Origin: Neoroseomonas rubea
GTDB lineage: Bacteria > Pseudomonadota > Alphaproteobacteria > Acetobacterales > Acetobacteraceae
NCBI RefSeq assembly: GCF_016106015.1
Contig: NZ_JACADQ010000005.1
Location: 1 to 56,584, forward strand
DNA: 56,584 bases
Direction of reading: 5' to 3'
Under the pieces are notes generated by a model, which was not told where the DNA came from, did no database searches, and worked only from the letters and a program-made list of their open reading frames with translations. Of the stretch, positions 1-56,584 are shown one piece after another (the first letter of the stretch is position 1; every line of letters starts with the position of its first letter). The position numbers and the translations under genes were made by a program.

Positions 1-1
1 A

Positions 2-1867
2 GCCTTCGGCCGCATCGGCGATGCCCGCGGCGCGGAGGAGGCGGCGCGCGTGGCGCTCGCTGTCAACCGCGCGCCATCGGCCCCGGCACGGCTCGCCATC
101 GCCGGCGCGCTGCTGGAAGCCGGCCAGGAACAGATGGCGATGACGCTGGTGCGCGGCGTGGAGGGCGACCCCTCCCTGCCCGCCGACAGCCGCCGCCAGG
201 CGGAGGCGCTGCTGGCGGGGATCGCCGTGCGCGGCGCAGACCGCGCGAACGAGGCCGGCGACCAGGCGACGGGCTTCGAGCGACTGCGGCCGGCCCTCGC
301 GCGCAATCCGCAGGATCCGGCGGCGAACATGGCGCTCGCGCGGCTCTATGCCGGCGCGCGGCGGCCGGAGGAAGCGCAGCAGATCGCCGAGAGCGTGCTC
401 GCGCGCGATCCGCGCAACCTCGAGGCGCGGGCCGGCGCCGTCGATGCCGCGATCGCGGCGCGCGACTACCGCCGCGCCGAGGCGCTGGTCGATGAGGCGC
501 GCGTGCTTGCACCCAACGAGGCGCGCGTGTCGCTGATGCAGGCCCGCCTGGCACGCGCGCGCGGCGACGAGCGCGGCGCGCTGCGCGCGGCGCAGCTGGC
601 GCAGGAACAGCGCAGCGCGCAGATCGGCCAGGTGGTACCGATATCCTACACGCCGGGCGGCATGGCGAGCGCCAATCCGTTCCGCAGCGCCGGGGTGACG
701 GTGGGCGCGCCGGCGTCGCGCGACCCGCTCTCGGCCGAGATCGCGCGGGAGGTGGAGCGGGCGCGCGAGGCCGCCTCGACCCGCTTCGTGGTGTCGCCGA
801 CGATGCGCGGCCGATCGGGCACCAATGGCCTCGACCGGCTGGAGGAAGTGTCGATCCCGCTCGAGGCGTCGCTGTCGCCGCGGGGCGTTGGCGGGCGGCT
901 CGCCGCGAACGTCACGCCGGTCTCGATCAGCACCGGCACGCTGCCCGGCGACCTGACGTCACTGCAATCCTTCGGCGGCAATGCGGTCGCCTTCCCGGGC
1001 AACATGCGCCGGCCGCTCGATGACTCGGCGAGCGGCGTCGCCCTCGGGCTCTCCTACCAGCGCGACTGGTTCCGCGCCGATGTCGGCAGCACGCCGCTCG
1101 GCTTCCGGACGCAGAACGTGGTGGGCGGGGTCGAGGTGGCGCCCGGGCTCGGCGGCGGCTGGCGCGTCCGCATGACCGGGGAACGCCGGGCGGTGACGGA
1201 CAGCCTGCTGTCGTGGTCCGGCGCGCGGGACGGGCTGACCGGCCAGACCTGGGGCGGCGTGGTACGCACCGGGGGCCGCGCGCAGGTGGAGTATTCCCAG
1301 GGCGCGGCGACTTTCTATGCCGGCGGCGGCTACTCGATCTTCCAGGGCGAGAACGTGCGCGACAACGCACGGGTCGAAGCCGGCGCCGGGATGAACTACG
1401 CGGTGCTGCGCCGGCCGGACGAGCAAGTGACGGTCGGGCTCGACCTGGTCTACTTCGCCTATGACGAGAACCTGCGCTTCTTCTCGCTGGGCCATGGCGG
1501 CTATTTCAGCCCGCAGAACTACACGGCGGTGAACGTACCGGTGGATTGGCGGGCACGGTCGGGGGACTGGTCGTGGAGGCTTGGCGGTTCGGTCGGCTAC
1601 GCGGTGTGGTCGGAGGACCGCGCGCCGGTCTTCCCGAACGATCCGGGCCTGCAGGGCGCGCTTGCCGCGCGAACCGGACAGGACCCGCGCATCCAGGCCT
1701 TCTACGCCTCACAGAGCGAGGCCGGGCTGATCGGCAGCGTGCGCGCCGACATCGAATACGCGATGACGCCGGAACTCGCGCTGGGCGCGACCTTCCGCTA
1801 CGACCGCTCGGCCGATTGGAACGAGGGCCGCACCGGCGTCTATGTCCGCTACCGGCTGCCGGAATAG
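2..1867 (+). CDS. bcsC: BcsC-like cellulose synthase outer-membrane subunit, C-terminal part (5' end outside window)
   Basis: The reading frame is already open at base 2, so the gene begins before the window. An internal GTG at 50 is not taken as the start. About 620 residues are visible. The first ~190 are alanine/arginine-rich helical repeats of TPR type (segments such as AANMALARLYAGARRPEEA and NPQDP/DPRNL turns). The rest is Gly/Tyr/Phe-rich and alternates polar and apolar residues, ending in GVYVRYRLPE, as expected for the C-terminal beta-barrel of BcsC-family proteins. In that family the periplasmic TPR part leads the cellulose chain to the outer-membrane pore. The other bcs genes would lie upstream, outside the window. 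Its last 19 bp overlap the convergent deacetylase gene. The family call rests on the TPR plus barrel architecture and recognition of the C-terminus. Confidence 0.75.
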   Translation, partial: AFGRIGDARGAEEAARVALAVNRAPSAPARLAIAGALLEAGQEQMAMTLVRGVEGDPSLPADSRRQAEALLAGIAVRGADRANEAGDQATGFERLRPALARNPQDPAANMALARLYAGARRPEEAQQIAESVLARDPRNLEARAGAVDAAIAARDYRRAEALVDEARVLAPNEARVSLMQARLARARGDERGALRAAQLAQEQRSAQIGQVVPISYTPGGMASANPFRSAGVTVGAPASRDPLSAEIAREVERAREAASTRFVVSPTMRGRSGTNGLDRLEEVSIPLEASLSPRGVGGRLAANVTPVSISTGTLPGDLTSLQSFGGNAVAFPGNMRRPLDDSASGVALGLSYQRDWFRADVGSTPLGFRTQNVVGGVEVAPGLGGGWRVRMTGERRAVTDSLLSWSGARDGLTGQTWGGVVRTGGRAQVEYSQGAATFYAGGGYSIFQGENVRDNARVEAGAGMNYAVLRRPDEQVTVGLDLVYFAYDENLRFFSLGHGGYFSPQNYTAVNVPVDWRARSGDWSWRLGGSVGYAVWSEDRAPVFPNDPGLQGALAARTGQDPRIQAFYASQSEAGLIGSVRADIEYAMTPELALGATFRYDRSADWNEGRTGVYVRYRLPE

Positions 1868-2778
1868 GCCGCCAGGATCTGCGACGCCGTGGCGGGCCAG
1901 ACCCCGCCACGGGCAAGGATGGCATCGAGCATCCCCGCGAAGGCGCCGATGCGATGCGCCTGGCCCATCAGCCAGGGCGTGACCGAAAGTGTCAGGATGC
2001 GTCCCGAGCCCGTCGCCGCGGCCTCGGCATCCAGCGCCGCATGCGCGGCGAGGATGGCGGTGACGTAGTCCTCGGTTGCCATGTTCTGCTGGTGCAGCAT
2101 GCGCTGGTCGGACAGGTCCTGCGGCAGCGGCATGGCCATCATCGGCCCCGCTTCGGTCGCGAATTCGTAGGGCAGGTCGTCGTTCACCCAGCCGCTGGTC
2201 CAGGCGAACCCCGCCTTCGCGACCAGGTCGGGCGTGCGGTGGGATTCGGAATGCGCCGGTGAATGCCAGCCGCGCAGCGCATCGCCGAAGCGGGCGCGGA
2301 GAAGGCCGGTCGCTTCGGTGATCCAGGCGGCTTCCTCGGCCTCCGCCACCTGGCCGTGATGGATATGAGCCATGTCGAGGCCGGCACAGGCAGGTTCCCA
2401 GCCGGCTGCGGCGATATCATTCATCAGCACCGGGTATTCGCGCGCAAGCGTGGCGCTGATCAGCGCCGTGGCCGGCAGGCCGCGCGCCGCCATCGCCTTC
2501 ATCATGCGGTAGATGCCGATGCGGTTGCCGTAGTCCCGCTGCGTGAAGTCCCAGAAGGAGGGATAGGGACGTTCCATCCCGCCCGGCGCGACGACGGGCT
2601 TGAGCGGCATGTCCATCGGGAAATGCCCGAGATGGACCGCGATCCAGAGCGCCACGCGCGCCCCGCCCGGCCAGGCCAAGGGGGTGGTCCGGGGCAGGAT
2701 GCGATAGGGATACCGTGCATGGTCCATCCCGCGCCGGCGGTGCGGATAGACGAAGTAGTCGGGCGGAAGGCCGGTCAT
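1849..2778 (-). CDS. Polysaccharide deacetylase-family protein (allantoinase/PuuE-like), divergent copy
   Basis: 309 residues. It shares its layout with the gene just upstream: a tyrosine/proline-rich start, then WPGGARVALWIAVHLGHF, a FWDFTQRDYGNRIG motif, and a helical core. This is the NodB-like fold variant found in PuuE-type allantoinases and uncharacterised deacetylases of nitrogen clusters. The SHGT motif of the neighbour is replaced here by GLDMAHIHHGQ, so metal binding may differ or be lost. The ATG overlaps the stop of the upstream gene (ATGA), with GGAGGG as ribosome site, so the two are translationally coupled. Its 3' end overlaps the BcsC-like gene on the other strand by 19 bp. 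Substrate is unknown. A role in opening or deformylating a ring-cleavage product of the RutA-type cluster is inference from context. Confidence 0.75.
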   Translation of the reverse strand: MTGLPPDYFVYPHRRRGMDHARYPYRILPRTTPLAWPGGARVALWIAVHLGHFPMDMPLKPVVAPGGMERPYPSFWDFTQRDYGNRIGIYRMMKAMAARGLPATALISATLAREYPVLMNDIAAAGWEPACAGLDMAHIHHGQVAEAEEAAWITEATGLLRARFGDALRGWHSPAHSESHRTPDLVAKAGFAWTSGWVNDDLPYEFATEAGPMMAMPLPQDLSDQRMLHQQNMATEDYVTAILAAHAALDAEAAATGSGRILTLSVTPWLMGQAHRIGAFAGMLDAILARGGVWPATASQILAAYSGSR

Positions 2779-3686
2779 GGCGTGCCCTCCACGATCCAGG
2801 CCTCATGCGCGGCGAGGTGATGGTCGATGTAGTGCTGCGCGATCTCCCGCCCCGTCGCGAGCCAGACCTTGTCGTGCGCGGTGATGTGGCGCAGCACGTC
2901 GTCGAGCGCTGCGATCCGGTGCGGCTGGCCGATCAGGAAGGGGTGCAGCGGCAGGCAGAGCACGGTGCCGCTCTCCTCCCCTTCCTCATACAGCTGGTCG
3001 AACTGCGCCTTGCAGATGGCGGCGTAGCGCTCGGGCGGCGTATTGCGCATCACGAGCAGCGGCACGTCGTTCACCTCGAGCGAATAGGGGATGGAGACGA
3101 GACGCTTGCCCGACCGGGTTCGGATCGGCGTCGGCTGGTCGTCGTGCAACAGGTCGAGCGTGTAGAGGATGCCTTCCTCGGCCAGGATGTCCTGCGTCGT
3201 TTCGTCGTTGGAAATCGCCGGCGTCAGCCAGCCATCCATGGACTGGCCGGAGGCGCGCAGGATGGTCTCCCGATTCTCCCGGATGACGTCCCGCTGCTGG
3301 TCCTCGCTCATGCCGTAGAAGTAGCGCGTGTTGTAGGTGCCGTGGCTGAACAGTTCCCAGCCCAGCTCGCAGCAGCGCTCGATGATCTCGGGGTAGTGGT
3401 CGCAGACCGCGACGTTGAGCGAGACGGACCCGCGCACGCCGTGCCGCGCCATGACATCCGCCATGCGCCAGAAGCCCGCGCGGTTGCCGTAGTCCCGCCA
3501 GGAATAGCCTAGGATGTCGGGCACCGGCCGCGGCCAGGGCATGCGGCGCGCGTTGGGCGGCGGGTCGTATTCGTAGTGCTCGATATTGGGGGCGACCCAG
3601 ACGGCGATGCGCGCGCCGCCGGGCCAGGTGATGCGCGGCCGGCGCCGCCAGGGCATGTAGGCGTAGTGGCCGGGGGTCTTCAGCAT
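2775..3686 (-). CDS. Polysaccharide deacetylase-family protein (allantoinase/PuuE-like)
   Basis: 303 residues from the ATG at 3686 (MLKTPGHYAYMPWRRR). An in-frame ATG at 3743 lies inside the upstream gene and would add an unrelated N-terminus, so I reject it. Visible motifs: WPGGARIAVWVAPNIEHYEY, SWRDYGNRAGFWRMADVMARHG, LFSHGTYNTRYF and the C-terminal LPLHPFLIGQPHRIAALDDVL. These are the landmarks of the PuuE-like branch of the deacetylase superfamily, which hydrolyses cyclic amides or formamides instead of sugar N-acetyl groups. It starts 4 bp after the isochorismatase gene and overlaps the next deacetylase by 4 bp, so it belongs to the minus-strand operon headed by rutA. The likely job is hydrolysis of a nitrogen-heterocycle breakdown product. 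The exact substrate cannot be read from sequence. Confidence 0.8.
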   Translation of the reverse strand: MLKTPGHYAYMPWRRRPRITWPGGARIAVWVAPNIEHYEYDPPPNARRMPWPRPVPDILGYSWRDYGNRAGFWRMADVMARHGVRGSVSLNVAVCDHYPEIIERCCELGWELFSHGTYNTRYFYGMSEDQQRDVIRENRETILRASGQSMDGWLTPAISNDETTQDILAEEGILYTLDLLHDDQPTPIRTRSGKRLVSIPYSLEVNDVPLLVMRNTPPERYAAICKAQFDQLYEEGEESGTVLCLPLHPFLIGQPHRIAALDDVLRHITAHDKVWLATGREIAQHYIDHHLAAHEAWIVEGTP

Positions 3687-3690
3687 AGCG

Positions 3691-4356
3691 TCAGCCCTCC
3701 AGGCGCGGGATGGCGGCCAGGACCTCGGCCACCGGCAGCACATCCGCGTATTTCACCGCCATGTCGTAGAGGTTCGCGAAATGCGGGCCTTCATGGCGGT
3801 CGGCCACGCATTCCTCCGGCACGATCATGCGGTAGCCGCAGGACAACCCGTCGACCACCGTCGCACGTACGCAGCCGGAGGTCGACCCGCCGGTGACGAT
3901 GACGGTGTCCGTGCCGTGGAAGGTCAGCAGGGAGCGCAGGTTCGTCTCGAAGAAGGCGCTCGCCATGCGCTTGTTGATCAGGATGTCGGAGGCCGCGCGG
4001 TCCGTCCGCGGGTCGAGTGCCGCGCGCGGCGAGCCTTCCTTGATGTTCTGCAGGCTGTCCGGCGTGTCGGAGCGCGTGCCCCAGACGCCGCAATCCTCGC
4101 CCGAGCGCAGGTAGGAGACATAGGTCCAGACGACCGGCCAGCCCCGCGCGCGGAAGGCGTGGGCGAGCGCGTTGATGTGCTCGATCTGCCGCGGGTCGGT
4201 CTCATAGGCGGTGACGTAAGTCTGTGGCTGGGTGTAGGCGCATTGCACGTCGATGTTGATCAGCGCGGCGCGCCGGCCGAAGCCGAAGCGCCGGCGCGTG
4301 GGTGCGGCCTTCATCTCGGCGTAGAGCTGCCGCGCCGTCTTGCCTTCCTCGATCAC
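3691..4356 (-). CDS. Isochorismatase-family amidohydrolase (N-carbamoylsarcosine amidase-like)
   Basis: 221 residues if translated from the GTG at 4356, which has a strong GGAGGGG ribosome site 6-7 bases upstream. An in-frame ATG at 4395 lies inside the preceding pseudogene. The cysteine-hydrolase triad is visible: Asp in [11 protein letters not shown], Lys in [12 protein letters not shown] and the nucleophilic Cys in [15 protein letters not shown], with the usual cis-peptide region before the Cys. The family cleaves carbamoyl or amide groups to release ammonia and CO2. RutB, the pyrimidine-pathway enzyme, is in the same superfamily, but the spacing and the SGEDCGVWG insert here look more like N-carbamoylsarcosine amidase. 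It sits between the decayed ABC ATPase and two allantoinase-like genes, downstream of rutA, which suggests it acts on a ureido product. Confidence 0.85.
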
Positions 4357-4370
4357 GCTGTCCCCTCCGC

Positions 4371-5454
4371 TCAGGCGGCGAGGAATTCGTTCCACTTCTC
4401 CGTGTAGTATTCAAGGTTGGATGGGCGCGTGTTCCAGACAAAGACGCGTTGGGAACGATCCTCGAGCGACCCGCCGTCGCGCCCCTCCCCGCCATCGTGG
4501 CGACGGAAGGCGCCGAAATACTCGACCGTGGTGCAGCGAACGACGATGCGTTGGGCAGGTCGGTCTCGCCCTCCTCCATCCGCTCGGCGCGAACCGAGAA
4601 GGAAACGTCGCTGCCTGGGGCGGGCGCGCCACCGATGAACGGCACGAGGAAGCGGCCATCCGCGGTCTCGACCGGCAGCACCCCGCCCTGCGTCGCGCCC
4701 GCCGTGCCGCGCAGTACGTTGTTGCCCTGGATGAAGCCCGCGACGAAGGCGGTGCGGGGGCGCGCGAGCAACTCCTCGAGCGGGCCCTGCTGGTCGATCC
4801 GCGCATGGTTCATCACGACGACGTGGTCGCCGAGCGAGAAGGCATCGTTCTGATCATCCGTCACCCAGATGAAGGAGATATCGGAGCGCTTCTGCAGCGC
4901 CTTTAGCTCCAGAATCACCGCCTCGCGCAGCGCGTAGTCGAGCGCGCCGATCGGCTCGTCGAGCAGCAGGATGCGCGGCTCGGTGATCATGGCGCGCGCG
5001 AGAGCCACGCGCTGCTTCTGCCCGCCCGAAAGCTACGCCGGGCGGCGGTCGGCCAGATGCGCGATCTCGAAGGCCGCGAGCAGCTCGGCCACGCCCTTGG
5101 CGATCCCGGCGCCTGGCTTCTTCAGCATCTCGAGCCCGAAGCCGACCTGCTTGGCGACGCTCAATTGCGGGAACAGCGCGAAGTCCTGGAACATCATGGC
5201 GATGTCGCACTTCCAGGGCGGATCGCCGGTCACTTCCCGCCCGGCGATCAGGATGTCGCCCTCGTCAGGCTCCTCGAGACCCGCGACGCAGCGCAGCGTC
5301 GTCGTCTTGCCGCAGCCGGAGGGCCGAGCAGGCAAACGAACTACCCCTTCTCGACCTTGAGCGACACGTCGTCGACGGCGAGGAAGCTGCCGTATCGCTT
5401 GCGGATGCCGCGCAGCTCCAGGTCGAGCTGCGCGATCATCGGCCCCTCGGGCAT
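4371..5454 (-). pseudogene. Decayed ABC-transporter ATPase
   Basis: Starts at ATG 5454 (MPEGPMIAQLDLELRGIRK), 2 bp after the rutA stop. All landmarks of an importer ATPase survive but in broken frames. An in-frame TAG sits where Glu is expected in KVEKG*FVCLLG. One base is lost just before Walker A, which reads GCGKTTTLR in the next frame from about 5335. A second TAG lies just before [15 protein letters not shown] (about 5033). Walker B ([15 protein letters not shown]) follows. Another frame change near 4535 is needed to reach [15 protein letters not shown] of the TOBE region. That frame then runs to a TGA at 4371. Its last ~25 residues ([15 protein letters not shown]) look more like the end of a solute-binding protein, hinting at a deletion fusion; that is a weak inference. 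Two nonsense changes and at least two frameshifts in 1.1 kb argue for genuine decay. Confidence 0.85.
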
Positions 5455-5456
5455 CG

Positions 5457-6533
<1,077 letters not shown>

Positions 6534-6584
6534 CGCCGTCTCCACGATCCGAAGGCCTCAGGCTAGGTCCCTGTGAGCGTGCGC

Positions 6585-6600
6585 AGCAATCATCTCGCCA
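6585..6600 (-). promoter_or_regulatory. Candidate sigma-54 promoter of the rutA operon
   Basis: On the minus strand the sequence reads TGGCGAGATGATTGCT. Against TGGCACR-N4-TTGCW, 10 of 12 constrained positions match, with the required GG-N10-GC spacing. The start site would be near 6575, giving a leader of about 30-40 bases. The surrounding 6546-6778 is a divergent intergenic stretch. Its part from 6600 to 6680 is clearly AT-richer than the rest of the window and could also carry the promoter of the plus-strand secretion genes, but I see no convincing sigma-70 boxes there. Confidence 0.55.
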
Positions 6601-6778
6601 TCAGAATTTGCGTAATTTTTCATCTTTTGAGTCGGCACTGGTGATTTTTCGCTCTTCTTCGGCGCCAATGCCTAGATTCTGAACATTCGCGCCGACCGGA
6701 TAGGCCAAGCGCCCCGGCTTAACGCGACCGCAAGGGTGCTCCGGTACATTTCGCCCCCTATCCCCGGCGGAACGCATC

Positions 6779-8914
<2,136 letters not shown>

Positions 8915-10418
8915 CCGCCCGGACACGGCGCAGCGAACGCGGCGCGCCGCCGCGGCGCGACCCCGCGGTCGCGCCGCCCGTGGCCGAGGCCGTGCCGTTC
9001 CAGGACGAGCTCGAGGCGCTGATCGCCGAGCCGCCGCCGCGCATGTTGGGCGGCATGCACTGGGTCGTCGCCGCCATGTTCGCGGGGCTCGTCGGCATCG
9101 CCGGCGTTGCGAAGGTCGACATGGTCGTCTCGGGCACCGGGCGGCTCGCGCCCGATGCCCCGCCAATCGTGCTGCAGCCGATCGAACGCGCCGTGATCAG
9201 GGAAATCCGCGTCCGTCCTGGCGAGGTGGTGCGCCAGGGCCAGGTGCTCGCCGTGCTCGATCCCTCTTTCGCCGAGGCCGATCGCGCCGCGCTGTCGGGC
9301 CAGCGGCGCGCGATCGCCGCCCAGCTCGGCCGCATGGAGGCGGAGCTCGCCGGCCTGCCGCCGCCCGCCGGCGAGGACCGCGACGCGCTGATCCAGGCCA
9401 GCCTGCACGCGCAGCGCCAGGCCTTCCTCGCCGCGCGGCTCCGCGCGCTCGACGAGGAGATCCGCGGCCAGGAAACCGCGATCCGCACGCTCGAGGAGAA
9501 CGACGTCGCGTTGGCCGAGCAGGTGACGATCGCCCGCGACGTGGAAGCGCTGCGCGCGCGGCTGCTCGAAGGGCAGATCGGCTCCCGCCTGCAGTTCCTG
9601 GAGGCACGCGCCCGCCGCCTGCAGGCGGAACAGCAGCGCGACCAGGATCGCGGCCGGATGCAGGAGTTGCGGCACGCGCTGGAATCGAAGCGGTCGGAGC
9701 GACAGGGGTTCCTGGACGATTGGCGTCGCCAGATCCTAGAGGAGGTGGCGCGCCTGCGCGGCGAGCTCGCGCGTGTCGAGGAAGCGCTGACCAAGGCGAC
9801 GCGGCTGGCCGAGCTCACGGTCGTCACCGCGCCGGCCGACGGCACGGTGCTGGAGGTGGCACGCCGCTCCGTCGGCTCAGTGATGCGCGAAGCGGAGCCG
9901 CTGGTCAGCCTCGTGCCCGCCGGCGCGCCCCTGATCGCCGAGGTGACGCTGCGCTCGGCCGATATCGGCCACGCCCGCGCCGGCGACCCGGTGGTGGTGA
10001 AGATCGACGCCTTTCCCTTCCAGCGGCATGGCCTGCTGACCGGCCGCCTGCGCGCCATCGCGCAGGAATCCGGCCCGCCACGACAAGGCGCCGAGGGACC
10101 GGAACCAGGGCAGATGTCGGGCGGCGCGGTGCATCGCGCCCAGGTCACGCTCGACGCGCCCGCGCTGGTCGGCCTGCCGGAAGGCGCCGCGCCGACCCCC
10201 GGCATGACGGTGACGGCGGAAGTGCGCGTCGGCACGCGCAGCGTCCTGTCCTACTTCCTCTCGCCGGTGCTGCGCGGCGTTCAGGAGAGTCTCCGCGAAC
10301 CGTGATCTGTCGCGGGACGTCAACTTTCCTCCTCTTAACTGTTGCTCAAGTACACCGCCCGCATCCTTCGCCAGAGACGCCGTGCCGACAGAAGGTCCTG
10401 GCACGTCTTGGCGTCGCT

Positions 10419-10445
10419 GCCCGCATGGCGGGCACAGCGGTGCCC
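10419..10445 (+). promoter_or_regulatory. Two overlapping, mutually exclusive hairpins in the leader of the giant repeat gene
   Basis: In the 170-bp gap before the repeat gene, GCCCGC (10419-10424) can pair with GCGGGC (10428-10433), and GGGCAC (10430-10435) can pair with GTGCCC (10440-10445). The two stems share bases 10430-10433, so only one can form. They end 30 bases before the start codon. The upstream part of the gap (10318-10360) is AT-richer and is the likeliest promoter position. A regulatory switch is only a possibility; in GC-rich DNA such short stems also arise by chance. Confidence 0.3.
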
Positions 10446-10475
10446 GCACGACGCTAAACCGGCTTGGAGCCAGCG

Positions 10476-13400
10476 ATGACCGTGATCTCCTCCCTGACGA
10501 CGACGCAGATCCAGGGGCTGACCACCACCACGATCGCCGGCCTGACGACGACCGCCATCCGAAGCATGGCGACAACGCAGATCGCGGCGCTGACGACGAC
10601 CCAGGTCGCGGTGCTGCGAACCTCCCAGATCGCCGCGCTGAGCACGACGCAGGTCGGCGCGCTCGAGACAACGGACCTCGCGGTGCTGAACAGCACGCAG
10701 GTGCGCGGACTGACCTCTGCCCAGATCGGCGCCCTCTCAACCACGCAGGTCGACGCCTTGACGACCACGCAGGTGGGCGCGCTGACCGCCACGCAGCTGC
10801 GGGGCATGGAAACGTCCGACATCGCGGCGCTGTCCACGACCCAGGTGGGCGCCTTCAGCACGACGCAGGTCGCGGCGCTGACCAGCGCCCAGCTCCGCGC
10901 GCTGGAGACGACCGACCTCGCCGCGCTGAGCACGACGCAGATGCGTGGGCTCACCTCGACGCAGATCGCCGCGCTGACGACGACCCAGGTCGGCGCCCTG
11001 ACCACGACCCAGGTCGGCGCGCTCGGCACCGACCAGGTGGGCGGGCTGAGCTCGACCTCGATCTCGGCACTCACCACCACCCAGCTCGGGGCCCTGACCA
11101 GCACGCAGGTCGGCGTGCTGACCACCGCGCAGCTGCGTGGCCTCGACACGACCGACATCGCGGCGCTGACGACCACCCAGGTGGCCGGGCTGCGCAGCGG
11201 CCAGGTCGCCGGCCTGACGACGACCAGCATCGCCGCGCTCGAGACGACCGACCTCGCTGCGCTGACGACGACCCAGCTGCAGGGGCTGACCTCCACGCAG
11301 ACGGCGGCACTTTCGACCACCCAGGTCGCGGCCCTCACCTCGACGCAGGTCGCCGGCCTCTCCTCCCGCCAGATCCCGGGCTTCGGCACGGACGACATCG
11401 CGGCACTCAGCACGACGCAGGTCGCGGCACTCGGCTCGGCGCAGGTGGCGGCGCTGAACTCGACCCAGGTCCGCGCGCTGGAGACGACCGACCTCGCCGC
11501 GCTCAACACCACGCAGATCCGCGCGCTCGGCGCGACCGCGATCGGCGCGCTGACGACCACGCAGGTCGAGGCACTCACGACGACCCAGATCGGCGCGCTG
11601 ACGACGACGCAGACCGCGGCCATCACCTCCTCCGGCATCGCGGCGCTGACGACGACGCAGATCGGAGCGCTGTCCAGCACGCAGGTCAATGCGCTTTCGA
11701 CGACGCAGCTGCGAGGTCTTGAGACCGCGGACGTGGTGGCCCTGACCACTACCCAGGTGGCGGGCCTGCGCAGCAATCAGCTGGCCGGACTGACCACGAC
11801 CCAGGTCGCGGCGCTGGAGACGACCGACCTCGCAACGCTCAATACCACACAGATCCGCGGCCTGACCTCCGCCCAGATCGGCGCGCTGAGCACGACCCAG
11901 GTCGCAGCGCTGACGACGACCCAGCTTGGCGCCCTGACGGCGACGCAGATCCTCGGCCTCGAGACGACCGATATCGCCGCGCTCAACACGACGCAGGTCG
12001 GCGCGCTCACGACGACGCAGATCGCGGGACTGACCAGCGCGCAGCTCCGGGCGCTGGAGACGACGGACCTCGCCGTCCTCACCACCACCCAGATCCGTGG
12101 CCTTACCTCCACCCAGCTGTCCGGCCTGACCACGACGCAGGTCGCGGCGCTGACCACCACCCAGATCGGCGCCCTGACCACGGCGCAGGTACCGGGGCTG
12201 AACTCGACCGCCATCGGCGCGCTTGACACGACGCAGCTCGGCGCACTGACGAGCACACAGGTGGGCGTGCTGACGACCGCGCAGCTCCGCGGGCTTGAGA
12301 CGACCGACATCGCCGCCCTGACGACGACTCAGATCGCCGGACTGCGGACGGGCCAGATCGCCGGCCTCACCACGACGCAGGTCGCAGCGCTCGAGACGAC
12401 CGATCTCGCCGCGCTGAACACCACCCAGCTCGCGGGCCTAACCACCGCGCAGATCGTCGGCCTGTCCACGACGCAGGTCGGCGCGCTGACCACGACTCAG
12501 CTGCGCGGCCTGTCGAGCCGGCAGATGCAGGCCTTCGAGACCGCAGACATCGCCGCATTGACCACCACGCAGGTCGATGCGCTGACCACGACGCAGGTTG
12601 CGGGCCTGACGAGCACCCAGGTCGCGGCGCTCGAGACGACCGACCTCGCGGTCCTCGGCACCACGCAGATCCGGGTCCTGGCGCCAACCACCATCGCAGC
12701 GCTGACCACGACGCAGATCGACGCCCTGACGACGACGCAGATCGGCGCGCTCGCGACCGGCCAGGTCGCGGCGCTGACCACGACGCAGGTCGCGGCACTG
12801 ACCACCACCCAGATCGGCGCCCTGACGAGCACCCAGATCAACGCGCTGACGACGACGCAGCTGCGCGGGCTCGAGACCACCGACATCGCCGCGCTGACCA
12901 CCACGCAGGTCGCCGGGCTGCGCAGCGCGCAGCTGGCCGGCTTGACGACGACCCAGATCGGCGGGCTGGAGACGACCGACCTTGCCGTCCTCAACACGAC
13001 ACAGATCCGCGGCCTGACCTCCGCCCAGCTCGGTGGCCTGACCACGACGCAGGTCGCGGCCCTGACCACGACGCAGATCGGCGCCCTGACGGCGACGCAG
13101 GTCGCCGGCTTCGACACGGCGGATATCGCGGCGCTCAGCACGACCCAGGTGGGCGCCCTGACCACGACGCAAGTCGCCGGCCTGACCAGCGCGCAGCTGC
13201 GGGCGCTGGAGACGACCGACCTCGCTGTCCTCAACACCACGCAGATCCGTGGCCTTACCTCCACCCAACTGGCCGGCCTGACCACGACACAGGTCGCCGC
13301 GCTCACCACGACGCAGATCGGCGCCCTGACCACGGCGCAGGTGCCGGGCCTCAGCTCCACCGCGATCGGTGCCCTCGACACGACGCAGCTGGGCGCCCTG

Positions 13401-16400
13401 ACCAGCACTCAGGTGGGCGTTCTGACAACGGCGCAGCTCCGCGGCCTTGAGACCACCGACATCGCCGCGCTGACCACCACGCAGGTGAGCGGGCTGCGCA
13501 GCAGCCAGGTGGCCGGCCTGTCCACGACCCAGGTCGCGGCGCTGGAGACGACCGACCTCGCCACGCTGACCACCACGCAGCTGGGCGGGCTTGCAACCAA
13601 CCAGATCGCGGCGCTCTCCACGACCCAGGTCGCGGCGCTGACCACCACCCAGATCCGTGGCCTGTCCAGCCGCCAGATCCAGGCCTTCGAGACCGCGGAC
13701 ATCGCTGCCCTCACCACGACGCAGGTCGATGCCCTGACCACGACACAGGTCGCCGGCCTCGTCAGCACGCAGGTCGCGGCGCTGGAGACGACCGACCTCG
13801 CCGTGCTGACCACGACCCAGATCCGGGCGCTCGGCGTCACCACCATTACCGCGCTCAGCACCACACAGGTCGATGCGCTGACCACGACCCAGGTCGGCGC
13901 GCTGACCACCGCCCAGGTGGCGGCCCTGACCACGACGCAGGTCGCGGCGCTGACCACGACGCAGCTCGGCGCCCTGACCAGCACGCAGGTCAATGTGCTG
14001 ACAACGACGCAGCTGCGCGGACTCGACACGACCGACATCGCGGCGCTCAGCACCACGCAGATCGCGGGGCTGCGTAGCGCCCAGATCGCCGGTCTCGCCA
14101 CCACGCAGGTCGCGGCGCTCGAGACCACCGATGTCGCAGCCCTGAACACCACGCAGATCCGCGGCCTCGGCACCTCCCAGGTCGGCGCCCTGACCACGAC
14201 GCAGGTCGCGGCCCTCACCACGACGCAGGTCGGTGCCCTCACCTCGACCCAGGTGGGCGGCTTCGACACCGCCGACATTGCGGCGCTCAGCACCACCCAG
14301 GTGGGTGCGCTGACGACCGGGCAGATCATCGGCCTGTCCACGACGCAGCTGCGGGCGCTGGAGACGACGGACCTCGCCGTCCTGACGACGACGCAGGTGC
14401 GCGGCCTGACCTCCTCCCAGATCAGCGGCCTGACGACGACGCAGGTCGCGGCACTCACCACGACCCAGATCGGCGCGCTGACCACGACCCAGGTCCTCGG
14501 TCTGACGTCCAGCGCCATCACAGCGCTGGAGACCACGCAGCTCGGCGCCCTGACAAGCACGCAGGTCGGCGCGCTGACCACGACGCAGCTGCGCGGACTC
14601 GAGACCACCGACATCGCCGCCCTGACGACGACACAGGTTGGCGGGCTCGGCTCGGCCCAGGTCGCCGGCCTCTCGACCATTCAGGTGGCGGCGCTGGAGA
14701 CGACGGATGTCGCCGCCCTCAACACGACCCAGATCGGCGGACTGACGACGACGCAGGTCGCGGCGCTCTCCACGACGCAGGTCGGCGCGCTGACCACGAC
14801 GCAGATCCGCGGGCTGTCCAGCCGCCAGATCCAGGCGCTGGAATCGGCGGACATCGCCGCGCTGAGCACGACCCAGGTCAGCGCCCTGACCACGACGCAG
14901 GTCGGCGCGCTGGCGACCAACCAGGTCGCTGCAATCGAGACCACCGACCTCGCCGTGCTGACCACGACGCAGATCGGCGCCCTCGGCGGTTCCGCGATCG
15001 CGGCACTGACGACGACGCAGGTCGATGCGCTGACGACGACGCAGGTCGCAGCACTCAACACCACGCAGGTCGCCCGCCTGACGACGGCGCAGGTGTCCGC
15101 GCTCACGACCACGCAGCTGGCCGCGCTGGCCAGCAGCCAGGTCGGCGCGCTGACCACGACGCAGCTGCGGGCGCTGGACACGACGGACATCGCGTCGCTC
15201 TCCACGACCCAGATCCGCGGTCTTGCCTCGGCACAGATCGGCAGTCTTGCAACGACCCAGGTGGGTGCGCTGGAGACCACGGATGTCGCGGCGCTCGCCA
15301 CGGCGCAGATCCTCGGTCTCGGCTCGAGCCAGATGGGCGGCTTCAGCACGACCCAGCTGGGTGCGCTGACCACGACGCAGGTGAATGCGCTGAACTCCTC
15401 CCAGCTGTCGGGCCTGACGACGACGCAGGTGGGGGTTCTGACGACCACGCAGATCGGTGCCATCGGGACCACGGCGCTGCGCGGCCTGACCAGCGCACAG
15501 GTTGGCGCCCTTACCACGACGCAGGTCGGCGTGCTGACGACGACCCAGGTCGGCGCCCTGACCGCGACCCAGATCCTGGGACTGGAGACGGCCGACATCG
15601 CAGCCTTCTCCACCACCCAGATGGGGGCCTTCAACACCACGCAGCTGGACGTGCTCAACACGACCCAGGTCCGGGCGCTGGAGACGACAGACCTCGCGGT
15701 GCTGAACACCACACAGATCCGCGCGCTCAACCAGGATCAGGTCGGGGCACTGACCACGACACAGGTCGAGGCCCTGACCACCACCCAGGTCGGTGCGCTC
15801 AGCACGACCCAGGTGGTCGGCTTCTCCTCGACGCAGGTCAGCGCGCTGACCACGACGCAGATCGGCGCGCTGACGAGCACCCAGGTGGGCGCGCTCAGCA
15901 CGACGCAGCTGCGCGGGCTCGATACGACGGACATCGCGGCGCTCACCAGCACGCAGGCCACCGGCCTGACCTCGGTGCAGCTCGGATCCTTCGCGACGAC
16001 GCAGATCGCGGCGCTCGAGACGACCGACCTCGCCGCGCTCGGCACGGTGCAGATGCGCAGCCTGACCAGCACGCAGATGGCGAGCCTGACCACCACCCAG
16101 GTGGGTGCGCTATCGACGACCCAGCTGCTCGGACTGAACACGACGCAGATCGCGGCACTGACCACGACGCAGCTGGGTGCGCTCAGCACCACGCAGGTGG
16201 GCGGGCTCGGCACCACCCAGGTGCGCGGCCTGACCACGGCGCAGGTGGCGGCGCTGACCACGACGCAGATCGGCGCCCTCAGCACGACGCAGGTCGCGGC
16301 CCTCTCCTCCACCCAGATCGTGGGGATGGAAACGGTAGACCTGGCCGCGCTGACGACGACGCAGGTCGGCGCGCTGACGCGGACCCTGGTCGGCGCCTTG

Positions 16401-17129
16401 ACCACGTCGCAGATGCGGGCGCTGGAGACGACGGACCTCGCCGTCCTCAGCACCACGCAGATCGGCGGGCTCGACCAGGCGCAGCTTGGGGCCCTGACCA
16501 CGACGCAGACCGGCGCGCTGACCACGACCCAGCTCGCCGCGCTGACCACGACGCAGGTGCCGGGGCTGACCACGACCCAGGTCGGCGCACTGACCACGAC
16601 CCAGATCGGTGGGTTCGGCTCGACCCAGATGGGCGGGCTGACCACGGCGCAGTTGGCCGCGCTCAGCACGACGCAGGTCGCAGCACTCACCACCACGCAG
16701 GTGGCCGCACTCGGCACAGGCCAACTGCCGGGGATGGAGACGGCGGACGTCAATGTCCTCTCCTCGACCCAGATCCGCGCGCTGTCCTCAAGCCAGCTGG
16801 CCGCGCTGACGACGGAACAGGTGGTCGCGCTGACCACCACGGCGATCGCCGGCCTGTCCACGACCCAGCAGGTCGGTCTCGAAACGGGCCAGGTCGCGGC
16901 GCTGAACACCACCCAGGTGGTTGCGCTGAGCACCACCTCGATCGCGGCGCTCACCACGTCGCAGATGGGCGGGTTCAGCACGACGCAGATCGCCGCCTTC
17001 AGCACGACGCAGGTCGCCGCGCTGGAAACGGCCGATATCGCGGCCCTGACCGACACCCAGGTGGCGGGCTTCTCCTCCACCCAGATCGGGGTGATGACCA
17101 ACGATCAGGTAAACGCCTTGTTTACCTGA
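10476..17129 (+). CDS. Giant Thr-rich octapeptide-repeat protein, probable type I secretion substrate
   Basis: 2217 residues from ATG 10476, with GGAG six bases before it (an in-frame TTG at 10464 contains this ribosome site, so I reject it). After MTVISS the protein is 276 consecutive octets in one register, ending L-F-T-stop. Consensus: L, T/S/E/N, T/S, T/A, Q, V/I/L, A/G/R, A/G. On reading I saw no Cys, Trp, Tyr, His or Lys. There is no signal peptide, membrane helix or RTX GGxGxD motif. It lies directly behind a type I ATPase/adaptor pair and in front of two GT41 glycosyltransferases. Inference: an exported solenoid, heavily O-glycosylated on its Thr triplets, acting as a surface layer, adhesin or matrix component. 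Hydrophobic positions 1 and 6 with small residues at 8 fit either a beta-solenoid or stacked T-x-x-Q-capped short helices. I do not recognise a named family. Confidence 0.85.
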   Translation: MTVISSLTTTQIQGLTTTTIAGLTTTAIRSMATTQIAALTTTQVAVLRTSQIAALSTTQVGALETTDLAVLNSTQVRGLTSAQIGALSTTQVDALTTTQVGALTATQLRGMETSDIAALSTTQVGAFSTTQVAALTSAQLRALETTDLAALSTTQMRGLTSTQIAALTTTQVGALTTTQVGALGTDQVGGLSSTSISALTTTQLGALTSTQVGVLTTAQLRGLDTTDIAALTTTQVAGLRSGQVAGLTTTSIAALETTDLAALTTTQLQGLTSTQTAALSTTQVAALTSTQVAGLSSRQIPGFGTDDIAALSTTQVAALGSAQVAALNSTQVRALETTDLAALNTTQIRALGATAIGALTTTQVEALTTTQIGALTTTQTAAITSSGIAALTTTQIGALSSTQVNALSTTQLRGLETADVVALTTTQVAGLRSNQLAGLTTTQVAALETTDLATLNTTQIRGLTSAQIGALSTTQVAALTTTQLGALTATQILGLETTDIAALNTTQVGALTTTQIAGLTSAQLRALETTDLAVLTTTQIRGLTSTQLSGLTTTQVAALTTTQIGALTTAQVPGLNSTAIGALDTTQLGALTSTQVGVLTTAQLRGLETTDIAALTTTQIAGLRTGQIAGLTTTQVAALETTDLAALNTTQLAGLTTAQIVGLSTTQVGALTTTQLRGLSSRQMQAFETADIAALTTTQVDALTTTQVAGLTSTQVAALETTDLAVLGTTQIRVLAPTTIAALTTTQIDALTTTQIGALATGQVAALTTTQVAALTTTQIGALTSTQINALTTTQLRGLETTDIAALTTTQVAGLRSAQLAGLTTTQIGGLETTDLAVLNTTQIRGLTSAQLGGLTTTQVAALTTTQIGALTATQVAGFDTADIAALSTTQVGALTTTQVAGLTSAQLRALETTDLAVLNTTQIRGLTSTQLAGLTTTQVAALTTTQIGALTTAQVPGLSSTAIGALDTTQLGALTSTQVGVLTTAQLRGLETTDIAALTTTQVSGLRSSQVAGLSTTQVAALETTDLATLTTTQLGGLATNQIAALSTTQVAALTTTQIRGLSSRQIQAFETADIAALTTTQVDALTTTQVAGLVSTQVAALETTDLAVLTTTQIRALGVTTITALSTTQVDALTTTQVGALTTAQVAALTTTQVAALTTTQLGALTSTQVNVLTTTQLRGLDTTDIAALSTTQIAGLRSAQIAGLATTQVAALETTDVAALNTTQIRGLGTSQVGALTTTQVAALTTTQVGALTSTQVGGFDTADIAALSTTQVGALTTGQIIGLSTTQLRALETTDLAVLTTTQVRGLTSSQISGLTTTQVAALTTTQIGALTTTQVLGLTSSAITALETTQLGALTSTQVGALTTTQLRGLETTDIAALTTTQVGGLGSAQVAGLSTIQVAALETTDVAALNTTQIGGLTTTQVAALSTTQVGALTTTQIRGLSSRQIQALESADIAALSTTQVSALTTTQVGALATNQVAAIETTDLAVLTTTQIGALGGSAIAALTTTQVDALTTTQVAALNTTQVARLTTAQVSALTTTQLAALASSQVGALTTTQLRALDTTDIASLSTTQIRGLASAQIGSLATTQVGALETTDVAALATAQILGLGSSQMGGFSTTQLGALTTTQVNALNSSQLSGLTTTQVGVLTTTQIGAIGTTALRGLTSAQVGALTTTQVGVLTTTQVGALTATQILGLETADIAAFSTTQMGAFNTTQLDVLNTTQVRALETTDLAVLNTTQIRALNQDQVGALTTTQVEALTTTQVGALSTTQVVGFSSTQVSALTTTQIGALTSTQVGALSTTQLRGLDTTDIAALTSTQATGLTSVQLGSFATTQIAALETTDLAALGTVQMRSLTSTQMASLTTTQVGALSTTQLLGLNTTQIAALTTTQLGALSTTQVGGLGTTQVRGLTTAQVAALTTTQIGALSTTQVAALSSTQIVGMETVDLAALTTTQVGALTRTLVGALTTSQMRALETTDLAVLSTTQIGGLDQAQLGALTTTQTGALTTTQLAALTTTQVPGLTTTQVGALTTTQIGGFGSTQMGGLTTAQLAALSTTQVAALTTTQVAALGTGQLPGMETADVNVLSSTQIRALSSSQLAALTTEQVVALTTTAIAGLSTTQQVGLETGQVAALNTTQVVALSTTSIAALTTSQMGGFSTTQIAAFSTTQVAALETADIAALTDTQVAGFSSTQIGVMTNDQVNALFT
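10494..17117 (+). repeat. 276 tandem 24-bp units with 576-bp and 1152-bp higher-order periods
   Basis: Each unit encodes one octapeptide; typical DNA is CTGACCACGACGCAGGTCGG plus four bases. Acidic octets (ETTDL or x-T-x-D-I types) fall at octets 8, 14, 18, 28, 32, 38, 42, 52, 56, 62, 66, 76, 80, 86, 90, 100, 104, 110 and 114: offsets 0, 6, 10, 20 in a 24-octet (576-bp) frame. Rarer marks show a 48-octet frame: L-S-S-R-Q octets begin at 11358, 12510, 13662 and 14814, exactly 1152 bp apart. From about octet 200 (15270) the same spacing reappears shifted by seven octets, and then by seven more (acidic octets at 15582, 15678, 15918, 16014, 16326, 16422). All length changes are whole octets, so the frame never breaks. 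Confidence 0.95.
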
Positions 17130-17169
17130 GGCGTGCTTCGCTGCCGCGCGGCCCGGGGATGGGCCGCGC
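17106..17169 (+). terminator. Two successive perfect hairpins at the 3' end of the giant gene
   Basis: CAGGTAAAC (17106-17114) pairs with GTTTACCTG (17120-17128) across five bases and covers the last codons and part of the stop codon. GCGCGGCCC (17146-17154) pairs with GGGCCGCGC (17161-17169) across six bases. There is no T-run after either stem, so a classic intrinsic terminator is not shown. They may attenuate read-through into the glycosyltransferase genes or protect the 3' end of a very long mRNA. They fill most of the 67-bp gap to the next gene. Confidence 0.5.
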
Positions 17170-17196
17170 GAGACCCAAGAACTGGGAGAAGCGGGC

Positions 17197-19182
17197 ATGG
17201 CCAGAATGGACATTGCCGAGCTGGTGGCGAGCGCGCAGGCGCTCTCCGCCTCTGGCCAGGTGGCGCTGGCGGCGGAACTGTATCGCGACTACGCGGCGCT
17301 CAATCCTGACGATCCGCTGCTGCATGTCGCCCTGTTCAACCAGGGCGTGCTGCTCTCCTCGCTCGACGACCTGCGCGGCGCGGCCGAGGCCTTCACCGCG
17401 GCCATCCAGCGCAATCCGGGCTTCCTGCCACCCTATATTAACCTCGGCGCGACCTATGAGCGCATGGGCGCGGCGGTCGAGGCCTTCACCCAGTGGTCGC
17501 ACGTCACCGGCAGCCTTTCGGCCGTCACCGCCGACGGCCTGGCCTACAAGGTCGCGGCGCTGAAGCAGATGGCGACGATGCTGGAGGGCAGCCGCCAGCT
17601 GGCCCCGGCCGAGGATGTGCTGCGCCAGGCGATCGAGATTTCGCCCGGCCAGCGCGACGTGGCGCAGCACTGGATCGCGCTGCGCCAGCGCCAGTGCCAG
17701 TGGCCGGCGGTGATCCCGCTCGCCGGGCTCGATCGTCCGGCGATGCTCCGCCGGATGGCGCCGCTGACCATCTGCTGCCATGCGGACGACCCGATGATGC
17801 AGCTCGCCGTGTCCTACGCGCATTGCAGGGAGGATGCGGGCTGGCCCGCGCGCTTCCGCACCACCGCGGATTTCGCCGACCGCATCGGCCAGGTCCCCGG
17901 GCGGCGGCTGCGGATCGGCTACCTTTCCTCGGACCTTCGCGAGCACGCGATCGGGTCGCTGATGGCCGAGATGTTCGGCCTGCACGACCGGGAGAAGGTC
18001 GAGGTCTTCGCCTACTACTGCGGCATCGCGAAGGAGGATGCGACCAAGGCGCGCATCCGAGGATCCGTCGAGCACTGGCGCGATATCGGCACGATCGACG
18101 ACGATGCGGCCGAGGCGATGATGCTGGCCGATGGCGTCGACATCCTGATCGACGTGAACGGCCACACGCGCAGCGCGCGGACGCGGCTGCTGTCGCGCCG
18201 GCCGGCGCCGATCATCGTCAATTGGCTCGGCTATCCCGGCAGCATGGGCAGCCCCTTCCACCACTACATCATCGCCGACGCGCAGATCGTCCCGCCGGGC
18301 AGCGAGCGCTACTACAGCGAGACGGTGGTGCGCCTGCCCTGCTACCAGCCCAACGACCGGCTGCGCCCGACCGCGACCGACCGGGCGCCGACGCGCGAGG
18401 CCGCCGGCCTGCCCGCGGAGGGCACCGTCTTCTGCTCCTTCAACGGGACGCAGAAGCTGACGCCCTTCGTCTTCGGGCGTTGGATGGCGATCCTGCGCCA
18501 GGTGCCCGGCAGCGTGCTGTGGCTGCTGAAGAGCAGCGAGGAGGTCGAGGCGCGGCTCCGCCACGCGGCATCCGAGGCCGGCGTCGCGCCGGAGCGCCTG
18601 GTCTTCGCGCCCGTCGTCGGCGCGCATGACCACCTCGCGCGCTACGCGCTGGCGGATCTGTTCCTCGACACGGTGCCCTATGGCGCGCACACCACGGCGT
18701 CGGACGCGCTCTGGATGGGCGTGCCGGTGCTGACGGTGCCAGGCCGGTCCTTCGCCGCGCGGGTCTGCGGCAGCCTCGTGCATGCGGCGGGCCTGACGGA
18801 CCTGATCTGCGCCACGCCTGACGAATATGTCGCGCGCGCCGTCGCACTTGGGCAGGACCGCGCGGCGCTTACGGCGCTACGGGAAAGGCTGCTGGAAGGG
18901 CGCGCGACGGCGACGCTGTTCGATACGCCGCGCCTGGTCCGGGAACTCGAAGGGTTGTTCCACGGCATGTGGCAGGATTTCGCCGAAGGCCGGCTGCCGC
19001 GGCCGGATGTGACGAACCTCGACACCTATCTCGAACTCGGCGCGGAACTCGACGATCCGATGGTCGAGACGGGCTTCCGCCCCGACTACGAGGCGCGCTG
19101 GCGCGACGCGGTCGCGCGGCGCCACGCCTTCACTTCCCTCGCGCCCGACCGCCGCTTCCATCCTTCTGCGCAGGAGGGCTGA
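17197..19182 (+). CDS. TPR plus GT41 (SPINDLY/O-GlcNAc transferase-like) glycosyltransferase
   Basis: 661 residues from ATG 17197 (GGGAGAA upstream). The N-terminal ~170 residues are tetratricopeptide-like helices (DYAALNPDDPLLHVALFNQG, AAIQRNPGFLPPYINLGATYERMG). The catalytic half carries the GT41 landmarks: RIGYLSSDLREHAIGSLM with the conserved His, DVNGHTRSARTRLL, IIVNWLGYPGSMGS, FCSFNGTQKLTP with the Lys expected for nucleotide-sugar binding, and DLFLDTVPYGAHTTASDALW near the end. The family moves a sugar from UDP-sugar to Ser/Thr (O-GlcNAc transferase) or Asn (HMW1C-like). Only 67 bp behind the Thr-rich repeat protein and next to a second GT41, it is best explained as glycosylating that protein in the cytoplasm before export. 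Flagellin or another target cannot be excluded. Confidence 0.9.
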   Translation: MARMDIAELVASAQALSASGQVALAAELYRDYAALNPDDPLLHVALFNQGVLLSSLDDLRGAAEAFTAAIQRNPGFLPPYINLGATYERMGAAVEAFTQWSHVTGSLSAVTADGLAYKVAALKQMATMLEGSRQLAPAEDVLRQAIEISPGQRDVAQHWIALRQRQCQWPAVIPLAGLDRPAMLRRMAPLTICCHADDPMMQLAVSYAHCREDAGWPARFRTTADFADRIGQVPGRRLRIGYLSSDLREHAIGSLMAEMFGLHDREKVEVFAYYCGIAKEDATKARIRGSVEHWRDIGTIDDDAAEAMMLADGVDILIDVNGHTRSARTRLLSRRPAPIIVNWLGYPGSMGSPFHHYIIADAQIVPPGSERYYSETVVRLPCYQPNDRLRPTATDRAPTREAAGLPAEGTVFCSFNGTQKLTPFVFGRWMAILRQVPGSVLWLLKSSEEVEARLRHAASEAGVAPERLVFAPVVGAHDHLARYALADLFLDTVPYGAHTTASDALWMGVPVLTVPGRSFAARVCGSLVHAAGLTDLICATPDEYVARAVALGQDRAALTALRERLLEGRATATLFDTPRLVRELEGLFHGMWQDFAEGRLPRPDVTNLDTYLELGAELDDPMVETGFRPDYEARWRDAVARRHAFTSLAPDRRFHPSAQEG

Positions 19183-19185
19183 GCC

Positions 19186-20952
19186 ATGGCCCCGCTCGAT
19201 ACCGCGACCCCGGTCCCGCTGGCCGGCATGGGGCTGGAGGCGCTGATGCCGCGCCTCGAAGAACTGCCGCCGGCCGAGACGATCGGGCTGTATCGCGCCT
19301 GGCTGACCGCAAATCCCGCATCGCCGCAGCGCTTCGCGGCCTGGTTCAACCTCGGCGTACAGCTCGGCGCCGGTGGGGACCGGCAGGGCGCGATGATCGC
19401 CTATCGCCAGGCGCTGGCGATGAAGCCGGACCTGCACCAGGCGGCGGTGAATCTTGGCCTCGCGCTGGAAGCGGAAGGCCGGCAAGAGGAAGCGCTCGCG
19501 ACCTGGGATGCCGCGCTGCAGCCGGTCGCGGCGCGGCTGCCGCTGCTCAACCACCGCGGCCGTTTGTTCGAGAACCAGAAGCGCTACGCCGAGGCCGAGG
19601 CGACGCTGCGGCAGAGCCTGCACCTGGACCCCCAGCAGCCCGACGTGGTGCAGCACTGGTCGCATCTGCGCCAGAAGGGCTGCATGTGGCCACTCGATGG
19701 CGGCGGCATCCCGGGACTCGATGCGGAGACGCTGGCGCTGATGGGCGGGCCGCTCGGAGCGCTCGCGCTGACCGACGACCCCGCGCTGCAGACGCGCATC
19801 GGCGCCGCCTGGATCGAGCGCAAGGTCCCCGCCGCGCCGGAGCGGCTTGCACCGACTCAGGGCTACGCGCATGACCGCATCCGCGTCGGCTACCTCTCCT
19901 CCGACTTCTGTCGCCATGCGATGGGCACGCTGATCGTGGAACTGCTCGAACGCCACGACCGCAGCCGCTTCGAGGTTTTCGGCTACTGCACCACGGAGGA
20001 GGATAGCAGCGAGTTGCGCGCGCGCATCCTCGCCGCCTTCGACCATCATGTGCCGGTTCGGCAGCTGACGGACGAACAGCTGGCACGCCGCATCCGTGCC
20101 GACGAGATCGACATCCTCGTCGATCTCAACGGCCTGACGCGCGGTGCGCGGCTCGGCGCGCTGCGCTGGAAGCCCGCGCCGGTGCAGGCGACCTATCTCG
20201 GCTATGTCGGCCCCGTGCCGCTGCCCGAGCTCGACTGGATGATCTGCGACCGGGACGTGGTCCCGGAAGCGGAGGATTCAGGCTACGCGCCGCGGCCGCT
20301 GCCGCTCGACGGGCTCTACCAGGCCAATGACGGCCAGCCGCCCGCCCTGCCCGCGGTGACGCGCGCAAGCGAGGGCCTGCCCGAGGACGCCTTCGTCCTC
20401 TGCTGCTTCAACAATTTCTACAAGATCACGCCCAGGGTTTTCGGTGCCTGGATGCGCATCATGGCGCGCGCACCGCGCAGCGTGCTGTGGCTGACCGAGG
20501 ACAATGCGACCGGCATCGCCAACCTTCGGCGGGAAGCACAGACGGCCGGCGTCGATCCGGCGCGGATTCTGTTCGCGACACGCTGCGACCCGGCGCGGTA
20601 TCGCGCGCGGCTCGGCCTCGCGGACCTGTTCCTCGACACCACACCCTACAATGCCGGCACGGTGGCGAGCGACGCGCTGCGCATGGGTCTGCCGATCGTG
20701 ACGCTCGCCGGGCGCGCCTTCGCGTCACGCATGGCGACCGCGCTGCTGCGCGCGATCGGCCTTCCAGGGAATGCCGCGACGAGCGTGGACGAATATGTGG
20801 AGATCGCCTGCGCCCATGCGCTCGATTCCGCGCATCATGCGCGGGTGAAGGCGGCGCTGGCTGGCGATGCCTGGGCGCGGACCATCGGCGATGCGGCCGG
20901 CTTTGCCCGCCGCATCGAGGCCGCCTATGAGCGGATCCGCCTGTGCCCCTGA
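19186..20952 (+). CDS. Second TPR plus GT41 (SPINDLY/OGT-like) glycosyltransferase
   Basis: 588 residues. ATG 19186 follows the previous stop by 3 bp, with GGAGG upstream, so the two genes are co-translated. TPR-like helices fill ~1-180 (RFAAWFNLGVQLGAGGDRQG, YRQALAMKPDLHQAAVNLGL). GT41 motifs follow: RVGYLSSDFCRHAMGTL with its His, DLNGLTRGARLG, VQATYLGYVGPVPLPELDW, CCFNNFYKITPRVF with its Lys, and LFLDTTPYNAGTVASDALRM. It is clearly related to the preceding gene but not a recent duplicate, since most positions outside motifs differ. Two different GT41 enzymes could prime and extend a glycan, or act on different octet classes of the repeat protein. The 3' end faces the FkbM methyltransferase gene across 13 bp. 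Confidence 0.9.
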   Translation: MAPLDTATPVPLAGMGLEALMPRLEELPPAETIGLYRAWLTANPASPQRFAAWFNLGVQLGAGGDRQGAMIAYRQALAMKPDLHQAAVNLGLALEAEGRQEEALATWDAALQPVAARLPLLNHRGRLFENQKRYAEAEATLRQSLHLDPQQPDVVQHWSHLRQKGCMWPLDGGGIPGLDAETLALMGGPLGALALTDDPALQTRIGAAWIERKVPAAPERLAPTQGYAHDRIRVGYLSSDFCRHAMGTLIVELLERHDRSRFEVFGYCTTEEDSSELRARILAAFDHHVPVRQLTDEQLARRIRADEIDILVDLNGLTRGARLGALRWKPAPVQATYLGYVGPVPLPELDWMICDRDVVPEAEDSGYAPRPLPLDGLYQANDGQPPALPAVTRASEGLPEDAFVLCCFNNFYKITPRVFGAWMRIMARAPRSVLWLTEDNATGIANLRREAQTAGVDPARILFATRCDPARYRARLGLADLFLDTTPYNAGTVASDALRMGLPIVTLAGRAFASRMATALLRAIGLPGNAATSVDEYVEIACAHALDSAHHARVKAALAGDAWARTIGDAAGFARRIEAAYERIRLCP

Positions 20953-20965
20953 CGGGCGCGGGCGG

Positions 20966-21817
20966 TCACGCCGCCTGCTTCTGCATGCCCTGGAGATAGC
21001 CGCCGGAGAGTGCGCCGCCCTGGCGCGCATCGTGCTCGGCCAGCAAGCGGAACACGACATCCGCGGCGCCGTAGCATTCGTGCAGGATCGCCGCCATCGC
21101 CAACAATTGCCTGTCTGACAACGCGTCGAGCCGCGTCAGGTCGCGGATGAAGACCGCATCGGCCCAGACCAGCTGTCCCATGCCCGCATAGGGATCGTTG
21201 TTCACCATCACCGGCTGGATCGCGCGGCTGACGGTCGGGAAGAAGCGATGCAGGCGGAAGCCGTGGCCGGCGAGAAAGCCCTCCATCTCCCCATACAGGG
21301 GCTGGCCCTTGTAGAGCGGCAGGAACTCCACCTCCGCCTGGATCACCAGCGCGTCGGCAAGCCGTGCTTCCGCGTTGCGCAGCACCATCAGCTCGGCGCC
21401 CTGGATGTCGAGCTTCAGCATGTCCGCGCCTGCGGTCTCGGGCACGTCGTCGAGGCGGACGGTGTCCACCTCCTCGGTCGCGATCACGCGGCCCCAGTCG
21501 GGAAAGCCGTGGAACAGCGACAGCACGGCGGGGTCGGGCTCGAGCAGCGACGTCATCCCCGGTGCCTGGCAGATGCGCAGCGTATGGCGCGCGCCATCCC
21601 CGACGGCGTGGGGGAAGTAGCGTTCCAGCGGGCCTTTGCGCGCATCGAGCGTGGCAAGCGCCGCAGGGTTCGGCTCGAAGCCCACCACCTCCGCCTCGCC
21701 CGCGCGCAGCATGCCCGCATAGGGAGGGTCGGCATCGATCGGATTGGCGCCGATATCCACGACCTTGACGCGGGGTGCGGCACCGCGCGCCAGCGCGCGG
21801 AAGGAAAGGGCGACCAT
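20966..21817 (-). CDS. FkbM-family SAM-dependent methyltransferase
   Basis: 283 residues from ATG 21817, with GGAGG eight bases upstream. SAM motif I is VVDIGANPIDADPPY, followed by VVGFEPNPAALATLD (acidic SAM-ribose residue in a FEPNP motif) and DMLKLDIQGAELMVLRNAE, the signature of FkbM methyltransferases. This family O-methylates sugars and other small hydroxyl groups, and its genes are common beside glycan and glycoprotein loci. It is convergent with the second GT41 gene, so it shares a neighbourhood but not a transcript. Methylating the glycan placed by the GT41 enzymes is a reasonable inference, not proven. The ~70 bp between it and the ABC ATPase gene holds nothing I recognise. Confidence 0.88.
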   Translation of the reverse strand: MVALSFRALARGAAPRVKVVDIGANPIDADPPYAGMLRAGEAEVVGFEPNPAALATLDARKGPLERYFPHAVGDGARHTLRICQAPGMTSLLEPDPAVLSLFHGFPDWGRVIATEEVDTVRLDDVPETAGADMLKLDIQGAELMVLRNAEARLADALVIQAEVEFLPLYKGQPLYGEMEGFLAGHGFRLHRFFPTVSRAIQPVMVNNDPYAGMGQLVWADAVFIRDLTRLDALSDRQLLAMAAILHECYGAADVVFRLLAEHDARQGGALSGGYLQGMQKQAA

Positions 21818-21887
21818 GGGCTGCCTCCTGCAGCGGAAAACGCCGCAGTCTCGCGCGTCGGCCTTTCCCGAAGGTTACGGCCGGCCG

Positions 21888-23844
<1,957 letters not shown>

Positions 23845-23848
<4 letters not shown>

Positions 23849-24771
23849 TTCACGCGCCTCGGGTCGAGCGCGTCGCGCAGGCCGTCGCCGACGAAGTTGA
23901 TGCTGACGACGGTGAGGAAGATCGCGAGCCCCGGGAACAGCGCCCAATGCGGCGCGAAATCGAGGTTGTCCTTGGCATCGAACAGCAGCCGCCCCCAGGT
24001 CGGGATGTCGGGCGGGAAGCCGAGGCCGAGGAAGGACAGCGTGCTTTCCGCGATGATCGCGGCGGCCACGTCGATGGTCGCCGCAACGATGACCGGCCCG
24101 AGCGCGTTGGGCAGGATGTGGCGCATGACAAGGCGCAGGCGCGACGCGCCGAGGGCGCGCGCGGCCTCGACGAACTCCTTCTCCCGCAGCGAGAAGAACT
24201 GCGCGCGCACCAGTCGCGCCACGGGCATCCAATTGAACAGGCCGATGACAGCCACGATGAGGATGAAGACCCCCATCTCCGGCCCCACCACATCCTTCAG
24301 CGAATCGCGGAACAGATAGATGATCAGCAGCAGGAGCGGCAGCTGCGGCAGCGACAGGAACAGGTCGGTCAGCCACATCAGCGCGGCGTCGAGCTTGCCG
24401 CCCGCCATGCCGGCGACCGCACCGACGAAGGTGCCGAGGAAGACGGCGACCAGCATCGCCGTGAAACCGACCGCGAGCGAGATCCGCCCGCCATAGAGGA
24501 TGCGCGCCAGCAGGTCCTGTCCGAGATCGTCCGTCCCCAGTGGATGGTCCCACGAGGGGCCCTGCAGTCGCGCGGTGAAGTCGATCTCGTCGATCGGCAC
24601 GCGCCAGATGAACGGCCCGACCAGCACGGCCAGGATCAGCATCAGGAGCACGGCCGCGCTGACGACCGCGAGCCGGTGCTTGCGGAAGCGGCGCCATGCC
24701 TCCTCCCACGGCCCGATCCGCGGGCGGGCGGGGGCGCTAGCGGTAGCTGATGCGGGGATCGAGCCAGCCAT
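23845..24771 (-). CDS. Peptide-type ABC importer permease (DppC-like)
   Basis: 308 residues from ATG 24771. The N-terminus has the DppC-type cytoplasmic segment WEEAWRRFRKHRLAVVSAAV followed by the first membrane helix, then the periplasmic LGTDDLGQDLLARILYGGR motif that is diagnostic of this permease type. The EAA loop reads EAARALGASRLRLVMRHILPN. The C-terminus, FVGDGLRDALDPR, is the usual ending. Five to six membrane helices are expected. Its start lies 35 bp inside the 3' end of the DppB-like gene and its stop overlaps the DppD-like start, so the whole importer is translationally coupled. Confidence 0.93.
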
Positions 24772-25696
24772 ACAGGATGTCCGCGATCAGGTTGAAGAAG
24801 ATGACAAGGCCGGCGAAGACGAAGGTCACGGCCATGATGACCGGCGTGTCGTTGGCCAGGATGGCGCTGATCAGCAGCGAGCCGATGCCCGGCACGCGGA
24901 AGATCTGCTCCGTCACGATCGCGCCGCCGAACACGGCCGGCATCTGCAGCGCGACCAGCGTGACCACCGGGATCATCGCGTTGCGCACCACGTGGCGCAT
25001 GGTGATGCGCGATTCGGGCAGCCCCTTCGCGCGCGCCGTCGTCACGTGATCAAGACGGATCACGTCCAGGACAGCCGAGCGCACGTAGCGCGTCCAGGCC
25101 GCGCCCTGGAACAGACCCAGCACGAGCACGGGCATGATCGCCTGGCGGATGTGGTCCCACCACCAGCGCCAGCCGGAGGAGGTGATGTTCGTGGAATAGA
25201 CGAAGGGCAGCCAGTCCAGTGTGATCGAGAACAGCAGGATCATCAGCAGCCCGGTGAAGAAGGTGGGCAGCGAGAATCCGACGAAGGCGAGCGTGTTCGC
25301 GATCTGGTCGAAGATCGAATAGGGCCGCGTCGCGGCATAGACGCCGACCGGCAGCGCGATGCACAGCGCCAGCACCTGGGATGCGCCGATCACCGCGACA
25401 GTCGTCGGCAGGCGCTGCATGATGAGCTGATCCACCGGAATACGGCTGACGAAGGAATAGCCCCAGTCGCCCCGCAGCATCGCCAGCAGCCAGCTGACGT
25501 AGCGTTCGTGGATCGGGTCATCGAGCCCGAGGCTCGCGCGCAGCTGCGCGCGGACATCGGGCGGCACGGCAGGGTTCGTCGCCAGCTCCTCGAACGGGTC
25601 GCCCGGAGCCAGGGCGAGCACCGTGAAGAGGATGACGCTGATCCCGAGCAGGCTCGGGATCGCGATCAGCAGCCGTCGGATCAGATACTGGGTCAC
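24737..25696 (-). CDS. Peptide-type ABC importer permease (DppB-like)
   Basis: 319 residues from the GTG at 25696 (VTQYLIRRLLIAIPSLLGIS), the classic start of DppB/OppB permeases. A start at 25750 would add 18 residues overlapping the binding-protein gene. The first helix is ISVILFTVLALAPGDPF. The EAA motif TARAKGLPESRITMRHVVRNAMIPVVT is clear, and the protein ends DILYGWLDPRISYR. It follows the binding-protein gene by 10 bp and overlaps the DppC-like gene by 35 bp. The two permeases form the channel of the importer. Confidence 0.93.
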   Translation of the reverse strand: MTQYLIRRLLIAIPSLLGISVILFTVLALAPGDPFEELATNPAVPPDVRAQLRASLGLDDPIHERYVSWLLAMLRGDWGYSFVSRIPVDQLIMQRLPTTVAVIGASQVLALCIALPVGVYAATRPYSIFDQIANTLAFVGFSLPTFFTGLLMILLFSITLDWLPFVYSTNITSSGWRWWWDHIRQAIMPVLVLGLFQGAAWTRYVRSAVLDVIRLDHVTTARAKGLPESRITMRHVVRNAMIPVVTLVALQMPAVFGGAIVTEQIFRVPGIGSLLISAILANDTPVIMAVTFVFAGLVIFFNLIADILYGWLDPRISYR

Positions 25697-25706
25697 GCGG
25701 GACGGA

Positions 25707-27503
25707 TCAGGTCTCGCGCCACCAGTCGCCGAGCAGCCAGAGCGTGCCATCCCAGGCGCTGAGCACGTGGCGCAGGTTGTTCAGGCTTGCGCTTACCGTC
25801 GGGCGCCGCACCAGCGGAATGATGTGGTTCGAGCCGACCACCAGGTCGTTCAGCTGGATGAACATCGCCGCGCGCTTCACCGGGTCGAGCTCGGACTGCG
25901 CAGCGCGGAAGATGCGGTCGTATTCCTCGCTGCGCCAGCGGACGATGTTGCGGCCCTGCCAGCTGTTCGCCTTGGAAGAGATCTCCCACGACACGTACTG
26001 GTTCATGAACCGCTCGGGGTCAGCCTGCGGCATCGTCGTCGTGTACATCTGCACGTCGGCGTAGAACTTCGTGTAGGTGTCCGGGTTCGCGACATCGGAC
26101 GAGAAGAAGACGGAGGCGACGACCGACTTCAGCTCCAGGTCGATGCCCGCGCGCTGCGCCGCCTGCTTGTAGATCGCCTGGGTGCGCTGGCGCGGCGCGT
26201 TGACGGACGTCTGGTAGACGAAGCGCAGCCGCACCCCGTCCTTGGCACGGATGCCGTCGCGCCCGCGCGCCCAGCCGGCGCGATCGAGGATGTCGTTCGC
26301 CTTCTGGATGCTGAATTCCCAGCGCATGTTCTCCGAGCGGAAGCGCGGCGGGTTGTTGAGGAAGTTCGCCGTCGCCGGGCCGCCGCGGCCGTAGATGAAC
26401 TGCTCCAGCGCGTTGCGGTCGATCAGCAGCGCCATCGCCTCGCGCACCGCCGGGTCGCGGAAGGCCGGGTGCTGGGTGCTGATATGCGCGCGCTCGCCGT
26501 CGATCTCACGATTCGGGTCGGTCGCGTTGAGCTGCACGAACTCGATGCCGCCACCCTCGACGATGTTCACCTTGCCGCGGCCGGCGGCTTCCAGGCGCTT
26601 GAGGATCTCGTCCTCCACCTGCATGTTCCAGGCATAGTCGAAATCGCCGGTCTGCAGCACCGCGCGCGCGGCCGAGACTGCGTCGCCGCCGCCCTTGATC
26701 TCGAGCGTGTCGAAGAACGGGCGGTTGTCCATGTGGTAGTTCTGGTTCAGCTCCCCGCGCAGCAGGTCGCCCGGTGCGAAGGAGACGAAGCGGTAGGGGC
26801 CGGTTCCGACCGGGCGCAGGTTCGCCGGCGCGTCGCGCGAATTGGCGCCGGCGAAGCCCTGAAACATGTGCTTCGGGATCATCTGGCCAGTCGCGGCGAC
26901 GAAGGCATCCGCCCAGAAGGGCGTCGGCTGGGCGAACTCCACGCGCACCGTATGGTCGTCGACCTTCACGACGTTCACGTCGCGATAGGAGCCGGAGGTG
27001 ACGGCCGCGACGGCGGCGCTGCGCGCATATTCCCAGTTGAACACCACGTCGTCGGCCGAGAAGTCCTGCCCGTCGTGCCACTTCACGCCGCGCTTGAGCT
27101 TCCAGGTGACCGACCGCCCATCCTGCGCCAGGCCGCCATTCTCGAGCGACGGGATCTCGGCTGCCAGGATCGGGTGCAGCGTGCCGTCCGAAGCCCAGCC
27201 GGCAAGCGGTTCATAGAAGACGCGCGCGGCGTCCTGGTTCGTCGTGCCGGCCGCGAAGTGCGGGTTCAGCAGCGTCGCGGCCTGCCAGTAGAGGATCTTG
27301 AGCGCCCCGCCGCCACCCCGCCGCATCGGGCGATAGGCAGGCACGGATTGCGCCGCGGCGGGCGCGGCGCCCGTGATGGCCAGCAGCTGCGTCGCCATGG
27401 GCGCGGTCAGGCCCAGCGCCGCCATGCGCCGGACGAAGCCGCGCCGCGTCAACGTGCCGCGCTTCACGCGCCCGATCATCTCGCGCAGATGGTCTTCCGT
27501 CAT
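25707..27503 (-). CDS. Peptide-type ABC importer periplasmic binding protein (SBP family 5)
   Basis: 598 residues from ATG 27503. The N-terminus carries a twin-arginine type signal (RGTLTRRGFVRRMAALGL, then an apolar stretch ending AAAQS), so it is probably exported folded by Tat. The mature part has the family-5 landmarks: LKILYWQAATLLNPHFA, EPLAGWASDGTLHPILAAEIP, WKLKRGVKWHDGQDFSADDVVFNWEY and ALLIDRNALEQFIYG. It is longer than most DppA proteins (about 500-540). It binds the solute, a peptide or other amine-bearing compound, for the four genes downstream. The 150 bp ahead of it, after the deaminase gene, hold no promoter I can support, so transcription may come from the 32-kb region. Confidence 0.92.
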   Translation of the reverse strand: MTEDHLREMIGRVKRGTLTRRGFVRRMAALGLTAPMATQLLAITGAAPAAAQSVPAYRPMRRGGGGALKILYWQAATLLNPHFAAGTTNQDAARVFYEPLAGWASDGTLHPILAAEIPSLENGGLAQDGRSVTWKLKRGVKWHDGQDFSADDVVFNWEYARSAAVAAVTSGSYRDVNVVKVDDHTVRVEFAQPTPFWADAFVAATGQMIPKHMFQGFAGANSRDAPANLRPVGTGPYRFVSFAPGDLLRGELNQNYHMDNRPFFDTLEIKGGGDAVSAARAVLQTGDFDYAWNMQVEDEILKRLEAAGRGKVNIVEGGGIEFVQLNATDPNREIDGERAHISTQHPAFRDPAVREAMALLIDRNALEQFIYGRGGPATANFLNNPPRFRSENMRWEFSIQKANDILDRAGWARGRDGIRAKDGVRLRFVYQTSVNAPRQRTQAIYKQAAQRAGIDLELKSVVASVFFSSDVANPDTYTKFYADVQMYTTTMPQADPERFMNQYVSWEISSKANSWQGRNIVRWRSEEYDRIFRAAQSELDPVKRAAMFIQLNDLVVGSNHIIPLVRRPTVSASLNNLRHVLSAWDGTLWLLGDWWRET

Positions 27504-27653
27504 GTCATGTCTCCCAGTCCTGCCTCGGGCCCTGCCCCGTCGCGGCCTTCACGTGCCGCTGTTCCGGATGGCCAGCCCATCATCCCTGCCCGACGATACA
27601 GGCCGCCGCGCAAGCGTGCACGGAATTCCGTCCCATCCACAAGGGGCGACCGC

Positions 27654-28148
27654 TCATGCCGCGCCGTCCGTCCAGTAGCCCTGGTGCGGCACCGCCGCTT
27701 CCGCCTCCAGGCAGGGGCCCACCACGGCGACCGGCTCGGCCGCCGTGTCCAGCACCGCGCGGCAGGAGAGCGATAGCCCTGCCGTATGCGCCTGCGCGTT
27801 GCGCAGATCCAGGATCGCGCCGGCGGAAAGCCCGTAGACCACGCGCCCGACGCCCGCGTAGAAGGCCGCCGCGGCGCACATCGCGCAGGGCTCACCCGAG
27901 GAATACATGGTCCCCGCGCGCATCCTCGCGCGTGGCGTGCCCGCGGCCAGCGCGGCAGACAGCGCGTTCATCTCGGAATGCGCGAGCGTGCCGGCGCCGG
28001 ACGCGCCCTGCATCGACCCTGCTTCCGCGATGACGACACCATCCGCATCGGCGATGACGCAGGCGAAAGGGCGGTCGCCGCGCGCCCGCGCTTCCCCCGC
28101 CAGGGTGATCGCCCGCCGCAGCAGGCGCGTGTCGGTCTCGTTCAGCAT
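27654..28148 (-). CDS. Zinc-dependent nucleobase/nucleoside deaminase
   Basis: 164 residues from ATG 28148 (MLNETDTRLLRRAITLAGEA), which has GAGAGG nine bases upstream; ATG 28157 is an alternative. Zinc motifs of the cytidine-deaminase fold are present: LAHSEMNAL, with His and catalytic Glu but Ser instead of the usual Ala, and SSGEPCAMCAAAAFYAG (PCxxC). Length and motif order resemble guanine deaminase and other small nucleobase deaminases more than cytidine deaminase. It lies 13 bp behind the double permease of a polyamine-type importer, so it probably deaminates what that system brings in and releases ammonia. The true substrate is unknown. Confidence 0.85.
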   Translation of the reverse strand: MLNETDTRLLRRAITLAGEARARGDRPFACVIADADGVVIAEAGSMQGASGAGTLAHSEMNALSAALAAGTPRARMRAGTMYSSGEPCAMCAAAAFYAGVGRVVYGLSAGAILDLRNAQAHTAGLSLSCRAVLDTAAEPVAVVGPCLEAEAAVPHQGYWTDGAA

Positions 28149-28161
28149 GGACGACATCCTC

Positions 28162-29865
28162 TCACCGGCGCCAGACGCGGTCGAGCGGGACAAGACGGTG
28201 CATCGCCAGCAGCAGCAGCACCGTCACGAGGATGAAGACGGTGGAGATGGCATTCACGGTGTTCTCCAGGCTGAAGGCCGCTTCCGCATAGATGCGCACC
28301 GGCAGCGTCTGAAGCCGCGCGGTGGTCAGGAAGGCCGTTACCGTCACCTCCCCGAAGGAAATCAGGAAGCCGATCAGGCAGGCAACGGCGATGCCGGGTG
28401 CGAGCTGCGGCAGCACGACGCGCTGGAAGACGCGCAAGGGCGGCGCGCCGAGGCCAGACGCCGCTTCCTCCAGCCCGCGGTCTAGGCCGGCGACGGAGGC
28501 GCGCAACATCGCCAGCATGAAGGGCGCGACCAGCACGACGTGTACGGCGAGGATGCCGAGGAAGGCCGGCAGCAGCGTGAACCATTGCAGCAGCCGCAGC
28601 ATGCCAAGCCCGATCGCAATGCCCGGGAGCGCCAGCGGCAGCATGAAGAAGGCGGCGAGCGCCTCCCGCCCCGGGAATGTCCCGCGCGCCAGGGCGAGCG
28701 CCGCAGGCAGGGCGATCAGCAGCGACACGCCGGTCGCGGCAAGCGCAAGCTGCAGGCTGACCCAGGCATCTCCGAGATAGCGCTCATTGCCCAGCACCGC
28801 CGCGTACCAGCGCCAGGTGAAGCCGAGCCACTGCGCCACCGTCGCCTGCGGGCTGTCGTTGAAGGAGGAAACTGCGACAAGGACCAGCGGGAACAGCAGC
28901 AGCAGCAGCGCGATGCCAAGCAGCAGGCGCGACACGAGCGGCCCGATCGCCTCCAGCGCCACGACCAGTCCCCGCCGTAGCGCCGGCGGCAGGGCGGGCA
29001 GGCGGCGGGGTGCGCGGCCCACGGTCCAGGGCGTCGCGAGCAGGATCGCGCGGCCGATCAGCAGCGTGCCGAGCACGGAGGCCCCCAGCATCACCATCGC
29101 CAGCGCCGAGGCGGCCGGATAGTTCAGGATCTCGAGCCCTTCCTTCAGCACCACCATACCGCTGACCATCACCTGCCGCCCGCCGACCAGCGTCGCCGAC
29201 ACATAGGCGGTCGAGGCGAGCAGGAAGACCAGCACCAGCCCCGCCCGCAGCCCCTGGAGCGAGAGCGGCAGGGTGACGCGGAAGAAGGTGACGGCCGGCC
29301 CGGCCCCCAGGCCCGCGGCGGCCTCCGCCAACCGCTTCTCCTGCGCCTCCAGCACGTCATAGAGTGCGAGCACCATGTAGGGCAGGAAGACCTGCGTCAG
29401 CGCGAGGCCGACAGCGAACCAGCCGAACAGCAGGTTCACCCGCGGCAGGCCCAGGAAGGCCAGCAGGTTCGAGACGAGCCCGCCCGGCGCCAGCAGCAAG
29501 ATGATGCCGAGGCTGCGCACGACCACGTTGGTCAGCAGCGGCACGAGCACGCAGGCGAAGCCCAGCGGCCGCCAGCGCGGCGGCAGGCGCGTCAGCCACA
29601 GCGCGATCGGATAGCCGAGGATCGCGCTTGCCAGCGTGACACTTGCGCCAAGCGCGAGGGTGCGCAGGATGGTGCGTCGGCTGAACGGGTCCGTCGCGAG
29701 GTCCGTGTACTGGACGCCGGACGGGATGAAGGACAGCGGCGCGAAGATTTCCGGACTTTCCTGGACGGACAGCAGGGCGACCACGCCAAGCGGCGCGGCG
29801 AAGGCCGCGAGCATCCAGAGCAGGTACGGCGTCGCGAGCAGCGGCGCCGCGGCGCGCGAATTCAC
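28162..29865 (-). CDS. Fused double permease of a polyamine-type ABC importer (PotB-PotC fusion)
   Basis: 567 residues. The GTG at 29865 overlaps the binding-protein stop as GTGA; the frame continues open upstream but only as an antisense or overlap shadow. Residues ~1-270 form a PotB-like permease (GVVALLSVQES start, EAA loop EAAAGLGAGPAVTFFRVTLPLSLQG). Residues ~310-567 form a PotC-like permease (SSFNDSPQATVAQWLGFTWRWY, EAA loop EEAASGLGAPPLRVFQRVVLPQLAPG). The two are joined by a charged linker, GRAPRRLPALPPALRRG. Most polyamine or iron importers of this class have two separate genes, though fused forms are known. A single polypeptide supplies both halves of the channel here. Confidence 0.9.
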   Translation of the reverse strand: MNSRAAAPLLATPYLLWMLAAFAAPLGVVALLSVQESPEIFAPLSFIPSGVQYTDLATDPFSRRTILRTLALGASVTLASAILGYPIALWLTRLPPRWRPLGFACVLVPLLTNVVVRSLGIILLLAPGGLVSNLLAFLGLPRVNLLFGWFAVGLALTQVFLPYMVLALYDVLEAQEKRLAEAAAGLGAGPAVTFFRVTLPLSLQGLRAGLVLVFLLASTAYVSATLVGGRQVMVSGMVVLKEGLEILNYPAASALAMVMLGASVLGTLLIGRAILLATPWTVGRAPRRLPALPPALRRGLVVALEAIGPLVSRLLLGIALLLLLFPLVLVAVSSFNDSPQATVAQWLGFTWRWYAAVLGNERYLGDAWVSLQLALAATGVSLLIALPAALALARGTFPGREALAAFFMLPLALPGIAIGLGMLRLLQWFTLLPAFLGILAVHVVLVAPFMLAMLRASVAGLDRGLEEAASGLGAPPLRVFQRVVLPQLAPGIAVACLIGFLISFGEVTVTAFLTTARLQTLPVRIYAEAAFSLENTVNAISTVFILVTVLLLLAMHRLVPLDRVWRR

Positions 29866-30899
29866 CCGGCGATCTCGCGCGTGAAGCGGCTCGACCAGCG
29901 GGGCTGGTTGCGGATCACCACGTCCCAGTCGAAATCCACCAGCCGCCCGACCGCTTCCTCCCCCATGATCAGCTTGGCGCGGAGGTCGGCCGGCAGATCG
30001 AGGTTGCGGATGGTCGGGCTGTAGTAGATGCGCTCGGCATAGGCGCGCTGGCATTCCGGGGAAAGGTGCAGGTTCACCCAGGCCTCGGCAAGTGCCTGCT
30101 TCTGCGTGCCGACGGTGATGCAGGCGACGTTGGTTGCCAGCGCCTGGCCCTCCGTGGGGTCGGCGATGACGATGTTCGGGTTGCGCGCTTCCGCATAGGC
30201 GCGGGTAAAGGATCCAAACTCGACGCTCGCCGCGCCGACCTGCTGGTCGAACATGGTGAACAACTGGTCCTGGCTGCCCTGGATGGCGGCGAAGGGCTTC
30301 AGCGCCGCGATCTGGCGGAAAGCGGGCTCGATGTCGTTCTCGCTGCCGCCCCAAATCTTCGCCGCCATCAGCAGCGCCGAGGTGCCCTGCGCGCCGGGAT
30401 AGGTCGGCCAGATCACCTTGCCGCGGAGGTCGGCGCGCCAGAAATCCTTCCACGACGTCATCGGCGCATCGACCTTGCGCCGGTCATAGACGATCGTGAC
30501 CGGATTGAAGGCGACGCCATAGCCGCCGAGCTTCGCGGCCGGATAGAGGTTCGCCGCATTCGGCACGCGGTCCGTCGGCGCCTGCGTGACGCCGTCGCGC
30601 ACCGCCTGGCGGCTTTCGAAGATGTTCAGGTAGACGATATCGAAGGACGGGCGGCCGCGTTCGGCATATGCGCGCGCGCGGCGTTCCGGCGTGCCGCCGA
30701 GCACGAAGTTGATCTTCACCCCATGCTGCTGCTCGAGCGGTGTCGCGACAAACTCCCGCAGGATGCGTTCCTGCGCGCCGCCCCAGACGCCGACGGTCAG
30801 TTCCTGGCCGCGCTGGATCTGCGCGACGGGGCTGCGCATGAAGGCGAAGGGCGCGGCGGCGCCGGCGCCGAGGATCAGGCGGCGGGTCAGGCAGGTCAT
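29862..30899 (-). CDS. Extracellular solute-binding protein (SBP family 1, PotD-like)
   Basis: 345 residues from ATG 30899 (MTCLTRRLILGAGAAAPFAF), overlapping the upstream ATPase stop as ATGA. The N-terminus with TRR followed by an apolar stretch fits a Tat or Sec signal. The mature protein has the polyamine/iron-binding type core: ELTVGVWGGAQERILREFV, RPSFDIVYLNIFES, GYGVAFNPVTIVYDRRKV, SWKDFWRADLRGKVIWPT and YAERIYYSPTIRNLDLP. Together with the ATPase before it and the fused permease after it, it makes a complete importer. A polyamine or related N-containing solute is the natural guess, given the deaminase at the end of the operon, but ligand specificity cannot be read directly. Confidence 0.9.
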   Translation of the reverse strand: MTCLTRRLILGAGAAAPFAFMRSPVAQIQRGQELTVGVWGGAQERILREFVATPLEQQHGVKINFVLGGTPERRARAYAERGRPSFDIVYLNIFESRQAVRDGVTQAPTDRVPNAANLYPAAKLGGYGVAFNPVTIVYDRRKVDAPMTSWKDFWRADLRGKVIWPTYPGAQGTSALLMAAKIWGGSENDIEPAFRQIAALKPFAAIQGSQDQLFTMFDQQVGAASVEFGSFTRAYAEARNPNIVIADPTEGQALATNVACITVGTQKQALAEAWVNLHLSPECQRAYAERIYYSPTIRNLDLPADLRAKLIMGEEAVGRLVDFDWDVVIRNQPRWSSRFTREIAG

Positions 30900-31954
30900 G
30901 CGGGCTCTCCCGTGGGGTCCTCGAGGAAGGTCAGCGCGTCCGCGCCGGCCGAAAGCGTCACCGGCGCGCGGGGCGGCAAAGCGGGCTCGGTCGTCGGGCG
31001 CAGCACGCGGATGCGCGGCCCGCTGTCGAGTTCGACCTCATAGGCGACCTCGTCGCCCAGCCAGGCAGCCTCGGCGACGCGGCCAGGCGCGGCGAGCAGC
31101 GCGCCAGCCCGCGGCACGAGCCGCAGCCGTGCGGCCCGCAGGACAAGATGGGAGGGCTGCCGCGGCGCACCCGCGGGCGGCGCCACGCCGAGACCGGGCG
31201 CCAGCATGAACATGCCGCCTTCGAGCCGCCCCGGCAGCACGGTGCGCGCGCCGAGGAAGCTCGCGGTGAAGACGCGACGCGGATGCTCCGTCAGTTCCGC
31301 CGGTGTCGCGCATTCCACCAGGTGCCCGTGGTTGAGAACTGCGATCCGGTCGGCCAGCGCCAGCGCCTCCTCCTGGTCATGCGTCACGAACAGGGTCGTG
31401 ATGCCGGTGCGCCGGCGCAACGCGGCGATCTCCTGCCGCATCTCCACGCGCAGGCCGGCATCGAGGTTCGACAGGGGCTCATCCAGCAGCAGCAGCGACG
31501 GGTGGATGACGAGGGCGCGGGCGAGTGCCACGCGCTGCTGCTGGCCGCCCGACAATTGCGCGGGGTAGCGCGCGGCGAAGGCGGCAAGCCCCACCATGGA
31601 CAGCGCCTCGGTCACGCGGGCGTCGCGCTCGGCGCGCGGCAGGCCGCGCATCTCGAGCCCGAAGCCGACATTCCCCGCGACGGTCATGTGCGGGAACAGG
31701 GCGTAGTTCTGGAACACCATGCCGATGCCGCGCCGGTGCGGCGGCGTGCGCTCGATGGCGCGGCCTTCCATCACGATGCGTCCGCCATCGGGCGTCACGA
31801 AGCCGGCCACCATGCGCAGCGTCGTCGTCTTGCCGCACCCGGACGGGCCGAGCAGCGCAATGCATTCGCCGGCCTCGGCCGCGAGCGTAAGCCCATCGAC
31901 CACGGCCTGCGCGCCGTACCGCTTGGTGACCTGGTCCAGCAGGAGATGCGCCAC
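30896..31954 (-). CDS. ABC importer ATPase (PotA/spermidine-putrescine type)
   Basis: 352 residues from GTG 31954 (VAHLLLDQVTKRYGAQAV); longer in-frame starts reach into the divergent promoter region and are rejected. Walker A LLGPSGCGKTTTLR, Q-loop MVFQNYALFPHMTV, signature [15 protein letters not shown] and Walker B LLLLDEPLSNLDAG are present, followed by a TOBE-type regulatory domain (about 240-350). It is the first gene of the minus-strand run that continues through the binding protein, double permease, deaminase and perhaps the peptide importer down to 21.9 kb. A sigma-54-type promoter on the minus strand begins 32 bp upstream. Confidence 0.93.
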   Translation of the reverse strand: MAHLLLDQVTKRYGAQAVVDGLTLAAEAGECIALLGPSGCGKTTTLRMVAGFVTPDGGRIVMEGRAIERTPPHRRGIGMVFQNYALFPHMTVAGNVGFGLEMRGLPRAERDARVTEALSMVGLAAFAARYPAQLSGGQQQRVALARALVIHPSLLLLDEPLSNLDAGLRVEMRQEIAALRRRTGITTLFVTHDQEEALALADRIAVLNHGHLVECATPAELTEHPRRVFTASFLGARTVLPGRLEGGMFMLAPGLGVAPPAGAPRQPSHLVLRAARLRLVPRAGALLAAPGRVAEAAWLGDEVAYEVELDSGPRIRVLRPTTEPALPPRAPVTLSAGADALTFLEDPTGEPA

Positions 31955-31985
31955 GATGTCCCGACACGATGCCCGGCGTCGAGGG

Positions 31986-32001
31986 TCCAAGAAGCGTGCC
32001 A
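31986..32001 (-). promoter_or_regulatory. Candidate sigma-54 promoter of the polyamine-type importer operon
   Basis: Minus-strand sequence TGGCACGCTTCTTGGA. It matches 11 of 12 constrained positions of TGGCACR-N4-TTGCW with correct spacing, but the one mismatch hits the -12 C, which is usually conserved, so activity may be weak. The start site would be near 31975, about 20 bases ahead of the GTG at 31954. It faces away from a second candidate at 32130-32145. Confidence 0.45.
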
Positions 32002-32070
32002 GGGCGGGAGCGGGTGCACCTCCTTCTGCGCGGCGAGGCGCCTGCGACTTGGGCAGGCATTCACGGCGGG

Positions 32071-32091
32071 GCTGCACAACCCGTGTGCAGC
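32071..32091. promoter_or_regulatory. NtrC-type enhancer dyad
   Basis: Perfect 8-bp inverted repeat GCTGCACA / TGTGCAGC with five bases between. Its core TGCAC-N7-GTGCA (32073-32089) has the 17-bp length and outer bases of NtrC sites (TGCACCA-N3-TGGTGCA). It lies about 60 bp from the plus-strand promoter candidate and about 80 bp from the minus-strand one, a good place for an enhancer-binding protein serving both. Another dimeric regulator is possible. Confidence 0.5.
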
Positions 32092-32129
32092 ACCCATCTG
32101 TCCCGGCGGCGGTATGGCGCCGCAGGGCG

Positions 32130-32145
32130 TGGCATGTCGCTTGCT
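32130..32145 (+). promoter_or_regulatory. Candidate sigma-54 promoter of the 32-38 kb catabolic operon
   Basis: TGGCATGTCGCTTGCT matches 11 of 12 constrained positions of the sigma-54 consensus, including the GG and GC at N10 spacing and a full TTGC. The start site would be near 32155, 26 bases ahead of the ATG at 32181, leaving just room for its GGAGGAAG ribosome site. This is one of the two best matches in the window. Confidence 0.6.
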
Positions 32146-32180
32146 GCCCACGGCGTCGTCGAAGACGGGCGGAGGAAGCC

Positions 32181-33200
32181 ATGCGCACCAGATACAGGAT
32201 CGAGCGGCGCGCGCTGATCGGCGGCGGCGTCGGCTACGCATTGGCCGCGGTCGCCGGCGCGCGCGTGCCCTTCGCGCAATCGCTCGACCGGGTCTCCTTC
32301 CAGACGAACTGGCGCGCCCAGGCCGAGCATGGCGGCTACTACCAGGCGGTGGCCGCCGGCATCTATCGCCGCTACGGCATCGAATGCGACCTGCGCATGG
32401 GCGGGCCGCAGCAGAACCCGGCGCAGCTGCTGCTTGCCGGCCGCGTCGACATGACCATGTCGAATGGCTTCCAGGCGCTGAACTTCGTGCGGGAGAACGT
32501 GCCCTTCCTGACCATCGCGGCGATCTTCCAGAAGGATCCGCAGATCCTGATGAGCCACGAGGAAGCGAACATCACCGGCTTCGAGCAGATGCGCGGCCGG
32601 CCGATCCTGATCGGCGCCGGCGGGCGCGTAACCTACTGGCCCTTCCTGCGCGCGCGCTTCGGCCTGACGGACGACCAGATCCGTCCCTACACCTTCAACA
32701 TCCAGCCCTTCCTGGCCGACAAGGGTGCGATCCAGCAGGGCTTCCTCTCATCCGAGCCTTTCTCGGCCATGGCGGGCGGCGCGCGGCCGCGCGTGCACCT
32801 CATCGCCGACGCCGGCTTTCCGAACTACCAGACCACCATCGACATCTCCCGCCGCATGACCGAGGAGAAGACCGACCTGGTGCAGCGCTTCGTCGACGCC
32901 ACCATGGAAGGCTGGACGCAGTACATGCGCAGCCAGGACGTTGAGGCAGCGAACCGCCTCATCATGCGCGACAACCCCGACATGACGCTGGAGCGCATCA
33001 CCTACGCCGTGCGGGTTATGAACGAGCGCGGCATCGTCCTGTCCGGCGATGCGGAGCGCCTGGGCATCGGCGCCATGACGGATGAGCGCTGGGAGACCTT
33101 CTACACCACCATGCGCGACGCGGGTGCGATGCCTCCGGGCCTCGACATCAAGCGCGCCTATACGCTGCGATTCGTGAACAAGCGGGTCGGGCTGGGGTGA
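32181..33200 (+). CDS. NMT1/THI5-type ABC solute-binding protein
   Basis: 339 residues from ATG 32181, set by GGAGGAAG 3-10 bases upstream; the frame is open much further upstream but crosses the divergent gene. The N-terminus (MRTRYRIERRALIGGGVGYA, then AAVAGARVPFAQS) looks like a twin-arginine signal. The mature part begins DRVSFQTNWRAQAEHGGYYQ and has GADM-like and EPFSAMAGG segments typical of the NMT1/THI5-like family, which binds pyrimidine-type compounds, thiamine precursors, nitrate or sulfonates. It overlaps the next ATPase by 4 bp (GTGA). In this operon, with a cytosine-deaminase-like enzyme and a RutB-like amidase, a nucleobase or ring-N ligand is the best guess. Confidence 0.9.
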   Translation: MRTRYRIERRALIGGGVGYALAAVAGARVPFAQSLDRVSFQTNWRAQAEHGGYYQAVAAGIYRRYGIECDLRMGGPQQNPAQLLLAGRVDMTMSNGFQALNFVRENVPFLTIAAIFQKDPQILMSHEEANITGFEQMRGRPILIGAGGRVTYWPFLRARFGLTDDQIRPYTFNIQPFLADKGAIQQGFLSSEPFSAMAGGARPRVHLIADAGFPNYQTTIDISRRMTEEKTDLVQRFVDATMEGWTQYMRSQDVEAANRLIMRDNPDMTLERITYAVRVMNERGIVLSGDAERLGIGAMTDERWETFYTTMRDAGAMPPGLDIKRAYTLRFVNKRVGLG

Positions 33201-33979
33201 CGCCGACGCGGCCGCTCGTCGCGCTGCGCGGGGTCGCGAAGCGCTACGCCACGGGGACGCTGGCGCTGACCGGCATCGACCTCGACATATTGCCGGGCGA
33301 CTTCGTGGCGCTGCTGGGGCCTTCCGGCTGCGGCAAGTCGACGCTGCTGCGCATCCTCGCGGGCCTGTCCGGTCCGACCGGGGGGACGATCGACTGGCCG
33401 GGCGCGACGCATGATGCCGCGGGCGACCCGCAGCGCGACATCGGCTTCGTCTTCCAGGAGCCGACCCTGATGCCCTGGGCGACGGTCATGCGCAACGTGA
33501 CGCTGCCGCTCGAACTCGCCGGGGTGAAGCGCAGCGAGGCGGAGGACCGCGCGGCCGAATGGCTCGCCCGCGTCGAGCTGAAGGGCTTTGAGCGCGCCTA
33601 TCCCCGCGCGCTCTCGGGCGGGATGCGGATGCGCGTGTCCATCGCCCGTGCGCTGGTGACGCGCCCGCGCCTTCTGCTGATGGACGAGCCCTTCGCGGCG
33701 CTGGACGAGATCACGCGCTTCCGCCTCAACAACGACCTGCTGCAATTGTGGGAGGCCGAGCGCTTCACCGTGGTGTTCGTGACCCATTCCGTCTTCGAGA
33801 GCGTCTTCCTCGCCCAGCGCATCGTCGTCATGGCCCCGCGCCCGGGCCGCATCGCCGAGGAGATCGCGGTGGAGGCGCCGACGCCGCGTGGCGAGGAGTT
33901 CCGGACATCCCCTGACTATGCCGCGCAATGCCGCACCGTCTCGCACGCCCTGTCGCGCGCCATGGCGCCCGCGGCATGA
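33197..33979 (+). CDS. ABC importer ATPase (SsuB/TauB/NrtD-like)
   Basis: 260 residues from GTG 33197, overlapping the binding-protein stop. Walker A LLGPSGCGKSTLLRILAG, Q-loop VFQEPTLMPWATVMRNV, signature LSGGMRMRVSIARALV (GGM-R-M-R instead of the usual GGQ-R-Q-R, common in this branch) and Walker B LLLMDEPFAALDEI are visible. The HEAVFLAQR-type region reads VTHSVFESVFLAQRIVVM. This group powers importers for nitrate, sulfonates, taurine and pyrimidine-like solutes. Its stop overlaps the permease start as ATGA. Confidence 0.93.
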   Translation: MTPTRPLVALRGVAKRYATGTLALTGIDLDILPGDFVALLGPSGCGKSTLLRILAGLSGPTGGTIDWPGATHDAAGDPQRDIGFVFQEPTLMPWATVMRNVTLPLELAGVKRSEAEDRAAEWLARVELKGFERAYPRALSGGMRMRVSIARALVTRPRLLLMDEPFAALDEITRFRLNNDLLQLWEAERFTVVFVTHSVFESVFLAQRIVVMAPRPGRIAEEIAVEAPTPRGEEFRTSPDYAAQCRTVSHALSRAMAPAA

Positions 33980-34803
33980 GCGAGGAACCGACCCCGGAAC
34001 GCGCCCTGCCTGGCGCGGCCGCCTGGATGCGCGTGGTGGCGCCGACCGTCATCGCCTTCCTCTTCCTCGGCGCCTGGGAGGCGGTGGTGCGCGTCAACGG
34101 CATCCCGCACTACATCCTCCCCGGGCCGCTGCTGGTCGGGCAGACGCTGCTGAAGGACTGGGGCACGCTGTCCACCTCGCTGCTGATCACCCTCAAGATC
34201 ACGTTCATGGCGCTGTCGGTCGCCGCCGTGCTGGGCCTCGCGCTGGCGGTGCTGTTCGCGCAGTCGCGCATCATTGAGATGTCGCTGTTTCCCTTCGCTG
34301 TCATCCTGCAGGTGACGCCGATCGTCGCCATCGCGCCGCTGATCATCATCTGGGTGAATGACGTCACGCTCTCCCTGCTGATCTGCGCCTGGATCGTCGC
34401 CTTCTTCCCGATCCTGTCGAACACCACGGTTGGGCTGAATTCGGCCGACCACAACCTGATCGACCTGTTCCGGCTTTATCGCGCGAACCGCTGGCAGGTG
34501 CTCGTGCGGCTGCTGCTGCCTTCAGCGCTGCCCTATTTCCTCGCGGGGCTGCGCATCTCGGGCGGGCTCGCGCTGATCGGGGCAATCGTCGCGGAATTCG
34601 TGGCGGGAACGGGCGGCAGCGCGTCCGGATTGGCCTATCGCATCCTGGAAGCGGGCTACCAGTTGCAGATCCCGCGCATGTTCGCGGCGCTGGTGCTGGT
34701 CAGCGGCACGGGGATCGCCATCTTCCTCGCGCTGACGCTGCTCTCGCACCTGCTGCTGCGGAAATGGCATGAGAGCGCCATGGGGCGGGGGGATCGGCGA
34801 TGA
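33976..34803 (+). CDS. ABC importer permease (SsuC/TauC-like)
   Basis: 275 residues from ATG 33976 (MSEEPTPERALPGAAAW), overlapping the ATPase stop as ATGA; an earlier ATG at 33928 is inside the ATPase gene. Six membrane helices can be drawn, starting with VVAPTVIAFLFLGAWEAVV. The coupling loop is LFRLYRANRWQVLVRLLLPSALPYFLAGLRIS, and the family motif ALIGAIVAEFVAGTGG follows. It works as a homodimer in this class. The stop overlaps the amidohydrolase start, which ties transport to the first catabolic step. Confidence 0.92.
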   Translation: MSEEPTPERALPGAAAWMRVVAPTVIAFLFLGAWEAVVRVNGIPHYILPGPLLVGQTLLKDWGTLSTSLLITLKITFMALSVAAVLGLALAVLFAQSRIIEMSLFPFAVILQVTPIVAIAPLIIIWVNDVTLSLLICAWIVAFFPILSNTTVGLNSADHNLIDLFRLYRANRWQVLVRLLLPSALPYFLAGLRISGGLALIGAIVAEFVAGTGGSASGLAYRILEAGYQLQIPRMFAALVLVSGTGIAIFLALTLLSHLLLRKWHESAMGRGDRR

Positions 34804-36149
34804 GCATTGCGATGGATCGGCTGCGGGCGGCGCTGGATGGCGCGGGGACGTCCTTTTGGCTGCGGGACGCTCGCGCTTCCGCCGAGTTGCTGGAGGGTGC
34901 TCCGGCCTTGCCGACGGATGGCGAAGGGCTTGCGCGCATCGACCTGCGCATTGAGGCCGGTCGTATCGCCGCCATCGCACCTGCCGGCAGCGCCCCCGAA
35001 GGGCCCTCGCTGGATGGCGGCCAGCTCTGGCCGGGCCTGGTCGATGGCCACACGCACATCGACAAAGGCCACATCTGGCAGCGCATGCCGAACCCGGACG
35101 GCACCTTCGGCGGCGCGATCGGCGCGGTGATGGCCGATCGTGGCGCCAACTGGTCCATCGACGACATGCGCGCGCGCGCCGACTTCGCTCTGCGGGCCGC
35201 CCATGCGCACGGCACGGTCGCGCTGCGCACGCATCTCGACAGCTACATGCCGCATGCGCCGAATGCCTGGGCGATGTTCCGCGCGCTGCGGGAGAAGTGG
35301 GCGGGGCGGATCGCACTGCAGGCTTCGTCCATCGCGCCGCTTGACCGCTTCGCGGGGGACGAAGGCGCGGCACTCGCCGACATCGTCGCCGATTCGGGCG
35401 GCGTGCTCGGCATGGTCACGCGCCTGTCGGGCGGCATCCATGACGAGCTGCCCGCGGACTTCCAGCCCATGCTGGACCGCTTCTTCGCGCTGGCCGAGGA
35501 GCGCGGCCTCGCCCTCGATCTCCATGTGGACGAAAGCGGGGAGACGGGGGCGCGCGCACTGCGCGAAATCGCGGCAACCGCGCTCCGCCGCGGCTTCTCC
35601 CGCCCCATCCAGTGCGGGCATTGCTGCGCGCTTTCGCTCCAGCCGGATGAGTTCGCCGAGGAGACGATCCGTCTCTGCGCGGAGGCGGGCATCGCCATCA
35701 TCGTCCTGCCCATGTGCAACATGTACCTGCAGGACCGCGTGCCGGGCCGCACCCCCCGCTGGCGCGGCGTGACGCTGGTGCATGAGATGCGGGCGGCGGG
35801 CATTCCCGTCTCCGTCGCCAGCGACAATACGCGGGATCCCTTCTACGCTTATGGCGACCTCGACATGCTCGAGGTGTTCCGCGCCGCGACGCGCATCCTG
35901 CATCTCGACCATCCCTTCGGGGATTGGCCGCGCGCCGCGGCTGCAACGCCGGCCGCCGCGATGGGGCTGCCGGAGCACGGCATCATCCGTCCGGGCGCCG
36001 CTGCCGACCTCATTCTGTTCCGCGCGCGCTTCATGACGGAGCTGCTCTCCCGCCCCCAGGCGGATCGCATCGTGCTGCGCGCGGGCCGCGTCCTGGCGGC
36101 GGAACTGCCGGACTGGCGGGAGCTCGACCCCGTCCTCACCAGCGGCTGA
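34800..36149 (+). CDS. Amidohydrolase, cytosine deaminase-like
   Basis: 449 residues from ATG 34800 (ATGA overlap with the permease). Metal-dependent hydrolase landmarks in order: PGLVDGHTHIDKGHIW (first metal His pair), TVALRTHLDSYM, LDLHVDESGETGARAL (His and Glu as in CodA), QCGHCCALS, and VSVASDNTRDPFYAYGDLDML with the Asp that ends the metal site. This order and the D-N-T-R-D-P-F motif are typical of cytosine deaminase and related ring deaminases (isoguanine, creatinine). It would release ammonia from the ring compound imported by the three genes before it. The 3' end overlaps the convergent reductase gene by 14 bp. Confidence 0.88.
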   Translation: MSIAMDRLRAALDGAGTSFWLRDARASAELLEGAPALPTDGEGLARIDLRIEAGRIAAIAPAGSAPEGPSLDGGQLWPGLVDGHTHIDKGHIWQRMPNPDGTFGGAIGAVMADRGANWSIDDMRARADFALRAAHAHGTVALRTHLDSYMPHAPNAWAMFRALREKWAGRIALQASSIAPLDRFAGDEGAALADIVADSGGVLGMVTRLSGGIHDELPADFQPMLDRFFALAEERGLALDLHVDESGETGARALREIAATALRRGFSRPIQCGHCCALSLQPDEFAEETIRLCAEAGIAIIVLPMCNMYLQDRVPGRTPRWRGVTLVHEMRAAGIPVSVASDNTRDPFYAYGDLDMLEVFRAATRILHLDHPFGDWPRAAAATPAAAMGLPEHGIIRPGAAADLILFRARFMTELLSRPQADRIVLRAGRVLAAELPDWRELDPVLTSG

Positions 36150-36717
36150 AATGCAGGCGCACCTTCGCGAGGAAGGCGTCGAGTTCCGCCGGCTCGCGCC
36201 GGTCCATCCCGTTCAGGTACAGCCAGTCGAGCCGGCAGCCCTTCGCGCAGAGCCGGCGGATACCGCGGCCGATCAGCTTCCTGTCCGGCCAGCCGATGTA
36301 CCAGAGCAGCCAGGTCGGCGAGCCATAGGTCGTGACGACGGCGATGCGCGTGATGTTGGTCAGCAGCGGCTCGATCGCGCCTTCCCCCAGCCTGAACGCG
36401 ACGCCAGGCGACCAGACGCGGTCGAACCAGCCCTTCAGGATCGCCGGCAGCCCGTACCACCAAGTGGGGTAGACGAGGACCAGCGCCTCGGCCTCGCGCA
36501 GGTCCGCAACGTGGGATTCGATCCCTTCCTCGTTCGCGCCTTCCGTGTGGTAGCGCGCCCGTTCCTCCGCGCCCAGCACAGGATCGAAGCCTTCGGCATG
36601 GAGGTCGCGAACCGTGACGGCGTGCCCGGTGCCTTCCAGCGCGGCACGCGCGGCGTCGCGCAGCGCGGCGGAGAAGCTGTCGCTCCGCGGATGGGCATGG
36701 ATCATCAGGATTCGCAT
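36136..36717 (-). CDS. NAD(P)H-dependent flavodoxin-fold oxidoreductase (copy 1)
   Basis: 193 residues from ATG 36717 (MRILMIHAHPRSDSFSAAL); ATG 36720 directly before it overlaps the GGAGGGG ribosome site. Flavin-binding landmarks of the NQO/KefF/YheR family: IHAHPRSDSFSAAL (phosphate loop), AEALVLVYPTWWYGLPAILK and GWFDRVWSPGVAFRL. It is clearly related to the reductase at 37933-38517: both have LHAEGFDPVL/LYAEGFDPVL and AEERxxYH. It is divergent from the RutB-like gene (26 bp apart) and convergent with the amidohydrolase. A role in supplying reduced flavin, or in reducing a quinone or ring intermediate, is inferred. Confidence 0.88.
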   Translation of the reverse strand: MRILMIHAHPRSDSFSAALRDAARAALEGTGHAVTVRDLHAEGFDPVLGAEERARYHTEGANEEGIESHVADLREAEALVLVYPTWWYGLPAILKGWFDRVWSPGVAFRLGEGAIEPLLTNITRIAVVTTYGSPTWLLWYIGWPDRKLIGRGIRRLCAKGCRLDWLYLNGMDRREPAELDAFLAKVRLHFSRW

Positions 36718-36743
36718 CATCCCCTCCGCTGGAGCATCTTCGC

Positions 36744-37505
36744 ATGATCCCGATCGGGCCATCGCCGCGCAACACCTGGCGCGTGTCGGCCGAGGCGGCG
36801 GAGCTGACGCGGCCGGCTGTAGCGCCGCGGCCCGTCACCGTCGCGGCTCGGCCGAAGCGCGTGACCTTCGACCTCGCGCGCAGCGCGATCCTCGTCATCG
36901 ACATGCAGAACGACTTCTGCCACCGCGACGGTTGGCTGGCGTCGATCGGCGTGGATGTGGAACCCGCCCGCGCGCCCATCGCGCCGCTCGCCGTGCTGCT
37001 GCCGACGCTGCGCGCGGCCTCCGTCCCGGTCGTCTGGGTGAACTGGGGCAGCCGCCCGGACCGGCTGAACCTCTCGCCGGCGCTGCTGCATGTCTACAAC
37101 GGGTCTGGCGCAGGCACCGGGTTGGGGGATCCGCTGCCGGCCACCGGCAGTCCCGTGTTGCAGGCCGGCGCGTGGTCCGCGCAGGTGGTGGATGAACTCA
37201 CGCCCGACCCGCGCGACATCCGCGTCGACAAGCACCGCATGTCGGGCTTCTGGGACACGCCGCTGGACAGCATCCTGCGCAACCTGCGCGTCGAGACGCT
37301 GCTGCTCGCGGGCGTCAACCTCGACCAGTGCGTGCTGCACACCCTGGCGGACGCCAACTTCGCGGGCTTCGACACACTGCTGGTCGAGGATTGCGCGGCC
37401 ACGACCAATCCGCGCTTCTGCCACGACGCCACCATCCTCAACATCCACCAGATCTTCGGCTTCACCCTGGCATCCACCGACCTGATGGAGGCGATGAGCC
37501 CATGA
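36744..37505 (+). CDS. Isochorismatase-family amidase, RutB-like
   Basis: 253 residues from ATG 36744 (GGAG upstream). Triad: Asp in ILVIDMQNDFCHRDGWL, Lys in IRVDKHRMSGFWDTPLDSIL and Cys in LLAGVNLDQCVLHTLADANF. The segments GFWDTPLDSILRNL and FGFTLAS, plus the long N-terminal arm, resemble RutB, which hydrolyses ureidoacrylate-type products of pyrimidine ring opening to give ammonia and CO2. It is more RutB-like than the isochorismatase beside rutA at 3.7 kb. Its stop overlaps the cupin start by 4 bp (ATGA). The short 26-bp gap to the divergent reductase leaves little room for a promoter, so it may rely on read-through from the 32-kb operon. Confidence 0.85.
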   Translation: MIPIGPSPRNTWRVSAEAAELTRPAVAPRPVTVAARPKRVTFDLARSAILVIDMQNDFCHRDGWLASIGVDVEPARAPIAPLAVLLPTLRAASVPVVWVNWGSRPDRLNLSPALLHVYNGSGAGTGLGDPLPATGSPVLQAGAWSAQVVDELTPDPRDIRVDKHRMSGFWDTPLDSILRNLRVETLLLAGVNLDQCVLHTLADANFAGFDTLLVEDCAATTNPRFCHDATILNIHQIFGFTLASTDLMEAMSP

Positions 37506-37933
37506 TGAGCGCACCCGTCATCGGCAAGCGCGCGGCCGACCTGCGCGGCTTCCGCATCGCGCCTGGCGACAGCAATTACTTCGCCTGTCTGCTCGATCCC
37601 CTCGCGGACGGCGTCTCCTTCACCCTCGTCGTCGAGATCTTCGAGCCGGGCGGCAAGACGCCGCCCAACACCCACACGGCCGCGGAGGAATGCTTCTTCG
37701 TCCTGGCTGGAAGCGGCATTGCCATGGCAGACGGCCAGACCATGCCGATCGGGCCCGGCGACTGCTTCGTGCTGCGCCCCGGCGTCGAGCATGTGGTGGA
37801 GAACACCGGCGCGACGAAGCTCTACTGCCTTACGCTCATGACGCCGAACGAGGGCTTCGCCGAGTTGATCCGCAACGGCACGGCGGTCGACCTCGCGCCT
37901 GAGGACATCGCCGTGCTGACGGGCCGCGCCTGA
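37502..37933 (+). CDS. Cupin-domain protein
   Basis: 143 residues from ATG 37502 (ATGA overlap with the amidase). A single cupin barrel is visible: motif 1 region GGKTPPNTHTAAEECFFVLAGSG, with one His and two Glu positions as metal ligands, and motif 2 IGPGDCFVLRPGVEHVVENTG with its His. Small cupins of this sort are either ligand-binding or metal-dependent ring or ureido enzymes (for example ureidoglycolate lyase-like). It is wedged between a RutB-like amidase and a flavodoxin-fold reductase with 4-bp and 1-bp overlaps, so it takes part in the same pathway. No specific reaction can be assigned. Confidence 0.88.
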   Translation: MMSAPVIGKRAADLRGFRIAPGDSNYFACLLDPLADGVSFTLVVEIFEPGGKTPPNTHTAAEECFFVLAGSGIAMADGQTMPIGPGDCFVLRPGVEHVVENTGATKLYCLTLMTPNEGFAELIRNGTAVDLAPEDIAVLTGRA

Positions 37934-38517
37934 TGCGTGTGCTCGTGCTCTTTGCCCATCCGCTGGCCGATTCCTTTCACGCTGCGCTGCACGCGGCGGC
38001 GCTCGGAGGGCTGGCGCGGGCGGGGCACGAAATCGACGATTGCGACCTCTATGCCGAAGGCTTCGACCCAGTGCTCTCCGCGGAGGAGCGCCGGAACTAC
38101 CACGACCCCGCGCTGAACAGCCGCCTCGTCGCGCCCTGGGTGGAACGGGTGCAGAAGGCCGAGGCGATCGTCTGCGTCTTCCCGACCTGGTGCTTCGGCC
38201 CGCCGGCGATCCTCAAGGGCTTCTTTGACCGGGTGTTCCTGCCCGGCGTCTCCTTCCGGCTGGAGAATGGCGTAGCGAAGCCGGCGCTGACCAACATCCG
38301 CCGCATCGCCGGCATCGTCACCTATGGCCGCCCCTGGTGGACCGCGCTGCTGATGGGCGACCCGCCGCGCATGGCGGTCACCCGCTACCTGCGCGTGCTG
38401 ACGGGCTGGAAGGCCAAGGCCGAGTACCTCGCGCTGTACGACATGAACCGCGCGACTCAGGCGCGGCGCGAAGCCTTCGTCGCGCGAGTCCGCGACCGCA
38501 TGGCGCGCTTCGGCTGA
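37933..38517 (+). CDS. NAD(P)H-dependent flavodoxin-fold oxidoreductase (copy 2)
   Basis: 194 residues from ATG 37933, overlapping the cupin stop (TGATG). It has the same family landmarks as the gene at 36136-36717: LFAHPLADSFHAAL, IVCVFPTWCFGPPAILK, GFFDRVFLPGVSFRL. The paralogues sit on opposite strands on either side of the amidase/cupin pair, so this is an older duplication with rearrangement. The GRPWWTALLMGDPPRMAV stretch differs from copy 1 and may mean a different acceptor. It ends the plus-strand operon, convergent with the FAD oxidase gene 4 bp away. Confidence 0.88.
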   Translation: MRVLVLFAHPLADSFHAALHAAALGGLARAGHEIDDCDLYAEGFDPVLSAEERRNYHDPALNSRLVAPWVERVQKAEAIVCVFPTWCFGPPAILKGFFDRVFLPGVSFRLENGVAKPALTNIRRIAGIVTYGRPWWTALLMGDPPRMAVTRYLRVLTGWKAKAEYLALYDMNRATQARREAFVARVRDRMARFG

Positions 38518-38521
38518 GGCG

Positions 38522-39928
38522 CTATTCGAGCGCTTCCTCCATCTCCGGCGCATCCGGGTCGCCGAACATGTAGTGGGTGCGCGGCGCGTCCGGCGACCAA
38601 GCGGGATTGTCCCAGGCCAGCATCTTTCCCGGATTCAGCAGGCCGAGCGGATCTGCTTCCTTCTTGAAGGCCAGCTGCCGCGCATCGACGCGCTTCATCC
38701 CGCCTTCCTCGAGCGTGAAGGCATGCGGGTTGAAGATCGGACAGCCATTCTCCTCATGCAAGCGGATGATCTCGGCCAGCCGCTCCTCGGTGGTGTAGCG
38801 CACGATCTGAAGGCCGAAGCAGGCCACCTCACCGCCGAAGCGCACGAATTCCAGGTGCATCGGCACCTCGTCGCCGAACAGCGCCGCCATCTTCTCGACC
38901 AGCGCGAGGTGCCCCGGCGGCGGGAAGAGGGTCTGCAAATAGGTGATGGACCGGTCGACCTTCAGCGCCTGCAGCGTCGTATGGTTCCAGGAATGCTCGT
39001 AGAGCGGCACCGAAGCCTGCTCGGTCGGGCAGCGATACAGCTCGCTTCCGTTGTGGCGTTCGACATAGGGCGGGAGCGCTTCGAGGAAGGGTGCAGCGAC
39101 CATCGCCAGCACCACATGCGTCCCCGTCGGGATCACGCCCTCGGAGTGCCGGAAATACTGCTGCGGGACGGGCGCGGCCACGACGCAGGCGAGCTTCTTC
39201 ACGATGCCGTCCGCGCGCGTCAGCGCGTCGGCGAAGCGCGCCGCCTCCATCAGCGTCGGGAAGCCGAGCATTACGTCCACCCACTCATGGGCGGGGGCAA
39301 GCGGGACCTCGACCTCTGTGATCACGCCGTTGGTGCCGTAGGCGTGGTTTGCCTTGTCGATCTCAGCACCGCGCAGTTCCAGCACGCGGGGCTGGGCCTC
39401 CATCGTCACCACGCGCAGGCCGAGGATGTTCCCCGGTTCCCGCAACGAGCCCCACATGCAGGACCCCGCGCCGGCCGACCCGCCGGCGATGAAGCCGCCG
39501 ATCGTCGCGGTGCGCTTGGTGGAGGGATGGAAGCGCAACTCGCCGCCGACCTCGCGGCGCACCTGCTCGTCGATCACGATCAGCTTCGCGCCCGCCTGCG
39601 CGCGCAGCACGCCGGGCTTCGCCCAGAGCACGCGATCCATGGTGGAGAGGTCCAGCACGATCCCGCCGTTGAGCGGCATGGCTTGGCCGTAATTGCCCGT
39701 ACCCGCGCCGCGCGGTGTGACGGGAATGCGCCGCGCATGGCAGGCGGCCAGGATGCGGATCACCTCCGCCTCATCCTTCGGGACGGCGACCGCATCCGCC
39801 GTCACGCCGTTCAGCTGCCGCTTCAGCACGGGCGAATACCAGAAGAAGTCGCGGCTGCGCTGGCGCACCAGCGCGGCATCCGTCAGGAACTCGATGCCCG
39901 GCAGGGCGGCGATCAGCTCGGCGATCAT
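38522..39928 (-). CDS. FAD-binding oxidase, PCMH/GlcD type (copy A)
   Basis: 468 residues from ATG 39928 (MIAELIAALPGIEFLTDAAL), overlapping the stop of the upstream paralogue (ATGA). The PCMH-type FAD domain is marked by IPVTPRGAGTGNYGQAMPLNGG, LRAQAGAKLIVID, ATIGGFIAGGSAGAGSCMWG and YGTNGVITEVEVPLAPA. The C-terminal FAD-oxidase domain ends DPLGLLNPGKMLAWD, as in glycolate-oxidase subunit GlcD and relatives. The SWNHTTLQALKVDRSITYLQ segment is shared with the upstream copy. It probably oxidises a hydroxy acid or amine arising in the same pathway; the substrate is unknown. Confidence 0.88.
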   Translation of the reverse strand: MIAELIAALPGIEFLTDAALVRQRSRDFFWYSPVLKRQLNGVTADAVAVPKDEAEVIRILAACHARRIPVTPRGAGTGNYGQAMPLNGGIVLDLSTMDRVLWAKPGVLRAQAGAKLIVIDEQVRREVGGELRFHPSTKRTATIGGFIAGGSAGAGSCMWGSLREPGNILGLRVVTMEAQPRVLELRGAEIDKANHAYGTNGVITEVEVPLAPAHEWVDVMLGFPTLMEAARFADALTRADGIVKKLACVVAAPVPQQYFRHSEGVIPTGTHVVLAMVAAPFLEALPPYVERHNGSELYRCPTEQASVPLYEHSWNHTTLQALKVDRSITYLQTLFPPPGHLALVEKMAALFGDEVPMHLEFVRFGGEVACFGLQIVRYTTEERLAEIIRLHEENGCPIFNPHAFTLEEGGMKRVDARQLAFKKEADPLGLLNPGKMLAWDNPAWSPDAPRTHYMFGDPDAPEMEEALE

Positions 39929-41286
39929 GCGGCGTCGGTCTCCGGGGCGTCGAAACTCGCCATCTTGCCGGGGTTGAACAGGCCGAGCGGATCGACGCGG
40001 CGCTTGAAGCCGAGCTGGTCGCCCGGCACGCGGCGATAGCCCGAGCCACCTTCGATGGTGAAGACATGCGGGTTGGCGATGCCGATGCCCTCGGCCTCGA
40101 AGCCCGCTACGATAGCGGCGAGCCGTGCCTCGTCCGTCCAGCGGATGACCGGCAGCGCGGTCATGGTCGTGCGGCCGCCGAAGCGGACGCATTCGGTGTG
40201 CATCCAGACCTCCTCGCGGAACTTTTCACGCACCGCCTCGACCGCGCGCAGCGTGTCCTCGAAGGGGAAGCGGCATTGCAGGTAGGTGACGCCGCGGTCG
40301 CGCTTGAGCACCTGCAGCGTCGTATGATTCCAGCAGTATTCGTAGAAGGGCGTCTCATCCGGGTCGCGTTCGGCCGCCACCGTGTCCTGGTCCGCGACGA
40401 TCGTCCCGCCATGCTCCCGCACCAGGTCGCGGAAGCCGACAAGGCCCGCGGGCGCGATCATCGCGAGCAGCAGCGCGTGGCCCGCCGGCACCGCATCGGC
40501 CAGGCCGCGGAAGAAGGGTGGCAGCCGGTCGTCGAACACCGCCGCCATCTTCTTCGGGATGCCGTCGGCGAAGGCCAGCGCCAGGGCGCAGCGCGCCGCG
40601 GCGGGGAAGTCCGGAAAGGTCACCGCCATGTCTCGCCAGGCCTGGGCCGGCGCCAGAGGAATGCGCACGCGGGTGATGACGCCCGTGGTGCCGTAGGTGC
40701 GGTTGACCGGCGCGGCCTCGTCGCCCGACAGGTCGAGCAAGGCGGGCGGGTCCTGCAGCGTCGCCACGCGCACGCCGTTGAGGTTGCCGCGCTCGCGCAT
40801 CGTGCCGTGGACGATGCCGCCCACCCCCGCGCCGCCGCCGGCGACGAAACCCGCGATCGTCGCGGTGCGCTTGGTCGAGGGCCACAGCCGCAGCTCCCAG
40901 CCCCGCTCACGCGCCCAGAGGTCGAGGTCGATCATCCGCGCCCCGGCCTCGGCTTCCAGCACGCCGTCCTCGAGCGCGATCGGCGCCGTCATGGCCGTGG
41001 TGTCGAGCACTGCGCCGCCGGCCAGCGGCACGCATTGCCCGTAATTGCCGGTCGCGCCGCCGCGCACCGTGACGGGCACGCCCTGCGCGCGCGCCGCGGC
41101 GAGGATCCGCAGCACCTCGCCTTCATCTTTCGGCCGCAGCCACAGGTCGGCGCGCTTGCCGTCCAGTTGCGCCTTCAGGATGGGGCTGTACCAGTAGAAG
41201 TCGCGGCTTTTCTGGCGCAGCAGGGCGGGGTCGGCCGATTGCTCGATGCCGTCGAGCGCGGCCGCGAAAGCCGTGACGTCAGGCAT
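39925..41286 (-). CDS. FAD-binding oxidase, PCMH/GlcD type (copy B)
   Basis: 453 residues from ATG 41286 (MPDVTAFAAALDGIEQSAD), which overlaps the creatininase-family stop by 8 bp. FAD landmarks: VPVTVRGGATGNYGQCVPLAGG, LEAEAGARMIDLD, ATIAGFVAGGGAGVGGIVHG, YGTTGVITRVRIPLAPA, CWNHTTLQVLKRDRGVTYLQ and a C-terminal DPLGLFNPGKM. It is homologous to copy A along its whole length but well diverged, so the pair likely forms a heterodimer or acts on two successive substrates. Such tandem, translationally coupled oxidase pairs beside creatininase-like genes are worth noting. The electron acceptor is unknown. Confidence 0.88.
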   Translation of the reverse strand: MPDVTAFAAALDGIEQSADPALLRQKSRDFYWYSPILKAQLDGKRADLWLRPKDEGEVLRILAAARAQGVPVTVRGGATGNYGQCVPLAGGAVLDTTAMTAPIALEDGVLEAEAGARMIDLDLWARERGWELRLWPSTKRTATIAGFVAGGGAGVGGIVHGTMRERGNLNGVRVATLQDPPALLDLSGDEAAPVNRTYGTTGVITRVRIPLAPAQAWRDMAVTFPDFPAAARCALALAFADGIPKKMAAVFDDRLPPFFRGLADAVPAGHALLLAMIAPAGLVGFRDLVREHGGTIVADQDTVAAERDPDETPFYEYCWNHTTLQVLKRDRGVTYLQCRFPFEDTLRAVEAVREKFREEVWMHTECVRFGGRTTMTALPVIRWTDEARLAAIVAGFEAEGIGIANPHVFTIEGGSGYRRVPGDQLGFKRRVDPLGLFNPGKMASFDAPETDAA

Positions 41287-42094
41287 CGGGGTCAGGTGCG
41301 CCGGCCAGGAACGCCTCCACATCCATCGCCGCCACCTGCGCCCAGAGCGCGGCCATCTTCTGCGCGGCATGGTCGAGCAGCATCTCGCCGATCTCCGCCG
41401 TGGCGGCGGAGGCATCGCCCACCGCGCCCGCGGGGTGCAGGTCCTGCGCCTGCCACGCGAGCGGGGCGCCGAAATCGGGTGCCATGGCGGGCGTCGCGTT
41501 CGACACGCCCTGCCAGCGGCTGACGAAGTTCCGTGCCTTGTCCATGTGAACCAGGTGCGGCGTCAGCGCGAGCATCACAGATGTCTCGTCCCGCCCGGCA
41601 TGGATGCCGAAGCGCGATTCGACCGGGTCGCGCAGCGCCTCCGGCTTGCCCATCCGCGCCCACATGGCGTTGACGGCGAAGATCCCGTGCTCGATCCGCA
41701 GCCGCCGCGCCGCGATGTCGAGGCAGGAGACGTTGCCGCCATGGCTGTTGACGAAGACCAGCCGCTTCACGCCCGCGCGCGCGACAGATGCGCCGATGTC
41801 GTAGACCAGGGCGAGCAGCGTCTCCGCGCTGGTCGTCAGCGTGCCGGGATAGCGCAGGTGTTCCACCGACAGCGCGACCGACTGCGTCGGCAGCACCAGC
41901 ACGGGAAGGTCGGCCGGGATGACCTTCAGCGTGCGTCCCACCACGCCCTGGTTGATGGTGGTGTCGACCGAGACGGGCAGATGCGGCCCGTGCTGCTCGA
42001 TGCTCGCCACAGGCAGGACGGCGACGGTGTTGGCCGGCAGGGTGCGGAAGGCTGGCCAGGGCAGGTCCTGCCAGTAGCGCGTGGGAAGCGGCAT
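41279..42094 (-). CDS. Creatininase-family amidohydrolase
   Basis: 271 residues from ATG 42094. Metal-site motifs of the family are all present: ASIEQHGPHLPVSVDT (Glu, His, Asp), FVNSHGGNVSCLD and FGIHAGRDETSVMLAL. Members open lactam or cyclic amide rings (creatininase), hydrolyse formamides (ArfB-type) or trim peptides (MftE). With the Rieske oxygenase across the promoter and the two FAD oxidases behind it, hydrolysis of a cyclic amide in an N-heterocycle pathway is the natural reading. The stop overlaps copy B of the oxidases, and the start follows the binding-protein stop by 3 bp. Confidence 0.88.
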   Translation of the reverse strand: MPLPTRYWQDLPWPAFRTLPANTVAVLPVASIEQHGPHLPVSVDTTINQGVVGRTLKVIPADLPVLVLPTQSVALSVEHLRYPGTLTTSAETLLALVYDIGASVARAGVKRLVFVNSHGGNVSCLDIAARRLRIEHGIFAVNAMWARMGKPEALRDPVESRFGIHAGRDETSVMLALTPHLVHMDKARNFVSRWQGVSNATPAMAPDFGAPLAWQAQDLHPAGAVGDASAATAEIGEMLLDHAAQKMAALWAQVAAMDVEAFLAGAPDPDA

Positions 42095-42097
42095 GCG

Positions 42098-43120
42098 TCA
42101 GGCGAGCCTCATGTCGGTGGCGGGCGGAAGGTAGCGCGGATCGTACACCTCGCCCCAGGGCATCGGGCGGGCGATGGCGAAGGCGTCCCGCACCATGTCG
42201 ATGCCGCGCTGCAGCCGCGCGGTGTCGATCTGGCCGAAGCCGCTGGTGCGGACATGCGGGGTGAAGGTCAGCTCGTTCAACGCCATGCGCAGCCGCTCGG
42301 TCTCGAGCGGCACGTCGGTGAGCGGTTCGCGCGCACGCAGCGCGGCGATCGCGACGGACGGATCGGCCAGGCTGTCGTACTGGGCACGCACCAGGCCGCG
42401 GATCAGGGCGGTGACCGCGGCGGGGTTCGCCTCCGCCCAGCGGCGGGAGGTGATGAGGGAGGTGGCGTAGAAATTGGCGCCCACCTCGCTGAAGCGCATC
42501 GTCACGATGTCTTCCGCCCGTACGCCGAGGCCGCGGAGCGAAAAGACACCGGAGGTGATGAACCCGGTGATGGCGTTGACACGTCCCTGGGCGAGCATCG
42601 TCTCGCGCAGTTGGGGCGTCACCGTCTGCCAGCGGATGCGCGTGGCGTCGATGCCGGTCGCCTTGGCGAAGGCGGGAAAGAGCTGGCGGCCCGCATCGGA
42701 TTCGGGGGCTGCCACGATCTTGTCCATGAGGTCGGCCGGGCGCGTGATGTTCTCCCGCCGCAGCGTCATTACCGCGGCCGCCGTCGCGTCATAGACGATG
42801 AAGGGGGTGAAGAGGTCGACCTCCGGCCGCTCCAGCTTCATGCGGATGGTGGGGTTGAGGTCGGCGACGCCGACATCGTAGGCGCCCCCCGCGATCTTCA
42901 CCGGCACGTCGCCGGACCCGAAGCCGCGGTCCATGGTCACCGCCAGGCCTTCGCGTCGGAAGTATCCGCGTTCGAGTGCCAGCAGGAAGGCCGCCTGGGG
43001 CCCTTGCAGCGCCCAGTCCAGGGAGAAGCGGACAGGCAGCAGGGCCTGGGCCTGCACCGCCGGCGCGGCGAGGCCGACGGTCGCGGCGGCAAGGGTCTTG
43101 AGCGCGAGGCGACGTTCCAT
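42098..43120 (-). CDS. NMT1/THI5-type ABC solute-binding protein without its own permease
   Basis: 340 residues from ATG 43120 (MERRLALKTLAAATVGLAAP, GGAGA seven bases upstream). Signal peptide ~1-25 ends VQAQA. The mature start LPVRFSLDWALQGPQAAFLLALERGYF and the segments DVGVADLNPTIRMKLE and RENITRPADLMDKIVAAPES are typical NMT1/THI5 features. No permease or ATPase is encoded with it; it may use the SsuBC-like pair at 33-34.8 kb or one elsewhere. It heads the minus-strand operon with the creatininase-like protein and the two oxidases, and is divergent from the Rieske oxygenase gene. Confidence 0.9.
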   Translation of the reverse strand: MERRLALKTLAAATVGLAAPAVQAQALLPVRFSLDWALQGPQAAFLLALERGYFRREGLAVTMDRGFGSGDVPVKIAGGAYDVGVADLNPTIRMKLERPEVDLFTPFIVYDATAAAVMTLRRENITRPADLMDKIVAAPESDAGRQLFPAFAKATGIDATRIRWQTVTPQLRETMLAQGRVNAITGFITSGVFSLRGLGVRAEDIVTMRFSEVGANFYATSLITSRRWAEANPAAVTALIRGLVRAQYDSLADPSVAIAALRAREPLTDVPLETERLRMALNELTFTPHVRTSGFGQIDTARLQRGIDMVRDAFAIARPMPWGEVYDPRYLPPATDMRLA

Positions 43121-43127
43121 GGCGTGT

Positions 43128-43157
43128 CTCCGGCATATGTCCGGAGCGTCCCGGACA
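43128..43157. promoter_or_regulatory. Overlapping inverted repeats upstream of the 43.1-kb binding-protein gene
   Basis: CTCCGG (43128-43133) pairs with CCGGAG (43141-43146), and TGTCCGG (43138-43144) pairs with CCGGACA (43151-43157). They sit between the start codon at 43120 and the minus-strand promoter candidate, in the transcribed leader. They could be an operator or an RNA stem that affects translation. Short GC-rich stems are common by chance here, so this is tentative. Confidence 0.3.
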
Positions 43158-43172
43158 GGTTGCGCGCGGGCC

Positions 43173-43188
43173 TGCAAGCGGCGGACCA
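43173..43188 (-). promoter_or_regulatory. Candidate sigma-54 promoter of the binding protein / creatininase / oxidase operon
   Basis: Minus-strand TGGTCCGCCGCTTGCA: 10 of 12 constrained positions of the sigma-54 consensus with the GG-N10-GC spacing and a complete TTGC. The start site would be near 43163, about 43 bases ahead of ATG 43120. It is back to back with the candidate at 43296-43311. A 17-bp TGCC-N9-GGCA dyad (43251-43267) lies between the two, but it is too weak to call an NtrC site. Confidence 0.45.
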
Positions 43189-43295
43189 GCCGGGGACCCG
43201 CCGGCCGGCCGTGCCGCTGCCCGCTTTCTGTGCGGAGAATGATCGAGGCCTGCCGCAGCGGAAGGCAGTCCGACCACGAACGCCCGGCGGCGGCT

Positions 43296-43311
43296 CGGCC
43301 CACGATTTGCT
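43296..43311 (+). promoter_or_regulatory. Candidate sigma-54 promoter of the Rieske oxygenase gene
   Basis: CGGCCCACGATTTGCT: 10 of 12 constrained positions, correct spacing, complete TTGC. The start site near 43321 would exclude the in-frame ATG at 43319 and leave a 19-base leader holding GGAG in front of ATG 43340. That internal agreement supports both the promoter and the start choice. Confidence 0.45.
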
Positions 43312-43339
43312 CCGCCCCATGCAGGACCGGAGCCCGCCC

Positions 43340-44344
43340 ATGCTTGCCACCGCCACGCCGCTGCTCACCCGCTTCTGGTACCCTGTCATGCCCATGGCGA
43401 TGCTGGCCGACGGGCCAAAGCCCTTCCGCCTGCTCGGCCGCGACCTGGTGCTGTGGGTGGATGGGGATGGAGAGCCCGCGGCGATGGATGATCGCTGCTG
43501 CCACCGCACCGCGAAGCTCTCGAAGGGCTTCTACACGGAAGGGCGGCTCGCCTGCGGCTATCATGGCTGGGAATTCGGCCGCGACGGCACTGTGCTGCGC
43601 ATTCCGCAGCGCCCGCCCGAACGCCAGGGCGCGATCCGCATGGGCACGCCCGCCTATCGCGCGGCGGCGCGCTACGGCTATCTCTGGGTCGCGCTCGACG
43701 ATCCTCTATTTCCGATCCCGGATTTCGAGGAAGAGGCCGAAGGCTTCCGCCGCATCGACGAATTCTACGAGCCGTGGAATTGCGCCGGGCTGCGGCTGAT
43801 GGAGAATTCCTTCGACAACGCGCATTTCTCCTTCGTCCACCGCGCCTCCTTCGGCGACCAGGGACATCCGGAACCCGCGAAGCTCGAGATCGAGGAGCAT
43901 CTGGACGGCTTCCTGATGATCACCGAGGTGCCGGTGCGCAACCCGGAGATCCAGAAGAAGGTGCTGCGGATGGACCATGACGAGACCGTCCGCTCCATGC
44001 GCGGCCGCTGGTACATGCCCTTCCTGCGCAAGCTGCGCATCCGCTACCCCAACGGCCTGTCCCACAGCATCGTCACCTGCGCGACGCCCATCGACGACGC
44101 CACCAGCCAGGTGGTGCAGTTCGTCTTCCGCAACGATACCGAGGCCGATGCGAAGGCGGAGGACGTGATCGCCTTCGACCGCATCGTGACGAACGAGGAT
44201 CGCGACATCCTGGAAAGCACCGACCCGGACGTGCCGCTCGACCAGGCGGGCATCGAGTTCAACATGCCCTCCGACCGCCCGGGCGTGCTGATGCGGCGGA
44301 TGCTGGCCGCCGTGATCGCGCGGGAGTCGGCGCGGGCCGCGTAG
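43340..44344 (+). CDS. Rieske-type ring-hydroxylating oxygenase, alpha subunit
   Basis: 334 residues from ATG 43340 (MLATATPLLTRFWYPVMPMA); GGAG eight bases upstream. The Rieske [2Fe-2S] ligands are Cys53-X-His55 (RCCHRTAKLSKGF) and Cys72-X-X-His75 (CGYHGWEF). The mononuclear-iron motif is ENSFDNAHFSFVH in the C-terminal half. Size and the WYPVM start fit the single-component alpha subunits (vanillate, phenoxybenzoate or N-heterocycle oxygenases). No reductase or ferredoxin gene is adjacent, so it must borrow electrons from elsewhere. It ends 1 bp from the convergent MFS gene. The shared divergent promoter region links it to the creatininase/oxidase operon, suggesting oxidation or demethylation of the same N-compound. 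Confidence 0.92.
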   Translation: MLATATPLLTRFWYPVMPMAMLADGPKPFRLLGRDLVLWVDGDGEPAAMDDRCCHRTAKLSKGFYTEGRLACGYHGWEFGRDGTVLRIPQRPPERQGAIRMGTPAYRAAARYGYLWVALDDPLFPIPDFEEEAEGFRRIDEFYEPWNCAGLRLMENSFDNAHFSFVHRASFGDQGHPEPAKLEIEEHLDGFLMITEVPVRNPEIQKKVLRMDHDETVRSMRGRWYMPFLRKLRIRYPNGLSHSIVTCATPIDDATSQVVQFVFRNDTEADAKAEDVIAFDRIVTNEDRDILESTDPDVPLDQAGIEFNMPSDRPGVLMRRMLAAVIARESARAA

Positions 44345-44345
44345 G

Positions 44346-45500
44346 TCAGCGCCGCAGCGCGAGCACCGCGCCGAGCAGCGCGAAGCCCGCCGCGAAGGGC
44401 CCGAATCCCGCGAATCCGAAGGCGCCCACCACCGCGCCGCCAAGCGCCGCCGCAGCGAGCCAGCCGACGCTCGCCGACGTCACGTTCAGCCCGAGCACGG
44501 TGCCGCGCACATGCTCCGGCACCTCGGCCAGCGCGGCCATCAGGCAGGGCCGCGCCACCGCGATCACGAGCGCATAGGCAAACCCCGCCGCCACCGTCAC
44601 GGGCAGGGACGGCGTCCAGCCGAACAGCAGCAGCGCCGCCGCGGCGGACAGGACCAGCGTGACTCCGAAGGTCCTCCGCCGGTCCGGCAACCGGTCCGCC
44701 AGCTGCCCGCCGATCACCGTGCCGAGGATGTGGCCGAGCGCGAAGACCAACAGCGGCAGCGCGACGCCCGCGGCCGACAGCCCGTGCGTCGCCTGCAGGA
44801 AGGTCGCGTAGTAGACCGCCGTCAGCCCGTAGCAGACGCGTTCCGCCACACCCATCGAGAGCAGCCGCAGCACCGGGCCGGACATCGCCCCCGCAAGGCT
44901 CGGCCGCGCGCCCCCCCCGCCGCCGCCATCGCCCGCCGGGCGCAGCGTGGCGAGGAACAGCAACAGGCCGGCCAGCAGCGCGAGTCCCGCGGTCGCCACA
45001 TGCACGCCGCGCCAGCCGACATGCGCCCCGATCCAGGCCGCCATCGGCACGCCGACCAGCAGCGTCACGGACTGCCCCGCCATGATCCACCCCAGCGCGC
45101 GCCCGCGCTGGCGATCGACGGTGCGCGCGGAGGCCTCGGCCATGATCACCCCGGTGAAGCCGCCGGCGCAGAAGCCGCCCAGCGTGACCCAGAGCGCGAC
45201 TGCCCAGTAGCCCTCCGCCATCGCCACGCCGACCAGGCTCAGCGCCAGCCCCGGCGGGCCGAGCACGAGGAAGGGCCGCCGCCCCCAGCGGTCCGATCCA
45301 GCCCCCGCCAGGATCGACGCCACGCCCCAGGAGATCGACGTCGCCGCCATCAGGTTCGCGACCATCGGCAGCGAGGACGCCAGGTCGCGCGCCATGTCGA
45401 GCAGGAAGGGCGCGCGCGTGGTGCCGGAGGAGGAGGCCGCGAACATCGCGAAGCATCCCGCCGCCAGCAGCGCCCAGGGCATGGGCGGCATCGGCTTCAT
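44346..45500 (-). CDS. Major facilitator superfamily transporter
   Basis: 384 residues from ATG 45500 (MKPMPPMPWALLAAGCFAMF). About 12 membrane helices are predictable. The loop-2 MFS motif appears as GAGSDRWGRRPFLVLG, and ARTVDRQRGRALGWIMAGQ and GGQLADRLPDRRRTFG mark the other cytoplasmic loops. The central loop has a run of glycines (GDGGGGGGARP), unusual but harmless. It follows the dienelactone hydrolase-like gene by 4 bp and closes a three-gene minus-strand operon. Uptake or efflux of the operon's organic-acid or drug-like substrate is likely; direction is unknown. Confidence 0.9.
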   Translation of the reverse strand: MKPMPPMPWALLAAGCFAMFAASSSGTTRAPFLLDMARDLASSLPMVANLMAATSISWGVASILAGAGSDRWGRRPFLVLGPPGLALSLVGVAMAEGYWAVALWVTLGGFCAGGFTGVIMAEASARTVDRQRGRALGWIMAGQSVTLLVGVPMAAWIGAHVGWRGVHVATAGLALLAGLLLFLATLRPAGDGGGGGGARPSLAGAMSGPVLRLLSMGVAERVCYGLTAVYYATFLQATHGLSAAGVALPLLVFALGHILGTVIGGQLADRLPDRRRTFGVTLVLSAAAALLLFGWTPSLPVTVAAGFAYALVIAVARPCLMAALAEVPEHVRGTVLGLNVTSASVGWLAAAALGGAVVGAFGFAGFGPFAAGFALLGAVLALRR

Positions 45501-45504
45501 CCGC

Positions 45505-46239
45505 TCAGAGCCGCCGGCGATAGAGCGCGATCAGCCTCTCCCAATGCCGCTCCGCGGCTGGCTTGTCGTAGCACCACCGACCGGGGAAGGCGAAGCCGTG
45601 ATGGACGCCGGGATGGATCTCGAGTTCGCCCTCGGCGCCCGAGGCCTCGAACAGCGTGCGCAGTTCGGCGACCATGGGCAGGGGCGCAAGGTCGTCATGC
45701 TCGGCGCAGCAGATGTAGAGTTCCGCGCGTCCGTGGCCGAGCGTGGCATGCGGGCTTTCCTCCGCCTCGCTGACCAGCCAGGTGCCGTAGATCGAGGCCG
45801 CGGCGGCGATGCGCCCCGGATAGCGCACGGCGGCGGCGAGCGCGTAGGGGCCGCTCATGCAATAGCCATGCACGCCGACCGGCCCATGCCGCGCGATGCC
45901 CGCGCGGTCGAGGAAGGCAAGCATCGCACCCACATCCTCCATCGCCGGCGGGATCGTCATGCGGGTGCGGATGGCGCGCATCCGAGCGCGCTCCGGATCG
46001 CCCTCGGTCATGACGCCGGGGCCGAACTTCGTGTCGCGCCCCGCGCGGTAGTACAGGTTCGGCAGCAGCACGCAGTACCCGGCGGTGGCGAGCCGCCGCG
46101 CCATGTCGTGCAACTCCTCGCGGATGCCGGGCGCGTCCATCAGCATCAGCACGGCCGGATGCAGGCCGCGATCGGGACGAACGACGAAGGTCTCCATCGC
46201 TCCGTCGCGGGTCGGGATGTCCTTGGTGGATTCGATCAT
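45505..46239 (-). CDS. Dienelactone hydrolase-family protein
   Basis: 244 residues from ATG 46239, overlapping the upstream stop (ATGA). The alpha/beta-hydrolase triad uses Cys as nucleophile, as in dienelactone hydrolase: Cys in GVHGYCMSGPYALA, Asp in YICCAEHDDLAPLP and His in IHPGVHHGFAFPGR. The family opens lactones from ring-fission products, but many members act on other esters. It is grouped with a periplasmic-type binding protein and an MFS transporter, so it may process a compound taken up by them. The substrate is unknown. Confidence 0.9.
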   Translation of the reverse strand: MIESTKDIPTRDGAMETFVVRPDRGLHPAVLMLMDAPGIREELHDMARRLATAGYCVLLPNLYYRAGRDTKFGPGVMTEGDPERARMRAIRTRMTIPPAMEDVGAMLAFLDRAGIARHGPVGVHGYCMSGPYALAAAVRYPGRIAAAASIYGTWLVSEAEESPHATLGHGRAELYICCAEHDDLAPLPMVAELRTLFEASGAEGELEIHPGVHHGFAFPGRWCYDKPAAERHWERLIALYRRRL

Positions 46240-46973
46240 GCGGCGCGCTCCGCCGGCCCGGCGACGCTCAGGCCCTGGACGCCGTGGCGCGCGATGAGGC
46301 TCGCGACGAGGCCCGACGCCTTCGCCTCCTCGACAAAGTCGGCCAGGAAGCGCGCCGCCGCGTCGTGTCCGCGCGCCATGCCGACCGCCTGCTGCACGGC
46401 CGTGAACTGGCCATCCAGGATGCGCGCGCCGGGCATGGCGGCGGCATCGGCGATCAGCCGCGGACGAAGCCCGGCCAGTGCTTCCAGGCCCTGCTCCGCG
46501 AACAGCTTCGCGGCGCCGTCGAGCCCTTCGGCCCGCACCAGCGTCGCCTGACGGATGTTGCGCTCGAGCCAGAGGTCGTAGGCGGCGCGCGCCGTGACGG
46601 CGATGCGCACGCCGGGCCGGTCCACCTGGTCGATCGCCGTGATGGGGGAGCCGGGCGGGACCATGTAGGTCGACTCGATCTCGGCATAGGCGGCGGTGAA
46701 GGCGATGTGCTCGGCGCGCTGCGGCTCGGCGCCGATCAGCGCGATGTCCCAGGCATCGGTGCCGACCGCATCCGCCACGTCGCCGGGCCGCGGATAAGGC
46801 ACGCAGCGCAGCGGCACGCCGAGACGGTGGGCGATGGCGCGCGCCATGCCCGGCGCCACGCCTTCCGGATCGCCATGCGGGCCGCGGCCATTCACCAGCA
46901 GGAAATTGCCGAGGTTGATCCCGGCGCGCAGCACGCCGCGCGGCGCCAGGGCCGCGAGCACATCTTGGGTCAT
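46236..46973 (-). CDS. Amino-acid-type solute-binding domain protein (SBP family 3) lacking a signal peptide
   Basis: 245 residues from ATG 46973 (MTQDVLAALAPRGVLRAGIN; GAGGAAA upstream). The fold features of family 3 are visible: LRAGINLGNFLLVNGRGPHGDPEGVAPGMARAIA split around its usual turn, WDIALIGAEPQRAEHIAFTAAYAEIESTYMVP, and KLFAEQGLEALAGLRP. The normal signal peptide is missing and the protein starts directly with the binding domain. A longer in-frame start would add only an Arg-rich segment. It may be cytoplasmic, for example as a sensor or metabolite-binding protein, or it lost its signal. No permease is nearby. It heads the three-gene operon. Confidence 0.82.
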   Translation of the reverse strand: MTQDVLAALAPRGVLRAGINLGNFLLVNGRGPHGDPEGVAPGMARAIAHRLGVPLRCVPYPRPGDVADAVGTDAWDIALIGAEPQRAEHIAFTAAYAEIESTYMVPPGSPITAIDQVDRPGVRIAVTARAAYDLWLERNIRQATLVRAEGLDGAAKLFAEQGLEALAGLRPRLIADAAAMPGARILDGQFTAVQQAVGMARGHDAAARFLADFVEEAKASGLVASLIARHGVQGLSVAGPAERAA

Positions 46974-47097
46974 GGGCGTTTCCTCATCGGCCTTCAGTAG
47001 ACGGCGACGGCGCGCGCCCGTCCAGGGCGCGGCCTTGCGCGTGGCGACGCGCGAGCCATGCTGGCCTCGCCGCCACGCGGGCGGGAGGAGACGAGAC

Positions 47098-47424
47098 ATG
47101 ATCCACGAATTGCGCATCTATCGCTGCGTGCCGGGCCGCCTGCCCGCGCTGCTCAACCGGTTCGAGACCATCACCCTGAAGCTTTGGGAGAAGCACGGCA
47201 TCCGCCAGGCCGGCTTCTGGACGACGCTGATCGGCGAATCGAACCAGGACCTGCACTACCTGCTGGCGTGGGAGTCGCTGGCGGAGCGGGAGGAAAAGTG
47301 GAACGCCTTCGCCGCCGATCCCGAATGGCTCAAGGCGCGGGCGGAAACCGAAAAGGACGGCGCGATCGTTGCGCAAGTGACGAACGCCATCCTGCAGCCG
47401 ACGGGCTTTTCCTCGGTGAAGTGA
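47098..47424 (+). CDS. NIPSNAP-family protein
   Basis: 108 residues from ATG 47098, set by GGGAGGAGA 7-8 bases upstream; the frame is open further upstream but without homology-like content. The sequence MIHELRIYRCVPGRLPALLN is the hallmark start of NIPSNAP ferredoxin-like alpha+beta proteins, followed by LHYLLAWESLAEREEKWNAF and DPEWLKARAETEKDG. The family's biochemical role is unsettled; bacterial members cluster with catabolic genes. It lies between a divergent binding-protein gene (124-bp gap) and the urea importer (230-bp gap with its own promoter candidate), so it seems to be a single-gene unit. Confidence 0.88.
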   Translation: MIHELRIYRCVPGRLPALLNRFETITLKLWEKHGIRQAGFWTTLIGESNQDLHYLLAWESLAEREEKWNAFAADPEWLKARAETEKDGAIVAQVTNAILQPTGFSSVK

Positions 47425-47552
47425 CGATGGACGGGCCATGGCCGGAACGTCATGTGCCCATTCACCACGCAGAACGACCCGCCGGCACGCGAAGTCTGCC
47501 GCGCCGGCGGGCAGCAGCGCCCGCTCCGGCCGCGGAATGCCCGGCTTGTCCA

Positions 47553-47568
47553 TGGCACGCGGTTCGCT
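47553..47568 (+). promoter_or_regulatory. Candidate sigma-54 promoter of urtABCDE
   Basis: TGGCACGCGGTTCGCT: 11 of 12 constrained positions, with a perfect TGGCAC and correct GG-N10-GC spacing; the only mismatch is the second T of TTGC. The start site would be near 47578, giving a 77-base leader. Urea importers are classic nitrogen-limitation targets, which fits. I found no convincing NtrC dyad in 47425-47552, only a weak TGC-N11-GCA at 47455. Confidence 0.55.
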
Positions 47569-47654
47569 TTGCCCACCCCCCGTGCAGGACGTGGCGCGCC
47601 GATCCCCGGTCGCGCCGGGGTGCATCCTGCGCCGCAGGAGGAGGGCGAAGCCCC

Positions 47655-48899
47655 ATGACCGACGTGACAAGGATCTCGCGCCGCGCTGCGCTGATGGGCT
47701 TCGGCGCGACGCTCGCTGCCCCGGCGATCGGCCCGGCCTTCGGCCAGGGCGCGCCGATCAAGGTCGGCGTTCTGCACTCGCTGTCCGGCACCATGGCGAT
47801 CAGCGAGACGGCGCTGCGCGACACCGTCCTGATGATGGTGAACTGGATCAATGGCCGCGGCGGCCTGCTTGGCCGGCGGGTCGAGGCGGTGGTTGTCGAC
47901 CCCGCTTCCAACTGGCCCTTGTTCGCCGAGAAGGCGCGCGAACTGCTCCAGGTGCACCGCGTGGACGTGACCTTCGGCTGCTGGACCTCGGTGTCCCGCA
48001 AGTCCGTCCTGCCGGTGTTCGAGGAGCTGAACGGCATGCTCTTCTACCCCGTCCAGTACGAGGGCGAGGAGGAGAGCCGGAACATCTTCTACACCGGCGC
48101 CGCGCCGAATCAGCAGGCGATCCCGGCGGTGGAATACCTGATGTCCGCCGATGGCGGCGGCGCGCGCCGCATCGCGCTGCTCGGCACGGACTACGTGTAT
48201 CCGCGCACGACCAACCGCATCCTGCGCGCCTTCCTCAATTCGAAGGGGATCGCCGATGCCGACATCCTCGAGGAATACACCCCCTTCGGCCACAGCGACT
48301 GGCAGGGCATCGTCGCGCGGGTGAAGCGCTTCGCGGGCGAGGGCAAGAAGACCGCCATCGTCTCCACCATCAACGGCGACGCGAACGTTCCCTTCTACCG
48401 GGAGCTCGGCAACCAGGGCATCAAGGCGGAGGACATCCCCTCGGTCGCCTTCTCGGTGGGTGAGGAGGAGCTCGCGGGCATCGACACCCGCCCGCTGGTT
48501 GGCCACCTGGCGGCCTGGAACTACTTCATGTCGGTGCAGTCGCCGGCGAACACCGAGTTCCTGAACCTCTGGCGCGCCTACATCAACAACCCGCGCCGCG
48601 TCACCAACGACCCGATGGAAGCGACCTATGTCGGCTTCAAGATGTGGGCACAGGCGGTGGCAGCGGCCGGCACCACGGGCGTCGATGCCGTGCGCACGGC
48701 GATGTACGGGCAGAAGGTGGATGCGCCGTCCGGCTTCACGCTGGAGATGCACCGCAACCACCATCTGTCCAAGCCGGTCATGATCGGCGAGGTGCAGGCC
48801 GACGGGCAGTTCAACACGGTCTGGAAGACGCCTGGCCCGATCGTGGCCGAGAACTGGTCCCCCTTCATCCCCGAGAACGCCAACCGGCGTCGTGGGTGA
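47655..48899 (+). CDS. urtA: Urea ABC importer, substrate-binding protein
   Basis: 414 residues from ATG 47655 (AGGAGGAGGGCG upstream). The N-terminus TRISRRAALMGFGATLAAP is a twin-arginine type signal ending near FGQGA. UrtA landmarks: IKVGVLHSLSGTMAISE, LFYPVQYEGEEESRNIFYTG, LLGTDYVYPRTTNRILR, SDWQGIVARVKRFAGEG, AIVSTINGDANVPFYREL and SVAFSVGEEELAGID. These segments distinguish UrtA from branched-chain amino-acid binding proteins. It captures urea in the periplasm for UrtBCDE, encoded directly downstream in standard order. No urease genes are in the window, so ammonia release from urea happens through genes elsewhere. Confidence 0.95.
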   Translation: MTDVTRISRRAALMGFGATLAAPAIGPAFGQGAPIKVGVLHSLSGTMAISETALRDTVLMMVNWINGRGGLLGRRVEAVVVDPASNWPLFAEKARELLQVHRVDVTFGCWTSVSRKSVLPVFEELNGMLFYPVQYEGEEESRNIFYTGAAPNQQAIPAVEYLMSADGGGARRIALLGTDYVYPRTTNRILRAFLNSKGIADADILEEYTPFGHSDWQGIVARVKRFAGEGKKTAIVSTINGDANVPFYRELGNQGIKAEDIPSVAFSVGEEELAGIDTRPLVGHLAAWNYFMSVQSPANTEFLNLWRAYINNPRRVTNDPMEATYVGFKMWAQAVAAAGTTGVDAVRTAMYGQKVDAPSGFTLEMHRNHHLSKPVMIGEVQADGQFNTVWKTPGPIVAENWSPFIPENANRRRG

Positions 48900-48906
48900 C
48901 GCGACC

Positions 48907-48927
48907 GGGGCGGCCCCGCGCCGCCCC
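48907..48927 (+). promoter_or_regulatory. Hairpin between urtA and urtB
   Basis: GGGGCGG (48907-48913) pairs perfectly with CCGCCCC (48921-48927) across a seven-base loop in the 41-bp gap after urtA. There is no T-run. It may stabilise the urtA part of the transcript, so that the binding protein is made in excess over the membrane components, a pattern known from other importers. Chance formation in GC-rich DNA remains possible. Confidence 0.4.
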
Positions 48928-48940
48928 GCCGCCGACTGAC

Positions 48941-50506
48941 ATGGCAAGGCTCCTCGCCATTCTCCTGATGCTCGCGCTAGCTTTGCCGGCGCGGGCGCAG
49001 GATGCCTTCATTGATGCGCTGGCCGGGCTCGGTGGCGGCTTCGGCGCGCAGGCCGAGGCAGCCGACCGGCTCGGCACGCTCGGCGACCCGCGCGCCATCG
49101 CGCCGATGCGCGCACTGTCCGATGGGCGGCTGCTGCGCCGCGCCGACGGGACGCTGATCATCCGCACCGATGGCGGCGCGATCGAGGCCGCGACGGGCGC
49201 GCCCGCCGACGCCACCGGCGCCGAGACGGTGCGCATCAACAACCGCGTCCGGGTGGCGCTGCGCGGCGCGCTTGGCAAGCTGCAGCTCGTCTCGCCCGAT
49301 GCCGGGGAACGGCTGGCCGCGGCCGAGGCAGTCTTCCGCAGCCCTTCGGCGGAGAACGTCCCGCTGCTGGACGCCGCGCTGGCGCGGGAGACGCAGCCGC
49401 GCATCCGCGAAAGGATGGAACTCGCGCTCGCCGCCTCGCGCCTCGTCGCGACGGATGCGGCGCAGAAGCGCGCGGGGATCGCCACGCTCGGCGCCTCCTC
49501 CTCCCCCGAGGCGCGCGCGATCCTGCTCGAGGCCCGCGCCCAGAACGCCGACCTGCTGGCCGAGATCGAGGCCGCCGTCGCGGCAATTGACCGGCGGCTC
49601 GCCGTCCGCCGCGCGGCGGAAACCTTCTTCCAGGGGCTCTCGCTCGGCTCCGTGCTGCTGCTCGCCGCCCTTGGGCTCGCCGTCACCTTCGGCGTGATGG
49701 GCGTGATCAACATGGCGCATGGCGAGTTCGTCATGCTCGGCGCCTACACGACCTTCCTAGTGCAGCAGGCGCTGCGGGACATCCCCGGCCTCGCACCCTT
49801 CGCGCTGCCGCTCTCGATCCCGGCCGCCTTCCTCGTCGCGGGCCTGGGCGGCCTGCTGATGGAACGCGGGCTGATCCGGCACCTCTATGGCCGGCCGCTG
49901 GAAACCCTGCTGCTGACCTTCGGCGTCGGCATGATGATCCAGCAGGCGGTGCGGCTCGCCTTCGGCGCGCAGAACCGGGAGGTCACGAGCCCGCCCTGGA
50001 TGCAGGGCACGCTGCTGCTGCCCTTCGACATTCCCGTCACCGCCAATCGGCTGTGGATCCTGCTGTTCAGCCTGGCCTTCTTCGTCCTGATCGTCGCGGC
50101 CATCCGCTTCACCCGCTTCGGGCTGGAGATGCGGGCAGTCACGCAACGCCGCCCGATCGCCGCGGCCATGGGCATCCGCACCGGGCGCGTCGATGCGCTC
50201 ACCTTCGCCTTCGGATCAGGCATCGCGGGCATCGCCGGCGTGGCACTGAGCCAGATCGACAACGTCTCCCCCAATCTCGGCACCGGCTACATCATCGACA
50301 GCTTCCTGGTGGTGGTGTTCGGCGGGGTCGGCAGCCTGGCGGGAACGCTGATCGCGTCCTTCGGGCTGGGGCTGATCAACAAGGTGCTGGAACCCTGGGC
50401 GGGGGCGGTGCTGGCGAAGGTCTTCGTGCTGGTGGCCGTGATGGTCTTCATCCAGCGGCGCCCGCGCGGGCTGTTCCCGCAGAAGGGCCGGGCGGCGGAA
50501 GCATGA
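48941..50506 (+). CDS. urtB: Urea ABC importer, permease with periplasmic N-terminal domain
   Basis: 521 residues from ATG 48941. A signal-peptide-like start (MARLLAILLMLALALPARAQ) is followed by a ~200-residue soluble domain (LGDPRAIAPMRALSDGRLLRR, NNRVRVALRGALGKLQLVSP), which is characteristic of UrtB and absent from LivH. Membrane helices begin at ~225 (FFQGLSLGSVLLLAALGLAVTFGVMGVINMAHGEFVMLGAY, broken by loops), with the permease motif and VVVFGGVGSLAGTLIASFGLGL near the end. It overlaps urtC by 4 bp. It forms one half of the urea channel. Confidence 0.95.
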   Translation: MARLLAILLMLALALPARAQDAFIDALAGLGGGFGAQAEAADRLGTLGDPRAIAPMRALSDGRLLRRADGTLIIRTDGGAIEAATGAPADATGAETVRINNRVRVALRGALGKLQLVSPDAGERLAAAEAVFRSPSAENVPLLDAALARETQPRIRERMELALAASRLVATDAAQKRAGIATLGASSSPEARAILLEARAQNADLLAEIEAAVAAIDRRLAVRRAAETFFQGLSLGSVLLLAALGLAVTFGVMGVINMAHGEFVMLGAYTTFLVQQALRDIPGLAPFALPLSIPAAFLVAGLGGLLMERGLIRHLYGRPLETLLLTFGVGMMIQQAVRLAFGAQNREVTSPPWMQGTLLLPFDIPVTANRLWILLFSLAFFVLIVAAIRFTRFGLEMRAVTQRRPIAAAMGIRTGRVDALTFAFGSGIAGIAGVALSQIDNVSPNLGTGYIIDSFLVVVFGGVGSLAGTLIASFGLGLINKVLEPWAGAVLAKVFVLVAVMVFIQRRPRGLFPQKGRAAEA

Positions 50507-51594
50507 GCGCGACCACGCTCGACGCCGCGCCGTCCCGCCTGCGGCTTGGCCTGCGCGCGGGCATGATCGGCGCGGTCTGCCTGCTCGCCGCCTTCCCGGT
50601 GCTGAACCAGCTGCCGGAGACGCATGCGCTGCATGTGTCGGACTTCCTCGTCTCGGTCTCGGGCAAGTGGATCTGCTACGCCATCCTCGCCCTCTCGCTC
50701 GACCTCGCCTGGGGCTATGCGGGGATCCTCTCGCTCGGCCATGGGGCCTTCTTCGCCCTCGGCGGCTATGCGATGGGCATGCACCTGATGCGGCTGATCG
50801 GGCCGCGCGGGGTCTATGGCCACCCGGTGCTGCCAGACTTCATGGTCTTCCTCGGCTACCGGGAACTACCCTGGTACTGGCTCGGCTTCGACAGTTTCGC
50901 TTTCGCCATGCTGATGGTGCTGCTGGTGCCGGGGATGCTCGCGCTGGTGCTGGGCTGGCTGTGCTTTCGCAGCCGCATCACCGGCGTCTATCTCTCGATC
51001 ATCACCCAGGCCATGACCTATGCGCTGATGCTCGCCTTCTTCCGCAACGACATGGGATTCGGCGGCAACAACGGCTTCACCGACTTCAAGGAGCTGCTCG
51101 GGATGCCGCTGAACACGGGCGCGGCGCGCGCGACGCTGTTCTACGCGTCCCTTGTCTCGCTCGTCGTCTGCTACCTGCTGTGCCGCTGGATGACGGCCAC
51201 GAAGTACGGCCGCGTGCTGACCGCGATCCGCGACGCCGAAAGCCGGGTCCGCTTCCTCGGCTACGACGTGACGCGGCACAAGCTCTTCGCCTTCGTCGCC
51301 TCCGCCATGATGGCCGGGCTCGCCGGCGCGCTGTATGTGCCGCAGGTCGGCATCATCAACCCTGGCGAGTTCAGCCCCGGCAACTCGATCGAGGCCGTGG
51401 TGTGGGTCGCGGTCGGCGGCCGCGGGACGCTGGTCGGTGCGGTGCTCGGCGCCTTCTCCGTTAACGGGCTCAAGACCTGGCTGACCAGCGCCGCGCCAGA
51501 CCTCTGGCTCTTCGTGCTCGGCGGGCTGTTTGTCGCCGTCACGCTGTTTCTGCCGAAGGGGCTGATTGGCCTGCTGCAGGGGCGCGGCAAGTGA
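50503..51594 (+). CDS. urtC: Urea ABC importer, second permease
   Basis: 363 residues from ATG 50503 (ATGA overlap with urtB). LivM-type permease with about ten helices. Landmarks: YAILALSLDLAWGYAGILSL, GHGAFFALGGYAMGMHLMR, YLSIITQAMTYALMLAFFRN, NNGFTDFKELLGMPL, RVLTAIRDAESRVRFLGYDV and VVWVAVGGRGTLVGAVLGAF. The NNGFTDFK segment and its position behind urtB support UrtC over LivM. It ends overlapping urtD as GTGA. Confidence 0.95.
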   Translation: MSATTLDAAPSRLRLGLRAGMIGAVCLLAAFPVLNQLPETHALHVSDFLVSVSGKWICYAILALSLDLAWGYAGILSLGHGAFFALGGYAMGMHLMRLIGPRGVYGHPVLPDFMVFLGYRELPWYWLGFDSFAFAMLMVLLVPGMLALVLGWLCFRSRITGVYLSIITQAMTYALMLAFFRNDMGFGGNNGFTDFKELLGMPLNTGAARATLFYASLVSLVVCYLLCRWMTATKYGRVLTAIRDAESRVRFLGYDVTRHKLFAFVASAMMAGLAGALYVPQVGIINPGEFSPGNSIEAVVWVAVGGRGTLVGAVLGAFSVNGLKTWLTSAAPDLWLFVLGGLFVAVTLFLPKGLIGLLQGRGK

Positions 51595-52328
51595 AGGGGC
51601 GGCGGCTGTATCTCGACGGCGTCTCGGTCGTCTTCGACGGCTTCCGCGCGCTGAACAACCTGGCCCTGGTCGTGGAACCGGGCGAGATGCGCGCCGTCAT
51701 CGGCCCCAACGGCGCCGGCAAGACGACGATGATGGACGTCATCACCGGAAAGACGCGCCCGACCGCCGGCGTCGCCAGCTTCGGCGATGCGGACCTGACC
51801 CGGATGGACGAGGCCGCGATCGCCAATCTCGGCATCGGCCGCAAGTTCCAGAAGCCGACCGTCTTCGACGCGCTGACGGTGTTCGAGAACCTGGAGCTCG
51901 CCCTCAAGGCCCCGCGCGGCCCAATCGCCTGCCTGCGCTGGATCCTCTCCGGCGAAGGCCGCGCGCGGGTCGAGGAGGTGATGGAGGAAACGGGCCTCGC
52001 CGACCGCGCGCAGGACCCGGCGGGCATCCTCTCCCACGGCCAGCGCCAGTGGCTCGAGATCGGCATGCTGATGATGCAGGACCCGGAACTGCTGCTGGTG
52101 GACGAACCCGTCGCCGGCATGACGGATGCCGAGACCGAGCACACCGCGGCACTCCTCGCGCGCATCGCCGGCAAGCACAGCGTCGTGGTGGTGGAACACG
52201 ACCTCGAATTCGTCCGCGCGCTCGGCTGCCGCGTCACGGTGCTGCACGAAGGCAGCGTGCTCTCGGAAGGCTCGATCGACCATGTGCAGAACGACCCGCG
52301 CGTGGTCGAGGTCTATCTCGGGCGCTGA
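51591..52328 (+). CDS. urtD: Urea ABC importer, ATPase D
   Basis: 245 residues from GTG 51591, overlapping the urtC stop. LivG-type ATPase: Walker A VIGPNGAGKTTMMDVITGK, the RKFQKPTVFDALTVFENLEL segment typical of UrtD, signature LSHGQRQWLEIGMLMMQ and Walker B LLLVDEPVAGMTDAE. The His in LSHGQ instead of LSGGQ is normal for this subfamily. It pairs with UrtE to drive the importer and sits 3 bp before urtE. Confidence 0.95.
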   Translation: MKGRRLYLDGVSVVFDGFRALNNLALVVEPGEMRAVIGPNGAGKTTMMDVITGKTRPTAGVASFGDADLTRMDEAAIANLGIGRKFQKPTVFDALTVFENLELALKAPRGPIACLRWILSGEGRARVEEVMEETGLADRAQDPAGILSHGQRQWLEIGMLMMQDPELLLVDEPVAGMTDAETEHTAALLARIAGKHSVVVVEHDLEFVRALGCRVTVLHEGSVLSEGSIDHVQNDPRVVEVYLGR

Positions 52329-52331
52329 ACC

Positions 52332-53024
52332 ATGCTGACCGTCGCCTCCATCGACCTCTCCTACGGCGCGTCGCGCTGCCTGCGCGGCGTCTCGCTGGTT
52401 GCCGAACCGGGCAAGGTCACCGCCGTGCTCGGCCGCAACGGCGTCGGAAAATCCTCGCTGCTGCGCGCCATCATGGGGCTCGAACGCGTGCAGGGCGGCA
52501 CCATCACCTGGGAAGGGCGGGACGTGACGCGCCTGCCGCCGGCCGAACGCGCCCGCGCCGGCATCGGCTACGTGCCGCAGGGGCGGGAGATCTTCCCCTT
52601 CCTCACGGTGCAGGAAAACCTCGAGACCGCGCTGGCCGCCGCCCCGCGCGGCTCGAAGGTGCCGGGCGAGATCTTCGACCTGTTTCCCATCCTGCGCGAC
52701 TTCCTGCGCCGGCGCGGCGGCGACCTCTCCGGCGGGCAGCAGCAGCAGCTGGCGATCGGGCGGGCGCTCTGCGCCAGGCCGCGCCTGCTGATCCTGGATG
52801 AGCCGACCGAGGGCATCCAGCCCTCCGTCATCAAGGACATCGCCCGCGTCATCCGGCACCTCTCGCGCGACCGCGGCATGGCGGTGGTGCTCGTCGAGCA
52901 GTACTACGACTTTGCCCGCGAACTCGCCGACCGCATCGCCGTCATGGTGCGCGGGGAAGTCGTGCTGGACGGCCCGGCCGACCAGTTGCAGGAAGACGCC
53001 GTCCGGCCCCTGCTGACCGTGTGA
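52332..53024 (+). CDS. urtE: Urea ABC importer, ATPase E
   Basis: 230 residues from ATG 52332. LivF-type ATPase: Walker A VLGRNGVGKSSLLRAIMG, GYVPQGREIFPFLTVQENLE, signature LSGGQQQQLAIGRALC and Walker B LLILDEPTEGIQPSVI. GIQPSVI followed by VLVEQYYDFARELADR is the usual UrtE ending. It is the last gene of the operon and ends 3 bp from the convergent YjbH-like gene, with no obvious terminator between them. Confidence 0.95.
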   Translation: MLTVASIDLSYGASRCLRGVSLVAEPGKVTAVLGRNGVGKSSLLRAIMGLERVQGGTITWEGRDVTRLPPAERARAGIGYVPQGREIFPFLTVQENLETALAAAPRGSKVPGEIFDLFPILRDFLRRRGGDLSGGQQQQLAIGRALCARPRLLILDEPTEGIQPSVIKDIARVIRHLSRDRGMAVVLVEQYYDFARELADRIAVMVRGEVVLDGPADQLQEDAVRPLLTV

Positions 53025-53027
53025 CGC

Positions 53028-55124
53028 CTATCTGATGAACCAGGAGGCGCCGCGCGCCAGCGCCTCCGCCCGCCCGTCGCGCGTCACCTCCCACAGCGGA
53101 TTGTCCACCGCCAGGCGCTGCCCGCCATCGCGCTGCGTCGGGCGGATCACCGCGCCCACCGAGGACCGCGATCGCGCCCCGAACAGGTCGAGCGGCACGC
53201 GGATGAACAGCCCCTTGTCGAAGGATCCTTCGCCAAAGCGTGCGAAGGGCACGTCGGTCAGCGTCGCGAAGGCGCCGACCTCGATGCCGCTGTCGAAGCG
53301 CCGCGCCACCTCGACGGTGCCGCCCCAGTCCCCCGCGAGATACCGCCCGCCACGGACCAGCGCCGTCAGGTTCCACCAGGGCAGGTCGGCATACAGCGAG
53401 ACATGCCCCGTGGTGACCCTGTAGTCGCGCAGGCCGAAGCGTTGGTCGAATTCCCGCTGCGCGACATGCGCGACATCGAGTCCAAGCGCGAAGGGCCCAT
53501 CATGCGGCCGCCACAGCACCTCCGCGGACAAGCCCGCAAACATCGGCTCCAGATAGCCCGTGGTGACGCGCGCGAAGACATCCGGCGCCGGCGACCAGAG
53601 GCGCTCAGCATAGAGCGTCGGCAGGGCGAGGTCCCGCCCCTCATCCGCATAGCGCGCATAATCCGACCGCACGCGCGGCAGCACGGAATCGGACGCCGCC
53701 GCGCCATCGAGGTTCTGCACCACCACCTGCGAGACGCTGCCGCCCAGCGCCAGCCCATGTCCGAAGCCGAGCCGCCCGCCGGCCACCAGTGCCGCCTGCC
53801 AGCGCAGCGTGCGCGACGGATCGCCGAGCACGACGCGGAGGCGCGGTTCCAGCGACCAATCGAGGAAGGGGCCACGCGCCGACGCCGCACCCTCGAACCC
53901 GTCCTCCGGCGGCATCAGGATGGCGGTGGCGAAGACCTCCTCCGCGCTGCCATGGCCGCGGGCGGCGGCTTCCAGCGCCGCGCGTGGGACCAGCACGCGC
54001 GCAATCTCCACCCCTTCCCGCTGCCAGGCGATGACGAGGCGTTCGACCTCGCGCGGCAGATGCGGCTGCACGGCGCGCCCGACGCGCCCCACCACCTGCG
54101 CGAGCGTGCGATACGGCCCGCCGGCGACGGCGATGCGCGCTTCCTGCCCCGCCACGCCGAAGGCCATGCCGCGCAGCCCGGCCTCCTCCAGCGCGGCAAA
54201 CACGCGATCGGCCGGTAACGCGACGCCGCCGCGCGGGGCCATGGCCGGCGGCGGCGCCAGCGGCGCGCGCGGCGGATCGGCCGGGTCCATCCGCACCGAG
54301 GCGCGCAGCACCAGGTCGGTCCCGTGCACCCAATGCACGCCGAGCTCGAGCCAGTCATTCGACCATTGCAGCCCGGCATTCACGCGCGACCGCGCCTCCC
54401 CGCGCAGGTTCGTCGTGCGCGCGGGGTAGCCGCCGCGCTCGTCGCGCAGCGCGTCGCCGCTGATCTCGACCTTGGCGCGCAGCCCCTCGACCCAGCCGAA
54501 GGGCGTCTCGAAGGCGGGCATGCTCCATTCGATGCCGCCGAACAGCGCGACATCCTCACCACGGAAATAGCTGCCGGTGCGCAGCGTGCCGCCCTGGCCG
54601 ACATCGCGCGCCCGCTCCCCGAAGCGCGGCGAGATGTCGAGGAAGGGATTGTTCCCATCCACCCGCGTGCCCAGCCGGCCCCAGCCGAGACCGAGCGTCA
54701 GGTCCACATCCCACAAGCGCTTCGAGACGACGATGTACTCGCCGCCATACAGGCCCGTGCCGGCGATGTCCTGGATGCCGATAGCGAGCGCGGGCCGCCA
54801 GTCATTCTCCTCCCACAGGCGGAACTTCACGTCGAAGGCGCGGTCGGAGACGATCCCCTCCCCGGTCGTGCCGTTCAGCCGCTCGGCCACGCGGAAGGTC
54901 GTCTCGAGCCAGGGCAGCGCCTGGAAACCGAGGAACCAGAAGCGCCGCTGGTGGCGGAAGGACCCGCCCGCCTCCACCACGCCATCGGCGCGGAAGCGCG
55001 CATTGCGCATCTCGACCAGGCCGACCCCGCCCCAGTTCGAGCCGGTGCCGTCCTGCGCACGGGCGGGTAGCGGGAAGGCGAGGAGGGCGGCGGACAGCAG
55101 CAGGGGAGCGCCGCCCCCCTGCAC
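53028..55124 (-). CDS. YjbH-like exopolysaccharide outer-membrane protein
   Basis: 698 residues if started at GTG 55124. That start gives a good signal peptide (GGAPLLLSAALLAFPLPARA, cut after RAQ); the frame stays open to 55325, but this runs through a palindromic repeat. The mature protein is rich in alternating aromatic/polar strands: WGGVGLVEMRNARF, VDVTLGLGW-like stretches, GRYLAGDWGGTVEVARRF and a C-terminal ALARGASWFIR. It matches the YjbH-type beta-barrel/lipoprotein family that works with SLBB exporters in exopolysaccharide secretion. The middle ~350-480 region (FAALEEAGLRGMAFGVAGQ, REGVEIARVLVPRAALEA) is a soluble insert. The neighbour upstream is an SLBB export protein, which supports the role. 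The start is uncertain. Confidence 0.75.
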   Translation of the reverse strand: MQGGGAPLLLSAALLAFPLPARAQDGTGSNWGGVGLVEMRNARFRADGVVEAGGSFRHQRRFWFLGFQALPWLETTFRVAERLNGTTGEGIVSDRAFDVKFRLWEENDWRPALAIGIQDIAGTGLYGGEYIVVSKRLWDVDLTLGLGWGRLGTRVDGNNPFLDISPRFGERARDVGQGGTLRTGSYFRGEDVALFGGIEWSMPAFETPFGWVEGLRAKVEISGDALRDERGGYPARTTNLRGEARSRVNAGLQWSNDWLELGVHWVHGTDLVLRASVRMDPADPPRAPLAPPPAMAPRGGVALPADRVFAALEEAGLRGMAFGVAGQEARIAVAGGPYRTLAQVVGRVGRAVQPHLPREVERLVIAWQREGVEIARVLVPRAALEAAARGHGSAEEVFATAILMPPEDGFEGAASARGPFLDWSLEPRLRVVLGDPSRTLRWQAALVAGGRLGFGHGLALGGSVSQVVVQNLDGAAASDSVLPRVRSDYARYADEGRDLALPTLYAERLWSPAPDVFARVTTGYLEPMFAGLSAEVLWRPHDGPFALGLDVAHVAQREFDQRFGLRDYRVTTGHVSLYADLPWWNLTALVRGGRYLAGDWGGTVEVARRFDSGIEVGAFATLTDVPFARFGEGSFDKGLFIRVPLDLFGARSRSSVGAVIRPTQRDGGQRLAVDNPLWEVTRDGRAEALARGASWFIR

Positions 55125-55305
55125 CCCCCGCCAGAGGCCGAAAGGCCTCTGGACACCATCAGATGGGCGGGCAGTGGGAGGGGCGTGGCGCGACCACCGG
55201 GCACCGCGCGCGCTCTGAGCCTCTCCCACCGCCCGCCCATGTATTGGGTTCCAAGGGCCTTTCGGCCCTTGGCGGGTGGGGTTCGGGGAGGGCAGCGCCC
55301 TCCCC
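55100..55305. repeat. Mirrored REP-like palindromic element
   Basis: A ~200-bp imperfect inverted repeat made of nested palindromes. Outer stems: GCAGGGG/CCCCTGC (55100-55122) on the left and GGGGAGGGC/GCCCTCCCC (55285-55305) on the right. Middle stems: CCAGAGGCC/GGCCTCTGG with a GAAA loop (55131-55152) and CCAAGGGCC/GGCCCTTGG with a TTTC loop (55251-55272), which is GAAA on the other strand. Inner arms: 55163-55184 and 55219-55240 are reverse complements at 20 of 22 positions. This is the look of a dispersed REP/BIME-type element. Its left end overlaps the start of the YjbH-like gene and may have supplied part of its N-terminus. Confidence 0.75.
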
Positions 55306-55328
55306 GTCGCGTCGCCACCGTCCACGCC

Positions 55329-56584
55329 CTACCGGTTCGCCTCGCGCGCGATCACGGCTAGCGCGGCGGCGGAGACCGAGACCTGTCCCAGCACCTGCGT
55401 CAGGTCGCGCACAAAGCCCCAGGTCTCGTAGGGGCTCGGGTCCTGCGGCACGACGACGAGGCTGCCCGGCGGCACGGGCGGCCCGCCCTGTTGCCAGGCG
55501 GACAGCCCCGCGGCGGTGGACTGCCCGTTCGGCAGCACGATGAAGGCGCGCGGCGGGTCGGCGAAGCGCTGCGCGCCGCCGGAAGCGCGCACGTAGTCCG
55601 AGGCCCGCCACCCCGTGCGGAATTGCAGCGAGCCCGGGTTCAGCACCGCGCCGACGACGGTGATCTCGCTCGGCCGCTTCGGCATGGCGATCAGGTCGCC
55701 GGGCTCGAGCAGCACGTCGAGTTCGGGCCGCGCGGCGAGGATGACCGGATTGGCCTCCACCACCATGCGCCCGGAGGCGCGGGCTTCGCGCAGCGAGTTC
55801 GCCAGCTCGCGCCCGGCGGTGATGGCGGAGCCGAGATCGACGGTCGATCCGCGCGTACCCGCCACGGCCTGCCCCGCCGCGGTCTGGATCAGGCTCGTTT
55901 CCAACTCGCGTGCCGTGCGCTGGAAGCCCTCCTGCTGGCGCAGCCGCACGCTGTCGCGCGTGAAGACGGCGCCGTAGGGATAGGCCTGCGGCGTCAGCCC
56001 GCCGGCGCGGGCGATGACTTCCGACAGCCTCTCCCCGCGGCGGATGTCGTAGGTGCCGGGGCGGAGGAATTCGCCCACCAGCGTCACGGGCCCGGCGTCC
56101 CGGTCGCCGAAGCCGCGCGGGATGCGCACCGTGTCGCGCGGCGAAAGCCGGATCGCGGCGAAATTGCGGCTGGCCAGGTCGAGCCGCGTGCGCGCCAGCG
56201 GAATGGCGCCCGAGGGTTCCGGCGGTTCGCGCGCGAACTCCACCACGCGCAGGTCGGCGGCATCCGACAGCCCGCCGGCGGCGGCGATCAGCAGGTCAAG
56301 CCCGGTATCCTCGACGATCGGGAACAGTCCCGGCCGCCGTGCCTCCCCGGTCAGCACCACCGCCTGGTCGATCAGGAACACCGGCAGGTCCGGATGGTCG
56401 AGGAACACCTGCGGGCAGGGTACCGCGCCGATGTCGGGAAAGCCCGCCCCGCGCGCATGGGCGAAGCGCTGCGGTGATGCGCGCGCGGCCACGGCAAGCG
56501 CGAGCAGCGCCGGGCAGTCCGGCGCCGGCGCCTGGCCATGCACGGGCGCCACCGGCGCTTCGCCGCGCAGCGCGCGCTGCACGG
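55329..56584 (-). CDS. SLBB-domain polysaccharide export protein (Wza/ExoF-like), 5' end outside window
   Basis: The frame is open to the window edge, so the true start lies beyond 56584; about 417 residues are visible. Repeated SLBB-type segments can be recognised: VVLTGEARRPGLFPIVEDTGLDLL, VTLVGEFLRPGTYDIRRGERL followed by SEVIARAGGLTPQAYPYGAV, and ITVVGAVLNPGSLQFRTGWRA. The C-terminus has VPPGSLVVVPQDPSPYETWG and a final apolar stretch, VSVSAAALAVIA, that could be a membrane segment. Such proteins form periplasmic or outer-membrane rings for exopolysaccharide export. The YjbH-like gene follows on the same strand, making an export pair. Confidence 0.88.
   Translation of the reverse strand, partial: VQRALRGEAPVAPVHGQAPAPDCPALLALAVAARASPQRFAHARGAGFPDIGAVPCPQVFLDHPDLPVFLIDQAVVLTGEARRPGLFPIVEDTGLDLLIAAAGGLSDAADLRVVEFAREPPEPSGAIPLARTRLDLASRNFAAIRLSPRDTVRIPRGFGDRDAGPVTLVGEFLRPGTYDIRRGERLSEVIARAGGLTPQAYPYGAVFTRDSVRLRQQEGFQRTARELETSLIQTAAGQAVAGTRGSTVDLGSAITAGRELANSLREARASGRMVVEANPVILAARPELDVLLEPGDLIAMPKRPSEITVVGAVLNPGSLQFRTGWRASDYVRASGGAQRFADPPRAFIVLPNGQSTAAGLSAWQQGGPPVPPGSLVVVPQDPSPYETWGFVRDLTQVLGQVSVSAAALAVIAREANR

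Follow-up and report, generated by a model that had tools for sequence, protein, structure and literature searches.

Two TGC-N11-GCA sites between facing sigma-54-like promoters form a candidate NtrC-type enhancer in Neoroseomonas rubea

A perfect inverted repeat lies between two divergently oriented genes of Neoroseomonas rubea: an ABC ATPase gene running leftward from position 31954 and a gene for an NMT1/THI5-like binding protein running rightward from position 32181. Positions refer to the window, the whole stretch of 56,584 nucleotides that was analyzed (70% GC, from a 5.0-Mb genome). The nearest named relatives of the rightward binding protein are found in Neoroseomonas nitratireducens (96%), Roseomonas rosulenta (91%), and other Acetobacteraceae. 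Which protein would bind such a repeat, and would it act on one of the two genes or on both? We consider it quite probable, from the sequence comparisons described below, that two NtrC-type sites, of which the dyad is the stronger, together constitute one enhancer for two divergent sigma-54 promoters.

The dyad, a second site, and two facing promoter elements

An inverted-repeat scan of the window sequence located the dyad GCTGCACA-N5-TGTGCAGC at 32071-32091 (GCTGCACAACCCGTGTGCAGC), with perfect 8-bp arms and a 5-bp spacer. The TGCAC-N7-GTGCA pattern named in the initial annotation is exact, and occupies 32073-32089 within it; we refer to this 17-bp core, TGCACAACCCGTGTGCA, as site B. As a bare string, the dyad is within chance expectation, and it is the setting that carries the weight. 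The window contains 67 perfect inverted repeats with 8-bp arms and spacers of 0 to 12 bp, five of them with a spacer of 5 bp, and TGCAC-N7-GTGCA with at most one mismatch is matched twice, against 2.52 matches expected.

Exact TGCAC-N7-GTGCA occurs at six places in the genome, compared with none for the reversed control. The other five look coding when their translations are judged by eye, and include frames that we take to be gatA-, pntA-, and GDP-mannose-dehydratase-like; open frames cross the dyad in the window too, so an open frame alone is little proof of coding. None of these five places has a GG-type sigma-54 element scoring at least 10 within 25 to 140 bp, and one has an element scoring 9. 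The longer pattern TGCACA-N5-TGTGCA has a single place in the genome, that in the window, and is present in 2 of 35 genus genomes, each time at the orthologous place (the window and the genome of a sister species, G028). We therefore rejected it as a regulon marker, and conclude that the regulon motif does not include the inner arms.

The two facing sigma-54 candidates proposed for this region do exist, and each matches 11 of 12 consensus positions. The rightward -24/-12 element, TGGCATGTCGCTTGCT, is at 32130-32145 on the plus strand, with a predicted start at 32156 and a leader of 25 nt. The leftward sigma-54-like element, TGGCACGCTTCTTGGA, is at 31986-32001 on the minus strand, with a predicted start at 31975 and a leader of 21 nt; its -24 half is exact, and its -12 half reads TTGGA where the consensus, TGGCAC-N5-TTGCW, has TTGC. 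The third and last element in the window to reach 11/12 lies upstream of urtA. To judge the variant -12 sequence, we can compare the promoters of glnK-amtB, a P-II gene followed by an ammonium-transporter gene (Ammonium_transp in 8/8), in eight genus genomes: all eight carry a TTGG-type element, so the clade seems to accept TTGG at -12. The other P-II gene (L126-L133) has an element scoring at least 10, a weak one, in one of eight upstream regions.

Besides the dyad, the intergenic region holds a second TGC-N11-GCA site, site A (TGCGACTTGGGCAGGCA, 32043-32059), 30 bp from site B; the core is exact at both. The window has 26 such sites, and the sole pair separated by 29 to 32 bp is sites A and B. 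If offsets are counted between a site's 5' end and the T of TGG in the -24 element, site A is 58 from the leftward element and 87 from the other, and site B is 57 from the rightward element and 88 from the leftward, so that each promoter sees a nearly identical pair (57/87 from the right, 58/88 from the left). Counted from the predicted starts, the site centers are at about -75 and -105 for the rightward promoter and about -76 and -106 for the leftward. The dyad had been placed 60 to 80 bp from both elements, which is inexact: 38 bp separate it from the rightward element and 69 bp from the leftward, and its center is 75 and 106 bp from the predicted starts. The dyad is off-center between the promoters, and the candidate enhancer unit is the two sites.

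The sites resemble characterized NtrC sites in part. Enteric NtrC sites are given as TGCACCA-N3-TGGTGCA in excerpts of two papers (PMC8743547, PMC4987338), the E. coli NtrC box as TGCACCAnnnTGGTGCA (PMC8743547), and a related form as TGCACC(A/T)4TGGTGCA, with enhancer distances of 80 to 150 bp (PMC4987338). Like these, the dyad has a 17-bp core with TGC and GCA ends upstream of a sigma-54 promoter, and it matches 11 of 14 positions of the consensus quoted in PMC8743547. It differs from them in its inner bases, the middle being CCC rather than A/T, and site A matches 7 of 14 positions. The core is identical to TGC-N11-GCA, the NtrC motif described for Sinorhizobium nfeR1 (PMC10746234). At nfeR1, however, NtrC is described as a repressor and there is no sigma-54 signature, whereas the window has two sites between two sigma-54 elements (PMC10746234).

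Conservation of the site cores and their spacing

In three related loci (L037, L038, and L010), the two elements and the two site cores are all present at conserved spacing, with altered sequence in between; the offsets are 56/86 for the rightward element and 57-58/87-88 for the leftward. The dyad itself is missing from L038 and L010, although their promoters remain, and the part of the sites that they retain is the TGC-N11-GCA cores, with site B of L010 matching at 5/6 positions. When the four intergenic regions are aligned, conserved blocks stand out from altered sequence at the site cores and at the leftward element, which is retained in all three relatives. The rightward elements are partly aligned because the spacers downstream of them are of unequal length; each of these elements was found directly. 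Retention of the promoters with loss of the dyad, which the initial annotation had named as evidence against its own reading, is what we see for the perfect dyad (2/35 genus genomes) and not for the TGC-N11-GCA core. The conserved features are the TGC/GCA cores and their spacing, not the perfect dyad.

We extended the comparison to orthologues of the first gene on the right. Of 81 upstream regions, each of up to 320 bp, 56 have a GG-N10-GC element with a score of at least 9 (L094 was omitted from this set); the window contains 38 such elements on its two strands, from which our own arithmetic gives about one region in ten by chance. The 25 regions scoring below 9 were omitted from the offset counts. 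Across 38 promoter clusters, a TGC/GCA core matching at least 5/6 occurs at offsets of 56-58 in 14, 76-78 in 12, and 86-88 in 9. Shuffled clusters gave a mean of about 1.2 per band and maxima of 5 to 6 in 1,000 shuffles (1.2, with a maximum of 6, for the 56-58 band). These bands, which are spaced by 10 or 20 bp and hence by whole helical turns, were picked after viewing the data, and the related genomes in such counts are not independent of one another. A band-free statistic, the top count at any offset, was reached in 1 of 1,000 shuffles when all 38 clusters were used, and in 0 of 1,000 for the 29 clusters that remain when betaproteobacteria are removed; the betaproteobacterial orthologues show no consistent site at offsets of the 56-58, 76-78, or 86-88 type.

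These results bear on two simpler explanations of the dyad. A chance inverted repeat, as the string counts in the window would allow, is hardly credible, given that the position of the core is kept together with both promoters in four genomes and that cores are enriched at the same offset in other clusters. Slightly less remote, and still very unlikely, is an operator for an ordinary repressor or a sigma-70 activator that merely overlaps the sigma-54 region. Arms of 8 bp around a 5-bp spacer would fit many dimeric regulators, and the exact inner arms are kept in the sister genome only. Against an operator stand the fixed distance of the TGC/GCA core from the sigma-54 elements while the arms change, the absence of TGCACA-N5-TGTGCA from the rest of the genome, and the lack of any sigma-70 promoter-like site in 31900-32250; nor was a DNA-binding regulator recognized among the window proteins searched, which are part of all frames.

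The divergent arrangement itself recurs. In many Falsiroseomonas-like genomes also, the leftward ATPase, binding-protein, and permease genes point away from the rightward genes, and one site set between two facing sigma-54 promoters is seen in several genomes. Among 15 divergent loci with a rightward promoter (L069 and L085, which have no rightward element scoring at least 9, were left out), the distance from element to element is 127-129 or 137-139 bp in 13, two classes that differ by one helical turn. In 12 of these 13 the leftward element scores 9 or 10 of 10; in L083 it scores 7, tied with another place. In shuffled sequences, 3.7% of top matches fell at these distances, and 0.03% fell there with a score of at least 9; both the classes of distance and the relaxed consensus used for the leftward element were chosen after looking at the loci. 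No convincing leftward element was found in L064 or L066. In L013-L030 the leftward element never scores above 8, and those of them whose surroundings were compared have no divergent left genes. Six loci (L058, L060, L062, L065, L072, and L083) have a 5/6 core midway between the promoters, at an offset of 76-77 for the rightward element and 76-78 for the leftward.

A tentative and somewhat doubtful extension of the two-site enhancer is that it is geometrically tuned to act both ways. A single NtrC oligomer, bound at equal distances from the two facing sigma-54 promoters, might serve both. Selection might hold these promoters a whole number of helical turns apart (127-129 or 137-139 bp) and keep the sites on one face of the helix, whether there are two of them (58/88 and 57/87) or one in the center (about 77/77); the two importers would then be expressed in a balanced or a mutually exclusive way.

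Other site-plus-promoter units and the candidate activators

The window contains a second example of the same arrangement. Urea ABC transporter genes are found at 47455-53024, with UrtA (551 bits) and UrtE (329.5 bits) both over cut-off. Upstream of urtA, whose ATG is at 47655, there is a sigma-54-like element (TGGCACGCGGTTCGCT, 47553-47568, plus strand) with TGC-N11-GCA sites at offsets of 56 and 98, the nearer being TGCCGCGCCGGCGGGCA at 47497-47513. We regard urtA as probably a second NtrC target in the window.

A search of 120 family genomes for a site and a rightward-type promoter separated by 36 to 44 bp gave 43 matches in 35 genomes, compared with 2 for the reversed control; the gap range of this pattern, and of the TTGG-type pattern described below, was set from the geometry in the window. 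Thirty of the 43 matches were examined downstream, the other 13, including the window's own, having no locus. The downstream ORFs of the first 20 were compared with NCBIfam and those of the last 10 with Pfam, and L150, L154, L159, and L165 were also compared with Pfam. Clear nitrogen genes follow 6 of the 30 units: UrtA in four cases (one of these ORFs is cut by the end of the locus and scores below cut-off), a UrtB-type ORF in one, and cyanase (cynS) in one. Another 13 of the 30 precede transporter, amidase, or DUF1989 genes, in raw counts with no matched gene-content control. These comprise NMT1-type binding proteins (four), dipeptide-type ATPases (three), polyamine/phosphonate-type ATPases (two), and one each of DUF1989, amidase, SBP_bac_5 (in the N. 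rubea genome), and TctC; the five ATPases score below the cut-offs of their best families, and a role of all 13 in nitrogen metabolism is conjectural. The remaining 11 precede unrelated or no recognized families, and are probably chance matches. The unit in the N. rubea genome, L169 (G000:C126:6317-6389), lies upstream of the SBP_bac_5 transporter gene.

The TTGG-type pattern gave 11 matches across the family, one of them the window's own, and none in the control; several are probably chance matches in coding sequence. One match, L187, has on the promoter's side an ORF that is AmtB-like when judged by eye. In the glnK-amtB promoters, the TGC/GCA core is at 86-88 in 8/8.

Which activator would use these sites? 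The genome encodes one RpoN and has four strong matches to sigma-54 activators; four further matches to the activator family, at 21 to 28 bits just above the cut-off of 20.2, are probably other AAA+ proteins. NtrC scores 691 bits against a cut-off of 558.6 and carries GAFTGA. Caulobacter NtrC is described in an excerpt of one paper as lacking GAFTGA (PMC10274813); the N. rubea protein is unlike it in this respect, which leaves the sigma-54 route open. NtrX (L121), which is without GAFTGA, was rejected as the activator. Two response regulators, L119 (LuxO-like) and L120 (AtoC-like), have GAFT-bearing AAA+ domains with GAFTGA or GAFTDA, that of L120 being GAFTDA, and neither reaches the curated cut-off of any named family listed. 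Either might occupy the sites as a different sigma-54 activator, in which case the operons would answer another signal. We think this unlikely, since the same unit stands upstream of urtA and cynS, and the same class of site at other offsets upstream of glnK-amtB, all of them classic nitrogen genes, and since NtrC is over cut-off in all 18 of 18 related genomes chosen.

The urt, cynS, and transporter units, the conserved geometry, and the presence of an NtrC with GAFTGA together with a single RpoN make NtrC control likely. That NtrC is the protein concerned, that each promoter is active, and that the two draw on a single enhancer are inferences. The idea of an NtrC-type enhancer common to the two promoters is supported by comparison (the match to the consensus, the kept spacing, the units at urtA, urt, and cynS, and the site class at glnK-amtB), but not in its original form of a single site, as two exist.

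Predicted outputs of the two promoters

Binding, looping, and coactivation by NtrC are proposed here by analogy with the established NtrC/sigma-54 mechanism. Under nitrogen limitation, phosphorylated NtrC would occupy both 17-bp sites, which are 30 bp or about three helical turns apart. The bound protein would form its ATPase ring and, by looping, reach RNA polymerase-sigma-54 at either promoter; the rightward output would be an NMT1-type importer and a cytosine deaminase, and the leftward output a second importer with another deaminase.

Two systems offer precedents. In E. coli, the divergent sgrR and sgrST-setA are both reported to depend on NtrC and RpoN (PMC8743547); the window is alike in having divergent genes, with NtrC/RpoN control predicted here, and the gene identities differ. 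The orp operons of Desulfovibrio vulgaris have facing sigma-54 promoters, one activator, and palindromic sites between them (PMC3897727), and the window likewise has two facing candidate sigma-54 promoters with palindromic sites in between. The orp system differs in that its activator is DVU2106, not NtrC, that IHF is needed, and that the sites are at -131 and -88 from the starts (PMC3897727). The locus suggests that Acetobacteraceae probably have an NtrC/sigma-54 regulon; none was named among the paper titles listed in a limited literature search on Roseomonas, NtrC, and sigma54. It would also connect nitrogen starvation with an importer that is accompanied by a cytosine deaminase. With two promoters at near-equal distances from one proposed enhancer, the region offers a natural test of whether one activator oligomer serves both sigma-54 promoters or must choose between them.

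The rightward run extends over about 4 kb (32181-36149). It begins with the NMT1/THI5-like binding protein (32181-33200, plus strand, Pfam NMT1), followed at 33197-36149 on the same strand by an ABC ATPase, a permease, and a cytosine deaminase, which were assigned from profile matches and synteny in relatives; the deaminase matches the PRK07583 equivalog at 598.5 bits against a cut-off of 403. A Flavodoxin_2 gene on the minus strand (36136-36762) converges on the deaminase gene, and a minus-strand relative of it is found within 400 nt past the deaminase gene in 40 of 52 loci (with the deaminase on the plus strand). A 198-amino-acid ORF on the plus strand (36151-36747) was rejected as an operon gene, being the shadow of the Flavodoxin_2 gene. 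As the minus-strand gene intervenes, the isochorismatase, cupin, and flavodoxin-like genes at 36744-38517 probably form a separate unit. The description of the rightward genes as a 6-kb ring-degradation operon was wrong: the run consists of binding protein, ATPase, permease, and cytosine deaminase, and is stopped by the minus-strand gene. The proposed enhancer does not rest on the longer run and is unaffected by its shortening.

On the left, the first gene encodes an ABC ATPase with a TOBE domain and a GTG start (30896-31954, minus strand), the divergent partner kept in many relatives. It is followed at 27654-30899 on the minus strand by genes for a binding protein, a permease, and a cytidine/deoxycytidylate-deaminase-type protein. 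The 10-kb run of import and deamination genes assigned to this side holds for the importer and deaminase, which cover 4.3 kb (27654-31954); what follows, to about 10 kb, is a dipeptide-type ABC cluster (21888-27503, minus strand) of SBP_bac_5, a permease, and two ATPase-bearing ORFs, whose cotranscription from the leftward promoter is putative. One ORF in this cluster, of 616 amino acids (22859-24709), has an ATPase domain from about residue 313 and may be a permease-ATPase fusion.

Several other features were seen in passing. Two adjacent genes at 17197-20952 combine TPR repeats with Glyco_transf_41 (O-GlcNAc-transferase-like) domains. At 41279-43564, a creatininase-family gene lies beside another NMT1-type binding protein, perhaps as a further nitrogen-scavenging set. 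Four MAG contigs titled Asaia bogorensis (L041, L047, L054, and L063) encode a binding protein 76 to 79% identical to that of the window; their promoter regions cluster with those of Roseomonas-titled MAGs, and the species labels look doubtful.
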